DNA from: a bacterium
GTDB lineage: Bacteria; CLD3; SB21
DNA length: 52,700 bases
NCBI GenBank assembly: GCA_013360215.1
Contig: JABWCP010000039.1
Location: forward strand, 1-52,700
Reading direction: 5' to 3'
Below are positions 1-52,700 of the stretch, one piece after another. How positions within the stretch are numbered: position 1 is the stretch's first letter; every line of letters starts with the position of its first letter. The position numbers and the translations under genes were made by a program. The notes under the pieces were generated by a model. The model worked only from the letters and a program-made list of their open reading frames with translations. It ran no database searches and was not told the DNA's origin.

Positions 1-2
1 AT

Positions 3-227
3 ACCTCTATATATGAAGCGTTTTCCGTACTCAATCCCAAAGCGCCCTTTATTTTATCCAAATTTGTCGTGGACACTCCGTCGGTAAAGCACGCCACCGA
101 CGCACTCAAAACCGATGATCGCTTTTTTCTCAGTCTACGCACCGTATTGATCAAACACTGGATGCGCATGAGCAAACCGTCGTATGTGGATTTATTGATT
201 GAAGCTTTGAGGGAGAAGAGAATTTAG
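3..227 (+). CDS. C-terminal end of an unrecognised protein (5' truncated by window edge)
   Basis: A frame is open from the window edge and ends at a TAG at 225-227, leaving about 74 C-terminal residues. The tail is mixed polar and hydrophobic with a basic end (EALREKRI), has no membrane segment, and I do not recognise its family. The stop codon lies inside the first unit of a 7-bp tandem repeat, so repeat expansion or contraction there could change the C-terminus. It is plus-strand and converges on the minus-strand transporter gene that ends at 298. The evidence is an open frame with ordinary composition only. Confidence 0.5.
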   Translation, partial: TSIYEAFSVLNPKAPFILSKFVVDTPSVKHATDALKTDDRFFLSLRTVLIKHWMRMSKPSYVDLLIEALREKRI

Positions 228-262
228 AATTTAGAATTTAGAATTTAGAATTTAGAATTTAG
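221..262. repeat. 7-bp tandem repeat, six perfect units
   Basis: The unit AATTTAG is repeated six times without error from 221 to 262, followed by a degenerate seventh unit. The array begins inside the last codons of the upstream gene and supplies its TAG stop. It lies between two convergent genes (stops at 227 and 298). A 7-bp unit shifts frame with each copy, but because the first unit already contains a stop, only upstream slippage would matter. Confidence 0.9.
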
Positions 263-297
263 AATTTGAGATTGATTTTTTTGATTTGAATAGAAAC

Positions 298-1578
298 TTA
301 ATCTCCGCGTTCGGCGGCGATCGGGAGAGGGACTTCGATATCGCGTCGAATATGATTAGCCGAAAAACGAATCATCATCACCGTACTGATGACCATCAGA
401 CCTGCCGCAAATAAAAATGTATTTCCCATACCCGATGTACCGATAAGCCACGCACCGATAAACGGCGCAACAATACCGCGCAGACCGGTCAGCATCGTGT
501 GAATTCCCATATACAAACCCACCTGCTGCCGCGGAGCAAACTCCATCACACAGAGTTGCCAACTGAGTTGCGCACCGCTCATAGAAATACCTTGTAAAAA
601 ACTGGCAAAATAAATCAGTCTGAGATCGGTCGCAAAATAAAACAAAATCACATTGATCGTCGGTAAAATATTGAGCAGAAAACGAATTTTTATCACACCG
701 TATTTATCAATCTGCCGCCCCCAAAATGCAAACGTCAAAAGCATCACCGCCTGCGGAATCACCGTCACGGCGAGCACCGCTTCTTCGTACGTCGCATTAA
801 TCCCGTAGGCCGGATCCGTCACGTAAATAGTTTTTACGGGATCAATCATCAGCATGGCAAAACCGAAAATCGCCCAATATCCCATGAAATGAGCAAACGG
901 TTTGTCTTCCCTCAAAATCGTCAAGGCGGATCGGATCGGATGCATCGGTGACGTAGTATGGACTGTCGGAATGATGTTTATTTTTCGTAATTGCCACCCG
1001 CCCCACAATCCGACCAAACCGATAATAGGATACACGTACACATAATTATGCCCGTCCAAATCCAGCATCAGTCCGAAAACATACGACGCCACAACAAACG
1101 CGATATTAAACACTGTGCGCACGATACCCATCACTTTACCGCGCGAATGATCGGGATAGTTACTCCGATAAATACTCGTCAGAACGGGCGTGTTGAGCGA
1201 ATTGAATGCATACGCCGCACAGAGAATGGCCGTAAAAAGCCATGCATTGGGGATCAGCGCCGTAGCCACGGCCGTAAGAATAAACAAGGTACGCGCAATG
1301 GCATCCGGCACGTACGCATAATTCATTTTATTGGCACGTTCGGCATGGACAGCCGTAAAGATAGAAAACAACAATCCTAGATTGGTCGCACTATAGAGCA
1401 AAGCGACTTGAAAATCGGAAGCGGAAAATGATTTTTTGAGAATGACACCGGCCACACCGGCGGAACCGGCCAACACCAGTCCTTTGGAAATGCCATACTT
1501 AAAATCATGGCGGAACGTTTCGTAGGCATCATCGGGAACACGATAATGATTGATGATTTTTTTGAACAATGAACGCAT
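298..1578 (-). CDS. Major facilitator superfamily (MFS) transporter
   Basis: A 426-residue integral membrane protein with the alternating hydrophobic segments of a 12-helix MFS carrier. A basic cytoplasmic N-terminus (MRSLFKKIINHYR) comes before the first helix. An MFS-like signature loop between helices 2 and 3 is not well preserved, and the substrate cannot be read from sequence. I chose the ATG at 1578. A longer frame starting with TTG at 1602 adds eight residues and has no better ribosome site. The gene is last in a same-strand run pdxS-DinB-pdxT-MFS, 41 bases after pdxT, so it may be co-transcribed with vitamin B6 synthesis, but a transport role for B6 compounds is only a guess from context. 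Confidence 0.85.
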   Translation of the reverse strand: MRSLFKKIINHYRVPDDAYETFRHDFKYGISKGLVLAGSAGVAGVILKKSFSASDFQVALLYSATNLGLLFSIFTAVHAERANKMNYAYVPDAIARTLFILTAVATALIPNAWLFTAILCAAYAFNSLNTPVLTSIYRSNYPDHSRGKVMGIVRTVFNIAFVVASYVFGLMLDLDGHNYVYVYPIIGLVGLWGGWQLRKINIIPTVHTTSPMHPIRSALTILREDKPFAHFMGYWAIFGFAMLMIDPVKTIYVTDPAYGINATYEEAVLAVTVIPQAVMLLTFAFWGRQIDKYGVIKIRFLLNILPTINVILFYFATDLRLIYFASFLQGISMSGAQLSWQLCVMEFAPRQQVGLYMGIHTMLTGLRGIVAPFIGAWLIGTSGMGNTFLFAAGLMVISTVMMIRFSANHIRRDIEVPLPIAAERGD

Positions 1579-1619
1579 ACGATAACATCTATCCGAATAC
1601 AAACTTTAACAAAAGAATT

Positions 1620-2201
1620 TCACTTCGTACCGACGACTTTTTCCACGAAATAATGATGCATACGCGCATCATCGGTGATCTCGGGATGAAATGTACAAAC
1701 CAGTACACGCCCGGAACGTGCGGCCAATATGTTCTCTCCGACGGACGACAGGATCTCCGTCGCGGGGCCTGCCGCGACGATTCGCGGTGCACGAATAAAC
1801 ACGGCATGCACGCTTTTTTCACCCAAAACGGGAATCTTGATGTCTTTTTCAAAACTATCCACTTGCCGTCCGTATCCGTTACGCTCGACGGTAATATCAA
1901 TTAACCCGAAGCGGAACTGCGGCGAATTGACGATGGTTTTGGCAACAAGTATCGAACCCGCGCAGGTCCCGAAAATTGCGCCGCCATTGTCGTAAAATGC
2001 CTGTATCGCATCATCCATCACAAATGCGCGCATCAGCTTGATCAACGTGGTACTTTCACCACCGGGAATAATCAACCCGTGCAAGCCCTCCAATTCGGAC
2101 GGTTTGCGTACCTGCACGGCATCGGCGCCGACAGACTGTGTCATCTTCTGATGTGCCTCAAAATCACCTTGCAACGCCAGCACACCGATTTTTTTTTGCA
2201 T
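1620..2201 (-). CDS. pdxT: Pyridoxal 5'-phosphate synthase glutaminase subunit PdxT
   Basis: The 193-residue class I glutamine amidotransferase hydrolyses glutamine and channels ammonia to PdxS for ribose-5-phosphate-dependent PLP synthesis. Visible features are the N-terminal IGVLALQGDFEAH, the oxyanion motif GGES at 47-50, the nucleophile Cys80 in GTCAGS, the RNGYGRQ segment near 107-113, and the catalytic His172/Glu174 pair in HPEIT. Length is normal for the family. ATG at 2201 has an AAGAGA ribosome site. It lies 16 bases after a DinB-like gene, which separates it from pdxS. The identification is secure. Confidence 0.97.
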   Translation of the reverse strand: MQKKIGVLALQGDFEAHQKMTQSVGADAVQVRKPSELEGLHGLIIPGGESTTLIKLMRAFVMDDAIQAFYDNGGAIFGTCAGSILVAKTIVNSPQFRFGLIDITVERNGYGRQVDSFEKDIKIPVLGEKSVHAVFIRAPRIVAAGPATEILSSVGENILAARSGRVLVCTFHPEITDDARMHHYFVEKVVGTK

Positions 2202-2217
2202 AAACTTGATCTCTTAA

Positions 2218-2733
2218 TTATTCGTGTTCACCGGCCATGCCGACCATATACTGCGCGATCACATCGGTTGCCGTTTCCCACTCCGGCAGAGGCGACTCCC
2301 AGGTGCGATCCTGTGCGCGCCGTAGGTATATCATTTGGCTCATATGATAAAGATAATGCTGCGGGATATGCGCCATCACAGCACCCAACGATTTGTACGG
2401 CACTTTGTCCGCCGCCGTGGTTCGTCGATCCAATAACGCATCAGACTCCAATCCGTCGAGAATGGCTTCATATTGCCCCAACGCCTGTTGCAACATAGTT
2501 TGGAGTTGCGTGACTGTCGGGCGTTTTATGTCGGCTACATCCGGCGTGATATCATGGCGTTTGTAAAACCACATGTCAACGCGAATGAGGTGACGCATCA
2601 TGTCTCCGATCGAACGCGATTCGGCCGCCGGTTGCCAGTACAACTGTTCTTCCGTGATACCGTCTAAGGTTTTGATCAGACCTGCGCGTGCGACGCGGTG
2701 CACCCGGCGAAGTTTTTCTATTTTATCTTTCAT
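2218..2733 (-). CDS. DinB/YfiT-fold putative metal-dependent protein (first of four)
   Basis: A four-helix-bundle DinB-superfamily protein of 171 residues. The probable metal triad is His48 (in MRHLIRVD) and the HxxxH pair His126/His130 (HYLYH). Members include thiol (bacillithiol, mycothiol) S-transferases and many uncharacterised detoxification proteins, and no substrate can be assigned here. I chose ATG 2733, which follows the pdxS stop by 20 bases. An ATG at 2758-2760 overlapping the pdxS stop would add nine residues. Its place between pdxS and pdxT is unusual, because those two subunits are normally adjacent, and it suggests a function tied to PLP or simple operon insertion. Confidence 0.85.
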   Translation of the reverse strand: MKDKIEKLRRVHRVARAGLIKTLDGITEEQLYWQPAAESRSIGDMMRHLIRVDMWFYKRHDITPDVADIKRPTVTQLQTMLQQALGQYEAILDGLESDALLDRRTTAADKVPYKSLGAVMAHIPQHYLYHMSQMIYLRRAQDRTWESPLPEWETATDVIAQYMVGMAGEHE

Positions 2734-2753
2734 ACTTACTATCCGGTGATCGG

Positions 2754-3665
2754 TTACCATCCCCGATTGGCCAATAATTCACTGGCAGCAAGATTGTCTA
2801 CATTGATACCGACCATCGCTGCGCCGAGCGACTTCGACACTTCGGCCAATATCGCAGGATCTTTGAAATGCGTCGCCGCTTTGACGATCGCTTCCGCACG
2901 TTTGACCGGGTTTCCGGATTTGAAAATGCCCGATCCGACAAATACCGCTTCCGCGCCGAGTTGCATCACGAGTGCGGCATCGGCAGGCGTAGCGATACCG
3001 CCCGCTGAAAAATTGGGTACAGGCAGTTTGCCGTTTTTTGCAACCCATTGGAGCAGTTCAAACGGTGCACCCATCGTTTTTGCTTCGCTCATCAGTTCGT
3101 CCGTGCCCATCACGGTCAGTTTTTTGATATGCCCGATGATCGTGCGGATATGGCGCACAGCTTCGACCACGTTTCCGGTACCCGCTTCGCCTTTGGTACG
3201 AATCATCGCCGCCCCTTCGCCGATACGACGCAGCGCTTCGCCGAGATTGGTCGCACCGCAAACGAAAGGTACTTTGTAATCATGTTTGTATATGTGGTTA
3301 GCTTCATCCGCCGGCGTAAGCACTTCACTTTCGTCAATAAAATCCACACCCAGCGATTCGAGGATTTGCGCTTCGACAAAGTGGCCGATGCGTGCTTTGG
3401 CCATGACGGGAATGCTGACCGCATCCATAATACCGAGTATCATTTCCGGGTCGCTCATACGCGCCACGCCGCCATCACGACGAATGTCTGCCGGAACGCG
3501 TTCCAACGCCATCACGGCGCATGCGCCCGCATCTTCGGCGATTTTAGCCTGCTCGGGATTGACCACGTCCATAATGACGCCGCCCTTCATCATCTCGGCC
3601 AAACCGACTTTGACTTTGAATGTCCCTTTGAGAATATTGTCTTCTCCTTGTGTACTTGCTGTCAT
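2754..3665 (-). CDS. pdxS: Pyridoxal 5'-phosphate synthase subunit PdxS
   Basis: The 303-residue (beta/alpha)8 synthase subunit makes PLP from ribose 5-phosphate, glyceraldehyde 3-phosphate and ammonia delivered by PdxT. Key residues are visible: Asp33 in VIMDV, the Schiff-base Lys90 in [10 protein letters not shown], and the second catalytic Lys158 in [10 protein letters not shown]. The start is the ATG at 3663-3665 (MTASTQ), preceded by an AAAGGA site seven bases upstream. The open frame continues to 3737, but that extension has no family match and contains the promoter. First gene of the pdxS-DinB-pdxT-MFS run. Confidence 0.97.
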
Positions 3666-3696
3666 GATATATTCCTTTCGATTTTTTAAGTGCGCA

Positions 3697-3724
3697 AATA
3701 TAATTTTTTTTAATTCAGGGTCAA
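3697..3724 (-). promoter_or_regulatory. Candidate sigma-70 promoter of pdxS
   Basis: On the minus strand a -35-like TTGACC (3719-3724) is followed by 16 bases including an A8 tract and a -10-like TATATT (3697-3702). The -10 continues to TATATTTG, which also fits the Bacteroidota TAnnTTTG element. The start point would fall near 3690, giving a leader of about 25 bases that contains the pdxS AAAGGA site. The -35 overlaps the TGA stop of the upstream EamA gene. Confidence 0.65.
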
Positions 3725-4641
3725 TTGTGATCCTCAACTATCGTTTGAACGGCTGTACGTGACCGCGAACGATACACATTAACAAAATACACACCGATCA
3801 GTATCAGTACGCAGCCGATCATCGCACGTACAGTCAACGCTTCCCCGCGGACAAGCCAGCCGAGTATCACGGCGACTAAGGGTGTGGCGACAGGTATGAT
3901 CGCCGCTTCCACGACGGAAACTTTTTTGATCACCCACATATACACAACAAAGGCGACCGCCGAGCCGAATACGCCGAGGTAAAAAATGCTCGCGACGGAT
4001 TGCGGTGTCCAGTGCAAACGCGACGTATCTTCGGTAAGTAACCCAGTGCCTAAAAGACAAACGGCGCAGAGAATCATTTGTACCGTTACGTTGACGACGG
4101 GATGAATGCCGTCCGCATGTTTTTTGGCATATACGCTGATGACGGCACCGCACAGTGCCGCTAAAATGATGGAAACATCGCCCATCCACGACGTACCGAT
4201 ATGGTGAATATCACGCAGAAAAACAACCGTGACCCCGGCAAAACTAACGACCGTACCGAAAATTTTGACTCCTGTGATTTCATGTTCCGCTAGCCACAGG
4301 TATCCGAGTATGATGACAAAAAACGGCATGGTTGCAAAAATAATCGCACCGATACCCGAATCAATATACTGTTCACCCCAGAATACAAAGGCATAATCCA
4401 GCATTTGAAAAAAACCCAGAAACAGCATGACACGCCACGAATGCCGGTCGCGGGGAAACGGAATACGCTGAAAGAACATCAAAGCAATCAATAATACCGA
4501 CGCGATAACAAAACGAATTCCGGCAAATAAAAACGGCGGTAAATCTTCAAGACCGATTTTGATGGCAAGCCAGGTCGAACCCCAGATCAAAGTACAGATC
4601 GCAATCGCGATGTGCGGCCAGTAGTGTTTGTGTGACGACAA
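3721..4641 (-). CDS. EamA/DMT-family drug/metabolite exporter
   Basis: A 306-residue inner-membrane protein with about ten hydrophobic helices in two EamA repeats. The first begins at the early [11 protein letters not shown] motif and the second near residue 155. The family exports amino acids, metabolites or drugs, and the substrate is not readable. The start is a TTG at 4639-4641 with a CGAGG ribosome site five bases upstream. No ATG lies in frame before the second helix, so the TTG is likely real. It sits upstream of pdxS with a separate promoter between them, and downstream of the MOSC/DinB pair. Confidence 0.85.
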
Positions 4642-4681
4642 AAGAACCTCGTGTGCTCTCTATGTATTTTTTATTTTATCG

Positions 4682-5173
4682 TTAATCGTTTTTTATTGTA
4701 ATCACATCGCCGGCTTGTACCGTACCTTCGTGTAAAACCTCGGCATAAAATCCGCCCGCTCCCCAATGCGGCGACTCCGGATTACCGTCCCGGGCCAAAG
4801 CGTCGTACAAATGCGTCCCGATATCCGCTCCATACACTTTGATCGTATTGCACGGGACCCGCAGCTTGGTGATGCGTAGTATAAGTTTCTCTCCGACTGA
4901 AAACGTATCGCCAAAACGAATCGGCGCGTACGGTAACCCCTCCGTCGTAAAATTTTCTCCCAAGGCGCCGGGGAAAACAGGGTAACCGAGTTGGACCAAC
5001 GATTGATACGTTTCGTTCGCAATCATCAGAACGACTTGGCGCGGCCCGCCGTGAACTTTTTTGTTGTTCCAGTCATCACCTTGTACGCGCTCATTACTGA
5101 CATACGCGGAAGCGATCTGTTTTTTCGGGATGCCGCCGGACGAAATATTGATCTGTTTGATGATACCTTGCAT
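4682..5173 (-). CDS. MOSC-domain protein, YiiM-like
   Basis: A 163-residue single MOSC (molybdenum cofactor sulfurase C-terminal) domain. It shows the YiiM-type order: a GIPK start, KKVHGGPRQVV around 40-50, PGALGENFTT in the middle, and the conserved cysteine in LRVPCNTIK near residue 112. YiiM uses a molybdenum cofactor to reduce N-hydroxylated compounds, so a detoxification reductase is plausible. I chose ATG 5173, five bases after the upstream DinB stop. A TTG at 5191 would add six residues overlapping that gene. It probably forms a two-gene unit with the DinB gene. Confidence 0.85.
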   Translation of the reverse strand: MQGIIKQINISSGGIPKKQIASAYVSNERVQGDDWNNKKVHGGPRQVVLMIANETYQSLVQLGYPVFPGALGENFTTEGLPYAPIRFGDTFSVGEKLILRITKLRVPCNTIKVYGADIGTHLYDALARDGNPESPHWGAGGFYAEVLHEGTVQAGDVITIKND

Positions 5174-5178
5174 ACGGA

Positions 5179-5646
5179 TTATTCTCTGCAAAATGTGATG
5201 TAATCGGTTTGTGCCGGCGTTCCTCCGGCCTTACGCACTTCCATCGCGATCTGCCCGCGATGATAGGTCGAGTGATACAAAACATGCGTTATTATTTCAT
5301 TAATCGTATTGGAAAACGATTGACCTTGCGTGTTGGTATATGTGATCGTGTTTTCCAGCGCATCGTCTGTTTGCGATGTCATAAAATCAATCCATTGGCG
5401 TTCCACGGTTTGAAGTTGCGACTCACATTCTTCCAGAGACCAATCATTCCAAACTCCCTTCACGTGTTTATATTCGCCCGTGATACGAAGAAACCATAAA
5501 CGTTTGGCTTCTACTAAATGTGAAAAGAGTTGTACGCTACGCGCACGTCCCATACCCAAAGCGCGAATAGATGCATAAGTACGTGCGTCCGCCCAACGAT
5601 CATACGCCCATTGTGTTTGCAGTTGATCAACTCTGTTTTTGTTCAT
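5179..5646 (-). CDS. DinB-fold putative metal-dependent protein (second of four)
   Basis: A 155-residue DinB-family protein. Metal-binding candidates are His43 (FSHLVEAKRLW) and His125/His129 in the HSTYHRGQ motif, a pattern shared with the YfiT/DinB thiol-transferase group. ATG at 5646 starts MNKNRVDQ. It is the first gene of a short minus-strand unit with the YiiM-like MOSC gene immediately downstream, an association that fits a role in thiol- or metal-dependent detoxification. Substrate unknown. Confidence 0.85.
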   Translation of the reverse strand: MNKNRVDQLQTQWAYDRWADARTYASIRALGMGRARSVQLFSHLVEAKRLWFLRITGEYKHVKGVWNDWSLEECESQLQTVERQWIDFMTSQTDDALENTITYTNTQGQSFSNTINEIITHVLYHSTYHRGQIAMEVRKAGGTPAQTDYITFCRE

Positions 5647-5694
5647 TTTGTCGATTCCGATTTAGCGCACTGTTAATGTTATCGTACTAATGTT

Positions 5695-5712
5695 CTAACA
5701 ATGCCGTGTTAG
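5695..5712. promoter_or_regulatory. Perfect inverted repeat, possible operator
   Basis: CTAACA and TGTTAG form 6-bp arms separated by six bases in the 155-bp divergent spacer between the DinB gene (start 5646) and the HEAT gene (start 5802). Its size and position fit a dimeric repressor site, but no regulator is identified. Arms of this length can occur by chance. Confidence 0.35.
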
Positions 5713-5801
5713 ATTACATCCGAAAATAGTTCATTAAATCAACGAATTTATTACATAACGAATATCATTATAGACGATATCACCAAACTGAAAGGACATG
5801 T

Positions 5802-6206
5802 ATGGTTTCATTCCGTCGTATCGCATTGCTGACCTTGGTATTTATTGTTATCGCTTCCACGGTTGAAGCGGCTGATCGCGCTCCGGTTAATGTACTCGAA
5901 GCAGCCCGGAAAAATATTATTTTGACGCTCAAGGGCGTTAATGAATCCATGCAAGCGGACGCGATACAGACATTGATCGAGTTGCACCGTCAATATCCTG
6001 AAATGGATTTTTCGGAAGCTGTCCCGGCATTGCTTGGCATGCTGGATGGCCATCGCAGTTACAGCGTAAGAATCTTGTCTGCTCTTGCCTTGGCTGAAAT
6101 TGGCGGAATATCCTACAAAGATGCTATCTCCAAAAGGGCGCTTAATGACCAACATCCGTGCGTGCGTCATGTCTGTGCCGGAATTATGGCTGAGTTTAAA
6201 ATGTAA
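5802..6206 (+). CDS. Small exported HEAT-repeat protein
   Basis: A 134-residue protein with a cleavable-looking signal peptide (basic MVSFRR, hydrophobic core 8-19, likely cut after VEA near 23). The mature part is made of helical pairs with HEAT-like features: AVPALLGMLDG, then SVRILSALALAEIG and a final CVRHVCAGIMAE. Such repeats bind proteins in the periplasm, and no partner is known. ATG 5802 has a GAAAGGA site ten bases upstream. It is a lone plus-strand gene that ends before a strong terminator. Confidence 0.8.
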   Translation: MVSFRRIALLTLVFIVIASTVEAADRAPVNVLEAARKNIILTLKGVNESMQADAIQTLIELHRQYPEMDFSEAVPALLGMLDGHRSYSVRILSALALAEIGGISYKDAISKRALNDQHPCVRHVCAGIMAEFKM

Positions 6207-6238
6207 TTGATTTCCCACTTCGTTTCTTCTTCTGTTGC

Positions 6239-6261
6239 GCGGCCTTCGGGCCGCTTTTTTT
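6239..6261 (+). terminator. Rho-independent terminator with UUCG loop
   Basis: A GC-only 6-bp stem (GCGGCC/GGCCGC, 6239-6244 and 6249-6254) with a TTCG tetraloop is followed by seven T residues (6255-6261). It serves the HEAT gene. Its T tract overlaps the TAA of the opposing MocR gene (6260-6262). No T tract follows on the other strand, so it appears one-directional. Confidence 0.93.
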
Positions 6262-7795
6262 ACATCACCGAAGCCAGTGCGGAGTCGGACTCGACCCACG
6301 GCGCACTGCCCATTTTTTTCTTAATAATATCTCCGAGTATCGCGATACCTTCATGAATATGCTCCGTCGTTTGCGAAACAAAACCCAAACGCATACCGCC
6401 GCCGGCATCCGGGCGCACGGAAAAAAAACGCTTGGGCGTAAAAAGAACACGCCGCTGACGGGCTTCCATCAGCACATCATACTCATCCATACCTTCCGGC
6501 AGATCCGCCCACTCAAAAAGACCGCCGGCAGGAACATGGAAATGCACTTCCTCCGGAAAGTACTGACGGGACGCGGTGATCATCGCATCGCGCCGCTCTT
6601 TGACAACTTTCATTTTTCTTTTCAGATAGCGATCGAAATGGCCGGCTTCACAAAACTCCAATATTGCGCCCTGAATCAAATAATTGTTTTGCCAGTCCGT
6701 GAGGCGTTTGGCGTAATTCAGTTTATTTTGAAACGCGCGATTGGAAGTAATCACCCAACCCAGGCGAATGCCGTGAAATAATATTTTTGAAAAACTGCCA
6801 AGCGCGATGACAATACCTTCGTCATCTAATGCCGCAATCGGCACGATCTCCTCGCCCTCCATGCGCAGTTCGTTGGCGTATTGATCTTCGACGATCGGTA
6901 TTTCGTAATGGTACGCCAGTTCCAATAGATGTTTACGTCGTTCCAGAGGCATCGTTCGGCCCGTTGGATTTTGGAATGTCGGTATCGTATATATCAACTT
7001 TACTTTTTGCCGCTCCAGTATCGTTTCAAGAATATCCATGCGCATGCCCTGATCGTCCATGGGAATGCCGATGATATTAGCGCCGAGCGATTTGAATATG
7101 CGCCGCGCACCGTGATAGGTTACTTCTTCCGTGATCACCGTATCGCCGGGATTGATCAGAATCCGTGCGATCAGATCTATGCCTTGCTGAATGCCGCTGA
7201 CCATCGTGATATCCGAACTCTGTACGGTAAGACCGCGTCGTACTAGAAACTTCGGCAAATATTCGACGAACGGCCGAAACCCCTGCGTATCACCCATCTC
7301 CAGCAGATCCACTCCGTATTTTTGAATCGCCCGATAGGAACAATTTTGAAAATCAACGAGCGGGAAAAGATGTTTATCCGGCACAACCGAAGAAAATGCA
7401 ATCATGTCCTGCGGTTTGCTGCATGTGCGCACGATCGTATCAATCGCCTGCATCGAAGGGTCTTCGGGATTGATCCAGTGCTCCGCATACAAACCGTCGA
7501 ATGAAAAATTACCGGATTTGTTTTGGGCGGCGACCACTCCTTTGGCAGCAACGTGGGCATGTTTACTGACAAAAGTACCGCGGCCTACTTCGGAGTACAC
7601 AAAACCTTTAACCTCAAGTTCCTGATACGCCTGGACGACCGTATTGCGGTGCACATGCAACTGTAAAGCCAGATCACGCGTAGCGGGTAATTTTTCGTCG
7701 GCCTTGAGAATCCCGACGCGGATCAATTCCGTTATACGCCGTTCAATCTGCGTATAGAGCGGAACATCGCTTTCTTTGTTGAGTTCAAACACCAT
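6260..7795 (-). CDS. MocR-type GntR regulator with aminotransferase domain
   Basis: A 511-residue fusion of an N-terminal GntR winged helix (about 10-78, with PLYTQIERRI and RNTVVQAYQELE) to a fold-type I PLP aminotransferase domain. PLP contacts are visible: NPTG at 276-279, Asp304 in VEDQY, and the Schiff-base Lys337 in GSFSKILF. MocR proteins regulate genes in response to PLP or amines (PdxR and GabR are examples). ATG 7795 has an AAAGGTG site. It lies nine bases after a small membrane protein gene. PLP synthase genes lie a few kilobases away, but whether it controls them is unknown. Confidence 0.92.
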   Translation of the reverse strand: MVFELNKESDVPLYTQIERRITELIRVGILKADEKLPATRDLALQLHVHRNTVVQAYQELEVKGFVYSEVGRGTFVSKHAHVAAKGVVAAQNKSGNFSFDGLYAEHWINPEDPSMQAIDTIVRTCSKPQDMIAFSSVVPDKHLFPLVDFQNCSYRAIQKYGVDLLEMGDTQGFRPFVEYLPKFLVRRGLTVQSSDITMVSGIQQGIDLIARILINPGDTVITEEVTYHGARRIFKSLGANIIGIPMDDQGMRMDILETILERQKVKLIYTIPTFQNPTGRTMPLERRKHLLELAYHYEIPIVEDQYANELRMEGEEIVPIAALDDEGIVIALGSFSKILFHGIRLGWVITSNRAFQNKLNYAKRLTDWQNNYLIQGAILEFCEAGHFDRYLKRKMKVVKERRDAMITASRQYFPEEVHFHVPAGGLFEWADLPEGMDEYDVLMEARQRRVLFTPKRFFSVRPDAGGGMRLGFVSQTTEHIHEGIAILGDIIKKKMGSAPWVESDSALASVM

Positions 7796-7804
7796 ACATC
7801 ACCT

Positions 7805-8146
7805 TTACGGAGCTTTGGGTTGATGAATTTTTTTCTTCCACACATAACCGATCCAGAAATAGAGTACACAACACACGGAAAAAACGATCGGGCTTACATA
7901 AAAATCAAGAAACGTCAATTCCGCCTTATCGCTTACGGTAAACATGTACATCGTGCCGACCGTACCGATCAAAAAACATACTAAACAACTATAGAGGTAG
8001 CCGAACGAACGATGTTCGCGCCATCGCTGCTGATTCTGCCGGCTTTGCATAACGACAAAAATCATCACAAGGATCGCCAACTTAAAAGCGATGACCATCA
8101 TACCGATAAAAACGGCCCACGCAATGAGGCCTTCGAGTGGTAACAT
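7805..8146 (-). CDS. Small three-helix membrane protein, unknown function
   Basis: A 113-residue protein with strong hydrophobic segments near 8-34, 53-72 and 84-103, and basic loops (QSRQNQQRWREHR) and tail (KKKIHQPK). I do not recognise the family. There is no clear ribosome site before ATG 8146. It is followed after nine bases by the MocR gene, which suggests co-transcription. Confidence 0.65.
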   Translation of the reverse strand: MLPLEGLIAWAVFIGMMVIAFKLAILVMIFVVMQSRQNQQRWREHRSFGYLYSCLVCFLIGTVGTMYMFTVSDKAELTFLDFYVSPIVFSVCCVLYFWIGYVWKKKIHQPKAP

Positions 8147-8208
8147 AGAATTATAAATTTTTAGTGAATATTGGTTGTATTAACATAACTAAATCTCATC
8201 GCATGCGT

Positions 8209-8646
8209 TCAGTTTACCAACGGAAGATGTTCGAATTCATCGGGAATTAATTTCGGATTCCAACAAATTTCCCAGCTATACCCATCCGGATCGGAAAAAA
8301 AAGCATGGCGCCCGCCCCATACGGCAGGTTGTGCTTCTTTGAGTATTTTTACCTTTTCGTTTTTTAGTTTATTGACCCACGCATCAACATCGTTTTCATT
8401 TTGAACATTATGCGATAAAAGGATTCCCGTAGACGAAGGCGATACCGTTTCAAACGACGCGCCGGTTAAGGCGTTCAGCTGTTGAATGGGATATATCCCC
8501 AGTACCATACCGCCATTGTCAAAAAGTGTAATCACCGGTGTTTTTTTCAATATTTTGAATCCCAATACATCCGAATAAAAATTCGCCGCACGTTGCATAT
8601 CCGACACACCGAGTGTTATAAAATGGATTCGCATCGGTTTCACCAT
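8209..8646 (-). CDS. VOC/glyoxalase-family protein
   Basis: A 145-residue protein with the paired beta-alpha-beta-beta-beta layout of vicinal oxygen chelate proteins: IHFITLGVSDMQRAANFYSD opens module 1 and AFFSDPDGYSWEICWNP closes module 2. Acidic Glu in WEI is a typical metal ligand. Relatives include glyoxalase I, fosfomycin-type resistance proteins and dioxygenases, and the substrate is not determinable. ATG 8646 overlaps the PhzF stop (8640-8642). ATG 8634 with a nearer GGTGA site is an alternative, removing four residues. Confidence 0.85.
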   Translation of the reverse strand: MVKPMRIHFITLGVSDMQRAANFYSDVLGFKILKKTPVITLFDNGGMVLGIYPIQQLNALTGASFETVSPSSTGILLSHNVQNENDVDAWVNKLKNEKVKILKEAQPAVWGGRHAFFSDPDGYSWEICWNPKLIPDEFEHLPLVN

Positions 8647-9419
8647 TGGATCGTACCTTGCAGATAATCGGCCGCATAACCACCGATATCAACCCGATCA
8701 CCGCGCAATTTACAAAAAATTTCACCGCCGCGTTTTGAAACCTGAAGTGCATACAATTCATCTTTTCCCAGCCGCTCCGCCCAGTACGGGATCAGCGAAC
8801 AATGCGCCGAACCGGTGACAGGGTCTTCATTGATACCGACGCTCGGTGCGAAAAATCGTGACACAAAATCCGTCGTATCGCCCCGCGCCGTGACGATAAC
8901 TTTTTCGCCTAATGATTTTAGCATTGTGAAATCCGGCGACAATGCACGCACCGTCGCTTCGGAGTCAAATACGCAAAAGTAATCGCGTGCTTTAAGAATT
9001 ACGTCCGGATTGGCGCCAAGACCTTCAACTAATGCCCGCGGCACCGTGCAGGGTAAGGGTTTGCGTGCGGGAAAATCCATAAGCAACTTTCCGTCAGGTA
9101 AACGACGTATGGTCAATTTTCCGCTTTGCGTGTGAAAATGTATTTCCGATCGTTCAAAGTGCAGGTGTTCAAAAAGCACATGGGCCGTCGCCAGTGTGGC
9201 ATGACCGCAAAGATCAATTTCCACTTCCGGGGTAAACCACCGCAATGCAAAATCGTCACCTTGCGGAATAAAAAACGCCGTTTCCGAAAGATTGTTTTCA
9301 GCGGCAATACCCCTCATTATTTCATCTTCCGGCCAGACTTGCATCGGGCAAACCGCTGCCGGATTGCCGGAAAAAACTTTACGCGTAAACGCATCCACCT
9401 GATACATTGTGATTTTCAT
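8640..9419 (-). CDS. PhzF-family isomerase/epimerase
   Basis: A 259-residue two-domain PhzF-like protein, normal in length. The start MYQVDAFTRKVFSGNPAAVC, the catalytic-type Glu46 in NNLSETAFF, the DLCGHATLA segment near 69-77, and a C-terminal-half DPVTGSAHCSL are all typical. PhzF itself isomerises dihydro-hydroxyanthranilate, but most relatives have unknown substrates and no phenazine genes are present. It lies two bases after the YcbX-like gene and overlaps the VOC gene, so it belongs to the same transcript. Confidence 0.92.
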   Translation of the reverse strand: MKITMYQVDAFTRKVFSGNPAAVCPMQVWPEDEIMRGIAAENNLSETAFFIPQGDDFALRWFTPEVEIDLCGHATLATAHVLFEHLHFERSEIHFHTQSGKLTIRRLPDGKLLMDFPARKPLPCTVPRALVEGLGANPDVILKARDYFCVFDSEATVRALSPDFTMLKSLGEKVIVTARGDTTDFVSRFFAPSVGINEDPVTGSAHCSLIPYWAERLGKDELYALQVSKRGGEIFCKLRGDRVDIGGYAADYLQGTIQW

Positions 9420-9421
9420 TT

Positions 9422-10225
9422 TTATGATCCCGTATAAGTGATCGTATCGCCGATACGCAGTTTACCGTTTTTTTGCACCGGAATAAGATTCATCCCGAAC
9501 ATAATTTTACCCTCCGCGCTCCGGCGATATGTCGCCAGTGTTTTCAAAGGTTCCGCACCACTTTCGGTTGTCTCCGGATCCACCGTCGTCAGTACACAAC
9601 GGGAACACCGTTTGACGCCGCGAAACTCTACTGCACCGGTACGCATGATTTGCCATGTATCTTCTTCATGCGCCGCGCAACCGCTTACGACGATATTTGG
9701 GCGAAATCGTGTCATCGTCACCGGCGAAGCCAGTTTGGAATTGAGTAATTCTAACGAGGCTTCCGAAATCACCAGCGCTGGATACGCATCGGCAAAACTC
9801 ACGTGATCATCGGCAACGGCATACTTGCGATCCACCGGTCGTAAAAACTGTGGCTGCATACGAACTAACCGGTAGCGCGCACCGAGAAACTGGCTCAGCC
9901 ATTCGGCCGGTGCGCCGCCGCAATCCCATGCTTCGCACGTATCTTCCCATACCGTGACGCGGACGATGCTGTGCGGCATAAGATGGATCGGTGTTGCAAA
10001 AAGCTCCATCCCCGGCGCCCGCATATACAAAATACCGCTTTCGATCGAGGGTTCGATCCATAACAATGGATGCACCTCACGCGCCGTCACAAAACGACCG
10101 GATGTATCCACGATCATAAAACGCCGATCATCGGTAAATCCGTACGCATCCAACGTAACTGACGGGACGGAAAATCCTTTGCAGGATTTGATCGGATAAA
10201 TGCGAAGATCGCTGATTTGTACCAT
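9422..10225 (-). CDS. YcbX-like MOSC protein with N-terminal beta-barrel
   Basis: A 267-residue protein combining a MOSC_N barrel (start ISDLRIYPIKSCKG) and a C-terminal MOSC domain with a VKRCSRCVLTTVDP segment holding the conserved cysteine. This is the YcbX/mARC arrangement, in which Moco-dependent enzymes reduce N-hydroxylated bases and drugs. The longer open frame to 10315 adds residues with no family match, so I used ATG 10225. No Shine-Dalgarno site is evident. Second MOSC protein in this window. Confidence 0.9.
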   Translation of the reverse strand: MVQISDLRIYPIKSCKGFSVPSVTLDAYGFTDDRRFMIVDTSGRFVTAREVHPLLWIEPSIESGILYMRAPGMELFATPIHLMPHSIVRVTVWEDTCEAWDCGGAPAEWLSQFLGARYRLVRMQPQFLRPVDRKYAVADDHVSFADAYPALVISEASLELLNSKLASPVTMTRFRPNIVVSGCAAHEEDTWQIMRTGAVEFRGVKRCSRCVLTTVDPETTESGAEPLKTLATYRRSAEGKIMFGMNLIPVQKNGKLRIGDTITYTGS

Positions 10226-10248
10226 TTTTATTTTTTTTAAAGTTAATG

Positions 10249-10998
10249 TTATTTGTGAATACGCCCGATGCGCATAAACATCGGCCATTCGACCGGGCGT
10301 TTCTCCGAACCCCAAAGATTGTGCAGTTCACCGGTTATCCAATCAACCGGATCTTTGCCGTGTACTTTTAAATAACCTTGCACGCTGGACCATGTACGCA
10401 AGTAGCCGATCAAATCATCTACTGTCAGAGTATGATTGATAGCAAAGGAAGGCGCTGAAATTTCCTCAAATGGAAACGGTATCGTTTTATATTGCTCCTC
10501 AACCCAGCGTCGTTCTTTGGGCCAAAATGGCCCGGCTATATCGTAATACAAACGATCTACGAGGATATCTATTTCGTTAGAAATCTTTACACGATCATAC
10601 GCCCATACTGCGAGAAGAGCGTCCGGCCGAGCTACACGTTTGACTTCGCCGTAAAACGCATGCATGTCAAACCAATGAATGGATGCGGCCGCTGTGATGA
10701 TATCCACACTACCTGTTTCTAAATGACTTTGTTCTGCGGGTTCTACAAAATAATGAACTTTCGGATGCGGTTGCGCTTGGCGAATCTGCTGTGCGCTGGC
10801 ATCGGTCGCCGTAACAGTATCAAAAGATTCTGCTAACCGGATTGCCGCCTGCCCATTACCGGTGCCGCAATCCCACGCGTTTTCTTGCCGCGCCGTAAGA
10901 CTTATCAGCCACGCATAAAAGGGTTCCGGATAATGCGGGCGAAACGTCGCATAGGCTTCCGCATGACCGGAAAAATGATCTTTAAATATTATATCCAT
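10249..10998 (-). CDS. Class I SAM-dependent methyltransferase
   Basis: A 249-residue Rossmann-fold methyltransferase of the Methyltransf_11 type. Motif I is WDCGTGNGQAA (about 42-52), the next acidic strand end is VTATDAS, and the post-motif SIHWFD segment resembles trans-aconitate methyltransferase-like enzymes. ATG 10998 overlaps the ACT gene stop by ten bases and is preceded by GGTAGA. An extension to 11037 is not supported by homology. The acceptor is unknown. Confidence 0.88.
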   Translation of the reverse strand: MDIIFKDHFSGHAEAYATFRPHYPEPFYAWLISLTARQENAWDCGTGNGQAAIRLAESFDTVTATDASAQQIRQAQPHPKVHYFVEPAEQSHLETGSVDIITAAASIHWFDMHAFYGEVKRVARPDALLAVWAYDRVKISNEIDILVDRLYYDIAGPFWPKERRWVEEQYKTIPFPFEEISAPSFAINHTLTVDDLIGYLRTWSSVQGYLKVHGKDPVDWITGELHNLWGSEKRPVEWPMFMRIGRIHK

Positions 10999-11372
10999 TC
11001 TACCACGTCGTCGAGCACTGCACGTGCAGGGCTCCAATTTTCTTCTTTGACTAAAATATAATCCGTATCGAACGTCGAGACGGCAAAAATACTGATCCCG
11101 GCTTCACCAAGCGGTGCGATCACCGAAGCCAATACGCCCGTCATTTCAAAAGGTATCGGTCCCACGATTTTAAAAGCACGCCAACCGTGTTCAGCTCGGG
11201 CATCCGGCGGGACAAGGATTTGTTTACACACGATACTCAATTCCTCATCTGTTCGCGTAACCGAAAAAAAACCATCTTTCGATTGGAGCCAGGGCGGCCA
11301 CGGCGCATCCGATGCTAAACGAACAACCGACAATCCGGCCGGTCCGTTTTGTATTCGGAGTTTGGTTTTCAT
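10989..11372 (-). CDS. ACT-domain protein, CASTOR/ACT_7-like
   Basis: A 127-residue protein whose second half (PIPFEMTGVLASVIAPLGEA, then ISIFAVSTFDTDYILVKEE) is a typical ACT_7 ligand-binding unit. The first half is the degenerate partner domain found in such proteins. ACT domains sense amino acids. It overlaps the PLP-enzyme gene by four bases (ATGA, 11369-11372) and the methyltransferase by ten, so the three are translationally linked. An amino-acid-sensing role alongside the sulphur amino-acid enzyme is a reasonable inference. Confidence 0.85.
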   Translation of the reverse strand: MKTKLRIQNGPAGLSVVRLASDAPWPPWLQSKDGFFSVTRTDEELSIVCKQILVPPDARAEHGWRAFKIVGPIPFEMTGVLASVIAPLGEAGISIFAVSTFDTDYILVKEENWSPARAVLDDVVEWI

Positions 11373-12514
11373 GAACGCAACGCCTCTCGAATATCATCAA
11401 GTATATCCGTGGCGTTTTCGATACCGACGGACAATCGCATCAGCGCATCCGTAATACCCGCTTGTTTTTTTTCCTCGGCCGAAAGGCGCAGATGTGAAGT
11501 TTTAGAAGGCATACACAGTGTGGATTCTACACCGCCAAGACTCAGCGCCGGCTTGATCAATCTCAGTTGTTCTAAAAATTGATCCGGTGAAATAACCGCG
11601 GTATCAATATCAAAGGATAACATCCCGCCAAAACCTCGCATCTGACGCTTCGCAACGGCATGACCGTCGTGCGATGCCAGCCCGGGATAATAAACGCGTT
11701 TGATACGTTTCTCATTTTGCAATGCTTCAGCCAGCGTCATCGCATTATGATTATGACGGTCAACCCGAACCGAAAGCGTTTTGATACTGCGCTCCAGCAG
11801 ATAACACGTTTCGGCATTGAGGCTACCGCCGAACATGTTGGCTTTTTTTCGAATCGCATCCGCTAACGCTTCGCGGGTAACGATCACACCGCAACAAATA
11901 TCGCTATGCCCGCCGAGATACTTGGTACCGCTGTGCATTACGATGTCTATTCCGAGTGCGATAGGATTCTGATTGACGGACGACGCAAACGTATTGTCAA
12001 TCATCGTCGTGACGCCGTGCTTTTTACCGATGGCCGCGATCACCTCTATATCTATGATTTTGAGCAACGGATTGTTAGGCGTTTCGATGTAGATCAATTT
12101 GGTGTTGGGCCGAATTGCCTTTTCATACTCTGCAGGATCCAGCGATCGGACAAACGAATATTCAATACCGAGCGGTTCCAGTTGTGTCGCTGCGAAATGG
12201 TACGTACCGCCGTAAATATCGTATTGCAGTAAAATATGATCGCCTTTGCGGGCTAATGTGAGCATCGTCGTGCTGATCGCCGCCATACCGGAGCTAAACA
12301 ATACACCGGCTTCGGCTTTTTCCAATGCGGCAATTTTTTCAATGACCGCCTGTTGGTTCGGTGTATTGTAATACCGCGGATACACCATCGGCCCGGCGGT
12401 TTTGTATTCAAACGCCGTAGAAGTATAAATCGGTGTATTGACACCGGGAAATTCACCGCTGCGTTTGGTACCGGCATGGATACACAAGGAGTCATCCGAT
12501 AATTTTTTCTGCAT
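11369..12514 (-). CDS. Cys/Met-metabolism PLP enzyme (cystathionine gamma-synthase/lyase or methionine gamma-lyase type)
   Basis: A 381-residue gamma-family PLP enzyme. Visible are the N-terminal IHAG, phosphate-binding SSGMAAIS (74-81), Asp173 in MIDNTF, the Schiff-base Lys198 in HSGTKYLGGH, and the C-terminal LGGVESTLCMPS loop. These define the Cys_Met_Meta_PP family but do not separate synthase from lyase. ATG 12514 has an AAGGA site seven bases upstream. A GTG directly in front would add one residue. It overlaps the ACT gene and follows a small EamA protein by 15 bases. Confidence 0.92.
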   Translation of the reverse strand: MQKKLSDDSLCIHAGTKRSGEFPGVNTPIYTSTAFEYKTAGPMVYPRYYNTPNQQAVIEKIAALEKAEAGVLFSSGMAAISTTMLTLARKGDHILLQYDIYGGTYHFAATQLEPLGIEYSFVRSLDPAEYEKAIRPNTKLIYIETPNNPLLKIIDIEVIAAIGKKHGVTTMIDNTFASSVNQNPIALGIDIVMHSGTKYLGGHSDICCGVIVTREALADAIRKKANMFGGSLNAETCYLLERSIKTLSVRVDRHNHNAMTLAEALQNEKRIKRVYYPGLASHDGHAVAKRQMRGFGGMLSFDIDTAVISPDQFLEQLRLIKPALSLGGVESTLCMPSKTSHLRLSAEEKKQAGITDALMRLSVGIENATDILDDIREALRS

Positions 12515-12529
12515 CACAATTTCCTTTTT

Positions 12530-12961
12530 TTAAGATGGTTTGAAAATCAACCACAAGCCGCCCATACATAAAACAATACCGGTTATTTTTTCCCATGATA
12601 AATGTTCATTGAAAAACAGAATGCCTATGGGCAAAAGCAAAAGTGTCACGGTCACATTGGATGTCACGGCGCCAAGACTGATATTCCACCCGGCACGGTA
12701 AGCCAGTAAAAAGCCAATTTCTATGCCGACGATCGCAATACCGACAGCCAACGTGGCCCAGTTGACATCCCGCCAACCTGCTTGCGTTAGATGGGTATCG
12801 CTAAAAAACGGATACAAACATAACGAGGTCGTCAACGCTACCGCATAAGCGATGATCGTCGGAATGATCGGATTGAGATGCGACGGTATGGATTTTTGTG
12901 CGATATGGTAGATCACGTTGGATGCCACCGTCAACATCATCGGAAAATAAAAAGATTTCAT
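12530..12961 (-). CDS. Half-size EamA/SMR-like DMT membrane protein
   Basis: A 143-residue protein with about five hydrophobic helices and the ending IGILFFNEHLSWEKITGIVL plus GLWLIF, which is the second half of an EamA repeat. It is half the usual exporter length, so it should act as a dimer. ATG 12961 with a GAAAG site. Neighbours are a DinB protein upstream and the gamma-family PLP enzyme downstream. Substrate unknown. Confidence 0.82.
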   Translation of the reverse strand: MKSFYFPMMLTVASNVIYHIAQKSIPSHLNPIIPTIIAYAVALTTSLCLYPFFSDTHLTQAGWRDVNWATLAVGIAIVGIEIGFLLAYRAGWNISLGAVTSNVTVTLLLLPIGILFFNEHLSWEKITGIVLCMGGLWLIFKPS

Positions 12962-12984
12962 AGATCTTTCGGTTAATAGCCGAT

Positions 12985-13497
12985 TTATTTTTTTAGATAG
13001 CGCTCTTTGATGATGCCCACATGGTGCAATTCATGCCCGACTAAAATATAAGCCATCGCACGTACGCTGGTTGTGCGCCCGTTGGCCGTGCCGCGCTCCT
13101 GCAACGCTTCGTCGTCCAAGCTTTCAAATAGCGTGAGCGAAGCGGCCCGCACGGTTTGGTATTCGTTCAAAATACTCTCTGCGGTACGCTGCGTTGCTTT
13201 GGACGCGGGTACGTATATGTTTTCATCAAATCCCGGCAAATCGGTTTTGTCTTTTCGCGCAAAACGAAGCGCACGATACGAAAAAATTCGTTCGGCATCG
13301 GATAAGTGCATCAAAACTTCTTTGATACTCCATTTTCCTTCAGCATAACGATAGTTCAACAGATCTTCGCTCAATGGGCTAATGAGTTTTACGGTATTCT
13401 CTACACCTTGCCGCATTTGTTGTACAATATCGCCGTCCGGTACTTTGCTTACGTACGTTTCAAAAAACGAGGGGTATTCATCTTTCGTTGGACGCAT
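12985..13497 (-). CDS. DinB_2-type putative metal-dependent protein (third of four)
   Basis: A 170-residue DinB-superfamily protein. Metal ligands are likely His64 (VLMHLSDAER) and His155/His159 in GHELHHVGIIKERYL. The KWSIKEVLMHL and ERIFSYR segments are typical of the DinB_2 group. ATG 13497 has a very good CAGGAG site. It is one of several DinB-fold genes here, with low mutual similarity outside the histidine motifs, so they are not recent duplicates. Confidence 0.87.
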   Translation of the reverse strand: MRPTKDEYPSFFETYVSKVPDGDIVQQMRQGVENTVKLISPLSEDLLNYRYAEGKWSIKEVLMHLSDAERIFSYRALRFARKDKTDLPGFDENIYVPASKATQRTAESILNEYQTVRAASLTLFESLDDEALQERGTANGRTTSVRAMAYILVGHELHHVGIIKERYLKK

Positions 13498-13546
13498 ATG
13501 CGCTCCTGTTGGTTATGGCTTATTATAGATGACGTCTTTCAATAAC

Positions 13547-14056
13547 TTAATAGCCGACGTTTTTACTGCGGCGTTCCATCAATACCACGTCGCGCCAAAC
13601 TCCTTGATACTGACCTAATTTCTCTCGATAGCCTATTTCACGAAATCCGCAAGCTGCGTGTAATTTCAAACTGGCTGTATTCTCGCGTAAAATTCCCGCT
13701 TGTAAAGTCCACAATCCTTGCGATTCCGATGAAACCGTCAATTGATTAAGTAGTTTTTTTCCAATTCCTTTTCCCTTATAAGCCGGGTGAATATACACAC
13801 TCACCTCAGCTACACCGGCATATACACAACGGCCGGACACCGGCGTCAATGCAGCCCATCCGGCGATAATATTATTATCCATCGCCACAAAACGGCATTG
13901 CGGTATATGTGCTTTATCCCATGCCTCCCAACTCGGTACGGATGTTTCAAGCGTAGCATTTCCCGTTTCAATGCCGGCCTGATATATGGCGGCGACTTCC
14001 GGCCAATGCTTAGACTCCATCATTTGCAATGCGTATGTATTTGTTGTCGCGTTCAC
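13547..14056 (-). CDS. GNAT acetyltransferase, phosphinothricin/PAT-like
   Basis: A 169-residue GNAT protein of the phosphinothricin/methionine-sulfoximine acetyltransferase-like group. AIYQAGIETGNATLET near the start, the acetyl-CoA loop YKGKGIGKKLL, and SLKLHAACGFREIGYREKLG with GVWRDVVLM at the end are typical. I chose GTG 14056, one base after the lipoprotein stop and nine bases behind a GGAG site inside that gene. A longer frame to 14113 overlaps the lipoprotein gene and has no family match. The amine substrate is unproven. Confidence 0.88.
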   Translation of the reverse strand: MNATTNTYALQMMESKHWPEVAAIYQAGIETGNATLETSVPSWEAWDKAHIPQCRFVAMDNNIIAGWAALTPVSGRCVYAGVAEVSVYIHPAYKGKGIGKKLLNQLTVSSESQGLWTLQAGILRENTASLKLHAACGFREIGYREKLGQYQGVWRDVVLMERRSKNVGY

Positions 14057-14057
14057 T

Positions 14058-14627
14058 TTATTTTTCTCCGGCTTTGATGGATCCACCGGCCGTCGTATTA
14101 AATGCGCATGCATGCAAAATCAATTGCCCATTAGTTGTATCGGCGCTCATGCTGATCCACCCGTAGTGATGTTGATCGCTTACGGTAAAACGTACGCCCA
14201 CAAATTGATGATTCGCTTTAGACCAATTGCCCCGCCAGACGGAATCGGTAGCAGATGTATAAAGAATCGAACACAAATCATTTTCGAACACATCCCATTG
14301 TTTAGGACTTGCGGGCGACGATGAAATAAGCGCGTTCTGAGCAAGAGCGGGTATCTCCGCTGATGAAGTATTGTACAACACGGCATTGGAAGTGGTGCCG
14401 TTGATTACAAACTGCAACACGGTTTTTCCGTCTTCCTGCATTAGTGATGTGGTGAAGGAATAATCCTCCGCACCGTTGCTATCCAGATCCACCGTCTGCG
14501 GTGACAGATATTTGACGGCACGATCATTGAGCGAACGATGAAAAATTTCTTTCTCTGACGAAGTTTTATCTTCGCCGCATCCGATCAATATCAAAACACA
14601 CGATACGGTTAGAGTCATTCGTAACAT
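14058..14627 (-). CDS. Hypothetical lipoprotein
   Basis: A 189-residue protein with a lipoprotein signal: hydrophobic MTLTVSCVLILIG and lipobox cysteine at position 17 (LIGC). The mature part has a DLDSNGAEDYSF acidic loop and is otherwise beta-rich, with no recognised domain. ATG 14627 follows a GGGGA site. ATG 14618 is a possible alternative. It is followed by the PAT-like acetyltransferase with no spacer. Confidence 0.75.
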   Translation of the reverse strand: MLRMTLTVSCVLILIGCGEDKTSSEKEIFHRSLNDRAVKYLSPQTVDLDSNGAEDYSFTTSLMQEDGKTVLQFVINGTTSNAVLYNTSSAEIPALAQNALISSSPASPKQWDVFENDLCSILYTSATDSVWRGNWSKANHQFVGVRFTVSDQHHYGWISMSADTTNGQLILHACAFNTTAGGSIKAGEK

Positions 14628-14735
14628 ACGTTTCCCCGATTTAGTTACTTAGAAATAGTAAATTGTAAAACATAACTTTTTTTACCTGTACTTATATCAT
14701 ATCTGCATATTTTCTTAGTACGCGTTTTTTGAACT

Positions 14736-15194
14736 TTATTTCAACGCTGTTGTTACGGGTAAAAAATAGCGATACGTATCTGTGTTGCGCTGATAACCTA
14801 ATTTTTCATACAGCGCCTGCGCTTGAACATTTTCAACACCTGTTTCCAGTTCAATGCCTTTAGCGCCTGTTTCGACGGCAAAGCGACGTGCTTTTTCCAT
14901 CAAAGCCTCACCGACACCCGATCGGCGCGCCGTTTGGCTCACGTATAAATCATTAAGTAACCAAACCGGTTGCATGGACACCGATGAAAAAAGAGGATAC
15001 AACTGCGTAAAACCCACGGCGTTTTCTTTCGCATCCAGGGCTATAAAAACAACGGACTCCCCGTTACGAATCCGGGTCGATAAAAAAATTTTGGCCGCCG
15101 ATTCATCGGACGATTGATGATAAAACATTTGATATGCATCAAAAAGTGGTACCAATTTGTCTATATGCCGTTCTTCACAGCGTATGATATTCAT
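14736..15194 (-). CDS. GNAT acetyltransferase
   Basis: A 152-residue single-domain GNAT protein. VVFIALDAKENAVGFTQLYP forms strands 2-4, and the acetyl-CoA loop is RRSGVGEALM after LNDLYVSQTA. QALYEKLGYQ marks the C-terminal motif B. It overlaps the YfiT-like gene by four bases (ATGA 15191-15194), so translation is coupled. Substrate unknown. Confidence 0.9.
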   Translation of the reverse strand: MNIIRCEERHIDKLVPLFDAYQMFYHQSSDESAAKIFLSTRIRNGESVVFIALDAKENAVGFTQLYPLFSSVSMQPVWLLNDLYVSQTARRSGVGEALMEKARRFAVETGAKGIELETGVENVQAQALYEKLGYQRNTDTYRYFLPVTTALK

Positions 15195-15745
15195 CCGCGT
15201 TTCCTTTTATTCTTCGATGTTTTTTTCACCTGTTTTGTTTTTGCTTTTTTGGCCGGTTTGTTTTTTCCTGTCCAGCCCATACGAACACGCAAACCATTGA
15301 TGTGCTCGCAGTGTTTTTCACCATGATTGGCATACGTCAAAAGAATACGCTCCAGTGACATTACACCGTTTGCGGGATGCATGACTGTCCGCGACCAATC
15401 GGATTCTTGCACGCGATCCCAAAACTGTCCCCATCGTGCATGCAACGCTTTGATAATCGTCATCGAATAATCCACCGGTAAACTCTTGCCGTCTTCCATT
15501 TCTGCCCAGGCATCCTGATCGTACGGTTTGATCGTCGGATGATCTTCCGACACAGCCAGTTTAGCCCGGATATAGGCATTCATATGCGAATCGGCGATAT
15601 GATGCACAACCTGACGCGGCGTCCATCCGCCTTCACGATACGGCGTATCCATTTGTTTTTTGTTCAAGCCGGCTATGGCTTTTTCTAAGTTTTTGGGTAA
15701 GTCTTTGATCTTTTTTATCAGTATCCCACGTTCATCGCGTGTCAT
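15191..15745 (-). CDS. YfiT-like DinB protein with a lysine-rich tail (fourth DinB)
   Basis: A 184-residue protein closely resembling the YfiT/BstA group (putative metal-dependent hydrolase or bacillithiol S-transferase): GGWTPRQVVHHIADSHMNAY, and His141/His145 in HGEKHCEHI, with His49 as third ligand. The family core ends near residue 158. Residues 161-184 are an added tail with 13 lysines or arginines, which suggests nucleic-acid or membrane-surface contact. ATG 15745 has an AAGGA site. It overlaps the following acetyltransferase gene by four bases. Confidence 0.9.
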   Translation of the reverse strand: MTRDERGILIKKIKDLPKNLEKAIAGLNKKQMDTPYREGGWTPRQVVHHIADSHMNAYIRAKLAVSEDHPTIKPYDQDAWAEMEDGKSLPVDYSMTIIKALHARWGQFWDRVQESDWSRTVMHPANGVMSLERILLTYANHGEKHCEHINGLRVRMGWTGKNKPAKKAKTKQVKKTSKNKRKRG

Positions 15746-15775
15746 ATCAATTCCTTTTTATTTATACAACCAACA

Positions 15776-16174
15776 TTATTTGCTATTGTTTTGAATCAAT
15801 GCCACTTTGAATGGCAGTAGTTGGGCTGTCATGACACCCGCTTGCACAGCGGCGTCACCGGCCATGATTTTTTGTGCCGCACTTTCATCCGTCGCCCAAA
15901 ACACCGCGATACCAAACGTATTTTCATTCATCACATCCGTTCGTCCTGCAAAAATCAAAGTACCTTCAGCCAACAAGTTTTTGAGGTAATTGAAATGACG
16001 TCCGACGGCCGCGTTATCTGCCTCTTTCCAGTTTTCTTCTTTGAGTAAATCCGGCCGAAGTTTGAGGACATACACAAATTGTTTTTTACCGGTATTTTTA
16101 TCGGCCGGTTTTTTTTCTTCCTGCGCACAAAGTACGCTCGCCATAAAAACCCATAGAACCACATAACGCATCAT
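15776..16174 (-). CDS. Exported YCII-domain protein
   Basis: A 132-residue protein with an N-terminal signal sequence (hydrophobic VVLWVFMASVLCA, likely cut before QEEKK) and a YCII-related domain. The conserved His is in VGRHFNYLKNLLAEG and the acidic partner is in MAGDAAVQAG. YCII proteins are dimeric alpha-beta barrel-like enzymes that are usually cytoplasmic, so export is uncommon. The second ATG (16171) removes one residue. It overlaps the upstream GNAT gene by four bases (16171-16174). Confidence 0.82.
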   Translation of the reverse strand: MMRYVVLWVFMASVLCAQEEKKPADKNTGKKQFVYVLKLRPDLLKEENWKEADNAAVGRHFNYLKNLLAEGTLIFAGRTDVMNENTFGIAVFWATDESAAQKIMAGDAAVQAGVMTAQLLPFKVALIQNNSK

Positions 16175-16695
16175 AGAACCTCCGGGATGGTAACGGTGTG
16201 TGTTTCAGTTTTGTATATTTCAAATCCAAGTTTTTGATACAGCGGCAAAGCCCTCGGGTGATCAAGCGAACACGTATGCACCCAAAAACGCTGCGGCTTA
16301 TATTGCCACGCCTTTTCGATAATCCAGGTCAGCAAAAAGCGGCCGTAACGTTTACTGATAAATTCCGGTATGATGCCAAAATATTTCAATTCGATCTCCC
16401 CGGCTATACGACGATCTATCTCCGCATAACCTGCCGGCACACCGCGATCATACAGAACATAAACTTCCACCAGCGCATCCTGCGTCTCTTCGGCCAATTC
16501 TTCATCCGCCATTTTTTTTCGATCTATCCAATTCCAATCCGCACCCACCGCATCGTACAAAAACCGATAAAACTTTACCGTCGGATTTTCAGCGCGAATG
16601 ATCACACAATCGGGCGGCATCGCTAGAGTTTCGATGGACGGTTTTTGATGCATCGCCAGGTACGTCGTGACGACGCTTACGTCTTTCGTTTTCAT
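16171..16695 (-). CDS. GNAT acetyltransferase
   Basis: A 174-residue GNAT protein. The central VEVYVLYDRGVPAGYAEIDRR and IELKYFGIIPEFISKRYGR correspond to motifs D and A, and HPRALPLYQKLGFEIYKTE is motif B. The acetyl-CoA loop (SKRYGRFLL) is less canonical than in the neighbours. It overlaps both neighbours by ATGA junctions (16692-16695 and 16171-16174). Substrate unknown. Confidence 0.88.
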   Translation of the reverse strand: MKTKDVSVVTTYLAMHQKPSIETLAMPPDCVIIRAENPTVKFYRFLYDAVGADWNWIDRKKMADEELAEETQDALVEVYVLYDRGVPAGYAEIDRRIAGEIELKYFGIIPEFISKRYGRFLLTWIIEKAWQYKPQRFWVHTCSLDHPRALPLYQKLGFEIYKTETHTVTIPEVL

Positions 16696-17159
16696 AGACG
16701 GTTTTCCTTGGCGATTTTCGAATAAATATTCATATCTACGATTTCCATCAACCGTTCGGGTTTCGCGGTTACATTAAATCCAAATTGTTTGTAAAGCCCA
16801 TGTGCGTCAAGCGTGGCCAGCATCCATCGCCTCAGGTTTTGCAATTCGGGATGACTTTGGATGCATCCCATCAGCCATTTGGACAACCCTTTACCGCGGT
16901 GCGAAGCGACAACAAAAACGTCGGCAAGGTACGCAAATGTAGCATAATCCGTGATCACCCGTGCAAAACCGATTTGCTTCGCTTCATGATAGATGCCAAA
17001 ACAAAGCGAATGACGTATGGATTTTTCCACAACAGACCGGGGAATATCTTTTGCCCAATAAGACGCGCCTAAAAAACCATGAATCACATCCACATCCAGA
17101 TTTTTTGGATCGGTATCAATTACGTACGCTTCGTTTTTCCAAATCATTGTTGCGCCCAT
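16692..17159 (-). CDS. GNAT acetyltransferase next to PaiB
   Basis: A 155-residue GNAT protein with DYATFAYLADVFVVASHRGKG style motif A (ASHRGKGLSKWLM) and a C-terminal LYKQFGFNVT. It lies 17 bases after the PaiB-like gene, as the polyamine acetyltransferase PaiA lies beside PaiB in Bacillus. I infer a similar functional pair, though the sequence is not obviously a PaiA orthologue. ATG 17159 is used, and ATG 17147 is possible. Confidence 0.87.
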   Translation of the reverse strand: MGATMIWKNEAYVIDTDPKNLDVDVIHGFLGASYWAKDIPRSVVEKSIRHSLCFGIYHEAKQIGFARVITDYATFAYLADVFVVASHRGKGLSKWLMGCIQSHPELQNLRRWMLATLDAHGLYKQFGFNVTAKPERLMEIVDMNIYSKIAKENRL

Positions 17160-17176
17160 AAGTAAACATTTAAAAT

Positions 17177-17803
17177 TTAAGAAAATTCCGGTGTATGTTT
17201 TTCCATCAGATCGGCTATCCGATGGGAATTTCCGTCTTTGCTGTTACGCAATTGACGAATAATATTTTCATAATCCGAGCGGTGACGATTCTGGCTCAAT
17301 TTGAAAGCCGCATCCACCTTTTCTATTTGGATTTCTATCCCCACCAAACCTTGGGCTTCGCGGTTGTAATAATCTTTCGGTAAGGATTGAACAGAATATG
17401 TATTGCCGTGTGCCGATTCATATGTATCTACCAATACGGTGAGCATTTCACGAATAGCTTTCGGATCATCTATGATACGGGCGCGCCCCGCGATGTGGAC
17501 GGACGCATAGTTCCACGTCGGCACATTGACATGATCATACCATGTCGGCGTGATATGCACATGCGGCCCCAGAAAAACCGCCAAAACGGTCTGACCTTCC
17601 ACGTCTTTCCATTGCGGATTGGCCTTGGATATATGCGTACGCAGCACACCGTGCGGGCTTCCGTCGGAAAGCCACTGCATCGGTATGTGTGTGGCCCATG
17701 GCTTGCCGTCCGATTGACTGAATAACGTTCCAAATTCGTACTCCGCCACAAACGTACGAATCGTATCTATATCCGTGATCCGATATCGTTTTGGAATGAA
17801 CAT
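17177..17803 (-). CDS. PaiB-like FMN-binding negative regulator
   Basis: A 208-residue split-barrel flavin-binding protein of the PaiB family. Characteristic segments are MFIPKRYRI at the start, ATHIPM, LRTHISKANPQW, VPTWNYASVHIAG and KLSQNRH. PaiB was described in Bacillus as a repressor of protease and sporulation genes, and the biochemical function of the family is uncertain. ATG 17803 has a CGGAG site. It starts three bases after the RarD gene, so the two are co-transcribed. Confidence 0.93.
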   Translation of the reverse strand: MFIPKRYRITDIDTIRTFVAEYEFGTLFSQSDGKPWATHIPMQWLSDGSPHGVLRTHISKANPQWKDVEGQTVLAVFLGPHVHITPTWYDHVNVPTWNYASVHIAGRARIIDDPKAIREMLTVLVDTYESAHGNTYSVQSLPKDYYNREAQGLVGIEIQIEKVDAAFKLSQNRHRSDYENIIRQLRNSKDGNSHRIADLMEKHTPEFS

Positions 17804-17806
17804 ACG

Positions 17807-18733
17807 TTACTCCGCAGTGATGGTTTTTGTTGCGGCCCTCAACCCGGTTTTTTCGGCGGCCTTGACGATGATCTCCCAATTGAAAAGTAAAATAGCCACG
17901 GCGAGGAGACTGTATGAAATCACAGCCAGCTCGTTCAGGTCTTCGCCGTACCATACGATCGCCGTGACGAAACTAATAATCGGGTTGATGTAAATCAAAA
18001 ACGCAAGCTGGGACGAACCCATACCGTTGAGCGCGTACAGATTGAGCAAAAGCGGTGTTACGGTAAAAACGATCGCAATGATCGTGACATTGATCCAGAA
18101 GTGCATCGGCAAATCAACCGGTGCAGTATGTATGGGATCCATCGTCAAAAGTAATGCTGTGCCAACGATCATTTGCAGAGCGAGATTGGTACGGCGCGGC
18201 ATATACGTGTTTTTACGTTGAGTGATCAGATAAAAACTATACGACAGCGTGATCGCCGCTATGTATGCCATCTGGCGCGCATCCACATTGGCCATCAAAT
18301 AACAACTGACACCGCTCATCGCTACCGCGGCCCACCGCATCGCATTCAGTTTCTCTTTGAGCAGGATCAATGCCAAAAACGCAGTCGCTATGGGTAAAAT
18401 CAAATAAGAAAACGAAGCGGCGTTGATGCTGACATGATTGACTACATAAACGTACGTTACCCAATTCGTCGCCAAAAGTCCTCCGCCGATAGACGTCAAT
18501 ATCAGCATATGCAAAAAATCTTTTTTTGAGCGACGGTATAATCCTCCGATCGCTTGCGAAGTCTCACCCCACAAAAGGAGCGCTACACCTGTCATGGCCA
18601 AAGCCGCCAGCAAAATGCGATAAAAAATTATTTCGTAATCATCAAACCCTTGCAGTTTTTTCAAAAAAATGGGAACAAACCCCCAAATCACATAAGACAT
18701 TAATCCGCTAAAAAAGTACTTTTTGGAACTCAT
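17807..18733 (-). CDS. RarD-type EamA transporter
   Basis: A 308-residue ten-helix membrane protein. The N-terminal SYVIWGFVPIFLKKL followed by YEIIFYRILLA is the RarD signature within the EamA family. RarD proteins are proposed permeases linked to chloramphenicol sensitivity, with an uncertain substrate. ATG 18733 is first in the long same-strand array. Upstream lie three copies of ATTGGACTA, the last ending nine bases before the start codon. Confidence 0.88.
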   Translation of the reverse strand: MSSKKYFFSGLMSYVIWGFVPIFLKKLQGFDDYEIIFYRILLAALAMTGVALLLWGETSQAIGGLYRRSKKDFLHMLILTSIGGGLLATNWVTYVYVVNHVSINAASFSYLILPIATAFLALILLKEKLNAMRWAAVAMSGVSCYLMANVDARQMAYIAAITLSYSFYLITQRKNTYMPRRTNLALQMIVGTALLLTMDPIHTAPVDLPMHFWINVTIIAIVFTVTPLLLNLYALNGMGSSQLAFLIYINPIISFVTAIVWYGEDLNELAVISYSLLAVAILLFNWEIIVKAAEKTGLRAATKTITAE

Positions 18734-18742
18734 AATGAAATA

Positions 18743-18805
18743 TAGTCCAATTTTTTAATTAATAAATAGTCCAATATGTCATTCGTTTGATAAAGGTAGT
18801 CCAAT
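18743..18805. repeat. Three direct repeats of ATTGGACTA upstream of the RarD gene
   Basis: On the minus strand ATTGGACTA occurs at 18805-18797, 18775-18767 and 18751-18743, spaced 30 and 24 bases apart. They fill the space directly before the RarD start in an AT-rich spacer of about 286 bp shared with divergent pyrB. Such an array could bind a regulator. A similar TATTGGACATA lies upstream of the FG-GAP gene near 26827-26837. Confidence 0.6.
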
Positions 18806-18956
18806 ATAGGATACATTTACACTGTCAAAAAGTACCAATTTTTGTGTTTTCATTATAGACCATTGTATTTTTTTCTAAAAATTTTTGTTTTAATGGTACA
18901 AATCAAATCCTTGCGGCGCATCGAAGAAACACATTCGCAAATAGCATAGAATTGCC

Positions 18957-18985
18957 TTGCTAAAAACAGCCTTCCCGCCTATATT
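18957..18985 (+). promoter_or_regulatory. Candidate promoter of pyrB
   Basis: TTGCTA (18957-18962), a 17-base spacer, then TATATT (18980-18985), followed by GC. The predicted start near 18992 gives a leader of about 28 bases. The upstream in-frame TTG start of the pyrB frame is this -35 element, which supports the internal ATG at 19020 as the true start. Confidence 0.6.
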
Positions 18986-19019
18986 GCCGCGAAATTTCCG
19001 AGATTTTGTGTTGCCTTCT

Positions 19020-19901
19020 ATGGAGCTTAAAAGCCGTCACTTGCTCGGCCTCAAAGGAATGAGCGCTGAAGAGATCGAGCTGATACTCGAGACGGCTCTG
19101 TCGTTTAAAGAAGTTCTCAATCGCCCTGTAAAAAAAGTTCCCACCCTTCAGGGTTTTACCATTGCTAATTTGTTTTTTGAGCCGTCCACCAGAACGCGCA
19201 TCTCGTTTGAATTAGCTCAAAAAAGATTGTCCGCCGACACGGTCAATTTTACACCATCGGGCAGCAGTACATCCAAAGGCGAAACGCTCAAAGATACCGC
19301 GCGTAATATTGAAGCTATGAAGGTAGATATGGTGGTGATTCGCCATTCGGCTGCGGGTGCGGCTTGGTTTTTATCGCAACGTTTACAAACCAATGTCATC
19401 AATGCCGGCGATGGAGCGCACGAACATCCGACACAAGCACTTTTAGACATATTGACTCTGCGTGAAAAATACGGATCTCTGAAAGGTTTGCGCGTAACCA
19501 TCGTGGGCGATATCACCCACAGCCGCGTGGCCAAATCCAACATCTATGCGCTCAAAACATTGGGCGCGGAAGTTGCCGTCTGCGGACCGCCGACGTTTAT
19601 CCCGCGTAACATGGCGGACCGCCATTCGGATGTGCTCAATGTGCTGCGTATCCAGCTTGAACGTCAGTCTTCAGGACTCTTTCCGTCCATTCGTGAATAC
19701 CATGCGCGATTTGGTATTAACAAAGAAAAATTAGCGCTCGGTTCGAAGCATATGACGATCATGCATCCGGGGCCTATCAATCGCGGCGTAGAGCTTGACA
19801 GCGAAGTGGCCGACGGCGAATATTCCGTCATCTTGGATCAGGTGCTCAATGGCGTCGCCACACGCATGGCCGTAATGTATCTTTTGAGTGTTACTAAATA
19901 G
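19020..19901 (+). CDS. pyrB: Aspartate carbamoyltransferase catalytic subunit, shortened in the aspartate domain
   Basis: A 293-residue enzyme joining carbamoyl phosphate and aspartate in pyrimidine synthesis. Active-site motifs are present: STRTR 56-60, Ser/Lys of STSKGET (Lys86), Arg108, HPTQ 136-139, Arg169 (HSRVAKS), LRIQLERQ 209-216 and HPGPINRG 249-256. Compared with the E. coli enzyme, the interval from the Arg167 equivalent to the Arg229 equivalent is 41 residues instead of 62, so about 21 residues of the aspartate domain are missing in frame. Start at ATG 19020. Followed by rmlB rather than pyrC. Confidence 0.95.
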   Translation: MELKSRHLLGLKGMSAEEIELILETALSFKEVLNRPVKKVPTLQGFTIANLFFEPSTRTRISFELAQKRLSADTVNFTPSGSSTSKGETLKDTARNIEAMKVDMVVIRHSAAGAAWFLSQRLQTNVINAGDGAHEHPTQALLDILTLREKYGSLKGLRVTIVGDITHSRVAKSNIYALKTLGAEVAVCGPPTFIPRNMADRHSDVLNVLRIQLERQSSGLFPSIREYHARFGINKEKLALGSKHMTIMHPGPINRGVELDSEVADGEYSVILDQVLNGVATRMAVMYLLSVTK

Positions 19902-19919
19902 TTTTTTTTTAATGACCAA

Positions 19920-19954
19920 GCTTGTACAAACCATGTAAAATAGTCTGTGCAAGC
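19920..19954 (+). terminator. Stem-loop between pyrB and rmlB, weak terminator or attenuator
   Basis: GCTTGTACA (19920-19928) pairs with TGTGCAAGC (19946-19954) with one G-U pair, around a 17-base loop. A short T5 follows at some distance. It is too weak for a confident terminator call. It may reduce read-through into rmlB or simply stabilise the pyrB 3' end. Confidence 0.35.
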
Positions 19955-19982
19955 ATCACTACTTTTTAGGACTTAAACGCAT

Positions 19983-20993
19983 ATGCAATCCATTCTCGTC
20001 ACCGGCGGCGCCGGATTTATCGGAAGTAATTTTGTTCGCTACATGCTTAAAAAGTATCCGTCGTACCGTATCATCGTGCTCGATGCGCTTACGTACGCCG
20101 GTAATCGCGCCAATCTTGCCGATCTTGAAAAAAATCCGCGTTTCTTTTTTTATCATGGAAATATTTGCGACCGAAGTGTCGTAGACAATCTTGTATCCAA
20201 TGTGGACGCCGTGGTCAATTTCGCCGCGGAAACTCATGTGGATCGTTCTATCCATGAAGCGGATTCTTTTGCACAAACGGATGTTTTGGGCACTATGGTA
20301 TTGCTTGAGGCGGCAAAAAAATACAACATCGCGCGGTACCTGCAGATTTCCACCGACGAAGTTTATGGTTCAATTGAAAACGGCGAATTCACCGAAGAAC
20401 ATTCACTTTCACCCAATAGTCCGTATTCCGCCAGCAAAGCCGGCGGCGACATGATGGTGCGCGCTTATCATAAAACGTACGGTGTCCCGACTTTGATCAC
20501 CCGCGCATCCAATAACTACGGCCCCTATCAATATCCGGAAAAACTGATTCCGCTTTTTGTCACCAATGCTCTGGATAATATTCCTGTTCCTCTCTATGGC
20601 GACGGTATGAATGTGCGCGACTGGTTATATGTCGAAGACCATTGCTCGGCCGTGGATTATGTGCTTCATCACGGCGTGATCGGCGAAGTCTATAATATCG
20701 GCGGGGGTAACGAACGCACCAACGTCACCATAACACACACCATCCTAAAGGCACTGAATAGACCCGAATCTCTGATCAAACGCGTAGCCGACCGCCCCGG
20801 CCATGATCGCCGGTATGCCGTGGATACTTCCAAAGTGCGTCGTCTGGGTTGGAAACCTGCTTACAATTTTGAAGAAGCCATCGTCGAAACCATCCAATGG
20901 TATGTGAAAAATGAATCCTGGTGGCGCGCTATCAAAGAAAAACAAAAAGCATTTCAGGAATTCATGAAAAAGAACTACGAAGATCGGAAATAA
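19983..20993 (+). CDS. rmlB: dTDP-glucose 4,6-dehydratase
   Basis: A 336-residue extended short-chain dehydrogenase that converts dTDP-glucose to dTDP-4-keto-6-deoxyglucose for rhamnose and related sugars. NAD-binding GGAGFIGSN at 8-16, TDE at 124-126, the catalytic Tyr148-xxx-Lys152 (PYSASKAGGD), and NNYGPYQYPEKLIP are diagnostic. ATG 19983 follows an AGGA site. Other rml genes are absent from the window. It is followed one base later by a cyclic-nucleotide-binding protein gene. Confidence 0.96.
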   Translation: MQSILVTGGAGFIGSNFVRYMLKKYPSYRIIVLDALTYAGNRANLADLEKNPRFFFYHGNICDRSVVDNLVSNVDAVVNFAAETHVDRSIHEADSFAQTDVLGTMVLLEAAKKYNIARYLQISTDEVYGSIENGEFTEEHSLSPNSPYSASKAGGDMMVRAYHKTYGVPTLITRASNNYGPYQYPEKLIPLFVTNALDNIPVPLYGDGMNVRDWLYVEDHCSAVDYVLHHGVIGEVYNIGGGNERTNVTITHTILKALNRPESLIKRVADRPGHDRRYAVDTSKVRRLGWKPAYNFEEAIVETIQWYVKNESWWRAIKEKQKAFQEFMKKNYEDRK

Positions 20994-20994
20994 T

Positions 20995-21477
20995 ATGGCC
21001 GACAGCGCACACAAAACACTGGAAGACCTCATTAAGAGTGTCGAAATTTTCAACGGATTGGATACCCGCGACATCAACAAAGTTCTAAAAGTCGCTACCG
21101 GGAAAAAATTTGAAACCGATGCGGTGGTGTTTCGAGAAGGCGATCAGGGTGATTGTTTTTACCTGATCATCGAAGGGAAAGTGCGTGTTTCCAAAAGTGT
21201 GAGTAACGATAAAATTGAGGAAGTTGCCATTCTGAGCGCCGGTGATTATTTCGGTGAGATGGCACTTTTTGACGGGGAACCGCGTTCCGCGTCCGTAGTT
21301 GCGATCGAGTCCACCAAACTTCTGGAAGTTAAAAACAGTCAGTTTATCAAAATCATCATGAGCGATGAGAATTTTTCACGCAAAGTCCTGTGGGCTTTTT
21401 GTTCGACTTTCGCCAAACGCTTGCGTGCAACCAATCATCTGCTGAGCATTTTCGCTAAAAATCAAACCCCGCGCTGA
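20995..21477 (+). CDS. Stand-alone cyclic-nucleotide-binding domain protein
   Basis: A 160-residue Crp/Fnr-type cNMP-binding beta-roll with the phosphate-binding cassette GDYFGEMALFDGEPRSASVVA near residues 83-103. After the C helix it ends without the helix-turn-helix of Crp, so it should act by protein contact, not DNA binding. ATG 20995 is one base after the rmlB stop. The 3' end overlaps the opposing PorV-like gene by 23 bp (21455-21477). A similar cNMP domain begins the histidine kinase in that opposing operon. Confidence 0.9.
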   Translation: MADSAHKTLEDLIKSVEIFNGLDTRDINKVLKVATGKKFETDAVVFREGDQGDCFYLIIEGKVRVSKSVSNDKIEEVAILSAGDYFGEMALFDGEPRSASVVAIESTKLLEVKNSQFIKIIMSDENFSRKVLWAFCSTFAKRLRATNHLLSIFAKNQTPR

Positions 21478-22345
21478 TACGGTGTGCTGACCCGAGGCTG
21501 TTGGTAAACGGCGTCCAAGCATAATCCAAACGCATGCGACGTTGAAAGATAAAACCAACACCGGCGCTGATATTGCGCGAAGCATAACCCCAAACGTACC
21601 CCAACCGAATACATACCTTTTCCTGAAACACGTATTCACTTCCCGTATGCAAACGCGGTGATGCGCCGTAGGTTTTGATCACGTCGGCCATGAGGTCCGC
21701 GCGATGCCGGTTTTCCTGGCGATACACCGTATAACCGCCCGATAATCGCACTTGAAACGGGAGTCTTATGCGTTCATCGATTAACTTACCCGAACGTCCA
21801 AGATTTTGAAAACTAAAACCTGCACGCCATGTTTCATTGGGCACATAATACAATCCCCCGTCCCATGCCCAGGCCGTAACCGTATTTTGTATGCGTTCAT
21901 AAATATATTTCGTACCGATACCGGCATGCCAACGGTCATTAAGAGCGCGGGACAACACAAAACCAATCGCCAAATCGTGCGAGGAAAAATACGCGGTCGG
22001 TTCCTCCGAGGGTATATCGCGCTGAGGAATATCATCCACGCCGGTGTACAGGTAATACAATGACCACGCCCACGATCCGGTTTTAAATTTTCCCGAAAAC
22101 GCCTGATAATCGGTGCTTTCAATCCACCGGTTATAAGTGAAAGCCACACTATGGGATGGTGTCAAGGAAAGATTGGCCGGATTTACCAAAACCCCCATAG
22201 GATCTTGACCGTCGTACGTGCTCACCTCGCCCATTGCCGAGGAACGGGCGCTGGCATTGATCTTAAGAAAAGCAAATCCCGTCTCGCCGGATCCGGCATG
22301 AAGTGAAATCGTCAGCGAAAAAAACAATATTAAACGCACTGTCAT
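21455..22345 (-). CDS. PorV/PorQ-like outer-membrane beta-barrel protein
   Basis: A 296-residue protein with a signal peptide (LILFFSLTISLHA) and the diagnostic opening of the PorV/PorQ (UPF0164) family: GFAFLKINASARSSAMGE, then VLVNPANLS. Amphipathic strands follow and the protein ends in an aromatic C-terminal strand (HRISAGFDF). PorV and PorQ attach or process type IX secretion cargo in Bacteroidota. In other FCB phyla they are of unknown role. ATG 22345 is one base after the histidine-kinase stop. The longer open frame lies inside that kinase and is rejected. Confidence 0.85.
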   Translation of the reverse strand: MTVRLILFFSLTISLHAGSGETGFAFLKINASARSSAMGEVSTYDGQDPMGVLVNPANLSLTPSHSVAFTYNRWIESTDYQAFSGKFKTGSWAWSLYYLYTGVDDIPQRDIPSEEPTAYFSSHDLAIGFVLSRALNDRWHAGIGTKYIYERIQNTVTAWAWDGGLYYVPNETWRAGFSFQNLGRSGKLIDERIRLPFQVRLSGGYTVYRQENRHRADLMADVIKTYGASPRLHTGSEYVFQEKVCIRLGYVWGYASRNISAGVGFIFQRRMRLDYAWTPFTNSLGSAHRISAGFDF

Positions 22346-22346
22346 T

Positions 22347-23942
22347 TTATTTGGGAAATGTAAAAATAAATGTTGTACCGCTGCCGATTCGGGTTTCGAT
22401 CTGAACTTTTCCGCGATGCGCTTCGACAATGGATTTGACAATCGGCAAACCCAAGCCCGTACCGTGTTTTTTGGTGGTAACGAACGGTTTGAATATTTGA
22501 GGCAATACATCTTCCGGTATACCCGGTCCTGTGTCGGAAATACGGATCACCAAATCATTTTTTTCAAAAGCGGCCGTAACGGATATATGCCCCGCATCGC
22601 CCATTGCATCGCAGGCATTGGTAAGTATATTATAAAAAACACGGCAGATTTTATCTTTATCGAGAGGAAATTCCAAACCTTCAGGGATGGATGTCTGCAT
22701 AGTGATTTTTTTACCGGCGGTATCAAGCAACGGCATCACCATATCAAAAATTTCGCTGATGCGTACCGGTGTGGGACTGGCTTTGACGGAACCATCCCCG
22801 TAAATCAACACTTCCTGCGACATCCCCATCATAAGCGACGAAAATTTCACGATTTTTTCTACTAATTCTTTTCGCTCTTCTTCCGTCGCGGCTGTCTTGA
22901 TCAGTTTCGCATAATTATAAACAACCGACAGCAGGTTTTTAAAATCATGCAACAGCGAACTCGACGCTTTACCGACGGCGGACATTTTTTCGTCAAACAT
23001 CGCTTTACGCATCAGGCGCATATTGCGCAACACCATAGATACATCCGACGCCAGCGTAGTCATAAAGGCTTCATCTTCCGGTTCCCATCGAAACTTTTGC
23101 GCGGACTTCACGGCAATAAAACCGTGATTTTGTCGCGGATCATTGATCGGCGCGATCATTATACTGGCCGCATTTTTCCAAAACGCTTGCGGCTCCATCG
23201 TGTCACGAAATTCGTACGCCGCAAAGTCTTCCATCGTCAGTGTTTTTTTAAGAGCCGCTAACTTAGCCGTGCCTTTATCCGTTTCACTAAAATCGATCAT
23301 ACGCCAGCCCGACACTTCTTGAATGCTTGTATGGTATCTGCCCGACTCGGGATCATCCAATACTAAGAGTACATCATGGCATAATATCTGACTGCGAACA
23401 ATAACAGGTACAACACGAAACAACCCGACTTCTTCACGTTCGGCGCCGAGTGTTTTATTAAATTCGATCAAACTTTGGAAGCGTTCCAACTGTTTGGCGT
23501 GATAACGCTCCTTTTCTTCCATGGATTGCATAATCTGATCGTTGGACAAGCGCAGACGCATGCTGATCGTTCGTAGAATATTGACCGCTACCCGCGGTTC
23601 ACGGATCATCATCGCATTAAATTCGTTTTTACCGATCACACCGGCCACCGAATCCTCTGTAGCAACAACCCGTGCCGAACGCGGTGCATCATCGAGTAAC
23701 GCCATTTCACCAAAAAAATCGCCGGCATGCCGCTCGGTAAGTATCATCTCGCGACCGTCCAATCCGTTGCGTGTGATTTTAACATTGCCCGCGATCAACA
23801 GATACAAATAGCTTCCCGGCACACCCTCGTCAATCAGTACCGCGTTTTTCGGAAAATCTTTAATACGAATAAATTCTTCGAGTTTGGCGATTTCTGTCTC
23901 GGGCAAACCCGAAAAAAGACTGTTTCCTTTCAGTCGCTGCAT
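22347..23942 (-). CDS. cNMP-GAF hybrid sensor histidine kinase
   Basis: A 531-residue soluble kinase. Domains in order: cNMP-binding (about 5-125, with GDFFGEMALLDDAPRSARVVA), a linker coiled coil (130-165), GAF-like (about 165-310), dimerisation helix with phospho-acceptor His332 (LLHDFKNLLS), and an ATPase with N box NILTNACDAMGD (438-449), DTGPGIP (470-476) and GTGLGL (494-499). No receiver is attached and no response-regulator gene is nearby. An AAGGA site precedes ATG 23942, two bases after dacB. Confidence 0.92.
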   Translation of the reverse strand: MQRLKGNSLFSGLPETEIAKLEEFIRIKDFPKNAVLIDEGVPGSYLYLLIAGNVKITRNGLDGREMILTERHAGDFFGEMALLDDAPRSARVVATEDSVAGVIGKNEFNAMMIREPRVAVNILRTISMRLRLSNDQIMQSMEEKERYHAKQLERFQSLIEFNKTLGAEREEVGLFRVVPVIVRSQILCHDVLLVLDDPESGRYHTSIQEVSGWRMIDFSETDKGTAKLAALKKTLTMEDFAAYEFRDTMEPQAFWKNAASIMIAPINDPRQNHGFIAVKSAQKFRWEPEDEAFMTTLASDVSMVLRNMRLMRKAMFDEKMSAVGKASSSLLHDFKNLLSVVYNYAKLIKTAATEEERKELVEKIVKFSSLMMGMSQEVLIYGDGSVKASPTPVRISEIFDMVMPLLDTAGKKITMQTSIPEGLEFPLDKDKICRVFYNILTNACDAMGDAGHISVTAAFEKNDLVIRISDTGPGIPEDVLPQIFKPFVTTKKHGTGLGLPIVKSIVEAHRGKVQIETRIGSGTTFIFTFPK

Positions 23943-23944
23943 AT

Positions 23945-25456
23945 TTAATTCCTTGTAAAAAAGGCAAGGCGTCCGATAATCATATCTTGTATTCTATCTA
24001 TTTCGAGACGATCTGTGGTAAAATTATTGCACATGACACTATAAACCAATTCTTCTCCGTCGCGCGTTTTTACAAAACCTGAAATAGTTCGGACATTATC
24101 AAGATATCCTGTTTTGGCACGCGCATTACCTTCGGCCAAAGTCCCTTTCATGCGCGACTTGACGGTGCCTTCTTCACCGGCCAAAGGCAGTGATTCGTAA
24201 AAAGTTTTCCAATTTTTGTGTTTGCGAACCCACGTCAATAATGTGACAATATCCTGAGGTGACACAAGATTGCCGCGCGCATAACCCGATCCGTCGCAAA
24301 TACTTATTTTATCCGGATTCAGTCCGACGGATTTTAAAAATTTTTCTTCCAACGCCAACGCACGTTTGGAAGTTCCCGACGAATCTTTCACCGCCGCCAC
24401 CGTACGCCATAATAACTCGGCGTATAGATTGTGACTGTTTTTATTGATTATTTTCATCAACTCGGGCATGGCCGGTGAAACATACCGTGCAATACGTATC
24501 ATATTGGAATCGGTTTCATTGTATACATACCTCACCAGATCATCGGCATCAACGGCAGCGCTATCCACGCGTATGTTTCTGGATTGGAGGATTTCACTAA
24601 AAACGTGTGCCGTGTAGCGTGTCGGATTCTCTACGGTCACATACCCGTGTTGCGGATCGCTCTCAGTGAGAATACTACCTATAAAATCCACTTCATTGGC
24701 AGCGCGTCGACGTATCGCATCTACTTTGACCGCTTCCGATTTTGACGAGACGGTTTTAACAAAGTTATTAATTTTGATATACTGCGTCGGCGGTATCAGA
24801 ATAATCTTAGCCGGTTCGCCGATGCGCGTGGGTTTGACATACCAATCCACGCAGTTATCGTTAAAATTGAGTCCGCTGATTTGTGCCGAGTACCAATACG
24901 ATTCTTCCGTAGATTCCCAATAATCCCCGAGCACATCGTCGCCCATAAGACCGTTATCATCGCCGATGATGCGACCGCGAATGGATTTGATCCCTTTTCG
25001 TTGTACGCTATCCGCCCAATCTTCTAAAATTTTTGTAATTTTATTTTCATAAAAGCGTCCGGAAATCGTCGGGTCACCCGCACCGCGAATTATAATATCG
25101 CCCGTAAAAACCGAATCCGAATCCAGCACACCTTTAGCAAAAACCTGTGTGACATAGGCAAAATCGGCGCCCAATTGATCCAACGCAAAAATGGAGGAAA
25201 AAATTTTCCGATTGGATGCCGGGATGAGATTTTTTTTAGGATTTACGGAAACCAACGTCTCGCCGTTTTTGAGCGATTGGACCACAATTCCCCACGACGC
25301 ATTCTCGACAAATTTTTGCCCGATGTCATCAAGGACATCCGCTTGCAACTGCTTGATAGCGGGCGATACATTCTGTTTTTTGGATTGTGATTTGAGATCC
25401 GGACTCCACACGATGCCGAGGATGCACCATAAAAACATCAATCGCATGCTGTTCAT
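23945..25456 (-). CDS. dacB: D-alanyl-D-alanine carboxypeptidase/endopeptidase, PBP4 type
   Basis: A 503-residue periplasmic S13-family penicillin-binding protein that trims or cleaves peptidoglycan crosslinks. It shows an N-terminal signal (MRLMFLWCILGIVWS), the SxxK motif Ser81-Asn-Arg-Lys84, the SxN motif SHN 341-343, and KTG 448-450. The long insert between SxxK and SxN is normal for PBP4. ATG 25456 with an AAGAG site (ATG 25447 is possible). It lies six bases after the FG-GAP gene and two before the kinase. Confidence 0.94.
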   Translation of the reverse strand: MNSMRLMFLWCILGIVWSPDLKSQSKKQNVSPAIKQLQADVLDDIGQKFVENASWGIVVQSLKNGETLVSVNPKKNLIPASNRKIFSSIFALDQLGADFAYVTQVFAKGVLDSDSVFTGDIIIRGAGDPTISGRFYENKITKILEDWADSVQRKGIKSIRGRIIGDDNGLMGDDVLGDYWESTEESYWYSAQISGLNFNDNCVDWYVKPTRIGEPAKIILIPPTQYIKINNFVKTVSSKSEAVKVDAIRRRAANEVDFIGSILTESDPQHGYVTVENPTRYTAHVFSEILQSRNIRVDSAAVDADDLVRYVYNETDSNMIRIARYVSPAMPELMKIINKNSHNLYAELLWRTVAAVKDSSGTSKRALALEEKFLKSVGLNPDKISICDGSGYARGNLVSPQDIVTLLTWVRKHKNWKTFYESLPLAGEEGTVKSRMKGTLAEGNARAKTGYLDNVRTISGFVKTRDGEELVYSVMCNNFTTDRLEIDRIQDMIIGRLAFFTRN

Positions 25457-25462
25457 TTCTCT

Positions 25463-26755
25463 TTATTTTTTGAGGCCGCGTGTTATGATGAGGCTGCCCA
25501 GCTGATAGTAGAAGTAGTATTCCCCGTTAGGTAATTCTGCATCGTTTTCATCCGTACCGGCCCACTCGATCGTAAATTGTCCGTCGGATAAATCGGATTC
25601 GATATCAAAATATTTACGTGCCGGCTTTCCGTCCGGGTAATAGAGATACATACTGACTTTTTTGTACGCAGACGACATGAGGACGTCGGCATTATTGGGC
25701 TTGGTAAAATCCGGTGCATACACGATGATCAGTTTTCCTTGCGCAAAAGTATTTTGCGGCGCCGGATCAGGTTGCTGATTCATATAAATCGTTACTTGCG
25801 CATTGGCCGAATCCAGAAGCGCAATATCGGCTTTTTTATCTTTGTTAAAATCCCCGACACAAAACGACGTCGAACCTGCAGGAACTTTGAGTGTAAATAT
25901 GTTATCCAAAATAAGACCATTGGCTTCTGCTTTGATCACCGCGATCGTACTTTTGTTGCGATCAAAAAGAAACGCATCTTCGAATCCGTCGTTATTACCG
26001 TCCGCATGGTGGGTAAATTGCGGTAAGGCCAACATATCTATTTTGGCCGTGTTGATTTCGTATTTGTAACCTTTGAGTTCGACCATATTCGCCAGTGTGA
26101 CATACGATGCGGCTTCATAACTAATCACCATATGGGAAAATCCGTTGCCCGAATAATCATCGCTGCGTATGGCCGACGGTACGTCATCAAGAATTTTTAC
26201 GGCCGATAGTTTGTACGATGTGCCCTTATAAATATGAAGCTCTTTTGTCGCTTTGATTACGATCGCGATATCAATCTTACCATCCTTGTCATAATCGCCA
26301 AGATTGATCAGCGAAGGCTCCCCTTTGATTTTGATCGGGTCTTTAGCTTTAAATCCGCCGGATTTTTGGTTCATAAAAACAGATACCGTTTGCGCAGGGC
26401 CGTTGGCCGTAACGATATCAGGCATACCGTCATTATCTAAATCGCCCACCTGTATGTCTACGGCAAACTTCTCGCTGGCAAGATCAATTTTATTTTTGAA
26501 AGTTCCGTCGCCTTTGCCGTACAAAACGGAAATAATACCCGAACCGTCTAGGTCGTTTTTTCCGGAGGTCACCACGTCCATAAATCCGTCGCGATTAAAA
26601 TCCCCGACATGGATGGCAAATGGTGTAAAATAGAGATTAAAGGGTGTGCCCGTCGTATAAATATCCTGTCCCAATGTGGGAAGCGCGAAACACAATGTCG
26701 CAATGACGGTAAGATATGAACGGCGATGAAACGATTTCATAAAAAATCTAAACAT
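25463..26755 (-). CDS. Secreted FG-GAP/VCBS-repeat protein
   Basis: A 430-residue exported protein. After a signal peptide (cut near ALPTLGQ) come repeated calcium-loop motifs of the form DxNxDGxxD: DFNRDGFMD, DLDNDGMPD, DYDKDGKID, DGNNDGFED, DFNKDKKAD. These build a beta-propeller of FG-GAP type. The C-terminal 80 residues end with ELPNGEYYFYYQLGS and ITRGLKK, similar to the FlgD-like or sorting tails of FCB secreted proteins. It is first in the operon FG-GAP, dacB, histidine kinase, PorV-like, consistent with a secretion or cell-surface function. ATG 26740 is an alternative start. Confidence 0.85.
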   Translation of the reverse strand: MFRFFMKSFHRRSYLTVIATLCFALPTLGQDIYTTGTPFNLYFTPFAIHVGDFNRDGFMDVVTSGKNDLDGSGIISVLYGKGDGTFKNKIDLASEKFAVDIQVGDLDNDGMPDIVTANGPAQTVSVFMNQKSGGFKAKDPIKIKGEPSLINLGDYDKDGKIDIAIVIKATKELHIYKGTSYKLSAVKILDDVPSAIRSDDYSGNGFSHMVISYEAASYVTLANMVELKGYKYEINTAKIDMLALPQFTHHADGNNDGFEDAFLFDRNKSTIAVIKAEANGLILDNIFTLKVPAGSTSFCVGDFNKDKKADIALLDSANAQVTIYMNQQPDPAPQNTFAQGKLIIVYAPDFTKPNNADVLMSSAYKKVSMYLYYPDGKPARKYFDIESDLSDGQFTIEWAGTDENDAELPNGEYYFYYQLGSLIITRGLKK

Positions 26756-26824
26756 ACTAAATGATATTGCCCTACTCAGAAAGGAAGAACCAAATTAAAT
26801 GGGAAGAATTTTCCTCATGAAGTG

Positions 26825-26853
26825 AATATGTCCAATAAGAGCTATTAAATCAA
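26825..26853 (-). promoter_or_regulatory. Possible promoter of the FG-GAP/dacB operon
   Basis: On the minus strand TTGATT (26848-26853), a 17-base spacer, then CATATT (26825-26830), which differs from the other -10 elements here by one base. The leader would be about 60 bases. A stem-loop (ATCCGA/TCGGAT, 26885-26890 and 26907-26912) in the same 160-bp spacer lies downstream of hisS but lacks a T tract. Confidence 0.35.
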
Positions 26854-26916
26854 TAGTTATTAGGTAGTTTGCGTTTTGTAGTATATCCGATTTTGCCGGC
26901 TCTTTCTCGGATTTAG

Positions 26917-28179
26917 TTATGCTAATTTAGTCTTTAAGTACGACGTAAGTTCGTTGAGTGAAATTTGTTCCTGTGCACCATCGCTCATATTTTTTACGAC
27001 GGCCATGTTTTGAGCGATTTCATTATCGCCGAGTATTACGGTAAATCGTGCCTGCATACGATTGGCATCGCGCATCTGCGCCTTCATACTTCGCGCCAAT
27101 AAATCCGTGTCACAGGTCAACCCTTCGCGTCTTGCTTTTTGTATCAGCGGCATAGTGGCCCCTACCGCGGCCGCGCCGAGAGCGATAAAATACACATCCA
27201 ATTTTTCAGGTTCGCCGATCGGAATACCCTCCGCTTCTAAAACGATCATCAAACGCTCGATACCTGCCGCAAAACCTACAGCCGGTGTGGGTTTACCGCC
27301 AAATTCTTCCGCCAAAAGATCGTACCGTCCGCCACCGCCCAACGCGTTCTGCGAACCCAGATTACCGCTTTGAATTTCATATGCCGTTTTGGTGTAATAA
27401 TCAAGACCACGTACGAGCCGTCCGTCTATTTCGTACACGATACCCAACCCATTCAGCGAACTTTGGACGCGCGAAAAATGCGTTGCACAGTCCGTACATA
27501 AATGATCTTTCATCAACGGTGCCGATTGCGTCAGCGCGATGTCGCGTTCGTCTTTGGAATCCAAAATACGCATCGGGTTCACAACCAAGCGTTTGCGGCT
27601 CTCTTCCGACAATTGCTCTTTGACACCGTCAAGAAAAGCCACCAAGGCATCGCGGTAAGCGGGGCGGCATTGAGGGCAGCCGACACTATTGATTTTAAAA
27701 TTGAGCGCTTTGATACCCAGCTCTTCATATACAGTAAGTACGACCAACATCGTTTCGACGTCGGCTTCCGGTGAAGCGCTGCCGAGCGCTTCGACTCCGA
27801 ACTGATGAAACTGACGCAGACGCCCTTTTTGGGGACGCTCTTGACGAAACATCGGGCCCATATACCAGCATTTATTCAAGGGAAGTTGCTCGCCGAGACT
27901 GTTTTCGATGTATGAGCGCATAACCGAAGCCGTCAATTCGGGTCGCAGTGTCAGGCTCTCCTGGCCTTTATCCAAAAAAGTGTACATTTCTTTTCCGACA
28001 ACATCCGTCGCTTCGCCGATCCCGCGCGCAAAAAGTTCGGTATATTCAAACATCGGTGTGCGAATTTCTTTGTAGTTGAAACGGCGCATCACATCGGCGA
28101 TTTTACGCTCGACATATTGCCATTTATAACTGTCAGACGGTAACACATCTTTGGTTCCGGTCGGCATACGATACGTCAC
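26917..28179 (-). CDS. hisS: Histidyl-tRNA synthetase
   Basis: A 420-residue class II synthetase. Evident are TGTKDVLP at the start, motif 2 GPMFRQERPQKGRLRQFHQ, the histidine-specific LVRGLDYYTKTAYEI, and motif 3 AVGFAAGIERL, followed by the anticodon-binding domain. The start is a GTG at 28177-28179, supported by an AGGAG site six bases upstream and by family alignment. The internal ATG at 28167 would cut into the conserved N-terminus. It follows the mcp gene by 18 bases, so it is probably transcribed with the chemosensory operon. Confidence 0.97.
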   Translation of the reverse strand: MTYRMPTGTKDVLPSDSYKWQYVERKIADVMRRFNYKEIRTPMFEYTELFARGIGEATDVVGKEMYTFLDKGQESLTLRPELTASVMRSYIENSLGEQLPLNKCWYMGPMFRQERPQKGRLRQFHQFGVEALGSASPEADVETMLVVLTVYEELGIKALNFKINSVGCPQCRPAYRDALVAFLDGVKEQLSEESRKRLVVNPMRILDSKDERDIALTQSAPLMKDHLCTDCATHFSRVQSSLNGLGIVYEIDGRLVRGLDYYTKTAYEIQSGNLGSQNALGGGGRYDLLAEEFGGKPTPAVGFAAGIERLMIVLEAEGIPIGEPEKLDVYFIALGAAAVGATMPLIQKARREGLTCDTDLLARSMKAQMRDANRMQARFTVILGDNEIAQNMAVVKNMSDGAQEQISLNELTSYLKTKLA

Positions 28180-28197
28180 AAGGGACTCCTAAAAGAC

Positions 28198-29925
28198 TTA
28201 AGCGGTGGATTGCGGCCGCTGCGATGTACGCGTGTTTTGAGACAACATACGTAATTCTTCGGCGGACGATAACATGTTTTTATTTTGTCGTAATGATTCT
28301 TTGGCGCCGGCATCAATATCTTTGATGCTCATCCAGAGCTGCTCCAAGGCGCTCTGCTGCTGCTGGATCGCTTGCGCGATCTGCTGGACGGACTCCATCG
28401 TCTGGCGCACCATCCAGTATATTTGTTCAAACGATTCGCGCGCATCCCCGGCGTGCCGGATTCCTTCTTTGACCTGCATCAGCTCTTTTTCACTGGCCAG
28501 TACCGATACTTGCGACGCTTTACGCACGTCGAGCAGGATTTTTTTGATCTCTTCGGTGGAGTCGGCGATATTTTGTGCGAGATGCCGGATCTCTTTCGCT
28601 ACGACGCCAAATCGTTCGCCCATTTCCCCGGCGCCTGCGGTTTCGATAGCCGCGTTGAAAGCCAATATTTTGGTTTGATCCGTGATGTAATTAATAATTT
28701 TGATCACATCTTCGATTTGCGTCATTTTGAGACTCAAATCCAAAATACGTTGTGCGCTGGTTTGCGATTCGCGATGTATCTGCTCCATACTCTGCAATGT
28801 ATCCGCTACATGACGTTTCCCGTCTTCCGCTTCCTGACTGCCCTTGAGCGTGGATTGATTGACGGATTTGGAATTTTCGGATATCTGCGCAACCGATTTC
28901 ATCAGCTCTTCGAGCGATGCCGTGATCTGCGCCAATGCCGAGGCATGATTGGAAGCGTAGCTGTTTTGCGATTTTAAGCCGGACAAAATGTGTTCAGCGG
29001 TCGCACCAAGGGGTTGGATTTGATCACGTAAAACGAGCGCCTCCCGTTTGGCCGTGGCCGCAAATCGTTCCGCCGTTTTTTGTAATCGGTATATATCACC
29101 CGCATGCAACATGGTATGACCAACCTCTTCAGACGGATATATGTCCGGACCGGACCAGAGTGTCAACCACCGATCATGCGCCGTCTGCACCGTACGGGTC
29201 GTAAGCCATCCGATAAAGCCAAACATGACAAGCGCCAAAAGTGTAATCGCAACCGGATGATTGTGATAATTATACAGCAAAAGACCGTACCACAGTGTCA
29301 TCGCGAGGATCGGGGCCATGACGCGCGTACGCAGACGAATCCAGACGATATCCGGATCGTTGGCGTCGGGCATTTGCGCCAAAACTTCGGGAAACCGCGA
29401 ACTGCATACATGAATTCGCCACTCCAGCACATAAAATAAAATAATGGAAAAGGGAATTAGACCAAGTAATACCCAAATCAACGTTTTATACATGTATTCC
29501 CATCCGGAAATCGACTGGATTACAAACGGCACGAGCAAAACCGATGAAAGCAATAAACTCATTCCCGCGAGGTACACAAAGTAGAGATAAAAAACCATCG
29601 TTCGGGGATATTTCAGCCATTCGACCCATATCCTGCGAATAGATTCTTCGGATAGCGTACCGCTATGGCTTTCGGCGGTCAATGTTTTTCGAAAAAGCGC
29701 CAGATGCATCATGCCGCCGACTACGATCGTGAGACCGACAACGAGAAATCCGGTCACGGAAACGAAAAACGATTCGTCCGGTGAAAGTTCAAACAACCGT
29801 TGATACGTGATCACATTCCAAATCGCCATCACCAGTGTCACGCACAGCGTGGCTAAAAAAGGTGACCACAGCATGACCCGGTTATCCGATCTGGAATTGA
29901 ATAAAGCGCTCGTTTCGTTTAACAT
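28198..29925 (-). CDS. Methyl-accepting chemotaxis-type transducer with six membrane helices
   Basis: A 575-residue receptor. Six hydrophobic helices (about 18-40, 54-76, 109-136, 147-167, 201-219, 224-243) replace the usual two helices and periplasmic sensor domain. No clear HAMP domain is seen. A coiled-coil signalling domain (about 290-560) carries the hairpin tip DQTKILAFNAAIETAGAGE (416-434) and FGVVAKEIRHLA, which binds CheA/CheW. The tip has ETAGAGE where most receptors have EAARAGE. It begins one base after the cheA stop. It is likely to sense a membrane-linked signal. Confidence 0.93.
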   Translation of the reverse strand: MLNETSALFNSRSDNRVMLWSPFLATLCVTLVMAIWNVITYQRLFELSPDESFFVSVTGFLVVGLTIVVGGMMHLALFRKTLTAESHSGTLSEESIRRIWVEWLKYPRTMVFYLYFVYLAGMSLLLSSVLLVPFVIQSISGWEYMYKTLIWVLLGLIPFSIILFYVLEWRIHVCSSRFPEVLAQMPDANDPDIVWIRLRTRVMAPILAMTLWYGLLLYNYHNHPVAITLLALVMFGFIGWLTTRTVQTAHDRWLTLWSGPDIYPSEEVGHTMLHAGDIYRLQKTAERFAATAKREALVLRDQIQPLGATAEHILSGLKSQNSYASNHASALAQITASLEELMKSVAQISENSKSVNQSTLKGSQEAEDGKRHVADTLQSMEQIHRESQTSAQRILDLSLKMTQIEDVIKIINYITDQTKILAFNAAIETAGAGEMGERFGVVAKEIRHLAQNIADSTEEIKKILLDVRKASQVSVLASEKELMQVKEGIRHAGDARESFEQIYWMVRQTMESVQQIAQAIQQQQSALEQLWMSIKDIDAGAKESLRQNKNMLSSAEELRMLSQNTRTSQRPQSTA

Positions 29926-29926
29926 A

Positions 29927-32848
29927 TTATCCGATCAGGCTTTCGACTGTGTCAATAAGATTGGTTTGGTCAAATGATCCTTTGACGATATAAGCATTGG
30001 CACCCGCTTCGATACCGCGACGCTTATCCTCGGCGGAATCGCGCGATGTCACGATCACCACGGGTATGTGCTGATACGAAGCTTCCGATTTGATGCGCGA
30101 AGTCAGCGTGAGACCGTCCATCGCCGGCATTTCCAAATCGGTTACCACAAGGTCGTATTTCTTTTGCTGTATTTTCTCCAAAGCATCCAACCCGTCTTTG
30201 GCCGTTTCGACATCGTAACCGTAGGCTTGCAATATGGTTTTCTCGATTTCGCGCGTGTTGAGCGAATCGTCCACGACCAAAATACTGCGCGCTGATTTGG
30301 GAATACTTTGCACTTGTTCGCGGACTGAAAAATCTTTGGTCGCACGGATGAGATCGGGCGCGTGCAAGACCATGATGATTTCGTTATTGGAAGCGACGGT
30401 CGCCGACGATATATGTTTGACCTTGGCAAATTGCTTCGGCAATGACTTTACGAGAATCTCCCGTTCATCAATGATATCATCCACCACAAATCCGGCTTTT
30501 TCGCCATTGGCATGGATAATAATCAAAAAACGTTCGTCGCGCTCTTCATCGGAAGCGGCATAACCGACGACTTCATTCAAACGCACGATGGGAATGAGCT
30601 GATTGCGGAGGCGAATCGCTTTTTTCTCCACGACTTCGATGATATCGTCGTGTTTGATTTTGAGTGTCTCGGCCACCGCCTGCATCGGCACGGCAAATTT
30701 ATAAGCCGCCGATTTTACAAACAACGCTCTCAGGGAGGTCAGCGTCAACGGCAGATGGATCGAAAATCGCGTGCCTACATTGGGCGCCGTGACCACTTCG
30801 ATATAACCTTTGATGGATTCGATCGCGCGTTTGACGACATCCATTCCATAACCGCGCCCGGATATGTCGGTGATCAGTTCCGATGTACTGAACGCCGGAA
30901 GAAAAATCAGATTGATCAGATCGTTTTCCGAAAAACGCGAGATATCCTGTTCGTCGGTTACGATTTTCTTTTCGATGGCTTTGGCTTTGATGCGTTCGAG
31001 ATCAATGCCCCGCCCGTCATCTTCGACTTCGATCAGAATGGTATTACCTTCATTGTATGCGGCGATACGCAGAAGACCTTCGGCCGTTTTGCCTGCGGCG
31101 ATGCGATCCGGCGACGGCTCTAGTCCGTGATCGATCGCGTTGCGTATCAGGTGTATCAAAGGCTCGTTGAGGCTTTCTACGATTTTACGATCAAGTTCGG
31201 TTTCCGCACCTTCCACGACGAGCTTCACATCTTTGCCTAAGTTTTTGGCAAGATCGCGTACGGCACGCGGAAATCCGTCGAATATGCTGCGGATCGGCAC
31301 CATGCGCATTCCCATGATACCGGTTTGTATGGCATTCAAAGACAAATCAAAATTGGCTGCTTCTTCGCGCGCGATTTTGATCACATCGGCCAACTCATCC
31401 GCCGTCTCCGATAAACGTTGGGACAGGTGCGGATTATCTATGACATTGCCGGCTTGGGCAGCGTTTTCGTAATCGCGGAGTTCTGAATTCCAATATTTGA
31501 GTGCCAGATAAATTTTGCGCAGTACGGCAATATGCTCTTCGGTTTTGATCTGTTTGGTCGAAATATCACCGACGGACTTGATCAGTTCGTCGAGCTTATC
31601 AATACGCACGTGAACAAACTGATCTGAATTGAGTACCTCTTCTTTTTGCGTAATGCGGCCGGCGTTGATTTGCGTTTGACCCAGCAGTTCACGCGAAGAT
31701 TTTTGTTCCATCAAAAGCTGATTGAGCTGATCGCGATTGATATAACCCAAAGCGACCAATCTTTCGCCCAGAGGCATGCGGGTATCGGTGGTCTGATTGG
31801 CATGCATCAGTTCTTCGCGCGTGATCAATCCCGCTTCGATCAGGCGTTCACCCAAACGATCCGGTCCCGACGCCCCGCTCTTAACTTCGCGTACGGGCCG
31901 CGTTTCACCCACGGGATGCACCGGTTTGCGAATCAAATCCCGGACAGCCTCTTCGGTAGGCACGGCACCCGCATTGATTTCATCCAGCATGTCCATCAAG
32001 GCGGCATTTTGAAATTCATCCTTTTCGGTAATGCGGATTTTTTCGATCAGATCATCTAAACTTTGATACGCCATTACCAATACCTGGTCGGCGCCAGCGC
32101 TCCATGTCAATTTTTTTTCTTTCAATCCGCGAAAGAAGAATTCGGCACGCTGACTGATATTGCCCACGTTTTCAAACTTCATCATGCGGGCGGAACCTTT
32201 GAGCGTGTGAGCGGCGCGGATAGCTATCTCCAGCGACGCGGCATCGTGCTGTTTTTGCCAAGCGGCGGTATGTTGTTTCAAATTACGAACATGTTCTTCG
32301 GCTTCGGTGAGAAACCGTTTGATAAAAAGCCCGCGATCCAGCGTCACCGTTTTGCTCGATTTTTTGGGCGTGACCGGCTCGGCGACCGGTTCCGTCGTCT
32401 CGGTGATTTTTTTATCCGATGTGTCGGCGCTTGCTTCTTTTTGCAATTCGTTGATTTTTCGTTCGGCGATGAGCGTGATGCGATGAAGCCACGACGAAAG
32501 ATCGGCTTCGGAATGCCCGTCGCGAACGATATCGTCCAGATGCGTATCCGTCTTATCAAGCGTGCGCAAAAACGTATCCATCACGGCACGTTCATGCATG
32601 TACTTTTGTTTGTGCGCATTACCGAACGCCTCCTCAAACGCATGCATCAGCTCGCTGATCGCGCGCAGATTGAGCATACGCGCCGAACCTTTGATGGTAT
32701 GCAGCGTGCGCAGGATTTCATCCGGTGCATCGGTATCGCCCGGATTTTTTTCGATACGGAGCAACGCATTGTTCAAACGCCGGATATTTTCCCGTGTTTC
32801 GAGTACAAACTTTTGAATAAATGTGCTGCGATCGAAGCGCGTGTTCAT
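29927..32848 (-). CDS. cheA: Hybrid CheA kinase: two Hpt domains, MshEN-like segment, kinase, CheW, receiver
   Basis: A 973-residue chemosensory kinase. Order: Hpt1 (His50, LHTIKGSARML), Hpt2 (His214, AHTLKGSARMM), an MshEN-like segment 331-382 with two RLG/LG..L...Q units ending at Gln352 and Gln382, dimerisation domain (about 410-545), ATPase (Asn570 in LIRNAIDHG, DDGRGID 610-616, GRGYGMD 664-670), CheW-like domain (about 700-835), and a receiver (Asp860/Asp861, phospho-Asp904, Lys956). No P2 domain is seen. ATG 32848 overlaps the cheR stop (ATGA). The Hpt and receiver domains suggest internal phosphotransfer. Confidence 0.95.
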   Translation of the reverse strand: MNTRFDRSTFIQKFVLETRENIRRLNNALLRIEKNPGDTDAPDEILRTLHTIKGSARMLNLRAISELMHAFEEAFGNAHKQKYMHERAVMDTFLRTLDKTDTHLDDIVRDGHSEADLSSWLHRITLIAERKINELQKEASADTSDKKITETTEPVAEPVTPKKSSKTVTLDRGLFIKRFLTEAEEHVRNLKQHTAAWQKQHDAASLEIAIRAAHTLKGSARMMKFENVGNISQRAEFFFRGLKEKKLTWSAGADQVLVMAYQSLDDLIEKIRITEKDEFQNAALMDMLDEINAGAVPTEEAVRDLIRKPVHPVGETRPVREVKSGASGPDRLGERLIEAGLITREELMHANQTTDTRMPLGERLVALGYINRDQLNQLLMEQKSSRELLGQTQINAGRITQKEEVLNSDQFVHVRIDKLDELIKSVGDISTKQIKTEEHIAVLRKIYLALKYWNSELRDYENAAQAGNVIDNPHLSQRLSETADELADVIKIAREEAANFDLSLNAIQTGIMGMRMVPIRSIFDGFPRAVRDLAKNLGKDVKLVVEGAETELDRKIVESLNEPLIHLIRNAIDHGLEPSPDRIAAGKTAEGLLRIAAYNEGNTILIEVEDDGRGIDLERIKAKAIEKKIVTDEQDISRFSENDLINLIFLPAFSTSELITDISGRGYGMDVVKRAIESIKGYIEVVTAPNVGTRFSIHLPLTLTSLRALFVKSAAYKFAVPMQAVAETLKIKHDDIIEVVEKKAIRLRNQLIPIVRLNEVVGYAASDEERDERFLIIIHANGEKAGFVVDDIIDEREILVKSLPKQFAKVKHISSATVASNNEIIMVLHAPDLIRATKDFSVREQVQSIPKSARSILVVDDSLNTREIEKTILQAYGYDVETAKDGLDALEKIQQKKYDLVVTDLEMPAMDGLTLTSRIKSEASYQHIPVVIVTSRDSAEDKRRGIEAGANAYIVKGSFDQTNLIDTVESLIG

Positions 32849-34308
32849 TTCAAATATTGTTTACAAGCATTGATCAGATAATCGGACGAATAACCTTGTG
32901 CCAAAAATGACACCGAAGTATCCTGTTTATGTTCTAAAATTTTGATAGTGTTGCGAAATTCACGCCGCGCATCGTCCGTTTTCCCGCTTTGGCGATATAC
33001 CGAAGCCAAATAATAATGCGCCATCGCAAGGTCTTTTTTCAAAAACAGCGCTTTTTTCAGTTTTTCCGTTGCGGCGGCAAATTGTCCGGCGTGGTAATCT
33101 ACCAGCCCGCTTAAAAAATAAACCTCCGCATTGAGCGCATCAAGCGCCATCATCGCATCGCAGGTTTTGCGCGCCAAATCGAAGTCTTCCTGCCCAATAT
33201 AGATGAAAGCTTTTAAAATCAAAAAAGGAATTTTAGGTTCTAGCCCGTCAGCGTGCATGTCCCATAATGCCAGAATCTGTGCATACGCGCCGTCTTTGTA
33301 CATTGCAAAGACCTGATCCAAACTGGGCGGCGCTTCCGGTTTGGTGCGTGACGACGCGGATCGGGGCGTTTGCGGTTTGGCGATTTCTTTCGGAGAAGCC
33401 GGACGATGGTGACGTTTCGATTCGTGAAGCGAAGGCGCTATCGTTTTTTTGGTTTTTTCTTCGGTTCCCGTTTTTTTCTGATACAAAAAGACACCGTCGT
33501 AATCCACCAGATCCAAATGGCCGAAATTATGATGCAACGTCTCGGATGAACCCAAAAACAAATAACCCGATTCATTGAGCACTTCGCTCAAGCGGCGATT
33601 CACCGATTGGATTTTATCTTTGGGAAAATAAATGGATACGTTGCGGAAAAAGATCACATCAATGTCGTGCAGATAATCCGGATAATGATCGTCAAACAAA
33701 TTGAGATATTCAAAACGCGTTATGGCGCGAATGCGCTCGTCTATGATCCGGTAATCCATAAGCCGTTGATCAGGGATGCGAAAATAGGTGTTAAGATACG
33801 ACGGGTCTATCGCACGGAAAGAATTGCGGCCAAAATTACCGAGCTGCGCTATCGTCAACGCGTTGCGATCAATATCGGTTGCCAGCACTTCGATATCAAA
33901 ATCACCGAGCAACATGCGCGTTTCGAAAAGGCTGATGGCGATGGTATAAGCTTCTTCGCCGGTCGAGCAGCCCGCGCTCCACACACGAATCCGGCGCTCT
34001 TTCTTTTTACGAAGCAACTCCGGCACGATGTGAGACTTGAGCACGCGAAAATGGGCCGGCTCGCGAAAAAAATACGTTTCATTATTGGTGATGGATTCGA
34101 TGAATTTACGCAATTCATCTTCGCCGGCTTCCCGGCCTGCGATGTGTACGTGGTAGGAATAAAAATCACTAAATCCGGTCTGCGTCATGCGCTCACGGAT
34201 TTTACGTTCCAATTCGCTGCGGCTGTCATCGGGTATGGCGATTCCGCAGAAATCGAGGATCGTTTTCCTAAACGTTTCAAATAATGCGCGGGTAAATTCC
34301 TGTTGCAA
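32845..34308 (-). CDS. cheR: CheR-type receptor methyltransferase with C-terminal TPR region
   Basis: A 487-residue protein that methylates receptor glutamates using S-adenosylmethionine. The N-terminal helical CheR_N part is followed by NNETYFFRE, the SAM motif VWSAGCSTGEEAYTIA (about 108-123), and FFRNVSIYF. After a basic, low-complexity linker (about 275-325) comes a TPR-like region (330-487). The start is TTG 34308 with a GAGGA site seven bases upstream that overlaps the end of cheB. TPR extensions are known in CheR proteins of non-flagellar chemosensory systems. Confidence 0.94.
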   Translation of the reverse strand: MQQEFTRALFETFRKTILDFCGIAIPDDSRSELERKIRERMTQTGFSDFYSYHVHIAGREAGEDELRKFIESITNNETYFFREPAHFRVLKSHIVPELLRKKKERRIRVWSAGCSTGEEAYTIAISLFETRMLLGDFDIEVLATDIDRNALTIAQLGNFGRNSFRAIDPSYLNTYFRIPDQRLMDYRIIDERIRAITRFEYLNLFDDHYPDYLHDIDVIFFRNVSIYFPKDKIQSVNRRLSEVLNESGYLFLGSSETLHHNFGHLDLVDYDGVFLYQKKTGTEEKTKKTIAPSLHESKRHHRPASPKEIAKPQTPRSASSRTKPEAPPSLDQVFAMYKDGAYAQILALWDMHADGLEPKIPFLILKAFIYIGQEDFDLARKTCDAMMALDALNAEVYFLSGLVDYHAGQFAAATEKLKKALFLKKDLAMAHYYLASVYRQSGKTDDARREFRNTIKILEHKQDTSVSFLAQGYSSDYLINACKQYLK

Positions 34309-34317
34309 CGGTTATCC

Positions 34318-35376
34318 TCAGGCGTCGGTTTTGATACCCGTCCAACGGGTTATTTGTTCGGCGATACGCTCCGCCGGTAAAACGATTTCCGCGGCGCCTA
34401 TGTCTATCGCGGCTTTGGGCATACCGAAAATCAGCGAAGTCGCTTCGTCTTGTACGATCGTATGTCCGCCGTTTTGTTTTATAGCCAGCATACCGTCGGC
34501 GCCGTCCCGGCCCATACCGGTCAAAAGTACGCCCACCGCATGCCGCTTGGCATGGGTCGCCAGCGAACGCAAAAGAACCGAACCCGACGGTTTGTGCCCG
34601 GATACGTCTTCTTTTTCACTCAGAACGATTTTGTTTTGCGCTCCGATTTCCAGGTGTTTACCGTTGGGAGCGATATATACCGTACCGCGTGCCAACGCCT
34701 CACCCTGTTCGGCGGACTTGACCCGAAGCGGCGACACGTCGGCAAGCCACTGGATCAGACCGTCGGTAAACCCGTCGGCAAGGATCAGACCGTCGGTAAA
34801 CCCGTCGGCAATATGCTGCACGACCAATACCGGCGCGGAAAGGTTTTTGGGCAAAGAACCCAGTATCGAAGCCAGCGCACGCGGGCCGCCGGTGGACGCA
34901 ACGATGCCGATGACACGCAAAAAATCACTCGTATCGTTGACGGTTTTGACATCCACCATTTTGCCTGAGATATGCGTAATCACTTTGACCCGTGCGATCA
35001 ATTTTACTTTGCGAATAAATTCTTCGTATTTACGCGCATGAAAATCCAATTCGAGGGAGGGCTTCTCGACCACTTCCAGCGCGCCAAACGATAACGCCTG
35101 AAACGCAATGCTCGCATCCGTACTGGAGGTGATCACCAAAATCGGCGTCGGATAGTGCGCCATGATTTGTTTGATCGCATCAAGGCCGTTCATGATCGGC
35201 ATCTGGATATCCACCGTGATCACATCCGGGCGCAGCGTTTCGGCCATAGCCACGGCTTCGCGGCCATTGACCGCTTTACCGACAATACGGATATCGTCAT
35301 CGGTTTCCAAAATCGTGGCGATAATGTCCACGGCGGTCGGCGAATCATCGGCAATCAGAACACGAATCTGACTCAT
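34318..35376 (-). CDS. cheB: CheB-type receptor methylesterase with a 10-residue duplication
   Basis: A 352-residue protein: receiver domain (Asp10/Asp11, phospho-Asp56 in VITVDIQMP, Lys105) followed by a methylesterase domain with catalytic Ser161 (VASTGGP), His188 (VVQHIADG) and Asp291 (GMGRDGADG). Residues 190-209 contain the segment ADGFTDGLI twice in tandem, because of a perfect 30-bp DNA duplication just after the catalytic histidine. The Ser-His spacing is normal (27, against 26 in E. coli) while the His-Asp spacing is longer (103 against 96). First gene of the cheB-cheR-cheA-mcp-hisS run. Confidence 0.95.
   Translation of the reverse strand: MSQIRVLIADDSPTAVDIIATILETDDDIRIVGKAVNGREAVAMAETLRPDVITVDIQMPIMNGLDAIKQIMAHYPTPILVITSSTDASIAFQALSFGALEVVEKPSLELDFHARKYEEFIRKVKLIARVKVITHISGKMVDVKTVNDTSDFLRVIGIVASTGGPRALASILGSLPKNLSAPVLVVQHIADGFTDGLILADGFTDGLIQWLADVSPLRVKSAEQGEALARGTVYIAPNGKHLEIGAQNKIVLSEKEDVSGHKPSGSVLLRSLATHAKRHAVGVLLTGMGRDGADGMLAIKQNGGHTIVQDEATSLIFGMPKAAIDIGAAEIVLPAERIAEQITRWTGIKTDA
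34752..34811. repeat. Perfect 30-bp tandem duplication inside cheB
   Basis: Bases 34752-34781 and 34782-34811 are identical and directly adjacent. The unit is a multiple of three, so the frame is kept and ten residues are repeated. Perfect identity at all codon positions indicates a recent event, or an assembly error. Confidence 0.95.
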
Positions 35377-35420
35377 ACGAATAAAAAAGGTAGGTGAGAA
35401 CGCGTTTTGAATATGGGGAA

Positions 35421-35449
35421 AATATATATCAGACGGCCTGCATATACAA
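35421..35449 (-). promoter_or_regulatory. Candidate promoter of the chemosensory operon
   Basis: On the minus strand TTGTAT (35444-35449), a 17-base spacer, and TATATT (35421-35426) followed by TTCC. The start would be near 35414, giving about 38 bases of leader before the cheB ATG at 35376. No Shine-Dalgarno site is visible in that leader. Confidence 0.55.
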
Positions 35450-35498
35450 GGTTTAGTCTACAAAATATCGCGCCGTTTCCCGCATCCGGTTAAAATTC

Positions 35499-35527
35499 TT
35501 GCATTACGCCGGTATCGTGCCTATTTT
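35499..35527 (+). promoter_or_regulatory. Candidate promoter of the HIRAN gene, possibly leaderless
   Basis: TTGCAT (35499-35504), a 17-base spacer, and TATTTT (35522-35527), followed by GGGCGC and then the ATG at 35534. The expected transcription start coincides with the A of the start codon, so the message could lack a leader. Confidence 0.5.
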
Positions 35528-35533
35528 GGGCGC

Positions 35534-36634
35534 ATGAAATCTTTGCCGATGTTACGCATCCCCATCGTACGTTATTATTGCCTGCATTTGCATACCCATG
35601 CACCGCACGATACGGTACCGTATCCTGATTTGTATGCCTCCTTTGCGCAGACCGCGTATTCACAAATGATACTCAGCGATGTCGCTTCGGATCAAAAAAC
35701 CATGCAAAAGCAGGCGCGCAATACGGCATTGGACGAATTTCAGGTTATCGAAAATTATACGGCCAAATTAGATGACCATTCTACGATCAATATCACCATC
35801 TACGAAGCCTACGATCTGCCCAAAGATCTTTTGATCGCCGATTTATCCGAAGAGCTTTTGGAAACACTGGAAATCATTTATCTTTTTTATAAAGGCGCTA
35901 TTTTCCCGGGCATTCACAAACTGGAAATGCTGCTTGATATGGGCGTCATCGCCATGTTGCCGTTTCGTGAAATTTTGTCGCGCGTGCTCCCGGATATGCT
36001 CAAAATCAATATACTCGCCGAATACCAGCTGATGAATTTTGACAAACACGATGACGATTTTATTGATTTCAATCTGATCTGGTTTCTCGGAAAACTCAAT
36101 CTGCAAACCGTGGACAAGTTTCTCAGCGATAACGATTGGCATCACGACACGCCTGATTTTAATAACCGCGACGAAGAATCACCGCCGTTCGGCGATGCGT
36201 ACGATCCCGCCGAGTCGGAATCCAATGACGCCGACGCGTCGGCCGGTGCATTTGATCTCAATGAAGAAGATCGTTTGCTAAAAACCGAATTGGAAAACGA
36301 ACTCAAACATTTTTATCAGGATCAGTCACATTTTTATACCCGCGTAGTCGGACTGCGCCATACGGAGTTTGACATCAGCACGCTGAGCGAAGGTGCGCGG
36401 CTGACGCTCGTGCCGGAACCCGAAAATACGCACGACCCTATGGCCGTGAGCGTGCACAGCGCCCGCGGTGAAAAAATAGGTTACCTCAAAAAAGAACTGG
36501 CGGCCTTACTTTTTTCGGAATTGCGCCAAGGCGTAGTTTTTCACGCCACCGTCGTCAAAGTTTTGCCCGACGCCGAAGAAGCCAATCTGCGCTTGCATAT
36601 ACTGGTCCGGAAGTGGACGCATCATTTCAACTAA
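35534..36634 (+). CDS. HIRAN-domain protein with an unrecognised N-terminal region
   Basis: A 366-residue soluble protein. The C-terminal 95 residues (about 270-362: FYTRVVGLRHTEFD, LTLVPEPENTHDPMAVSVH, GEKIGYLKKELAALL) form a HIRAN domain, which in helicase-like transcription factors binds 3' DNA ends and in bacteria often occurs alone or near nucleases. Residues 1-205 are helical with no family I recognise. Residues 205-245 are an acidic, low-complexity linker. There is no Shine-Dalgarno site before ATG 35534. The glutaminase gene follows after 28 bases. Confidence 0.85.
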   Translation: MKSLPMLRIPIVRYYCLHLHTHAPHDTVPYPDLYASFAQTAYSQMILSDVASDQKTMQKQARNTALDEFQVIENYTAKLDDHSTINITIYEAYDLPKDLLIADLSEELLETLEIIYLFYKGAIFPGIHKLEMLLDMGVIAMLPFREILSRVLPDMLKINILAEYQLMNFDKHDDDFIDFNLIWFLGKLNLQTVDKFLSDNDWHHDTPDFNNRDEESPPFGDAYDPAESESNDADASAGAFDLNEEDRLLKTELENELKHFYQDQSHFYTRVVGLRHTEFDISTLSEGARLTLVPEPENTHDPMAVSVHSARGEKIGYLKKELAALLFSELRQGVVFHATVVKVLPDAEEANLRLHILVRKWTHHFN

Positions 36635-36662
36635 CCGGACGACGCCCTCCCACGCACACACC

Positions 36663-37580
36663 ATGGACATTTCAACGCTCAATCACGCTGTACTCGCGGC
36701 CAAACCGTATCTCCAAAACGGCCGTGTCGCCGACTATATCCCGGCTTTGCGCGAAGCGGATGCGCAACATTTGGGCGTAGCCGTAGCGGACACCGGCGGT
36801 ACAGTGATTGGTGCCGGCGACTGCCAGGTTTCTTTTTCGATACAAAGTGTGTCCAAAATTTTTTCATTAGCTTGTGTGCTCCGGCAGCGCGGTCTGGATG
36901 CCGTACTGCAGCATGTGGGTATGGAACCCAGCGGCAATCCGTTTTATTCGCTGGTGCAGCTTGAGTACGAATCCGGCAAACCGCGTAATCCGTTTATCAA
37001 TGCCGGCGCCATCGCCGTGACCAGTTTATTACCCGGTCAGACGGCCGGCGAAAAATCCGAATTTTTATGCCGTTTCCTGTCCGAGATATCCGGGACTCCG
37101 ATCGCGGTCAATGAAAAAGTTTATTTCTCTGAATACGAAACAAGCCATCGTAACCGCGCCGTGGCGCATTTTATGAAACATTTTGGCAATCTTGAGGGCA
37201 ATGTCGAAGAGGCCGTTAATGCTTATTTTCAGCAATGCTCGATCACGATGGATGCGGTTACACTGGCGCGCCTCGGGCTTTTTTTGGCACAACACGGCAC
37301 GGATCCGGTTTCCGGCAAAACCATCGTGGATGCCAAAAGCCAGCGTTTCTTATTGGCCATGATGACCATGTGCGGCTTGTATGACGCCTCGGGAGAGTTT
37401 GCCGTACGCGTGGGTTTACCGGCCAAAAGCGGCGTGGGCGGGGGTATTTTTACCGTCGTGCCCGGCCGTTATACGATCGTTACATTCGGGCCGGCCTTGG
37501 ATGACAAAGGAAATAGCATCGGCGGCATTCAAATATTAGAACATCTCTCTTCGGCCTGCCAACTTTCCTCCTGGGTATAA
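36663..37580 (+). CDS. glsA: Glutaminase
   Basis: A 305-residue serine-dependent beta-lactamase-like glutaminase that converts glutamine to glutamate and ammonia. The catalytic SxxK is in FSIQSVSKIFSLA (Ser62, Lys65), and the family marks NPFINAGAIAV, YETSHRNRA, and the late GLPAKSGVGGGI are all present. Normal length. No clear ribosome site before ATG 36663, and the short gap from the HIRAN gene suggests one transcript. Confidence 0.96.
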   Translation: MDISTLNHAVLAAKPYLQNGRVADYIPALREADAQHLGVAVADTGGTVIGAGDCQVSFSIQSVSKIFSLACVLRQRGLDAVLQHVGMEPSGNPFYSLVQLEYESGKPRNPFINAGAIAVTSLLPGQTAGEKSEFLCRFLSEISGTPIAVNEKVYFSEYETSHRNRAVAHFMKHFGNLEGNVEEAVNAYFQQCSITMDAVTLARLGLFLAQHGTDPVSGKTIVDAKSQRFLLAMMTMCGLYDASGEFAVRVGLPAKSGVGGGIFTVVPGRYTIVTFGPALDDKGNSIGGIQILEHLSSACQLSSWV

Positions 37581-37710
37581 GCATTTCCCTTGTTATTAAC
37601 GACTTCATACTTGAATTTTAATTGGCTTTTAGCAAAAAGCGTTTGGTTTGCAGACTATGTTGTGACCGTTATGTGACGCATAACATAATATCGAAATATC
37701 CCTTACCATT

Positions 37711-37912
37711 TCTCTTTGCGACTTGGCGAAAAAAATATTCTCGCTAAGACGCCAACCCCTACCCTGCCGTTCCCGCGAAAGGGGGAATGACCGTTGTGTA
37801 TGAGCACCCGCGTGCGCGGGTGAGACAATGTAAAATCACACCTGTTTCTATTTTCTCTTTGCGGCTTTGCGAGAAATTATACAAGCTCGCCAAGGCGCTA
37901 AGGCGCGAAAAA
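37711..37912. repeat. Intergenic repeat cluster: two imperfect repeats around two palindromes
   Basis: The 550-bp spacer between the glutaminase and etfB holds no convincing gene. It contains two related segments (about 37711-37755 and 37853-37912), each beginning CTCTTTGCG and ending in a near-inverted ctcgc-aagg-cgc part. Between them are a TTCCC/GGGAA hairpin (37770-37787) and a perfect palindrome CACCCGCGTGCGCGGGTG (37805-37822). Upstream, GCTTTT/AAAAGC (37625-37640) may be a weak terminator of the glutaminase. The pattern resembles dispersed REP-like intergenic repeats. Confidence 0.65.
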
Positions 37913-38039
37913 AACATCAAGACCATATAATTGAGTTTCATGCGTTTTAACGATGCGCATTGGGGTCGCTGGTTACGTTTTGACCGTTATACGATCATTA
38001 ATAATTTACGATATATCGCCAAAAACTTACCAAAATCAT

Positions 38040-38068
38040 TTGACCGCGATGGGTATTTTGCCTATCTT
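38040..38068 (+). promoter_or_regulatory. Candidate promoter of etfBA
   Basis: TTGACC (38040-38045), a 17-base spacer and TATCTT (38063-38068) followed by CG. The leader would be about 55 bases and ends in a strong GGAGGA ribosome site before the etfB ATG. Confidence 0.6.
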
Positions 38069-38130
38069 CGGCGCGCGTACAGCCTATGTGATTTTGCATA
38101 TTTTAACATATTATTTCGGAGGATTTTTTA

Positions 38131-38877
38131 ATGAATATTATCGTCTGCATGAAACAAGTTCCGGACAGCGAAACGCGCGTAAAAATCGGCGCCGACGGCA
38201 AGTCTGTGGATCTTTCGGCGGCCAATTTTGTGGTCAACCCCTATGACGAATTTGCCATCGAAGAAGGCATTCGTCTCAAAGAAAAATTTGGCGGTGAAGT
38301 GACGATCCTGACGCTCGGTACGGATCGCGCGGAAAATGACATTCGTAAAGGTTTGGCTATGGGCGCGGACAAAGCGATCCTGCTCAAAGCCGATGCGTTT
38401 GACGGCGATGTAGCCCATGCACTGGCGGAAGAAATCAAAACCGGCGCGTACGATTTGGTACTTTTCGGCAAACAAGCCATTGACGAAGACAGCTCCGTCA
38501 TGCCGCAAATGATCGCTGAAAAGCTGAATCTCCCCTGCGTCACGGTGGTTACCAAACTGGATGTCCAGGCCGAGACCAAAGCGATCACCTGCGAACGTGA
38601 AATCGAAGGCGGCAAAGAGATCGTCGAACTTTCGTATCCGGCCGTAATCGGCACCCAAAAAGGAATCAATGAACCGCGTTTGCCTAACCTCAAAGGCATC
38701 ATGGCGGCCAAGAAAAAAACCATCGATAAAAAAGACCCGGCTAAAGCTCCGGCGATGACGGAAATCGTAGCGATCGAATTGCCACCGGCACGTCCTGCGG
38801 GCAAAATCGTCGGCAAAGGCGCCGATGCGGTTCCCGAGTTGCTTCGCTTACTGCACGAAGAGGCCAAAGTCATCTAA
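38131..38877 (+). CDS. etfB: Electron transfer flavoprotein beta subunit
   Basis: A 248-residue ETF beta subunit, which binds AMP and forms the electron-transferring dimer with EtfA. It passes electrons from acyl-CoA and related dehydrogenases to the quinone pool. Visible are the MNIIVCMKQVPDSE start, NPYDEFAIEEG near 36-46, GKQAIDEDSSVMPQMIAE, and the ETF-beta signature EPRLPNLKGIMAAKKK. ATG 38131 has a strong GGAGGA site. It is followed after 44 bases by etfA. Confidence 0.97.
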   Translation: MNIIVCMKQVPDSETRVKIGADGKSVDLSAANFVVNPYDEFAIEEGIRLKEKFGGEVTILTLGTDRAENDIRKGLAMGADKAILLKADAFDGDVAHALAEEIKTGAYDLVLFGKQAIDEDSSVMPQMIAEKLNLPCVTVVTKLDVQAETKAITCEREIEGGKEIVELSYPAVIGTQKGINEPRLPNLKGIMAAKKKTIDKKDPAKAPAMTEIVAIELPPARPAGKIVGKGADAVPELLRLLHEEAKVI

Positions 38878-38921
38878 GCGGTTCACGATCCGATCAACAA
38901 AAAAAATAATATGGAGTATAT

Positions 38922-39890
38922 ATGTCCGTTATAGCATTTGCAGAACAGCGCGGCGGCGCTTTTAAGAAATCGGCTTTCGAAGCCGTGGCCGAGGCCAAAC
39001 GTCTGGCCGATAAACTCGGTACGCAGGCCGTCGCCGTAGTCATCGGAAATAACGTGTCCGGTATAGCCGCCGAACTCGGCAAATACGGCGCTTCCAAAGT
39101 CTATGTCGCAGAAAACGCGGCGTTGGAAAACTATTCGACCGAAGGTTACACGCAAGCTCTGAACGAAGCCGTCAAAAAAGAAAATGCTTCGGTGGTACTT
39201 TTGGGTGCGACGGCGATGGGCAAAGACCTCGCACCGCGTACGGCTGCACGTCTGGGCGCCGGTATCGCGAGCGATGTCACCGGTTTGGACGTCGAAGGCG
39301 GTAAAATCACCATTACCCGCCCGATCATGTCCGGCAAAGCCTTCCAAAAACTGCGCATTACGACGGCCACCCAAGTGATCACGATTCGCCCCAATGTATT
39401 TAAAGCAACCGAGTCCGGTGCGGCCGCGGCAGTAGAAAATCTTTCGATGACGATGGCCCCCATCCGTGCTACGGTAAAAAACACGGTCGTCGAATCCGGT
39501 AAAAAAGTCGAGCTCACCGAAGCCGATGTCGTCGTTTCCGGCGGACGCGGGCTCAAAGCGCCTGAAAACTGGAACTTGGTCGTGGAATTGGCCGAAGCTT
39601 TCGGTGGCGCCCACGGCGCATCACGTGCGGTCGTAGACGCCGGATGGCGTTCGCACGAAGAGCAGGTCGGTCAAACCGGTAAAACGGTCAGCCCGCAACT
39701 CTATATCGCGTGCGGCATTTCCGGTGCCATTCAGCATTTGGCCGGTATGTCGAGTTCCAAATACATCGTGGCGATCAATAGCGATGCGGAAGCGCCGATA
39801 TTCAAAATCGCCGACTACGGTATCGTAGGCGATGTGATGGAGATATTGCCTGCCATGACCGCCCAAGTGCGTAAGATCAAAGGCAAATAG
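38922..39890 (+). CDS. etfA: Electron transfer flavoprotein alpha subunit
   Basis: A 322-residue FAD-binding ETF alpha subunit. The C-terminal FAD domain is complete: VVSGGRGLKAPENW, GASRAVVDAGW, QVGQTGKTVSPQLYIACGIS, and NSDAEAPIFKIADYGIVGD. The simple sequence and the absence of ferredoxin or FixCX-like genes nearby suggest an ordinary ETF and not a bifurcating one, though this is inference. ATG 38922 has a GGAG site. The operon ends at a strong terminator. Confidence 0.97.
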   Translation: MSVIAFAEQRGGAFKKSAFEAVAEAKRLADKLGTQAVAVVIGNNVSGIAAELGKYGASKVYVAENAALENYSTEGYTQALNEAVKKENASVVLLGATAMGKDLAPRTAARLGAGIASDVTGLDVEGGKITITRPIMSGKAFQKLRITTATQVITIRPNVFKATESGAAAAVENLSMTMAPIRATVKNTVVESGKKVELTEADVVVSGGRGLKAPENWNLVVELAEAFGGAHGASRAVVDAGWRSHEEQVGQTGKTVSPQLYIACGISGAIQHLAGMSSSKYIVAINSDAEAPIFKIADYGIVGDVMEILPAMTAQVRKIKGK

Positions 39891-39914
39891 TCCGATTTAT
39901 TTTTAGCTTGCCAG

Positions 39915-39945
39915 GGGCTGACGCATAAGCGATCAGCCCTTTTTT
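39915..39945 (+). terminator. Rho-independent terminator of etfBA
   Basis: GGGCTGA (39915-39921) pairs with TCAGCCC (39933-39939) around an 11-base loop, followed by six T residues (39940-39945). It lies 25 bases after the etfA stop. Confidence 0.92.
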
Positions 39946-39979
39946 GTTTATGAAGTATATCTGCCGGCGGAAAAAATCA

Positions 39980-40008
39980 TTGCAAAATAAGCCTTAGCCG
40001 CCTATCTT
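39980..40008 (+). promoter_or_regulatory. Candidate promoter of tRNA-Val
   Basis: TTGCAA (39980-39985), a 17-base spacer and TATCTT (40003-40008). The latter continues to TATCTTTG, a perfect fit to the Bacteroidota TAnnTTTG element. The mature tRNA begins about 30 bases after the predicted start. Confidence 0.6.
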
Positions 40009-40042
40009 TGACCGGCTTTTATTTTATCTTCGTACGACATTC

Positions 40043-40120
40043 GGGCAATTAGCTCAGTTGGTTCAGAGCGTTCGCTTCACACGCGAAAGGTCACTGGTTC
40101 GAATCCAGTATTGCCCACCA
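40043..40120 (+). tRNA. tRNA-Val, anticodon CAC
   Basis: A complete cloverleaf: acceptor GGGCAAT/ATTGCCC, D arm with CTCAGTTGG, anticodon stem TTCGC/GCGAA with loop TTCACAC (anticodon CAC, reading GUG), T arm ACTGG/CCAGT with TTCGAAT, and an encoded 3' ACCA (40117-40120). The 3' end and the next 13 bases are repeated 74 bp downstream, marking the tRNA as a probable integration site. Confidence 0.97.
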
Positions 40121-40221
40121 ATTCTTAAACATATTTCTATATATTTCTTTAGACGCGAAAGGCCATCCCGCCTGAAGCGGGATATTGCCCACCAATTCTT
40201 AAACATAAGCGGGATATTGCC
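40109..40221 (+). repeat. Duplicated tRNA-Val 3' end (possible attachment sites)
   Basis: The 25 bases at 40109-40133 (tRNA 3' end with CCA plus 13 bases of flank) recur without change at 40183-40207. The second copy is preceded by ACGCGAAAGG (40153-40162), also copied from the tRNA anticodon arm, then a different hairpin, ATCCCGC/GCGGGAT, in place of the T arm. A further 15-bp piece (40175-40189) recurs at 40207-40221. The rest of the spacer up to hsdR (40222-40440) has no gene. A TATAAT at 40412-40417 without a good -35 may be the hsdR promoter. Confidence 0.8.
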
Positions 40222-40440
40222 AATTTATCTCATGAATATTTCTATCAGCGCTTTAATATATATACCCTATTCGATATCATTGAAGCAACAGTTGTTCATG
40301 GTTCCATTGTGAGCTATAATCGCCAGCATAATCTATAGATTCCATTTATGATACGAGTATCCTTTGGTAAGCATTTTTCTTGATTATTCTCTTTTCATCT
40401 ACGAAATTGCTTATAATCCTTTCTCTTTGGGGTTCGTATT

Positions 40441-43197
40441 TTGCCTAAATCCATTTCCGAAGCTGAAACCCGTTATTCCCTGATCGATCCCGATCTTAAA
40501 AAAGCCGGATGGAATCTGTCCGACCGGTCGCAGGTGGGGTTTGAAATTCCGGTCGACCGATACGACGGTAAGCTGGAAGAGGGGATCACCGACTATTGCC
40601 TCTACCACGCCAACGGCGAAGTTCTGGCCGTCGTGGAAGCCAAGCGAACCAGCCGCGATGCCCGCGTAGGGCAGAAGCAGGTTGAAGATTACGTCACTAA
40701 GATCGCTAAAACCCAATCCTTCCGACCGTTTGCCTTTATGGCCAATGGCACGGATATCTTCTTCTGGGATACCGAGGAATCAGCACCGCGCCACGTTGCC
40801 GGGTTCTTTTCACGTGAGAATCTCGAACGCCTGCTCTGGATCAAACAAAACCGCATTCCGCTAAGCACGATTCAGATAAAACAATCCATCGTTGACCGCG
40901 CGTATCAGGCGGAAGCAATTCGCCGCATCTCCGAGACCATCGAATTAAAGAAAAAACGTAAAGCCCTGCTTGTCATGGCTACGGGAACGGGCAAAACGCG
41001 CACAACGATGGCCCTGATCGACGTATTTCTGCAGGCCCGCGCCGCTCAGAGGGTTCTGTTCCTCGCTGACCGTGATGCCTTGGTGCAACAGGCCATGACG
41101 GACGGACTCAAACGCCATCTGCCCAACGAAGCCCGCGGACGTATACGAACTTACGACCTCGACAAAACCAAAAGGGTCTTCGTATCCACGCTGCAGACTT
41201 TGGAGATCTGTTTCAAGGAATTCACACCCGGTGATTTCGATCTGATCATTACCGACGAATGCCATCGCTCGATATACAATAAATTCACCGACGTATTGGC
41301 CTATTTCGATGCCGTTCAGATAGGCCTTACGGCTACTCCGGCGCAATTCATCGACCGCGATACATTCAAATTCTTCGATTGCGAAAATAACGCCCCGACC
41401 TTCCTGTATTCCTACGAGGATGCCGTCAAAGAAGAATATCTGGTAGACTACAACGTCTATTCCGCACAGACCAAATTCCAGCGCAAAGGCATCAAAGGCG
41501 TGGACCTGAGCGAGGAGGAACAAAACGCCCTGCGCGAGCGCGGCATTGATCCGGAGGACATCAATTACGAAGGCACCGACCTGGAACGCAAAGTGACCAA
41601 CCGCGACACCCTGCGGAAACAGATCGAGGAATTCATGGAAGTCTGTCACAAAGATTCCACCGGCCAGCTTCCGGGCAAGTCTATCGTCTTTGCCATCACG
41701 CAGGATCACGCCATGCGCATTGCGGAGGAATTCAACAAAATGTATCCCGAACATCAGGGGCGGGTGGTGCAGGTGATCACCAGCAAGATGGAACGCACGC
41801 GCGAACTGATCGATGCCTTCAAGAAAAACGACATGCCGCGCATAGCGATCTCCGTGGACATGCTCGACACGGGCATCGACGTGCCGGAGGTCGTGAATCT
41901 GGCCTTCATGAAGCCGGTCAATTCGCAGATCAAATTCTGGCAGATGATCGGACGCGGCACGCGCCCGCACGAAGCCTGTCAAAACTATGCCTGGCTGCCC
42001 AATAGCCGCAAAGAGAGTTTCCTCATCGTGGATTTCTGGGAGAATTTCGAACACTTCGAGATGATGCCCAAAGACGACAAAGGCCCTTCGCAGGTGCCCG
42101 TGCTCGTCACGATATTCCATACTCGCCTTCAGAAACTTCAGTTTCTTCTGGGCGACCAGTCTTCCGCCGATCTCAAACGCATCGTGCAGGACGTACGCGC
42201 GGACATTGCCAGGATTCCAACCGATTCTTTTACCGTAAAGAGATCCATGAGCGACCTGAGGCAGGTCACGGACGATGATTTCTGGGCTTATCTGACGGAA
42301 GACAAACTCGAACTGCTCCGTCTCAGGATCGCGCCCTTGCTCCGGTTCGTCACCGGAGTCAATCCCAAAGAAGCCTTTTTCATCAGCAAGATGGAACGTG
42401 CGGAACTGTTTCTTCTGCAGAAAAAAGACTTATCCGCGCTCATGGAATCCATTCGTGAAGACGTAGCACGTCTGCCGTCATCACTGCCGCAGGTAAAAGC
42501 GGTCGAAGAACACCGCCAAAATATATTAGCCAATAAATTCTGGACCGAACTCACGCTTGAACGTCTTGACACAGCCAAAAAAGCCCTCGCCCCGGTGATG
42601 AAACTGGCCGAAGACATCAAAACCGATCCCATCGAACTCGGCCTCGACGACATCATCGATTCCCGCCGGTGGATCATTCTGCGCGACAAGACCGGAAAGC
42701 AAAAGATCATGATCGAGGAATACAAAAAGCAGGTCGAGGAGAAGATCCTTGAACTGGCCGAAAAACATCCGACGATCAAAAAGCTCAAAGCCGGTGAAAC
42801 CATCACGGCAGGCGATCTGGAAGACTTAGACGATACACTTGAAAAAGAACTGATCCATCTCGGCCTTGACGAAGAAAATATTCTCAAAGCTTTCGGCGTG
42901 CGCGTAGGGAATCTCGTGGATTTTCTCAAACATATCCTGCACCTGGAGTCGCTTCCGACCTACGCATCCATCGTGCAAAGGTCATTCGATGCCTTTATTC
43001 TGGAACATAATTACAACGCCGATCAGTCGCGTTTTCTTCGTGTCGTGCAAAGCGTATTTCTGCAAAGACGCAAACTGGAACTGGCCGATCTGTATGAGGA
43101 ACCGTTTACGAATCTTGGAATGAATGCGGTGGAGAAGTTATTTGGGAAAGAGGAAGTGGATGAATTGATTATGTTAACAAGAAGATTAGTTGCTTGA
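40441..43197 (+). CDS. hsdR: Type I restriction endonuclease subunit R (EcoEI-like)
   Basis: A 918-residue motor-nuclease subunit that cleaves unmethylated DNA after ATP-driven translocation. The N-terminal PD-(D/E)xK nuclease has Asp51 and Glu66-Ala-Lys68, followed by QKQ. SF2 helicase motifs are TGTGKT 181-186, DECH 272-275, TATP 297-300 and a later QMIGRGTR. The C-terminal part matches the EcoEI_R_C type. The start is TTG 40441 behind a TTGGGG site. GC-rich codon use contrasts with the next gene. First gene of the restriction locus. Confidence 0.95.
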   Translation: MPKSISEAETRYSLIDPDLKKAGWNLSDRSQVGFEIPVDRYDGKLEEGITDYCLYHANGEVLAVVEAKRTSRDARVGQKQVEDYVTKIAKTQSFRPFAFMANGTDIFFWDTEESAPRHVAGFFSRENLERLLWIKQNRIPLSTIQIKQSIVDRAYQAEAIRRISETIELKKKRKALLVMATGTGKTRTTMALIDVFLQARAAQRVLFLADRDALVQQAMTDGLKRHLPNEARGRIRTYDLDKTKRVFVSTLQTLEICFKEFTPGDFDLIITDECHRSIYNKFTDVLAYFDAVQIGLTATPAQFIDRDTFKFFDCENNAPTFLYSYEDAVKEEYLVDYNVYSAQTKFQRKGIKGVDLSEEEQNALRERGIDPEDINYEGTDLERKVTNRDTLRKQIEEFMEVCHKDSTGQLPGKSIVFAITQDHAMRIAEEFNKMYPEHQGRVVQVITSKMERTRELIDAFKKNDMPRIAISVDMLDTGIDVPEVVNLAFMKPVNSQIKFWQMIGRGTRPHEACQNYAWLPNSRKESFLIVDFWENFEHFEMMPKDDKGPSQVPVLVTIFHTRLQKLQFLLGDQSSADLKRIVQDVRADIARIPTDSFTVKRSMSDLRQVTDDDFWAYLTEDKLELLRLRIAPLLRFVTGVNPKEAFFISKMERAELFLLQKKDLSALMESIREDVARLPSSLPQVKAVEEHRQNILANKFWTELTLERLDTAKKALAPVMKLAEDIKTDPIELGLDDIIDSRRWIILRDKTGKQKIMIEEYKKQVEEKILELAEKHPTIKKLKAGETITAGDLEDLDDTLEKELIHLGLDEENILKAFGVRVGNLVDFLKHILHLESLPTYASIVQRSFDAFILEHNYNADQSRFLRVVQSVFLQRRKLELADLYEEPFTNLGMNAVEKLFGKEEVDELIMLTRRLVA

Positions 43198-43283
43198 AGA
43201 TGGATGTAAAGAACTTTTTCGTGATATATAAATCATTGTTCTAATCTATTTGGAAAGACATTTGCAAAATAATGGGAGGTAAC

Positions 43284-46200
43284 ATGCGTTTTTTTGTATT
43301 CATATCCACAACTTGTCATAAAGATGCTCAAGAAAAGGGCTTTGCGAAGGAAATTGAGAAGCTGAGAATAAAGGTTGAAGCCGATCAATCAGTAGACTCA
43401 TGGGAAGATTTTTTGCCAAGTCCTATCATACAAAAGAAATTAGGGGGTTATAGGTTAGTCGCAGAAAAGCGAATCGTTGATGACTCCACAATGGCGATAG
43501 TATTTCTTACTATTTTGAAAAAGGGAACTCCGAAATATGAGAAATTTCATGGTGCAGAAGTCGAGTATTGTGAAAACCTTAAACCATCAAATTTACAAGT
43601 TACCGATGAAATCAGGGCTCGCATTAGAGAAGAAAATTCTGTACCAATTGTTCCTGAGCCGAATGACATAGAATACAGTTATCTTTTTGATCAGGGCAAT
43701 AGCCTGGATTTTGACGATGGCATTGTGTTCGAAAGTCATGAATGGGTCCAACGTATCTCCAAGGGTGAATACCAACAATATCTAACAGATTTCTACAATA
43801 TTGCTAGTGGCATATTTGGGGATGCGACAGACACATTAAAGATCAGCTCTTCAACTAGTGCACAGATCTTATTCCGTTACTTTCCTGAATCAAAAATATT
43901 GTTTCTGATTTCACCGATTACAAAAGCCAATCAATCAGAAATTCAGAAGATTCAGGAACAATTTGCGTCTATTTTAATGAATTCAACGGTGTCCCAAGAC
44001 GAATTATTGAGACAAAGCGGAAGATCTTATCCTGCATTAGTACTCGCTGATGATTTTGAAGTGTGGAGTGCCATTGAGTCTAACAAAGAGGGCAATTTGG
44101 CCCTTTCTCCAGAGGAATCAGTTATTCTAGAGTCCGTTTTCTTGTCAAAGAGACCCAAAGAAAAGAGATTTCCCCTGTTCATTAATGGAAGACCGGGTAG
44201 CGGTAAGTCTACGGTCTTACATTATATGTTTGCAGAGTTTTTTTTTCGACATATTCAGAAGTCGAAAGATCAGAGGCTAAAGCGGCCGCCCCTGTATCTC
44301 ACATATAATCCGAGACTACTGGAAAACGCCCGAGCCGCTGTGGTCAAAATAGTGACATCAAACCACAAATTTGCCGCAGAAAAAAAAGTATTTACGGAGC
44401 AGGAATTGGAGGAAACCCTCGATCAGGCATTTGAAGTTTTTCATGATTTTCTTAAAAAATCTCTGCCATCAGAAAAGTCAAACTTATTCCGTAAAGATAA
44501 AAGGATTGATTTTGGAGAGTTTAAGAAAAGATGGTCAGACCATATGAGGCGTGATTTCCGGAATGAACTAAAAAAAATCAACGCCGAATTAGCATGGCAT
44601 GTTATTAGAACATACATCAAAGGCATGCGTGACGATGAGGATAACTATTTTGACAAGGATTCCTATTTTGATCTTCCGGAAAAGAGAAAAACAGTCAGTC
44701 AGAAGACATTTGACTTAATTTATGATGAATGTTGGGAAGGTTGGTATTATCCATTATGCAATAAATCGCAATACTGGGATGATCAGGATCTGACGCGCAA
44801 GGTTCTTGATGAGGTTGGGGCAGATTATTTCCAATATCCAGCCGTTTTTTGTGATGAGGCACAAGATTTTACTCGGATTGAATTGGAACTTATTTTCAGG
44901 ATGAATCTTTTTTCACGACGACGGACATTACCGGATCAGATAAAAAATATCGCATTTTCATTTGCAGGTGACCCATTCCAGACTCTCAACCCAACAGGAT
45001 TCAATTGGGAATCAGTTTCATCAGCTTTTTATGAAAGAATAGTTCAACATTTGGATCCTTCTGGATCAGGGCGGCTTCAATTCAATCCTCAAGAACTGAA
45101 GAACAGTTACCGTTCGACACGTCACATCGTAGGAGTGTGCAATCTCATACTCTTAGTTCGCGGCATTCTCTTTAATATACCTAAGCTGCATCCACAAGTA
45201 TCTTGGTTTGAAAGGGATGCTTCAGTTCCGGAATTTTATGATATACAAAGTCAGCATTGTGTTGATCGACTAAGAGAGGAGGAGAGCATTACGGTTATCT
45301 TACCCTGTCAAGAAGATGAAGAATTAGACTACATCGAGAAAGACAGTATTTTAAAGGAATTGTCGGTTTCCGGAGACCGTCCAAGAACCTTCTTAAGTCC
45401 AATGGCTGCCAAAGGTCAAGAATTCCCTCGTGTTGTTATCTATAAGTTCGGAGATGATTGTGTTCGCAACTACCCAACTCTGTTAGACCCACTCTCTTCC
45501 GTAAAGCCTCAGGAACAGGACTTGGATAGGCTATTGCCCATGCAATATTTTATGAATCGTCTATATGTGGCAGCCAGCAGGGCTCAGAAGCGATTGATCA
45601 TTGTTGATACAGAAGATGGCATTAGCAAATTCTGGAATAATGCAATGATGACTAACCCCGATGCTCTTATTGATAAGTATAGAACCATGTTTGATCCGAA
45701 TAATCCATGGGGGACAAAAAATATCTGTCTCTGTCAGCCGGGCGTCCAGACCACAAAAGATAGAAAATGGTCCGAAGATCGGGAAAACCCTGAAGAGCTC
45801 GCAGAAGTAGCGAAGAACTTAAAGGAGGACGGAAGAAGAACCAAGAGTTCATATAAGTTGCGTCTAGCATCAGCAAATTTTGAGCGCGCTTCTTTACCTG
45901 ATGAAGCTAAAAGATGTATGGCATTGTGTTATGAAATAGAAAATAAGTATACTGAAGCAGCTAAATTGTATCAAGAACAATCCTTACACACAGAAGCTCT
46001 TGGGTGCTATTGGCAGGGGGGCTTGTTCAGTAATGTTGTAAAAAATGTTGCGTTTTCGGAGTATCCAGAGTACCGAGCGTCAGATTTTATGCTGGGAGTG
46101 CAAAGTGGATCAGACAGTATACAGTTCCTTGATTTTATTTCGAATGAAATGCGCGGCCCCAGGAAAAATAATATAATTGACAATCCGACATGGATTAACG

Positions 46201-47399
46201 TTTTTGAGAAACTGATAGCAGCGCTGGCGAAAATGGACAACACAACTGATGGTAACGATGCATATAGAAAAGTTATGGCAATTAGTCAAGAAGGTCTCCC
46301 GACGTCACAATACTTGGAGCTTGGAAAACTCGCATGCAAAGCAGGGCTTTATGAGGAAGCATTGAAACAGTTCAATAAAATCACGCCCAAACCGGTTGAT
46401 GCACCCGAATACGTTTTTGTAAAATCACAACTTTCGCCATTTCCGGAAAGTATTGAATGGCTGCACAAACAAAAAAATGGTAGTGAAATAATAACCCAAT
46501 GGAAAACGCATTCACTTTTGCTTGAGGAAAAATATGAAACAATAGTCTACAATGCTATTATTGAAAAGCAGGCGTTTGACCTCCTTCCTCAATTCATAGA
46601 GTTTCATCCTAAGTATGACTATTTTTTTAAAGCGCTTAGTGTTTATGAAAAGGAACAAGATGATATATCGTACGAGTTAATGGCGCATCGGCTGATTTGT
46701 CATTACGTAGATGAAAACCGATGGACAGAAGTGTTGAAGTTCTTGAACAGTAATATCAAGATAAAAAAGTTGGATTTAGGTATAAAGAATCGATTTGTTT
46801 TTGAATTTGCAAAATCATCACCGAAACTCAATGAAGAAAACGAAAAAGCCATCGCAGATTTTATTGAGAAGTGGTATATCAAACACCCAGAATCAATTTT
46901 TAGTATAAAGATAGTTGGGACGTCAGTTGAGAAATCAAATCGTATGATTCTTTCTCTTGAATTTTATGAAAATATTTGGAAGCACAAGAAATATGGATCA
47001 GAAGCAGATCTGGAATTTGCAAGAAGACGTTGGTTGCGGTGTAAAAATAGGCAAATAGAACGTGGCAAATCCACATCTCGTGGAATTGAGGACTTTGAAA
47101 AATACTCTGCGGAGTGGGGCTATTCTATTGATGACATCCCGCAATATGAAGATCTTGATGGTATATCTTTTTCAGACGAGTATAAAGTTCCAGTGCAGCA
47201 GCAAAAAGCACGAGCAAGTACGCGGGTCGAGATTAGAAAGGATACGATTTCTGAAGAGCAGCGACTGGCTATCAAGGATCTTTATGAAATTGGTTATTCA
47301 GTAGAAAAAATACGACATATATTTCCGACGGTGTCCAATAACACGATCGAAATGATAATTGACAGTAACATGACTGAAGCGCAGAACAAACACAAGTAA
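43284..47399 (+). CDS. Large SF1 (UvrD/Rep-like) helicase-ATPase with RelE-like N-terminus and TPR-like C-terminus, within the type I RM locus
   Basis: A 1371-residue protein. Residues 1-95 resemble a RelE/ParE-type fold (IEKLRIKVE, KKLGGYRLVAEKRIVDDSTM). Residues 300-775 hold SF1 motifs: Walker A GRPGSGKST 302-310, DEAQD 524-528, AGDPFQT 561-567, NSYRST 608-613, AAKGQEF 708-714 and YVAASRAQKR 761-770. Residues about 830-1290 are helical repeats of TPR type, and 1330-1365 look like a helix-turn-helix. ATG 43284 is chosen because GGGAGG lies four bases before it (an ATG 12 bases upstream includes that site). The gene is AT-rich and ends three bases before hsdM, so it is likely co-expressed. 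Confidence 0.85.
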   Translation: MRFFVFISTTCHKDAQEKGFAKEIEKLRIKVEADQSVDSWEDFLPSPIIQKKLGGYRLVAEKRIVDDSTMAIVFLTILKKGTPKYEKFHGAEVEYCENLKPSNLQVTDEIRARIREENSVPIVPEPNDIEYSYLFDQGNSLDFDDGIVFESHEWVQRISKGEYQQYLTDFYNIASGIFGDATDTLKISSSTSAQILFRYFPESKILFLISPITKANQSEIQKIQEQFASILMNSTVSQDELLRQSGRSYPALVLADDFEVWSAIESNKEGNLALSPEESVILESVFLSKRPKEKRFPLFINGRPGSGKSTVLHYMFAEFFFRHIQKSKDQRLKRPPLYLTYNPRLLENARAAVVKIVTSNHKFAAEKKVFTEQELEETLDQAFEVFHDFLKKSLPSEKSNLFRKDKRIDFGEFKKRWSDHMRRDFRNELKKINAELAWHVIRTYIKGMRDDEDNYFDKDSYFDLPEKRKTVSQKTFDLIYDECWEGWYYPLCNKSQYWDDQDLTRKVLDEVGADYFQYPAVFCDEAQDFTRIELELIFRMNLFSRRRTLPDQIKNIAFSFAGDPFQTLNPTGFNWESVSSAFYERIVQHLDPSGSGRLQFNPQELKNSYRSTRHIVGVCNLILLVRGILFNIPKLHPQVSWFERDASVPEFYDIQSQHCVDRLREEESITVILPCQEDEELDYIEKDSILKELSVSGDRPRTFLSPMAAKGQEFPRVVIYKFGDDCVRNYPTLLDPLSSVKPQEQDLDRLLPMQYFMNRLYVAASRAQKRLIIVDTEDGISKFWNNAMMTNPDALIDKYRTMFDPNNPWGTKNICLCQPGVQTTKDRKWSEDRENPEELAEVAKNLKEDGRRTKSSYKLRLASANFERASLPDEAKRCMALCYEIENKYTEAAKLYQEQSLHTEALGCYWQGGLFSNVVKNVAFSEYPEYRASDFMLGVQSGSDSIQFLDFISNEMRGPRKNNIIDNPTWINVFEKLIAALAKMDNTTDGNDAYRKVMAISQEGLPTSQYLELGKLACKAGLYEEALKQFNKITPKPVDAPEYVFVKSQLSPFPESIEWLHKQKNGSEIITQWKTHSLLLEEKYETIVYNAIIEKQAFDLLPQFIEFHPKYDYFFKALSVYEKEQDDISYELMAHRLICHYVDENRWTEVLKFLNSNIKIKKLDLGIKNRFVFEFAKSSPKLNEENEKAIADFIEKWYIKHPESIFSIKIVGTSVEKSNRMILSLEFYENIWKHKKYGSEADLEFARRRWLRCKNRQIERGKSTSRGIEDFEKYSAEWGYSIDDIPQYEDLDGISFSDEYKVPVQQQKARASTRVEIRKDTISEEQRLAIKDLYEIGYSVEKIRHIFPTVSNNTIEMIIDSNMTEAQNKHK

Positions 47400-47402
47400 A
47401 TC

Positions 47403-48899
47403 ATGCTCACAAACCCTGACTTAAAATCAAAAATCGACTCCCTCTGGGACAAATTCTGGTCCGGTGGAATAGCCAATCCGATTACAGCCATTGAACAAAT
47501 GTCCTATCTGATCTTTCTGAAAAGACTGGAAGACATGGACAATGCCCGCGCCGCCGCGGCTAAGCGGAGAAATGAAACGTACCGCTCGGTATTTCACGGA
47601 AATAAGGAATGCAGATGGTCGCACTGGAGCCAATTGCCCGGCGATCAAATGCTCAAGCATGTGCGCGATAAGGTGTTCGATTTCCTGCGGGAAGTGGGCG
47701 GGGAGACGAGCACATTCACACAGCACATGGAAGACGCCGTGTTTGTCATTCCGAAAGCGTCGCTCTTGCAGGAAGCGGTCAAGATCATCGACGATATGCA
47801 CATTTCGGAACAAAACGTGGACGTGCAGGGCGATCTGTATGAGTATTTGTTGAGCCAGCTTACCACGTCCGGCAAGAACGGCCAATTCCGCACTCCGCGG
47901 CATATCATTCGTATGATCACGAAACTCGTCGATCCGAAGATCGGCCAGCGTATTTGCGATCCGGCTTGCGGCACGGGCGGGTTTCTTGTCGCCGCCTATG
48001 AACAAATTCTCGAAGAAAACACGACCCCTGACCTGATCGAACGCGACGAAGACGGCAAGGCGCATCACCTGATCGGCGATAAGATCGCGGATAAGAAACT
48101 GATGCAATTCCTGAAAAGCCGCGCGCTCACCGGATACGATTTCGATTCCACGATGGTGCGTATCGGCGCGATGAACCTGATGCTGCACGGCATTGACAAT
48201 CCGCGCTGCGTTTACACCGATACCATGTCGAAGGCATTTACCGAAAAATCGGAATACGACGTTATTTTAGCCAATCCGCCATTCAAAGGCTCGATCGACA
48301 AGAGCGACATCAATGAGCGTTTTACCACCAGCACGACCAAGACGGAACTGCTTTTCATCGAATTGATCTACGGCCTGCTGAAAAACGGCGGCAAGGCGGG
48401 CGTGATCGTGCCGGACGGCGTGTTATTCGGGACGAGCAATGCGCATGTGGATACCCGCAAGATCATCGTGGATAAGTGCAAGCTCGAAGGGGTGATCTCT
48501 ATGCCTTCGGGCGTATTCAAACCGTATGCGGGCGTTTCCACAGCGGTGCTGATATTCCAGAAGGGCGGCACGACGAAGAACGTCTGGTTTTACGATATGG
48601 AAGCCGACGGATTTTCACTCGACGATAAACGTCAGCGTGTTGAGGCCAATGATATTCCGGACATTCTGAAGAGTTGGGGATTGAGAAATTCGGAATCACC
48701 TATCGACAATCAAAAATTCTTCAAAGTGACCGTCTCCGATATCCGAGCAAATAAATACGATCTTTCCATTTCACGATACAAAGAGATCGTGCACACGGAA
48801 ATCGAATACGAAAAGCCGGATGTGATCATGAATAAGATCGTCGAATTGGAAAAAGGGATCGCGATGGATGTGGAAGAGATTAGGGAGATGATGAAGTGA
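47403..48899 (+). CDS. hsdM: Type I DNA methyltransferase subunit M
   Basis: A 498-residue N6-adenine methyltransferase that modifies the sequence recognised by HsdS and is also required for restriction. The N-terminal helical HsdM_N domain is followed by motif I DPACGTGGF (186-194) and the catalytic NPPF (291-294). Its GC content matches hsdR. Its stop overlaps the hsdS start (GTGA, 48896-48899), so translation is coupled. The preceding gene is the helicase-like protein and not another hsd gene. Confidence 0.96.
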   Translation: MLTNPDLKSKIDSLWDKFWSGGIANPITAIEQMSYLIFLKRLEDMDNARAAAAKRRNETYRSVFHGNKECRWSHWSQLPGDQMLKHVRDKVFDFLREVGGETSTFTQHMEDAVFVIPKASLLQEAVKIIDDMHISEQNVDVQGDLYEYLLSQLTTSGKNGQFRTPRHIIRMITKLVDPKIGQRICDPACGTGGFLVAAYEQILEENTTPDLIERDEDGKAHHLIGDKIADKKLMQFLKSRALTGYDFDSTMVRIGAMNLMLHGIDNPRCVYTDTMSKAFTEKSEYDVILANPPFKGSIDKSDINERFTTSTTKTELLFIELIYGLLKNGGKAGVIVPDGVLFGTSNAHVDTRKIIVDKCKLEGVISMPSGVFKPYAGVSTAVLIFQKGGTTKNVWFYDMEADGFSLDDKRQRVEANDIPDILKSWGLRNSESPIDNQKFFKVTVSDIRANKYDLSISRYKEIVHTEIEYEKPDVIMNKIVELEKGIAMDVEEIREMMK

Positions 48900-50113
48900 C
48901 TACTGTTCAATACTATCCCAAAGTCAATTTACGCGATCATGCTTTGTTAATAAGGGGTATTACGTTCAAGCCGCATCAAAAAACTGATATTCCTTCTGAT
49001 GATGCAATAGTGTGCTTACGTACTGCCAATGTCCAATCTAATGTTGATTGGAGAAGTCTTATCTATATTCCAAAGGCACTAGTAAAAAGGACTGATAAGT
49101 TATTGCGTGAAAAAGACATTCTAATATCAACAGCCAATAGCAATAATTTGGTTGGCAAGTGTTGCTTGATTCGCTCACTTCAAGTCCCGGCAACACTTGG
49201 GGGATTCATTTCCGTTATTCGCGCAAATGGTGAGAGCCTTGACGCGTCGTATCTTTATCATTATTTGAATTCTGACGAAATTCAAGCGCTTCTCAGAAGT
49301 ATTTCCAGGCAAACTACAAATATTTCGAACCTACCGACAGACCAATTGTTGAATGTTCAAATCCCTCTCCCTCCTCTTCCTATCCAGAAGCGCATCGCCG
49401 TGATACTTGAGAAAGCCGACGCCGCGCGCGAAAAGCGTCGCCAAACCATCGAGCTCACAGAAAAATTTCTCCAGTCCGCCTTCCTCGAAATGTTCGGCGA
49501 TCCGGTGACAAATCCGAAGGGGTGGGAAAAGGAGACCATGGATGAGCTGTGTGATAGAATTACAGATGGTACGCACGACACTCCCAAACGCCTAACACAA
49601 GGAGTGAAGTTCATAACTGGAAAGAATATTCGCCCACATAGGATTGACTTCAGCAATCTGGACTTTGTTTCGCAAGATGTTCATGAGGAAATCTATAGGA
49701 GGTGTAATCCTATATTCGGAGATGTTCTTTACACAAATATTGGAGTCAATCTTGGAACCGCCGTCATGAACAACCTGCATGAAGAATTCAGCATGAAGAA
49801 TGTTGCGTTGCTCAAACATAATCGTCAGAAACTGGAATCTCGATTTCTTGAATACATTCTCAATGATCAAAGAATGAAAAAGGCTCTTCTCAAGCGCTTT
49901 TCAATTGGTGGAGCTCAATCATTTTTAAGCTTAGGTAACATTAAAATGATTGAAATACCAGTTCCCCCTCTCTCCTTACAGCAAAAATTCGCCGCGATGG
50001 TCGAGAAAGTCGAAGCCATGCGCTTCAGGCAGCGCGCGTCGGAGCAGGAATTGGAAAATTTGTTTCACAGTTTGATGCAGCAGGCGTTTAAGGGGGAGTT
50101 GGTACTTGCTTGA
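48896..50113 (+). CDS. hsdS: Type I specificity subunit S
   Basis: A 405-residue DNA-recognition subunit with two target-recognition domains (about 1-155 and 205-350) separated by conserved helical regions. These are PLPPLPIQKRIAVILEKA through FLEMFGDP (157-203) and PVPPLSLQQKFAAMVEKV through AFKGELVLA at the end. The GTG start overlaps the hsdM stop and is preceded by AGGGAG. The recognition domains are AT-rich while the conserved regions are GC-rich, a mosaic typical of domain shuffling. Two fragments of its 3' end lie 1.8-2.1 kb downstream. Confidence 0.94.
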   Translation: MTTVQYYPKVNLRDHALLIRGITFKPHQKTDIPSDDAIVCLRTANVQSNVDWRSLIYIPKALVKRTDKLLREKDILISTANSNNLVGKCCLIRSLQVPATLGGFISVIRANGESLDASYLYHYLNSDEIQALLRSISRQTTNISNLPTDQLLNVQIPLPPLPIQKRIAVILEKADAAREKRRQTIELTEKFLQSAFLEMFGDPVTNPKGWEKETMDELCDRITDGTHDTPKRLTQGVKFITGKNIRPHRIDFSNLDFVSQDVHEEIYRRCNPIFGDVLYTNIGVNLGTAVMNNLHEEFSMKNVALLKHNRQKLESRFLEYILNDQRMKKALLKRFSIGGAQSFLSLGNIKMIEIPVPPLSLQQKFAAMVEKVEAMRFRQRASEQELENLFHSLMQQAFKGELVLA

Positions 50114-50185
50114 ATAGTGCAATCTGAAATGTGGGTAGTGGAAAACTTGTAACATTTTAAGTGTATAAATAGGGGAGCATTTCTT

Positions 50186-51265
50186 ATGATGAAGACATCA
50201 ATAGTCGTTCTTTGTCTCGCAATAGCATCTTGCATGCCTTCCACTGCGACTCATCAAGGCTCTTTCTTTCAGAAGAAGGCCGGAAAGAGAAAAATCGTCA
50301 TTTTCTATCATGGTATTTTTGGCGATGCTCGCACAACGTGGGGTAAGACGGATAAGGCATGGCCAATGTTAATTTCTTCTGATCCCCAGTTTGAAGATTT
50401 TGATGTTTTCGTAGTTGACTATGACTCTCCATACTTGTCCAAAACATCAAATATAGAAGAAGTCTCGGTTGCCAAGAAACAAGAATTGCAAACTAAGGGT
50501 ATTCTGCGTGACTATGATCAAGTTCATATTATTGCTCACAGCATGGGGGGAATTATTGCACAGCGAATTTGTGTGCTTTTAAGGGCAGAGACTACACCTG
50601 ACTATTCAAAAATAAAATCTATTACACTGCTTTCAACCCCTAGTCATGGAGCAACTATTGCATATTTGACATCTTGGTTAAGCTCAAATCCACAGTTGAA
50701 AGATCTCAAATCTTCTGATATGAACACTCTATTACAGGCTTATTATAATTCTTGGAAGCTACTGGCTGATAGCAGGGTGAAGTCTGGGTTACTTCAACCT
50801 AGGATTAATGTTCTCTATGAAACTAAACCAATGATTACTATCAAAATTGTCGAGAGAACATATACTCTAACGGCTTTCGATGGTTTACCAATCGCTCTGG
50901 ACAGGAATCATATTGACATGGCGAAGCCAGACGGATATGAGGATAGATTGTATGAAACGGTCCGATCTTTCATCCAAGAGGCTGTGGAACCACCAGAGGA
51001 AGAGGTGGGCATGTTCATAGTTGAGGGGATGAGCTTCGATGATGCCGTGAATGGAATATTGCGAGGTACTGGGTTCGCTCCACGTTACATTTCTTGTGAT
51101 ACAATCAAAAATAAAAAAATTGTTGCGGGTGAGTTAAAGGCTCGGTCAATTGAGAGGTTCATTGCGTTGCTTGGGCAGCGCCTTATAGGAAGTAACAGAA
51201 TTCAACTAAAAATCCAAAAAAACCAGGAGCAAAGTCTATATGACATCAGTTGCGACGAAAATTAA
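50186..51265 (+). CDS. Alpha/beta-hydrolase lipoprotein with an added C-terminal domain
   Basis: A 359-residue exported lipoprotein (lipobox LAIASC, Cys16). The hydrolase core has the oxyanion-type YHGIFG (41-46), nucleophile elbow AHSMGG with Ser119, and a candidate catalytic His242 in NHIDMAKP. This fits a lipase or esterase of the PGAP1/DUF676-like group. Residues 272-345 form a separate small domain (VEGMSFDDAVNGILRGTGF) that I do not recognise with certainty. AGGGGAG precedes ATG 50186. AT-rich. It overlaps the next gene by 26 bases. Confidence 0.85.
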   Translation: MMKTSIVVLCLAIASCMPSTATHQGSFFQKKAGKRKIVIFYHGIFGDARTTWGKTDKAWPMLISSDPQFEDFDVFVVDYDSPYLSKTSNIEEVSVAKKQELQTKGILRDYDQVHIIAHSMGGIIAQRICVLLRAETTPDYSKIKSITLLSTPSHGATIAYLTSWLSSNPQLKDLKSSDMNTLLQAYYNSWKLLADSRVKSGLLQPRINVLYETKPMITIKIVERTYTLTAFDGLPIALDRNHIDMAKPDGYEDRLYETVRSFIQEAVEPPEEEVGMFIVEGMSFDDAVNGILRGTGFAPRYISCDTIKNKKIVAGELKARSIERFIALLGQRLIGSNRIQLKIQKNQEQSLYDISCDEN

Positions 51266-51881
51266 ATTCGGATTGTACTTGCTTATTTTCCCTTCCTTTG
51301 GAATCAATTCGCAAACCAAAACTTCTTGTGGAACACAACCCTTAGAAGTTAGATGCGAAAAAAATCAGGTACCGGTTTGTAGGAGGAATTACGCAGAATG
51401 CTATACTCCCAAAGGGATTACTAAGGAACAAAAGTGTGCAGATCTTCTGAGTCATGTAACTGAAAAGGCAATCACGACAGAAAACCTGTCAGAATATTGG
51501 AAACTCATTGAGGATGGTGAGTATGGAACAGGAGACAACAAAGTCAGCTTTGTAATACCCGATGACTGGAAAACGATTGTTGGAAATTCTCAAACAACTG
51601 ATGGGAAGGCGCAGGACAAGCAACAAGACATATTAAAGAAAACGCTTGACGAGTTAGATGGCAAGATAAAGAACTTGGAAAACGACGGAAGCATACAAGC
51701 GGTTGTTTCGCAAATGAACGCGAATGACAAAACGGAGTATAACAAGAAAATCCAAGCCATGAGGGATGCAATATTGGAAGCGCGAAATAACCTTAACCAG
51801 GGGAGTGCAAAAGAAAAAATAACAAAACAACAAAAAGAACTCGAAAACTTAAAGATTTGGATCGATGGCAAACGGCCGTGA
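51240..51881 (+). CDS. Secreted cysteine-containing coiled-coil protein, unknown
   Basis: A 213-residue protein with a signal peptide (hydrophobic 9-22, likely cut near INSQT), then five cysteines within residues 30-66 (Cys30, 39, 47, 54, 66). A predominantly charged helical segment (about 120-213) with heptad-like spacing suggests a coiled coil. No family is recognised. ATG 51240 lies inside the end of the hydrolase gene, with AGGAG nine bases upstream. The overlap implies coupled expression, and partner or immunity roles for the hydrolase are possible. Confidence 0.7.
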   Translation: MTSVATKIKFGLYLLIFPSFGINSQTKTSCGTQPLEVRCEKNQVPVCRRNYAECYTPKGITKEQKCADLLSHVTEKAITTENLSEYWKLIEDGEYGTGDNKVSFVIPDDWKTIVGNSQTTDGKAQDKQQDILKKTLDELDGKIKNLENDGSIQAVVSQMNANDKTEYNKKIQAMRDAILEARNNLNQGSAKEKITKQQKELENLKIWIDGKRP

Positions 51882-51955
51882 CAATTAGGATTGTCCGCAT
51901 TATGCAGATGTGTTTTCAAATTCTTGAAAATATCCTTATAGTACTTAATACGTTA

Positions 51956-52033
51956 CGCGCGTCGGAGCTGGAATTGGAAAATTTGTTTCAGAGTTTAATG
52001 CAGAGAGCGTTTAAGGTGAAGTTGGTGAGTTAA
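51956..52033 (+). pseudogene. Broken copy of the hsdS 3' end (first)
   Basis: This segment begins with CGCGCGTCGGAG and encodes ASELELENLFQSLMQRAF then a stop, closely matching the last 25 residues of hsdS (50033-50113). The rest of the gene is missing upstream, where an AT-rich unrelated spacer begins. It therefore marks a recombination junction at the start of the hsdS conserved region. Confidence 0.85.
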
Positions 52034-52131
52034 ACCTAAAAGGTCTATTGGAATTGATTGAATTACACGTAAATGCGGGAATATGGAACAGGCAGGTCGA
52101 AACCTATAGTCAGGATAGACCTTATAGGTTT
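52032..52131. repeat. 100-bp segment bounded by a 17-bp inverted repeat
   Basis: AAACCTAAAAGGTCTAT (52032-52048) pairs with ATAGACCTTATAGGTTT (52115-52131), 16 of 17 bases. A second internal arm AAACCTATA (52100-52108) also pairs with TATAGGTTT (52123-52131), allowing an alternative hairpin. The segment sits exactly between the two hsdS fragments. It may be a small mobile or recombination element, or a structured RNA. Confidence 0.65.
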
Positions 52132-52248
52132 ACGACTGTCGAGAAAGTTGAAGCCATGCGTACGAAGCAGCGCGCGTCGGAGCAGGAATTGGATTTGCTT
52201 TTTCAAGCATTAATGCAAAGAGCATTTAAAGGAGAATTGGTAAGTTGA
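52132..52248 (+). pseudogene. Broken copy of the hsdS 3' end (second)
   Basis: Encodes VEKVEAMRTKQRASEQELD, LLFQALMQRAFKGELVS and a stop (52246-52248), matching the last 39 residues of hsdS from the VEKVEAMR helix on. It is in frame with a TTG at 52048 through the inverted-repeat element but lacks any recognition domain, so it is not a functional specificity subunit. It is longer and better preserved than the first fragment. Confidence 0.85.
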
Positions 52249-52700
52249 CTTGCCCTGAGCGATGCGCCTTCGGCGCAGAGTAAAGAGGCATAGATTGTTT
52301 AAGGAAGACAAGCACAGCGTGCAAGATTGGGGCTTTGTGATTCACGTTCGGAGATTCAGCACTTATTGATTATGTCAGTTTACAGGATGCTCTGTAATCC
52401 TTGAGAACACAAACCCACAAACCATTGGTGGCAATATCGGAGACCACTATGAATTTTGAGCAGATTACTGAAAATTATAGACTTAGAAACCCTCATAAAA
52501 AACGAAACCCGATAGTTTGAATTGCTTCAGGGACTACCGGGAATAAGACATCATTAACATACATACATTTGAACGATAAAAGCAAATAAAAGTTTACAAT
52601 GAAATGGGAAACGGAAGCAACATCGTACCCCCCTTTGGATAGAAGGGAAAGAAGGATTGAGATTGGTGATAGAACATTGCAGGAAGTCTTGCGAGCGTAG
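52249..52700. other. Gene-poor end of the window
   Basis: Apart from the small frame at 52449, I see no gene. The stretch holds a GCGCC/GGCGC hairpin (52264-52276) without a T tract, and an inverted near-copy of the tRNA-Val 3' end at 52424-52438 (GATATTGCCACCAAT on the minus strand). The island may continue past the window. Confidence 0.6.
52449..52520 (+). CDS. Possible 23-residue small open reading frame
   Basis: ATG at 52449 is preceded by GGAG with six bases of spacing, and encodes a short basic peptide (MNFEQITENYRLRNP and so on) ending at TGA. There is no other support. It could be the remnant of a longer gene. Confidence 0.2.
   Translation: MNFEQITENYRLRNPHKKRNPIV

Follow-up and report, generated by a model that had tools for sequence, protein, structure and literature searches.

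The chemotaxis kinase CheA is usually regarded as a protein without a built-in sensor domain that receives its signals through chemoreceptors alone. Other histidine kinases under c-di-GMP, among them CckA, SgmT and PdtaS, are named in reviews, and they resemble the kinase described here insofar as such a control is proposed for it. CckA binds the dinucleotide in its CA/HATPase domain and is not a CheA with an MshEN module; neither SgmT nor PdtaS is known to be such a protein.

MshEN domains are defined by the motif RLGxx(LVI)(LVI)xxG(LVI)(LVI)xxxxLxxxLxxQ, present in two copies with a five-residue spacer (Wang et al., 2016; PMC5013675). The main text of this paper also names CheA and CheX as partners of MshEN, but for CheA it specifies neither position nor species and describes no test; its likeness to the protein analyzed here is that of an MshEN domain associated with a chemotaxis kinase. 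The main text of a 2023 survey of CheA architectures mentions neither MshEN nor T2SSE nor c-di-GMP, and a search of the main texts of openly searchable papers found no experimental test of any CheA-MshEN protein. The combination is already known and hardly studied, and our protein is a variant of it. According to the initial annotation, direct second-messenger control of CheA would be a notable link; the statement by Wang et al. (2016) makes the link less novel than supposed there.

The effect of altered motifs has been studied in the GSPII domains of PilF. GSPII-C has a proline at the arginine position of motif II, yet its affinity for c-di-GMP is similar to that of MshE; in GSPII-B both arginines are absent and c-di-GMP is bound at 6 nM (PMC11731258). 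For GSPII-A, binding was measurable only once both glutamines and the motif-II arginine were restored (PMC12002112).

Domain Organization of CheA and Its Gene Neighborhood

The analyzed DNA (the window) is a bacterial stretch of 52,700 nucleotides. Its cheA gene is part of an operon-like block with the order cheB, cheR (TPR), cheA and MCP, and the same order is found in a relative (L046). The features are as follows:

34318..35376, minus strand: CheB, in the operon-like block with cheA (Pfam)
32845..34308, minus strand: CheR with TPR repeats, in the same block (Pfam)
29927..32848, minus strand: CheA, 973 aa, Hpt1 - Hpt2 - MshEN-type module - P3 - HATPase - CheW - REC (ORF; Pfam Hpt twice, HATPase_c, CheW, Response_reg)
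32585..32818, minus strand: Hpt1, residues 11-88, phosphorylatable His50 (best stretch of Pfam PF01627; LHTIKGSARML motif)
31979..32338, minus strand: Hpt2, about residues 171-290, phosphorylatable His214 (second Hpt stretch; AHTLKGSARMM motif; approximate boundaries)
31667..31861, minus strand: MshEN_N-type four-helix module, residues 330-394 (PDB searches, AlphaFold model and Foldseek, conservation)
31787..31858, minus strand: motif I, residues 331-354, with Leu21 replaced by Asn351 and Gln24 by Thr354 (sequence against the motif of PMC5013675)
31703..31774, minus strand: motif II, residues 359-382, complete except for Pro359 in place of Arg1 (fits the relaxed motif of PMC5013675)
31319..31615, minus strand: P3 dimerisation region of divergent sequence, about residues 412-510 (between module and HATPase; no PF02895 score)
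30743..31159, minus strand: HATPase_c (P4), residues 564-702, intact N and G boxes (Pfam; NEPLIHLIRNAIDHG, DDGRGID, GRGYGMDVV)
30341..30724, minus strand: CheW-like P5, residues 709-836 (Pfam)
29945..30283, minus strand: C-terminal receiver domain, residues 856-968 (Pfam)
28198..29925, minus strand: MCP with hydrophobic N-terminal segments, in the operon-like block with cheA (Pfam MCPsignal only)

The following hallmarks of CheA are present according to Pfam and motif inspection: Hpt domains with their histidine, a HATPase domain with N and G boxes and a CheW-like domain. The dimerisation model PF02895 gives no score, and the region following the module fits P3 in length and position while its sequence is divergent. 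In an independent CheA protein (L158), PF02895 follows directly after the MshEN-type module. The placement between Hpt2 (His214) and the dimerisation domain proposed in the initial annotation is in line with this arrangement, and its assignment of residues 331-382 to positions 31700-31860 was also accurate, with Arg331 encoded at 31856-31858 and Gln382 at 31703-31705. An hmmscan of CheA up to E = 1 revealed no P2 or CheY-binding model between Hpt and P3. The AlphaFold model of full-length CheA has a pLDDT of 46 and is informative on the helix pattern only. In the MCP no recognised sensor domain was detected by Pfam, which reported MCPsignal alone.

Two minor observations concern the neighborhood. 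The cheB gene contains an exact 30-bp tandem duplication (window 34752-34811) that produces ADGFTDGLIL-ADGFTDGLIQ just past the conserved VVQHI segment; it is missing from the relative and is either a recent mutation or an assembly error. A HIRAN-domain protein of 366 aa (window 35534-36634) adjoins the che block.

Identification of an MshEN_N-Type Module

When the segment alone was compared with all PDB chains, the matches included PilF of T. thermophilus (E = 2.1e-9) and MshE of V. cholerae (2.4e-4), and 11 of the 12 matches were MshEN/GSPII proteins, the last being the only exception. A three-sequence profile of the segment and two orthologues gave 4.2e-9 for PilF and 2.2e-5 for MshE. Furthermore, the AlphaFold model of the segment consists of four helices (4-12, 18-26, 34-41 and 46-64; mean pLDDT 79), and its best PDB match in Foldseek is MshE with c-di-GMP (5HTL, TM 0.73, 1.8-2.4 A), followed by PilF-GSPIIB with c-di-GMP (8PDK, TM 0.68). 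The Foldseek E-value of 0.065 is weak because the domain is short. A profile of CheA-type modules that excluded the lineage of the window recognized the segment at 5.9e-6; where a profile had itself been assembled from matches of the CheA profile, its E-values are partly circular, and the PDB searches are independent of such profiles.

The profile search with MshEN that had been suggested for this segment was negative, as Pfam MshEN (PF05157) has no match above cut-off in the CheA protein, the segment or the genome. This silence could be taken to mean that the resemblance arose by chance in an amphipathic helical linker. We regard such a coincidence as next to negligible, and it is ruled out by the PDB E-values (2e-9 and 2e-4), the structural match, the absence of paired half-motifs from all 60,000 shuffles of CheA (0/60,000) and the decoy test with related profiles (0/1,848). 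As PDB search and structure agree, we judge the Pfam result to be a failure of sensitivity, by which automatic annotation would miss the module. Residues 330-394 are almost certainly an MshEN_N-type domain, and the likeness to MshEN that was first read from the motif pattern is thereby borne out by structure as well as by sequence; the lack of a structural match to MshEN, which formed part of the refuting condition set in the initial annotation, did not occur.

Several other lines were followed and dropped. The RLG pattern at the DNA level occurs across the genome at the frequency of the control and is useless as evidence. A third motif starting at residue 388 (LLGQTQINAG) was rejected: orthologues keep LLG alone, and the model shows a single continuous helix. 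An origin from an MshEN-like pair inserted in DUF4388 (PF14332) was considered because these double motifs include, as in the window, cases with spacing 28 and cases without the motif-I residues Leu21 and Gln24. It was rejected on scores, the DUF4388-type profile reaching 42 bits on the window segment against 68 bits for the ATPase-type profile. No DUF4388 match, and hence neither of the halves that flank such a pair, turned up anywhere in this CheA at E-values up to 1, and the best value for the segment was 0.023. As a separate observation, the genome of the window has 11 DUF4388 matches, with 6-11 per genome across its family, and an MshEN-like double motif in the middle of the domain is present in L145:667-1725 (genome of the window), L092, L117, L123 and L140.

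Motifs and Predicted Ligand Positions

The initial annotation described two units of the form (R)LGxxL...L...Q. Both LGxxL..G..L units are present, as RLGERLIEAGLITREELMHANQTT (331-354) and PLGERLVALGYINRDQLNQLLMEQ (359-382), but Gln352, with which the first unit was thought to end, occupies position 22 of a 24-residue motif with glutamine at 24 and is therefore not the ligand glutamine. The second unit also exists, but motif II begins with Pro359 at the arginine position and not with Leu360; every other position of this motif is retained. Motif I keeps Arg1, Leu2, Gly3 and Leu17, and two of the six ligand positions are altered, namely the stacking residue Leu21 (Asn351) and the phosphate-contacting Gln24 (Thr354), both of which are replaced in all three orthologues. 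The distance between the two LG pairs (Gly3 to Gly3) is 28 and thus one residue short of the usual 29.

The module shares with the MshEN_N domain of V. cholerae MshE (5HTL, PF05157) the four-helix fold, the tandem RLG-type motifs and a nearly complete motif II. It differs in its spacing (28 versus 29 in MshE), in the two motif-I replacements and in the proline for arginine of motif II; in addition, it is part of a kinase and not of an ATPase, and no MshEN_C subdomain was found in the window CheA. The closest solved relative and best PDB sequence match is PilF GSPII-C (in 6F8L). This c-di-GMP binder likewise has proline at position 1 of motif II and deviates from spacing 29 in the PDB-search alignment; unlike the window module, it retains Leu21 and Gln24 in motif I, its spacer is longer and a third motif is present.

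The initial annotation had proposed a c-di-GMP input to the kinase. The MshEN assignment speaks for this idea, but the two altered ligand positions in motif I and the proline in motif II weaken it. As the literature on altered motifs points in both directions, the chance that the window CheA binds c-di-GMP may be put, judged from its motifs, somewhat below even.

Conservation Between Genera

Orthologues of CheA exist in a single further genus of the same family (L009 and L010; L046 is the public copy of L009). The module segment is 71% identical between the genera, on par with the catalytic domain P4 (72%), in contrast to the flanking linkers (9-20%), Hpt2 (36-38%) and P3 (26-27%), and it is under purifying selection. 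Positions equivalent to ligand contacts are invariant in 15 of 15 cases versus 30 of 50 for the others (p 0.002), a difference that is supportive and not decisive because buried positions are mixed into the comparison and only two independent lineages stand behind the conservation figures.

These values bear on the idea that the module is a degenerate MshEN relic whose only role is that of a folded spacer separating P3 from the Hpt domains. The loss of key motif-I residues would fit a relic, and non-binding MshEN domains are known from XpsE and PilF GSPII-A. A spacer of this kind does not account for a segment that is conserved like the catalytic domain while its neighbors drift, and even the odd residues HANQTTDT are unchanged between the genera, so that we consider a relic clearly improbable.

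MshEN-Type Modules in Other CheA Proteins

The same architecture recurs in unrelated CheA proteins. Among the long MshEN matches, the CheA protein L158 (genome G070) has the order Hpt-Hpt-MshEN-P3-P4-P5 as in the window, most genomes of the class of G070 encode one or more such proteins, and a further CheA with the module is found in genome G040 (L025). A plasmid search added CheA genes of Aeromonas sp. BC14 and Pseudomonas sp. HR96, which are annotated merely as “chemotaxis protein CheA”; their neighbors encode an MCP, a response regulator, a STAS protein and CheW. Related plasmid-encoded CheA proteins of Xanthomonas sacchari, Methylosinus, Methylobacterium and Sphingobium contain no such segment. 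In L158 and in the Aeromonas and Pseudomonas proteins the MshEN-type pair lies directly before P3, as in the window, and L158 also shares the two preceding Hpt domains. Motif I is intact in most of them, the spacings are 26, 33 and 36, respectively, and their kinase cores belong to CheA branches other than that of the window. As Pfam misses the module in the window and in L158 and the main text of the 2023 survey is silent on it, the domain is probably under-annotated.

In the kinase-core tree, the CheA-MshEN fusions require at least six label changes, a single origin for all of them was obtained in 0 of 200 bootstrap trees, and the branch of the window stands apart, adjoining CheA proteins without the module. 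We read these trees as indicating that the architecture has been gained or lost repeatedly; an early single gain followed by many losses could also account for the pattern.

Across the CheA-type modules, Gly3 of both motifs (25/25) and Gln24 of motif II (24/24) are kept, a proline precedes the LG of motif II in 16 of 25, and the motif spacing ranges from 25 to 36. Among these modules, the replacement of the two motif-I residues by Asn and Thr was seen in the lineage of the window only. In the ATPase comparison set, the spacing is 29 in 15 of 15 sequences, a figure that overstates uniformity because the set was hand-picked and gap-free; the distance is greater in PilF GSPII-C and a few further cases.

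The main rival to c-di-GMP binding is a role in protein docking: the module would replace P2 and bring a partner, be it CheB, a receiver protein or something else, to the phosphorylated Hpt domains, with no nucleotide involved. It lies at the site of P2, for which no model scores in this CheA, and P2 is absent from more than half of CheA proteins (PMC10782961). MshEN-type domains bind proteins too, as illustrated by the complex of the PilB N-terminal domain with PilZ (7LKN), a weak Foldseek match of our model, and both the variable spacing and the lost motif-I residues fit docking more easily. Docking leaves unexplained, however, why the motif-II glutamine and both glycines are kept throughout the CheA-type modules, and no PilZ protein was found in the genome of the window. 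We consider this role well conceivable, yet on the doubtful side.

Beyond CheA, MshEN pairs were noticed in the long proteins L163, L149, L152, L159 and L165, which show no ATPase or CheA signature in a regular-expression check. A free-standing protein of 52 aa with about one and a half MshEN motifs (L051:1531-1689, at about 171049 of G000:C1, and L050:1492-1659) adjoins a 3-hydroxyacyl-CoA dehydrogenase-like gene and is retained in a second genus; Pfam MshEN gives no match in it.

c-di-GMP Context and Proposed Mechanism

The genome encodes seven GGDEF proteins. Six were examined, of which five are REC-GGDEF proteins; GGEEF or GGDDF signatures occur in at least four. Hence c-di-GMP is probably made in this organism and controlled by response regulators. 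Searches of the genome detected, besides the missing PilZ, neither a T2SS/T4P ATPase nor FlhA, which places the window CheA among few candidate c-di-GMP receptors; two T2SSE matches seem, judged by sequence, to be Clp-type ATPases and were discarded. This CheA is unlikely to control flagella or type IV pili. A second chemosensory cluster is located on contig C6, and its CheA lacks the module. A predicted kinase in the window (22347-23942) combines cyclic-nucleotide-binding, GAF and HATPase domains, with HisKA unscored by Pfam.

We propose that the MshEN_N-type module, held by flexible linkers between Hpt2 and P3 at the place of P2 in classical CheA, might sense a cytoplasmic cyclic dinucleotide, likeliest c-di-GMP from the REC-GGDEF proteins of the genome. 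The ligand would be bound on the side of the intact motif II, its contacts to motif I perhaps being altered, and binding could stiffen or reposition the tether between Hpt and P3 and so alter how easily Hpt reaches the kinase. Most of the diguanylate cyclases being response regulators, CheA may act through REC-GGDEF proteins and c-di-GMP back on itself in a feedback loop. The matches to c-di-GMP-bound structures, the invariant ligand-equivalent positions, the proline of GSPII-C, the GGDEF set and the recurrent placement argue for c-di-GMP sensing. Against it stand the altered motif I, the short spacing, the silence of Pfam, the requirements of GSPII-A and the wandering spacing of CheA-type modules. 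A function of this kind is a reasonable hypothesis for the window CheA, weakened by the altered half-site, and we hold the whole reading, a cyclic-dinucleotide sensor that modulates the contact between Hpt and kinase, only tentatively, as it falls a little short of being probable.

A broader version would be that a distinct MshEN subfamily, marked by unusual motif spacing, usually a proline before the LGE of motif II and an invariant motif-II glutamine, sits at the P2 position in CheA proteins of several unrelated lineages and gates the kinase in response to c-di-GMP or a cyclic dinucleotide related to it; in the organism of the window, where neither PilZ nor FlhA nor a pilus ATPase was detected, it would close a loop with the REC-GGDEF cyclases. 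In this generality we regard the proposal as rather unlikely. If a module in CheA did sense a cyclic dinucleotide, the activity of the kinase would depend directly on whether the cell is sessile or motile. Of greatest use among the present results are the independent CheA-MshEN proteins, which in part come from cultured bacteria: as the module recurs in unrelated CheA proteins including those of Aeromonas and Pseudomonas, cultured hosts are available, and the plasmid-encoded CheA proteins make the idea testable there.

Elsewhere in the window, the region 40441-50113 carries the type I restriction genes hsdR, hsdM and hsdS, with a protein of 1375 aa between hsdR and hsdM that has weak matches to the Schlafen group and UvrD helicase. 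This region may be a composite defence locus.
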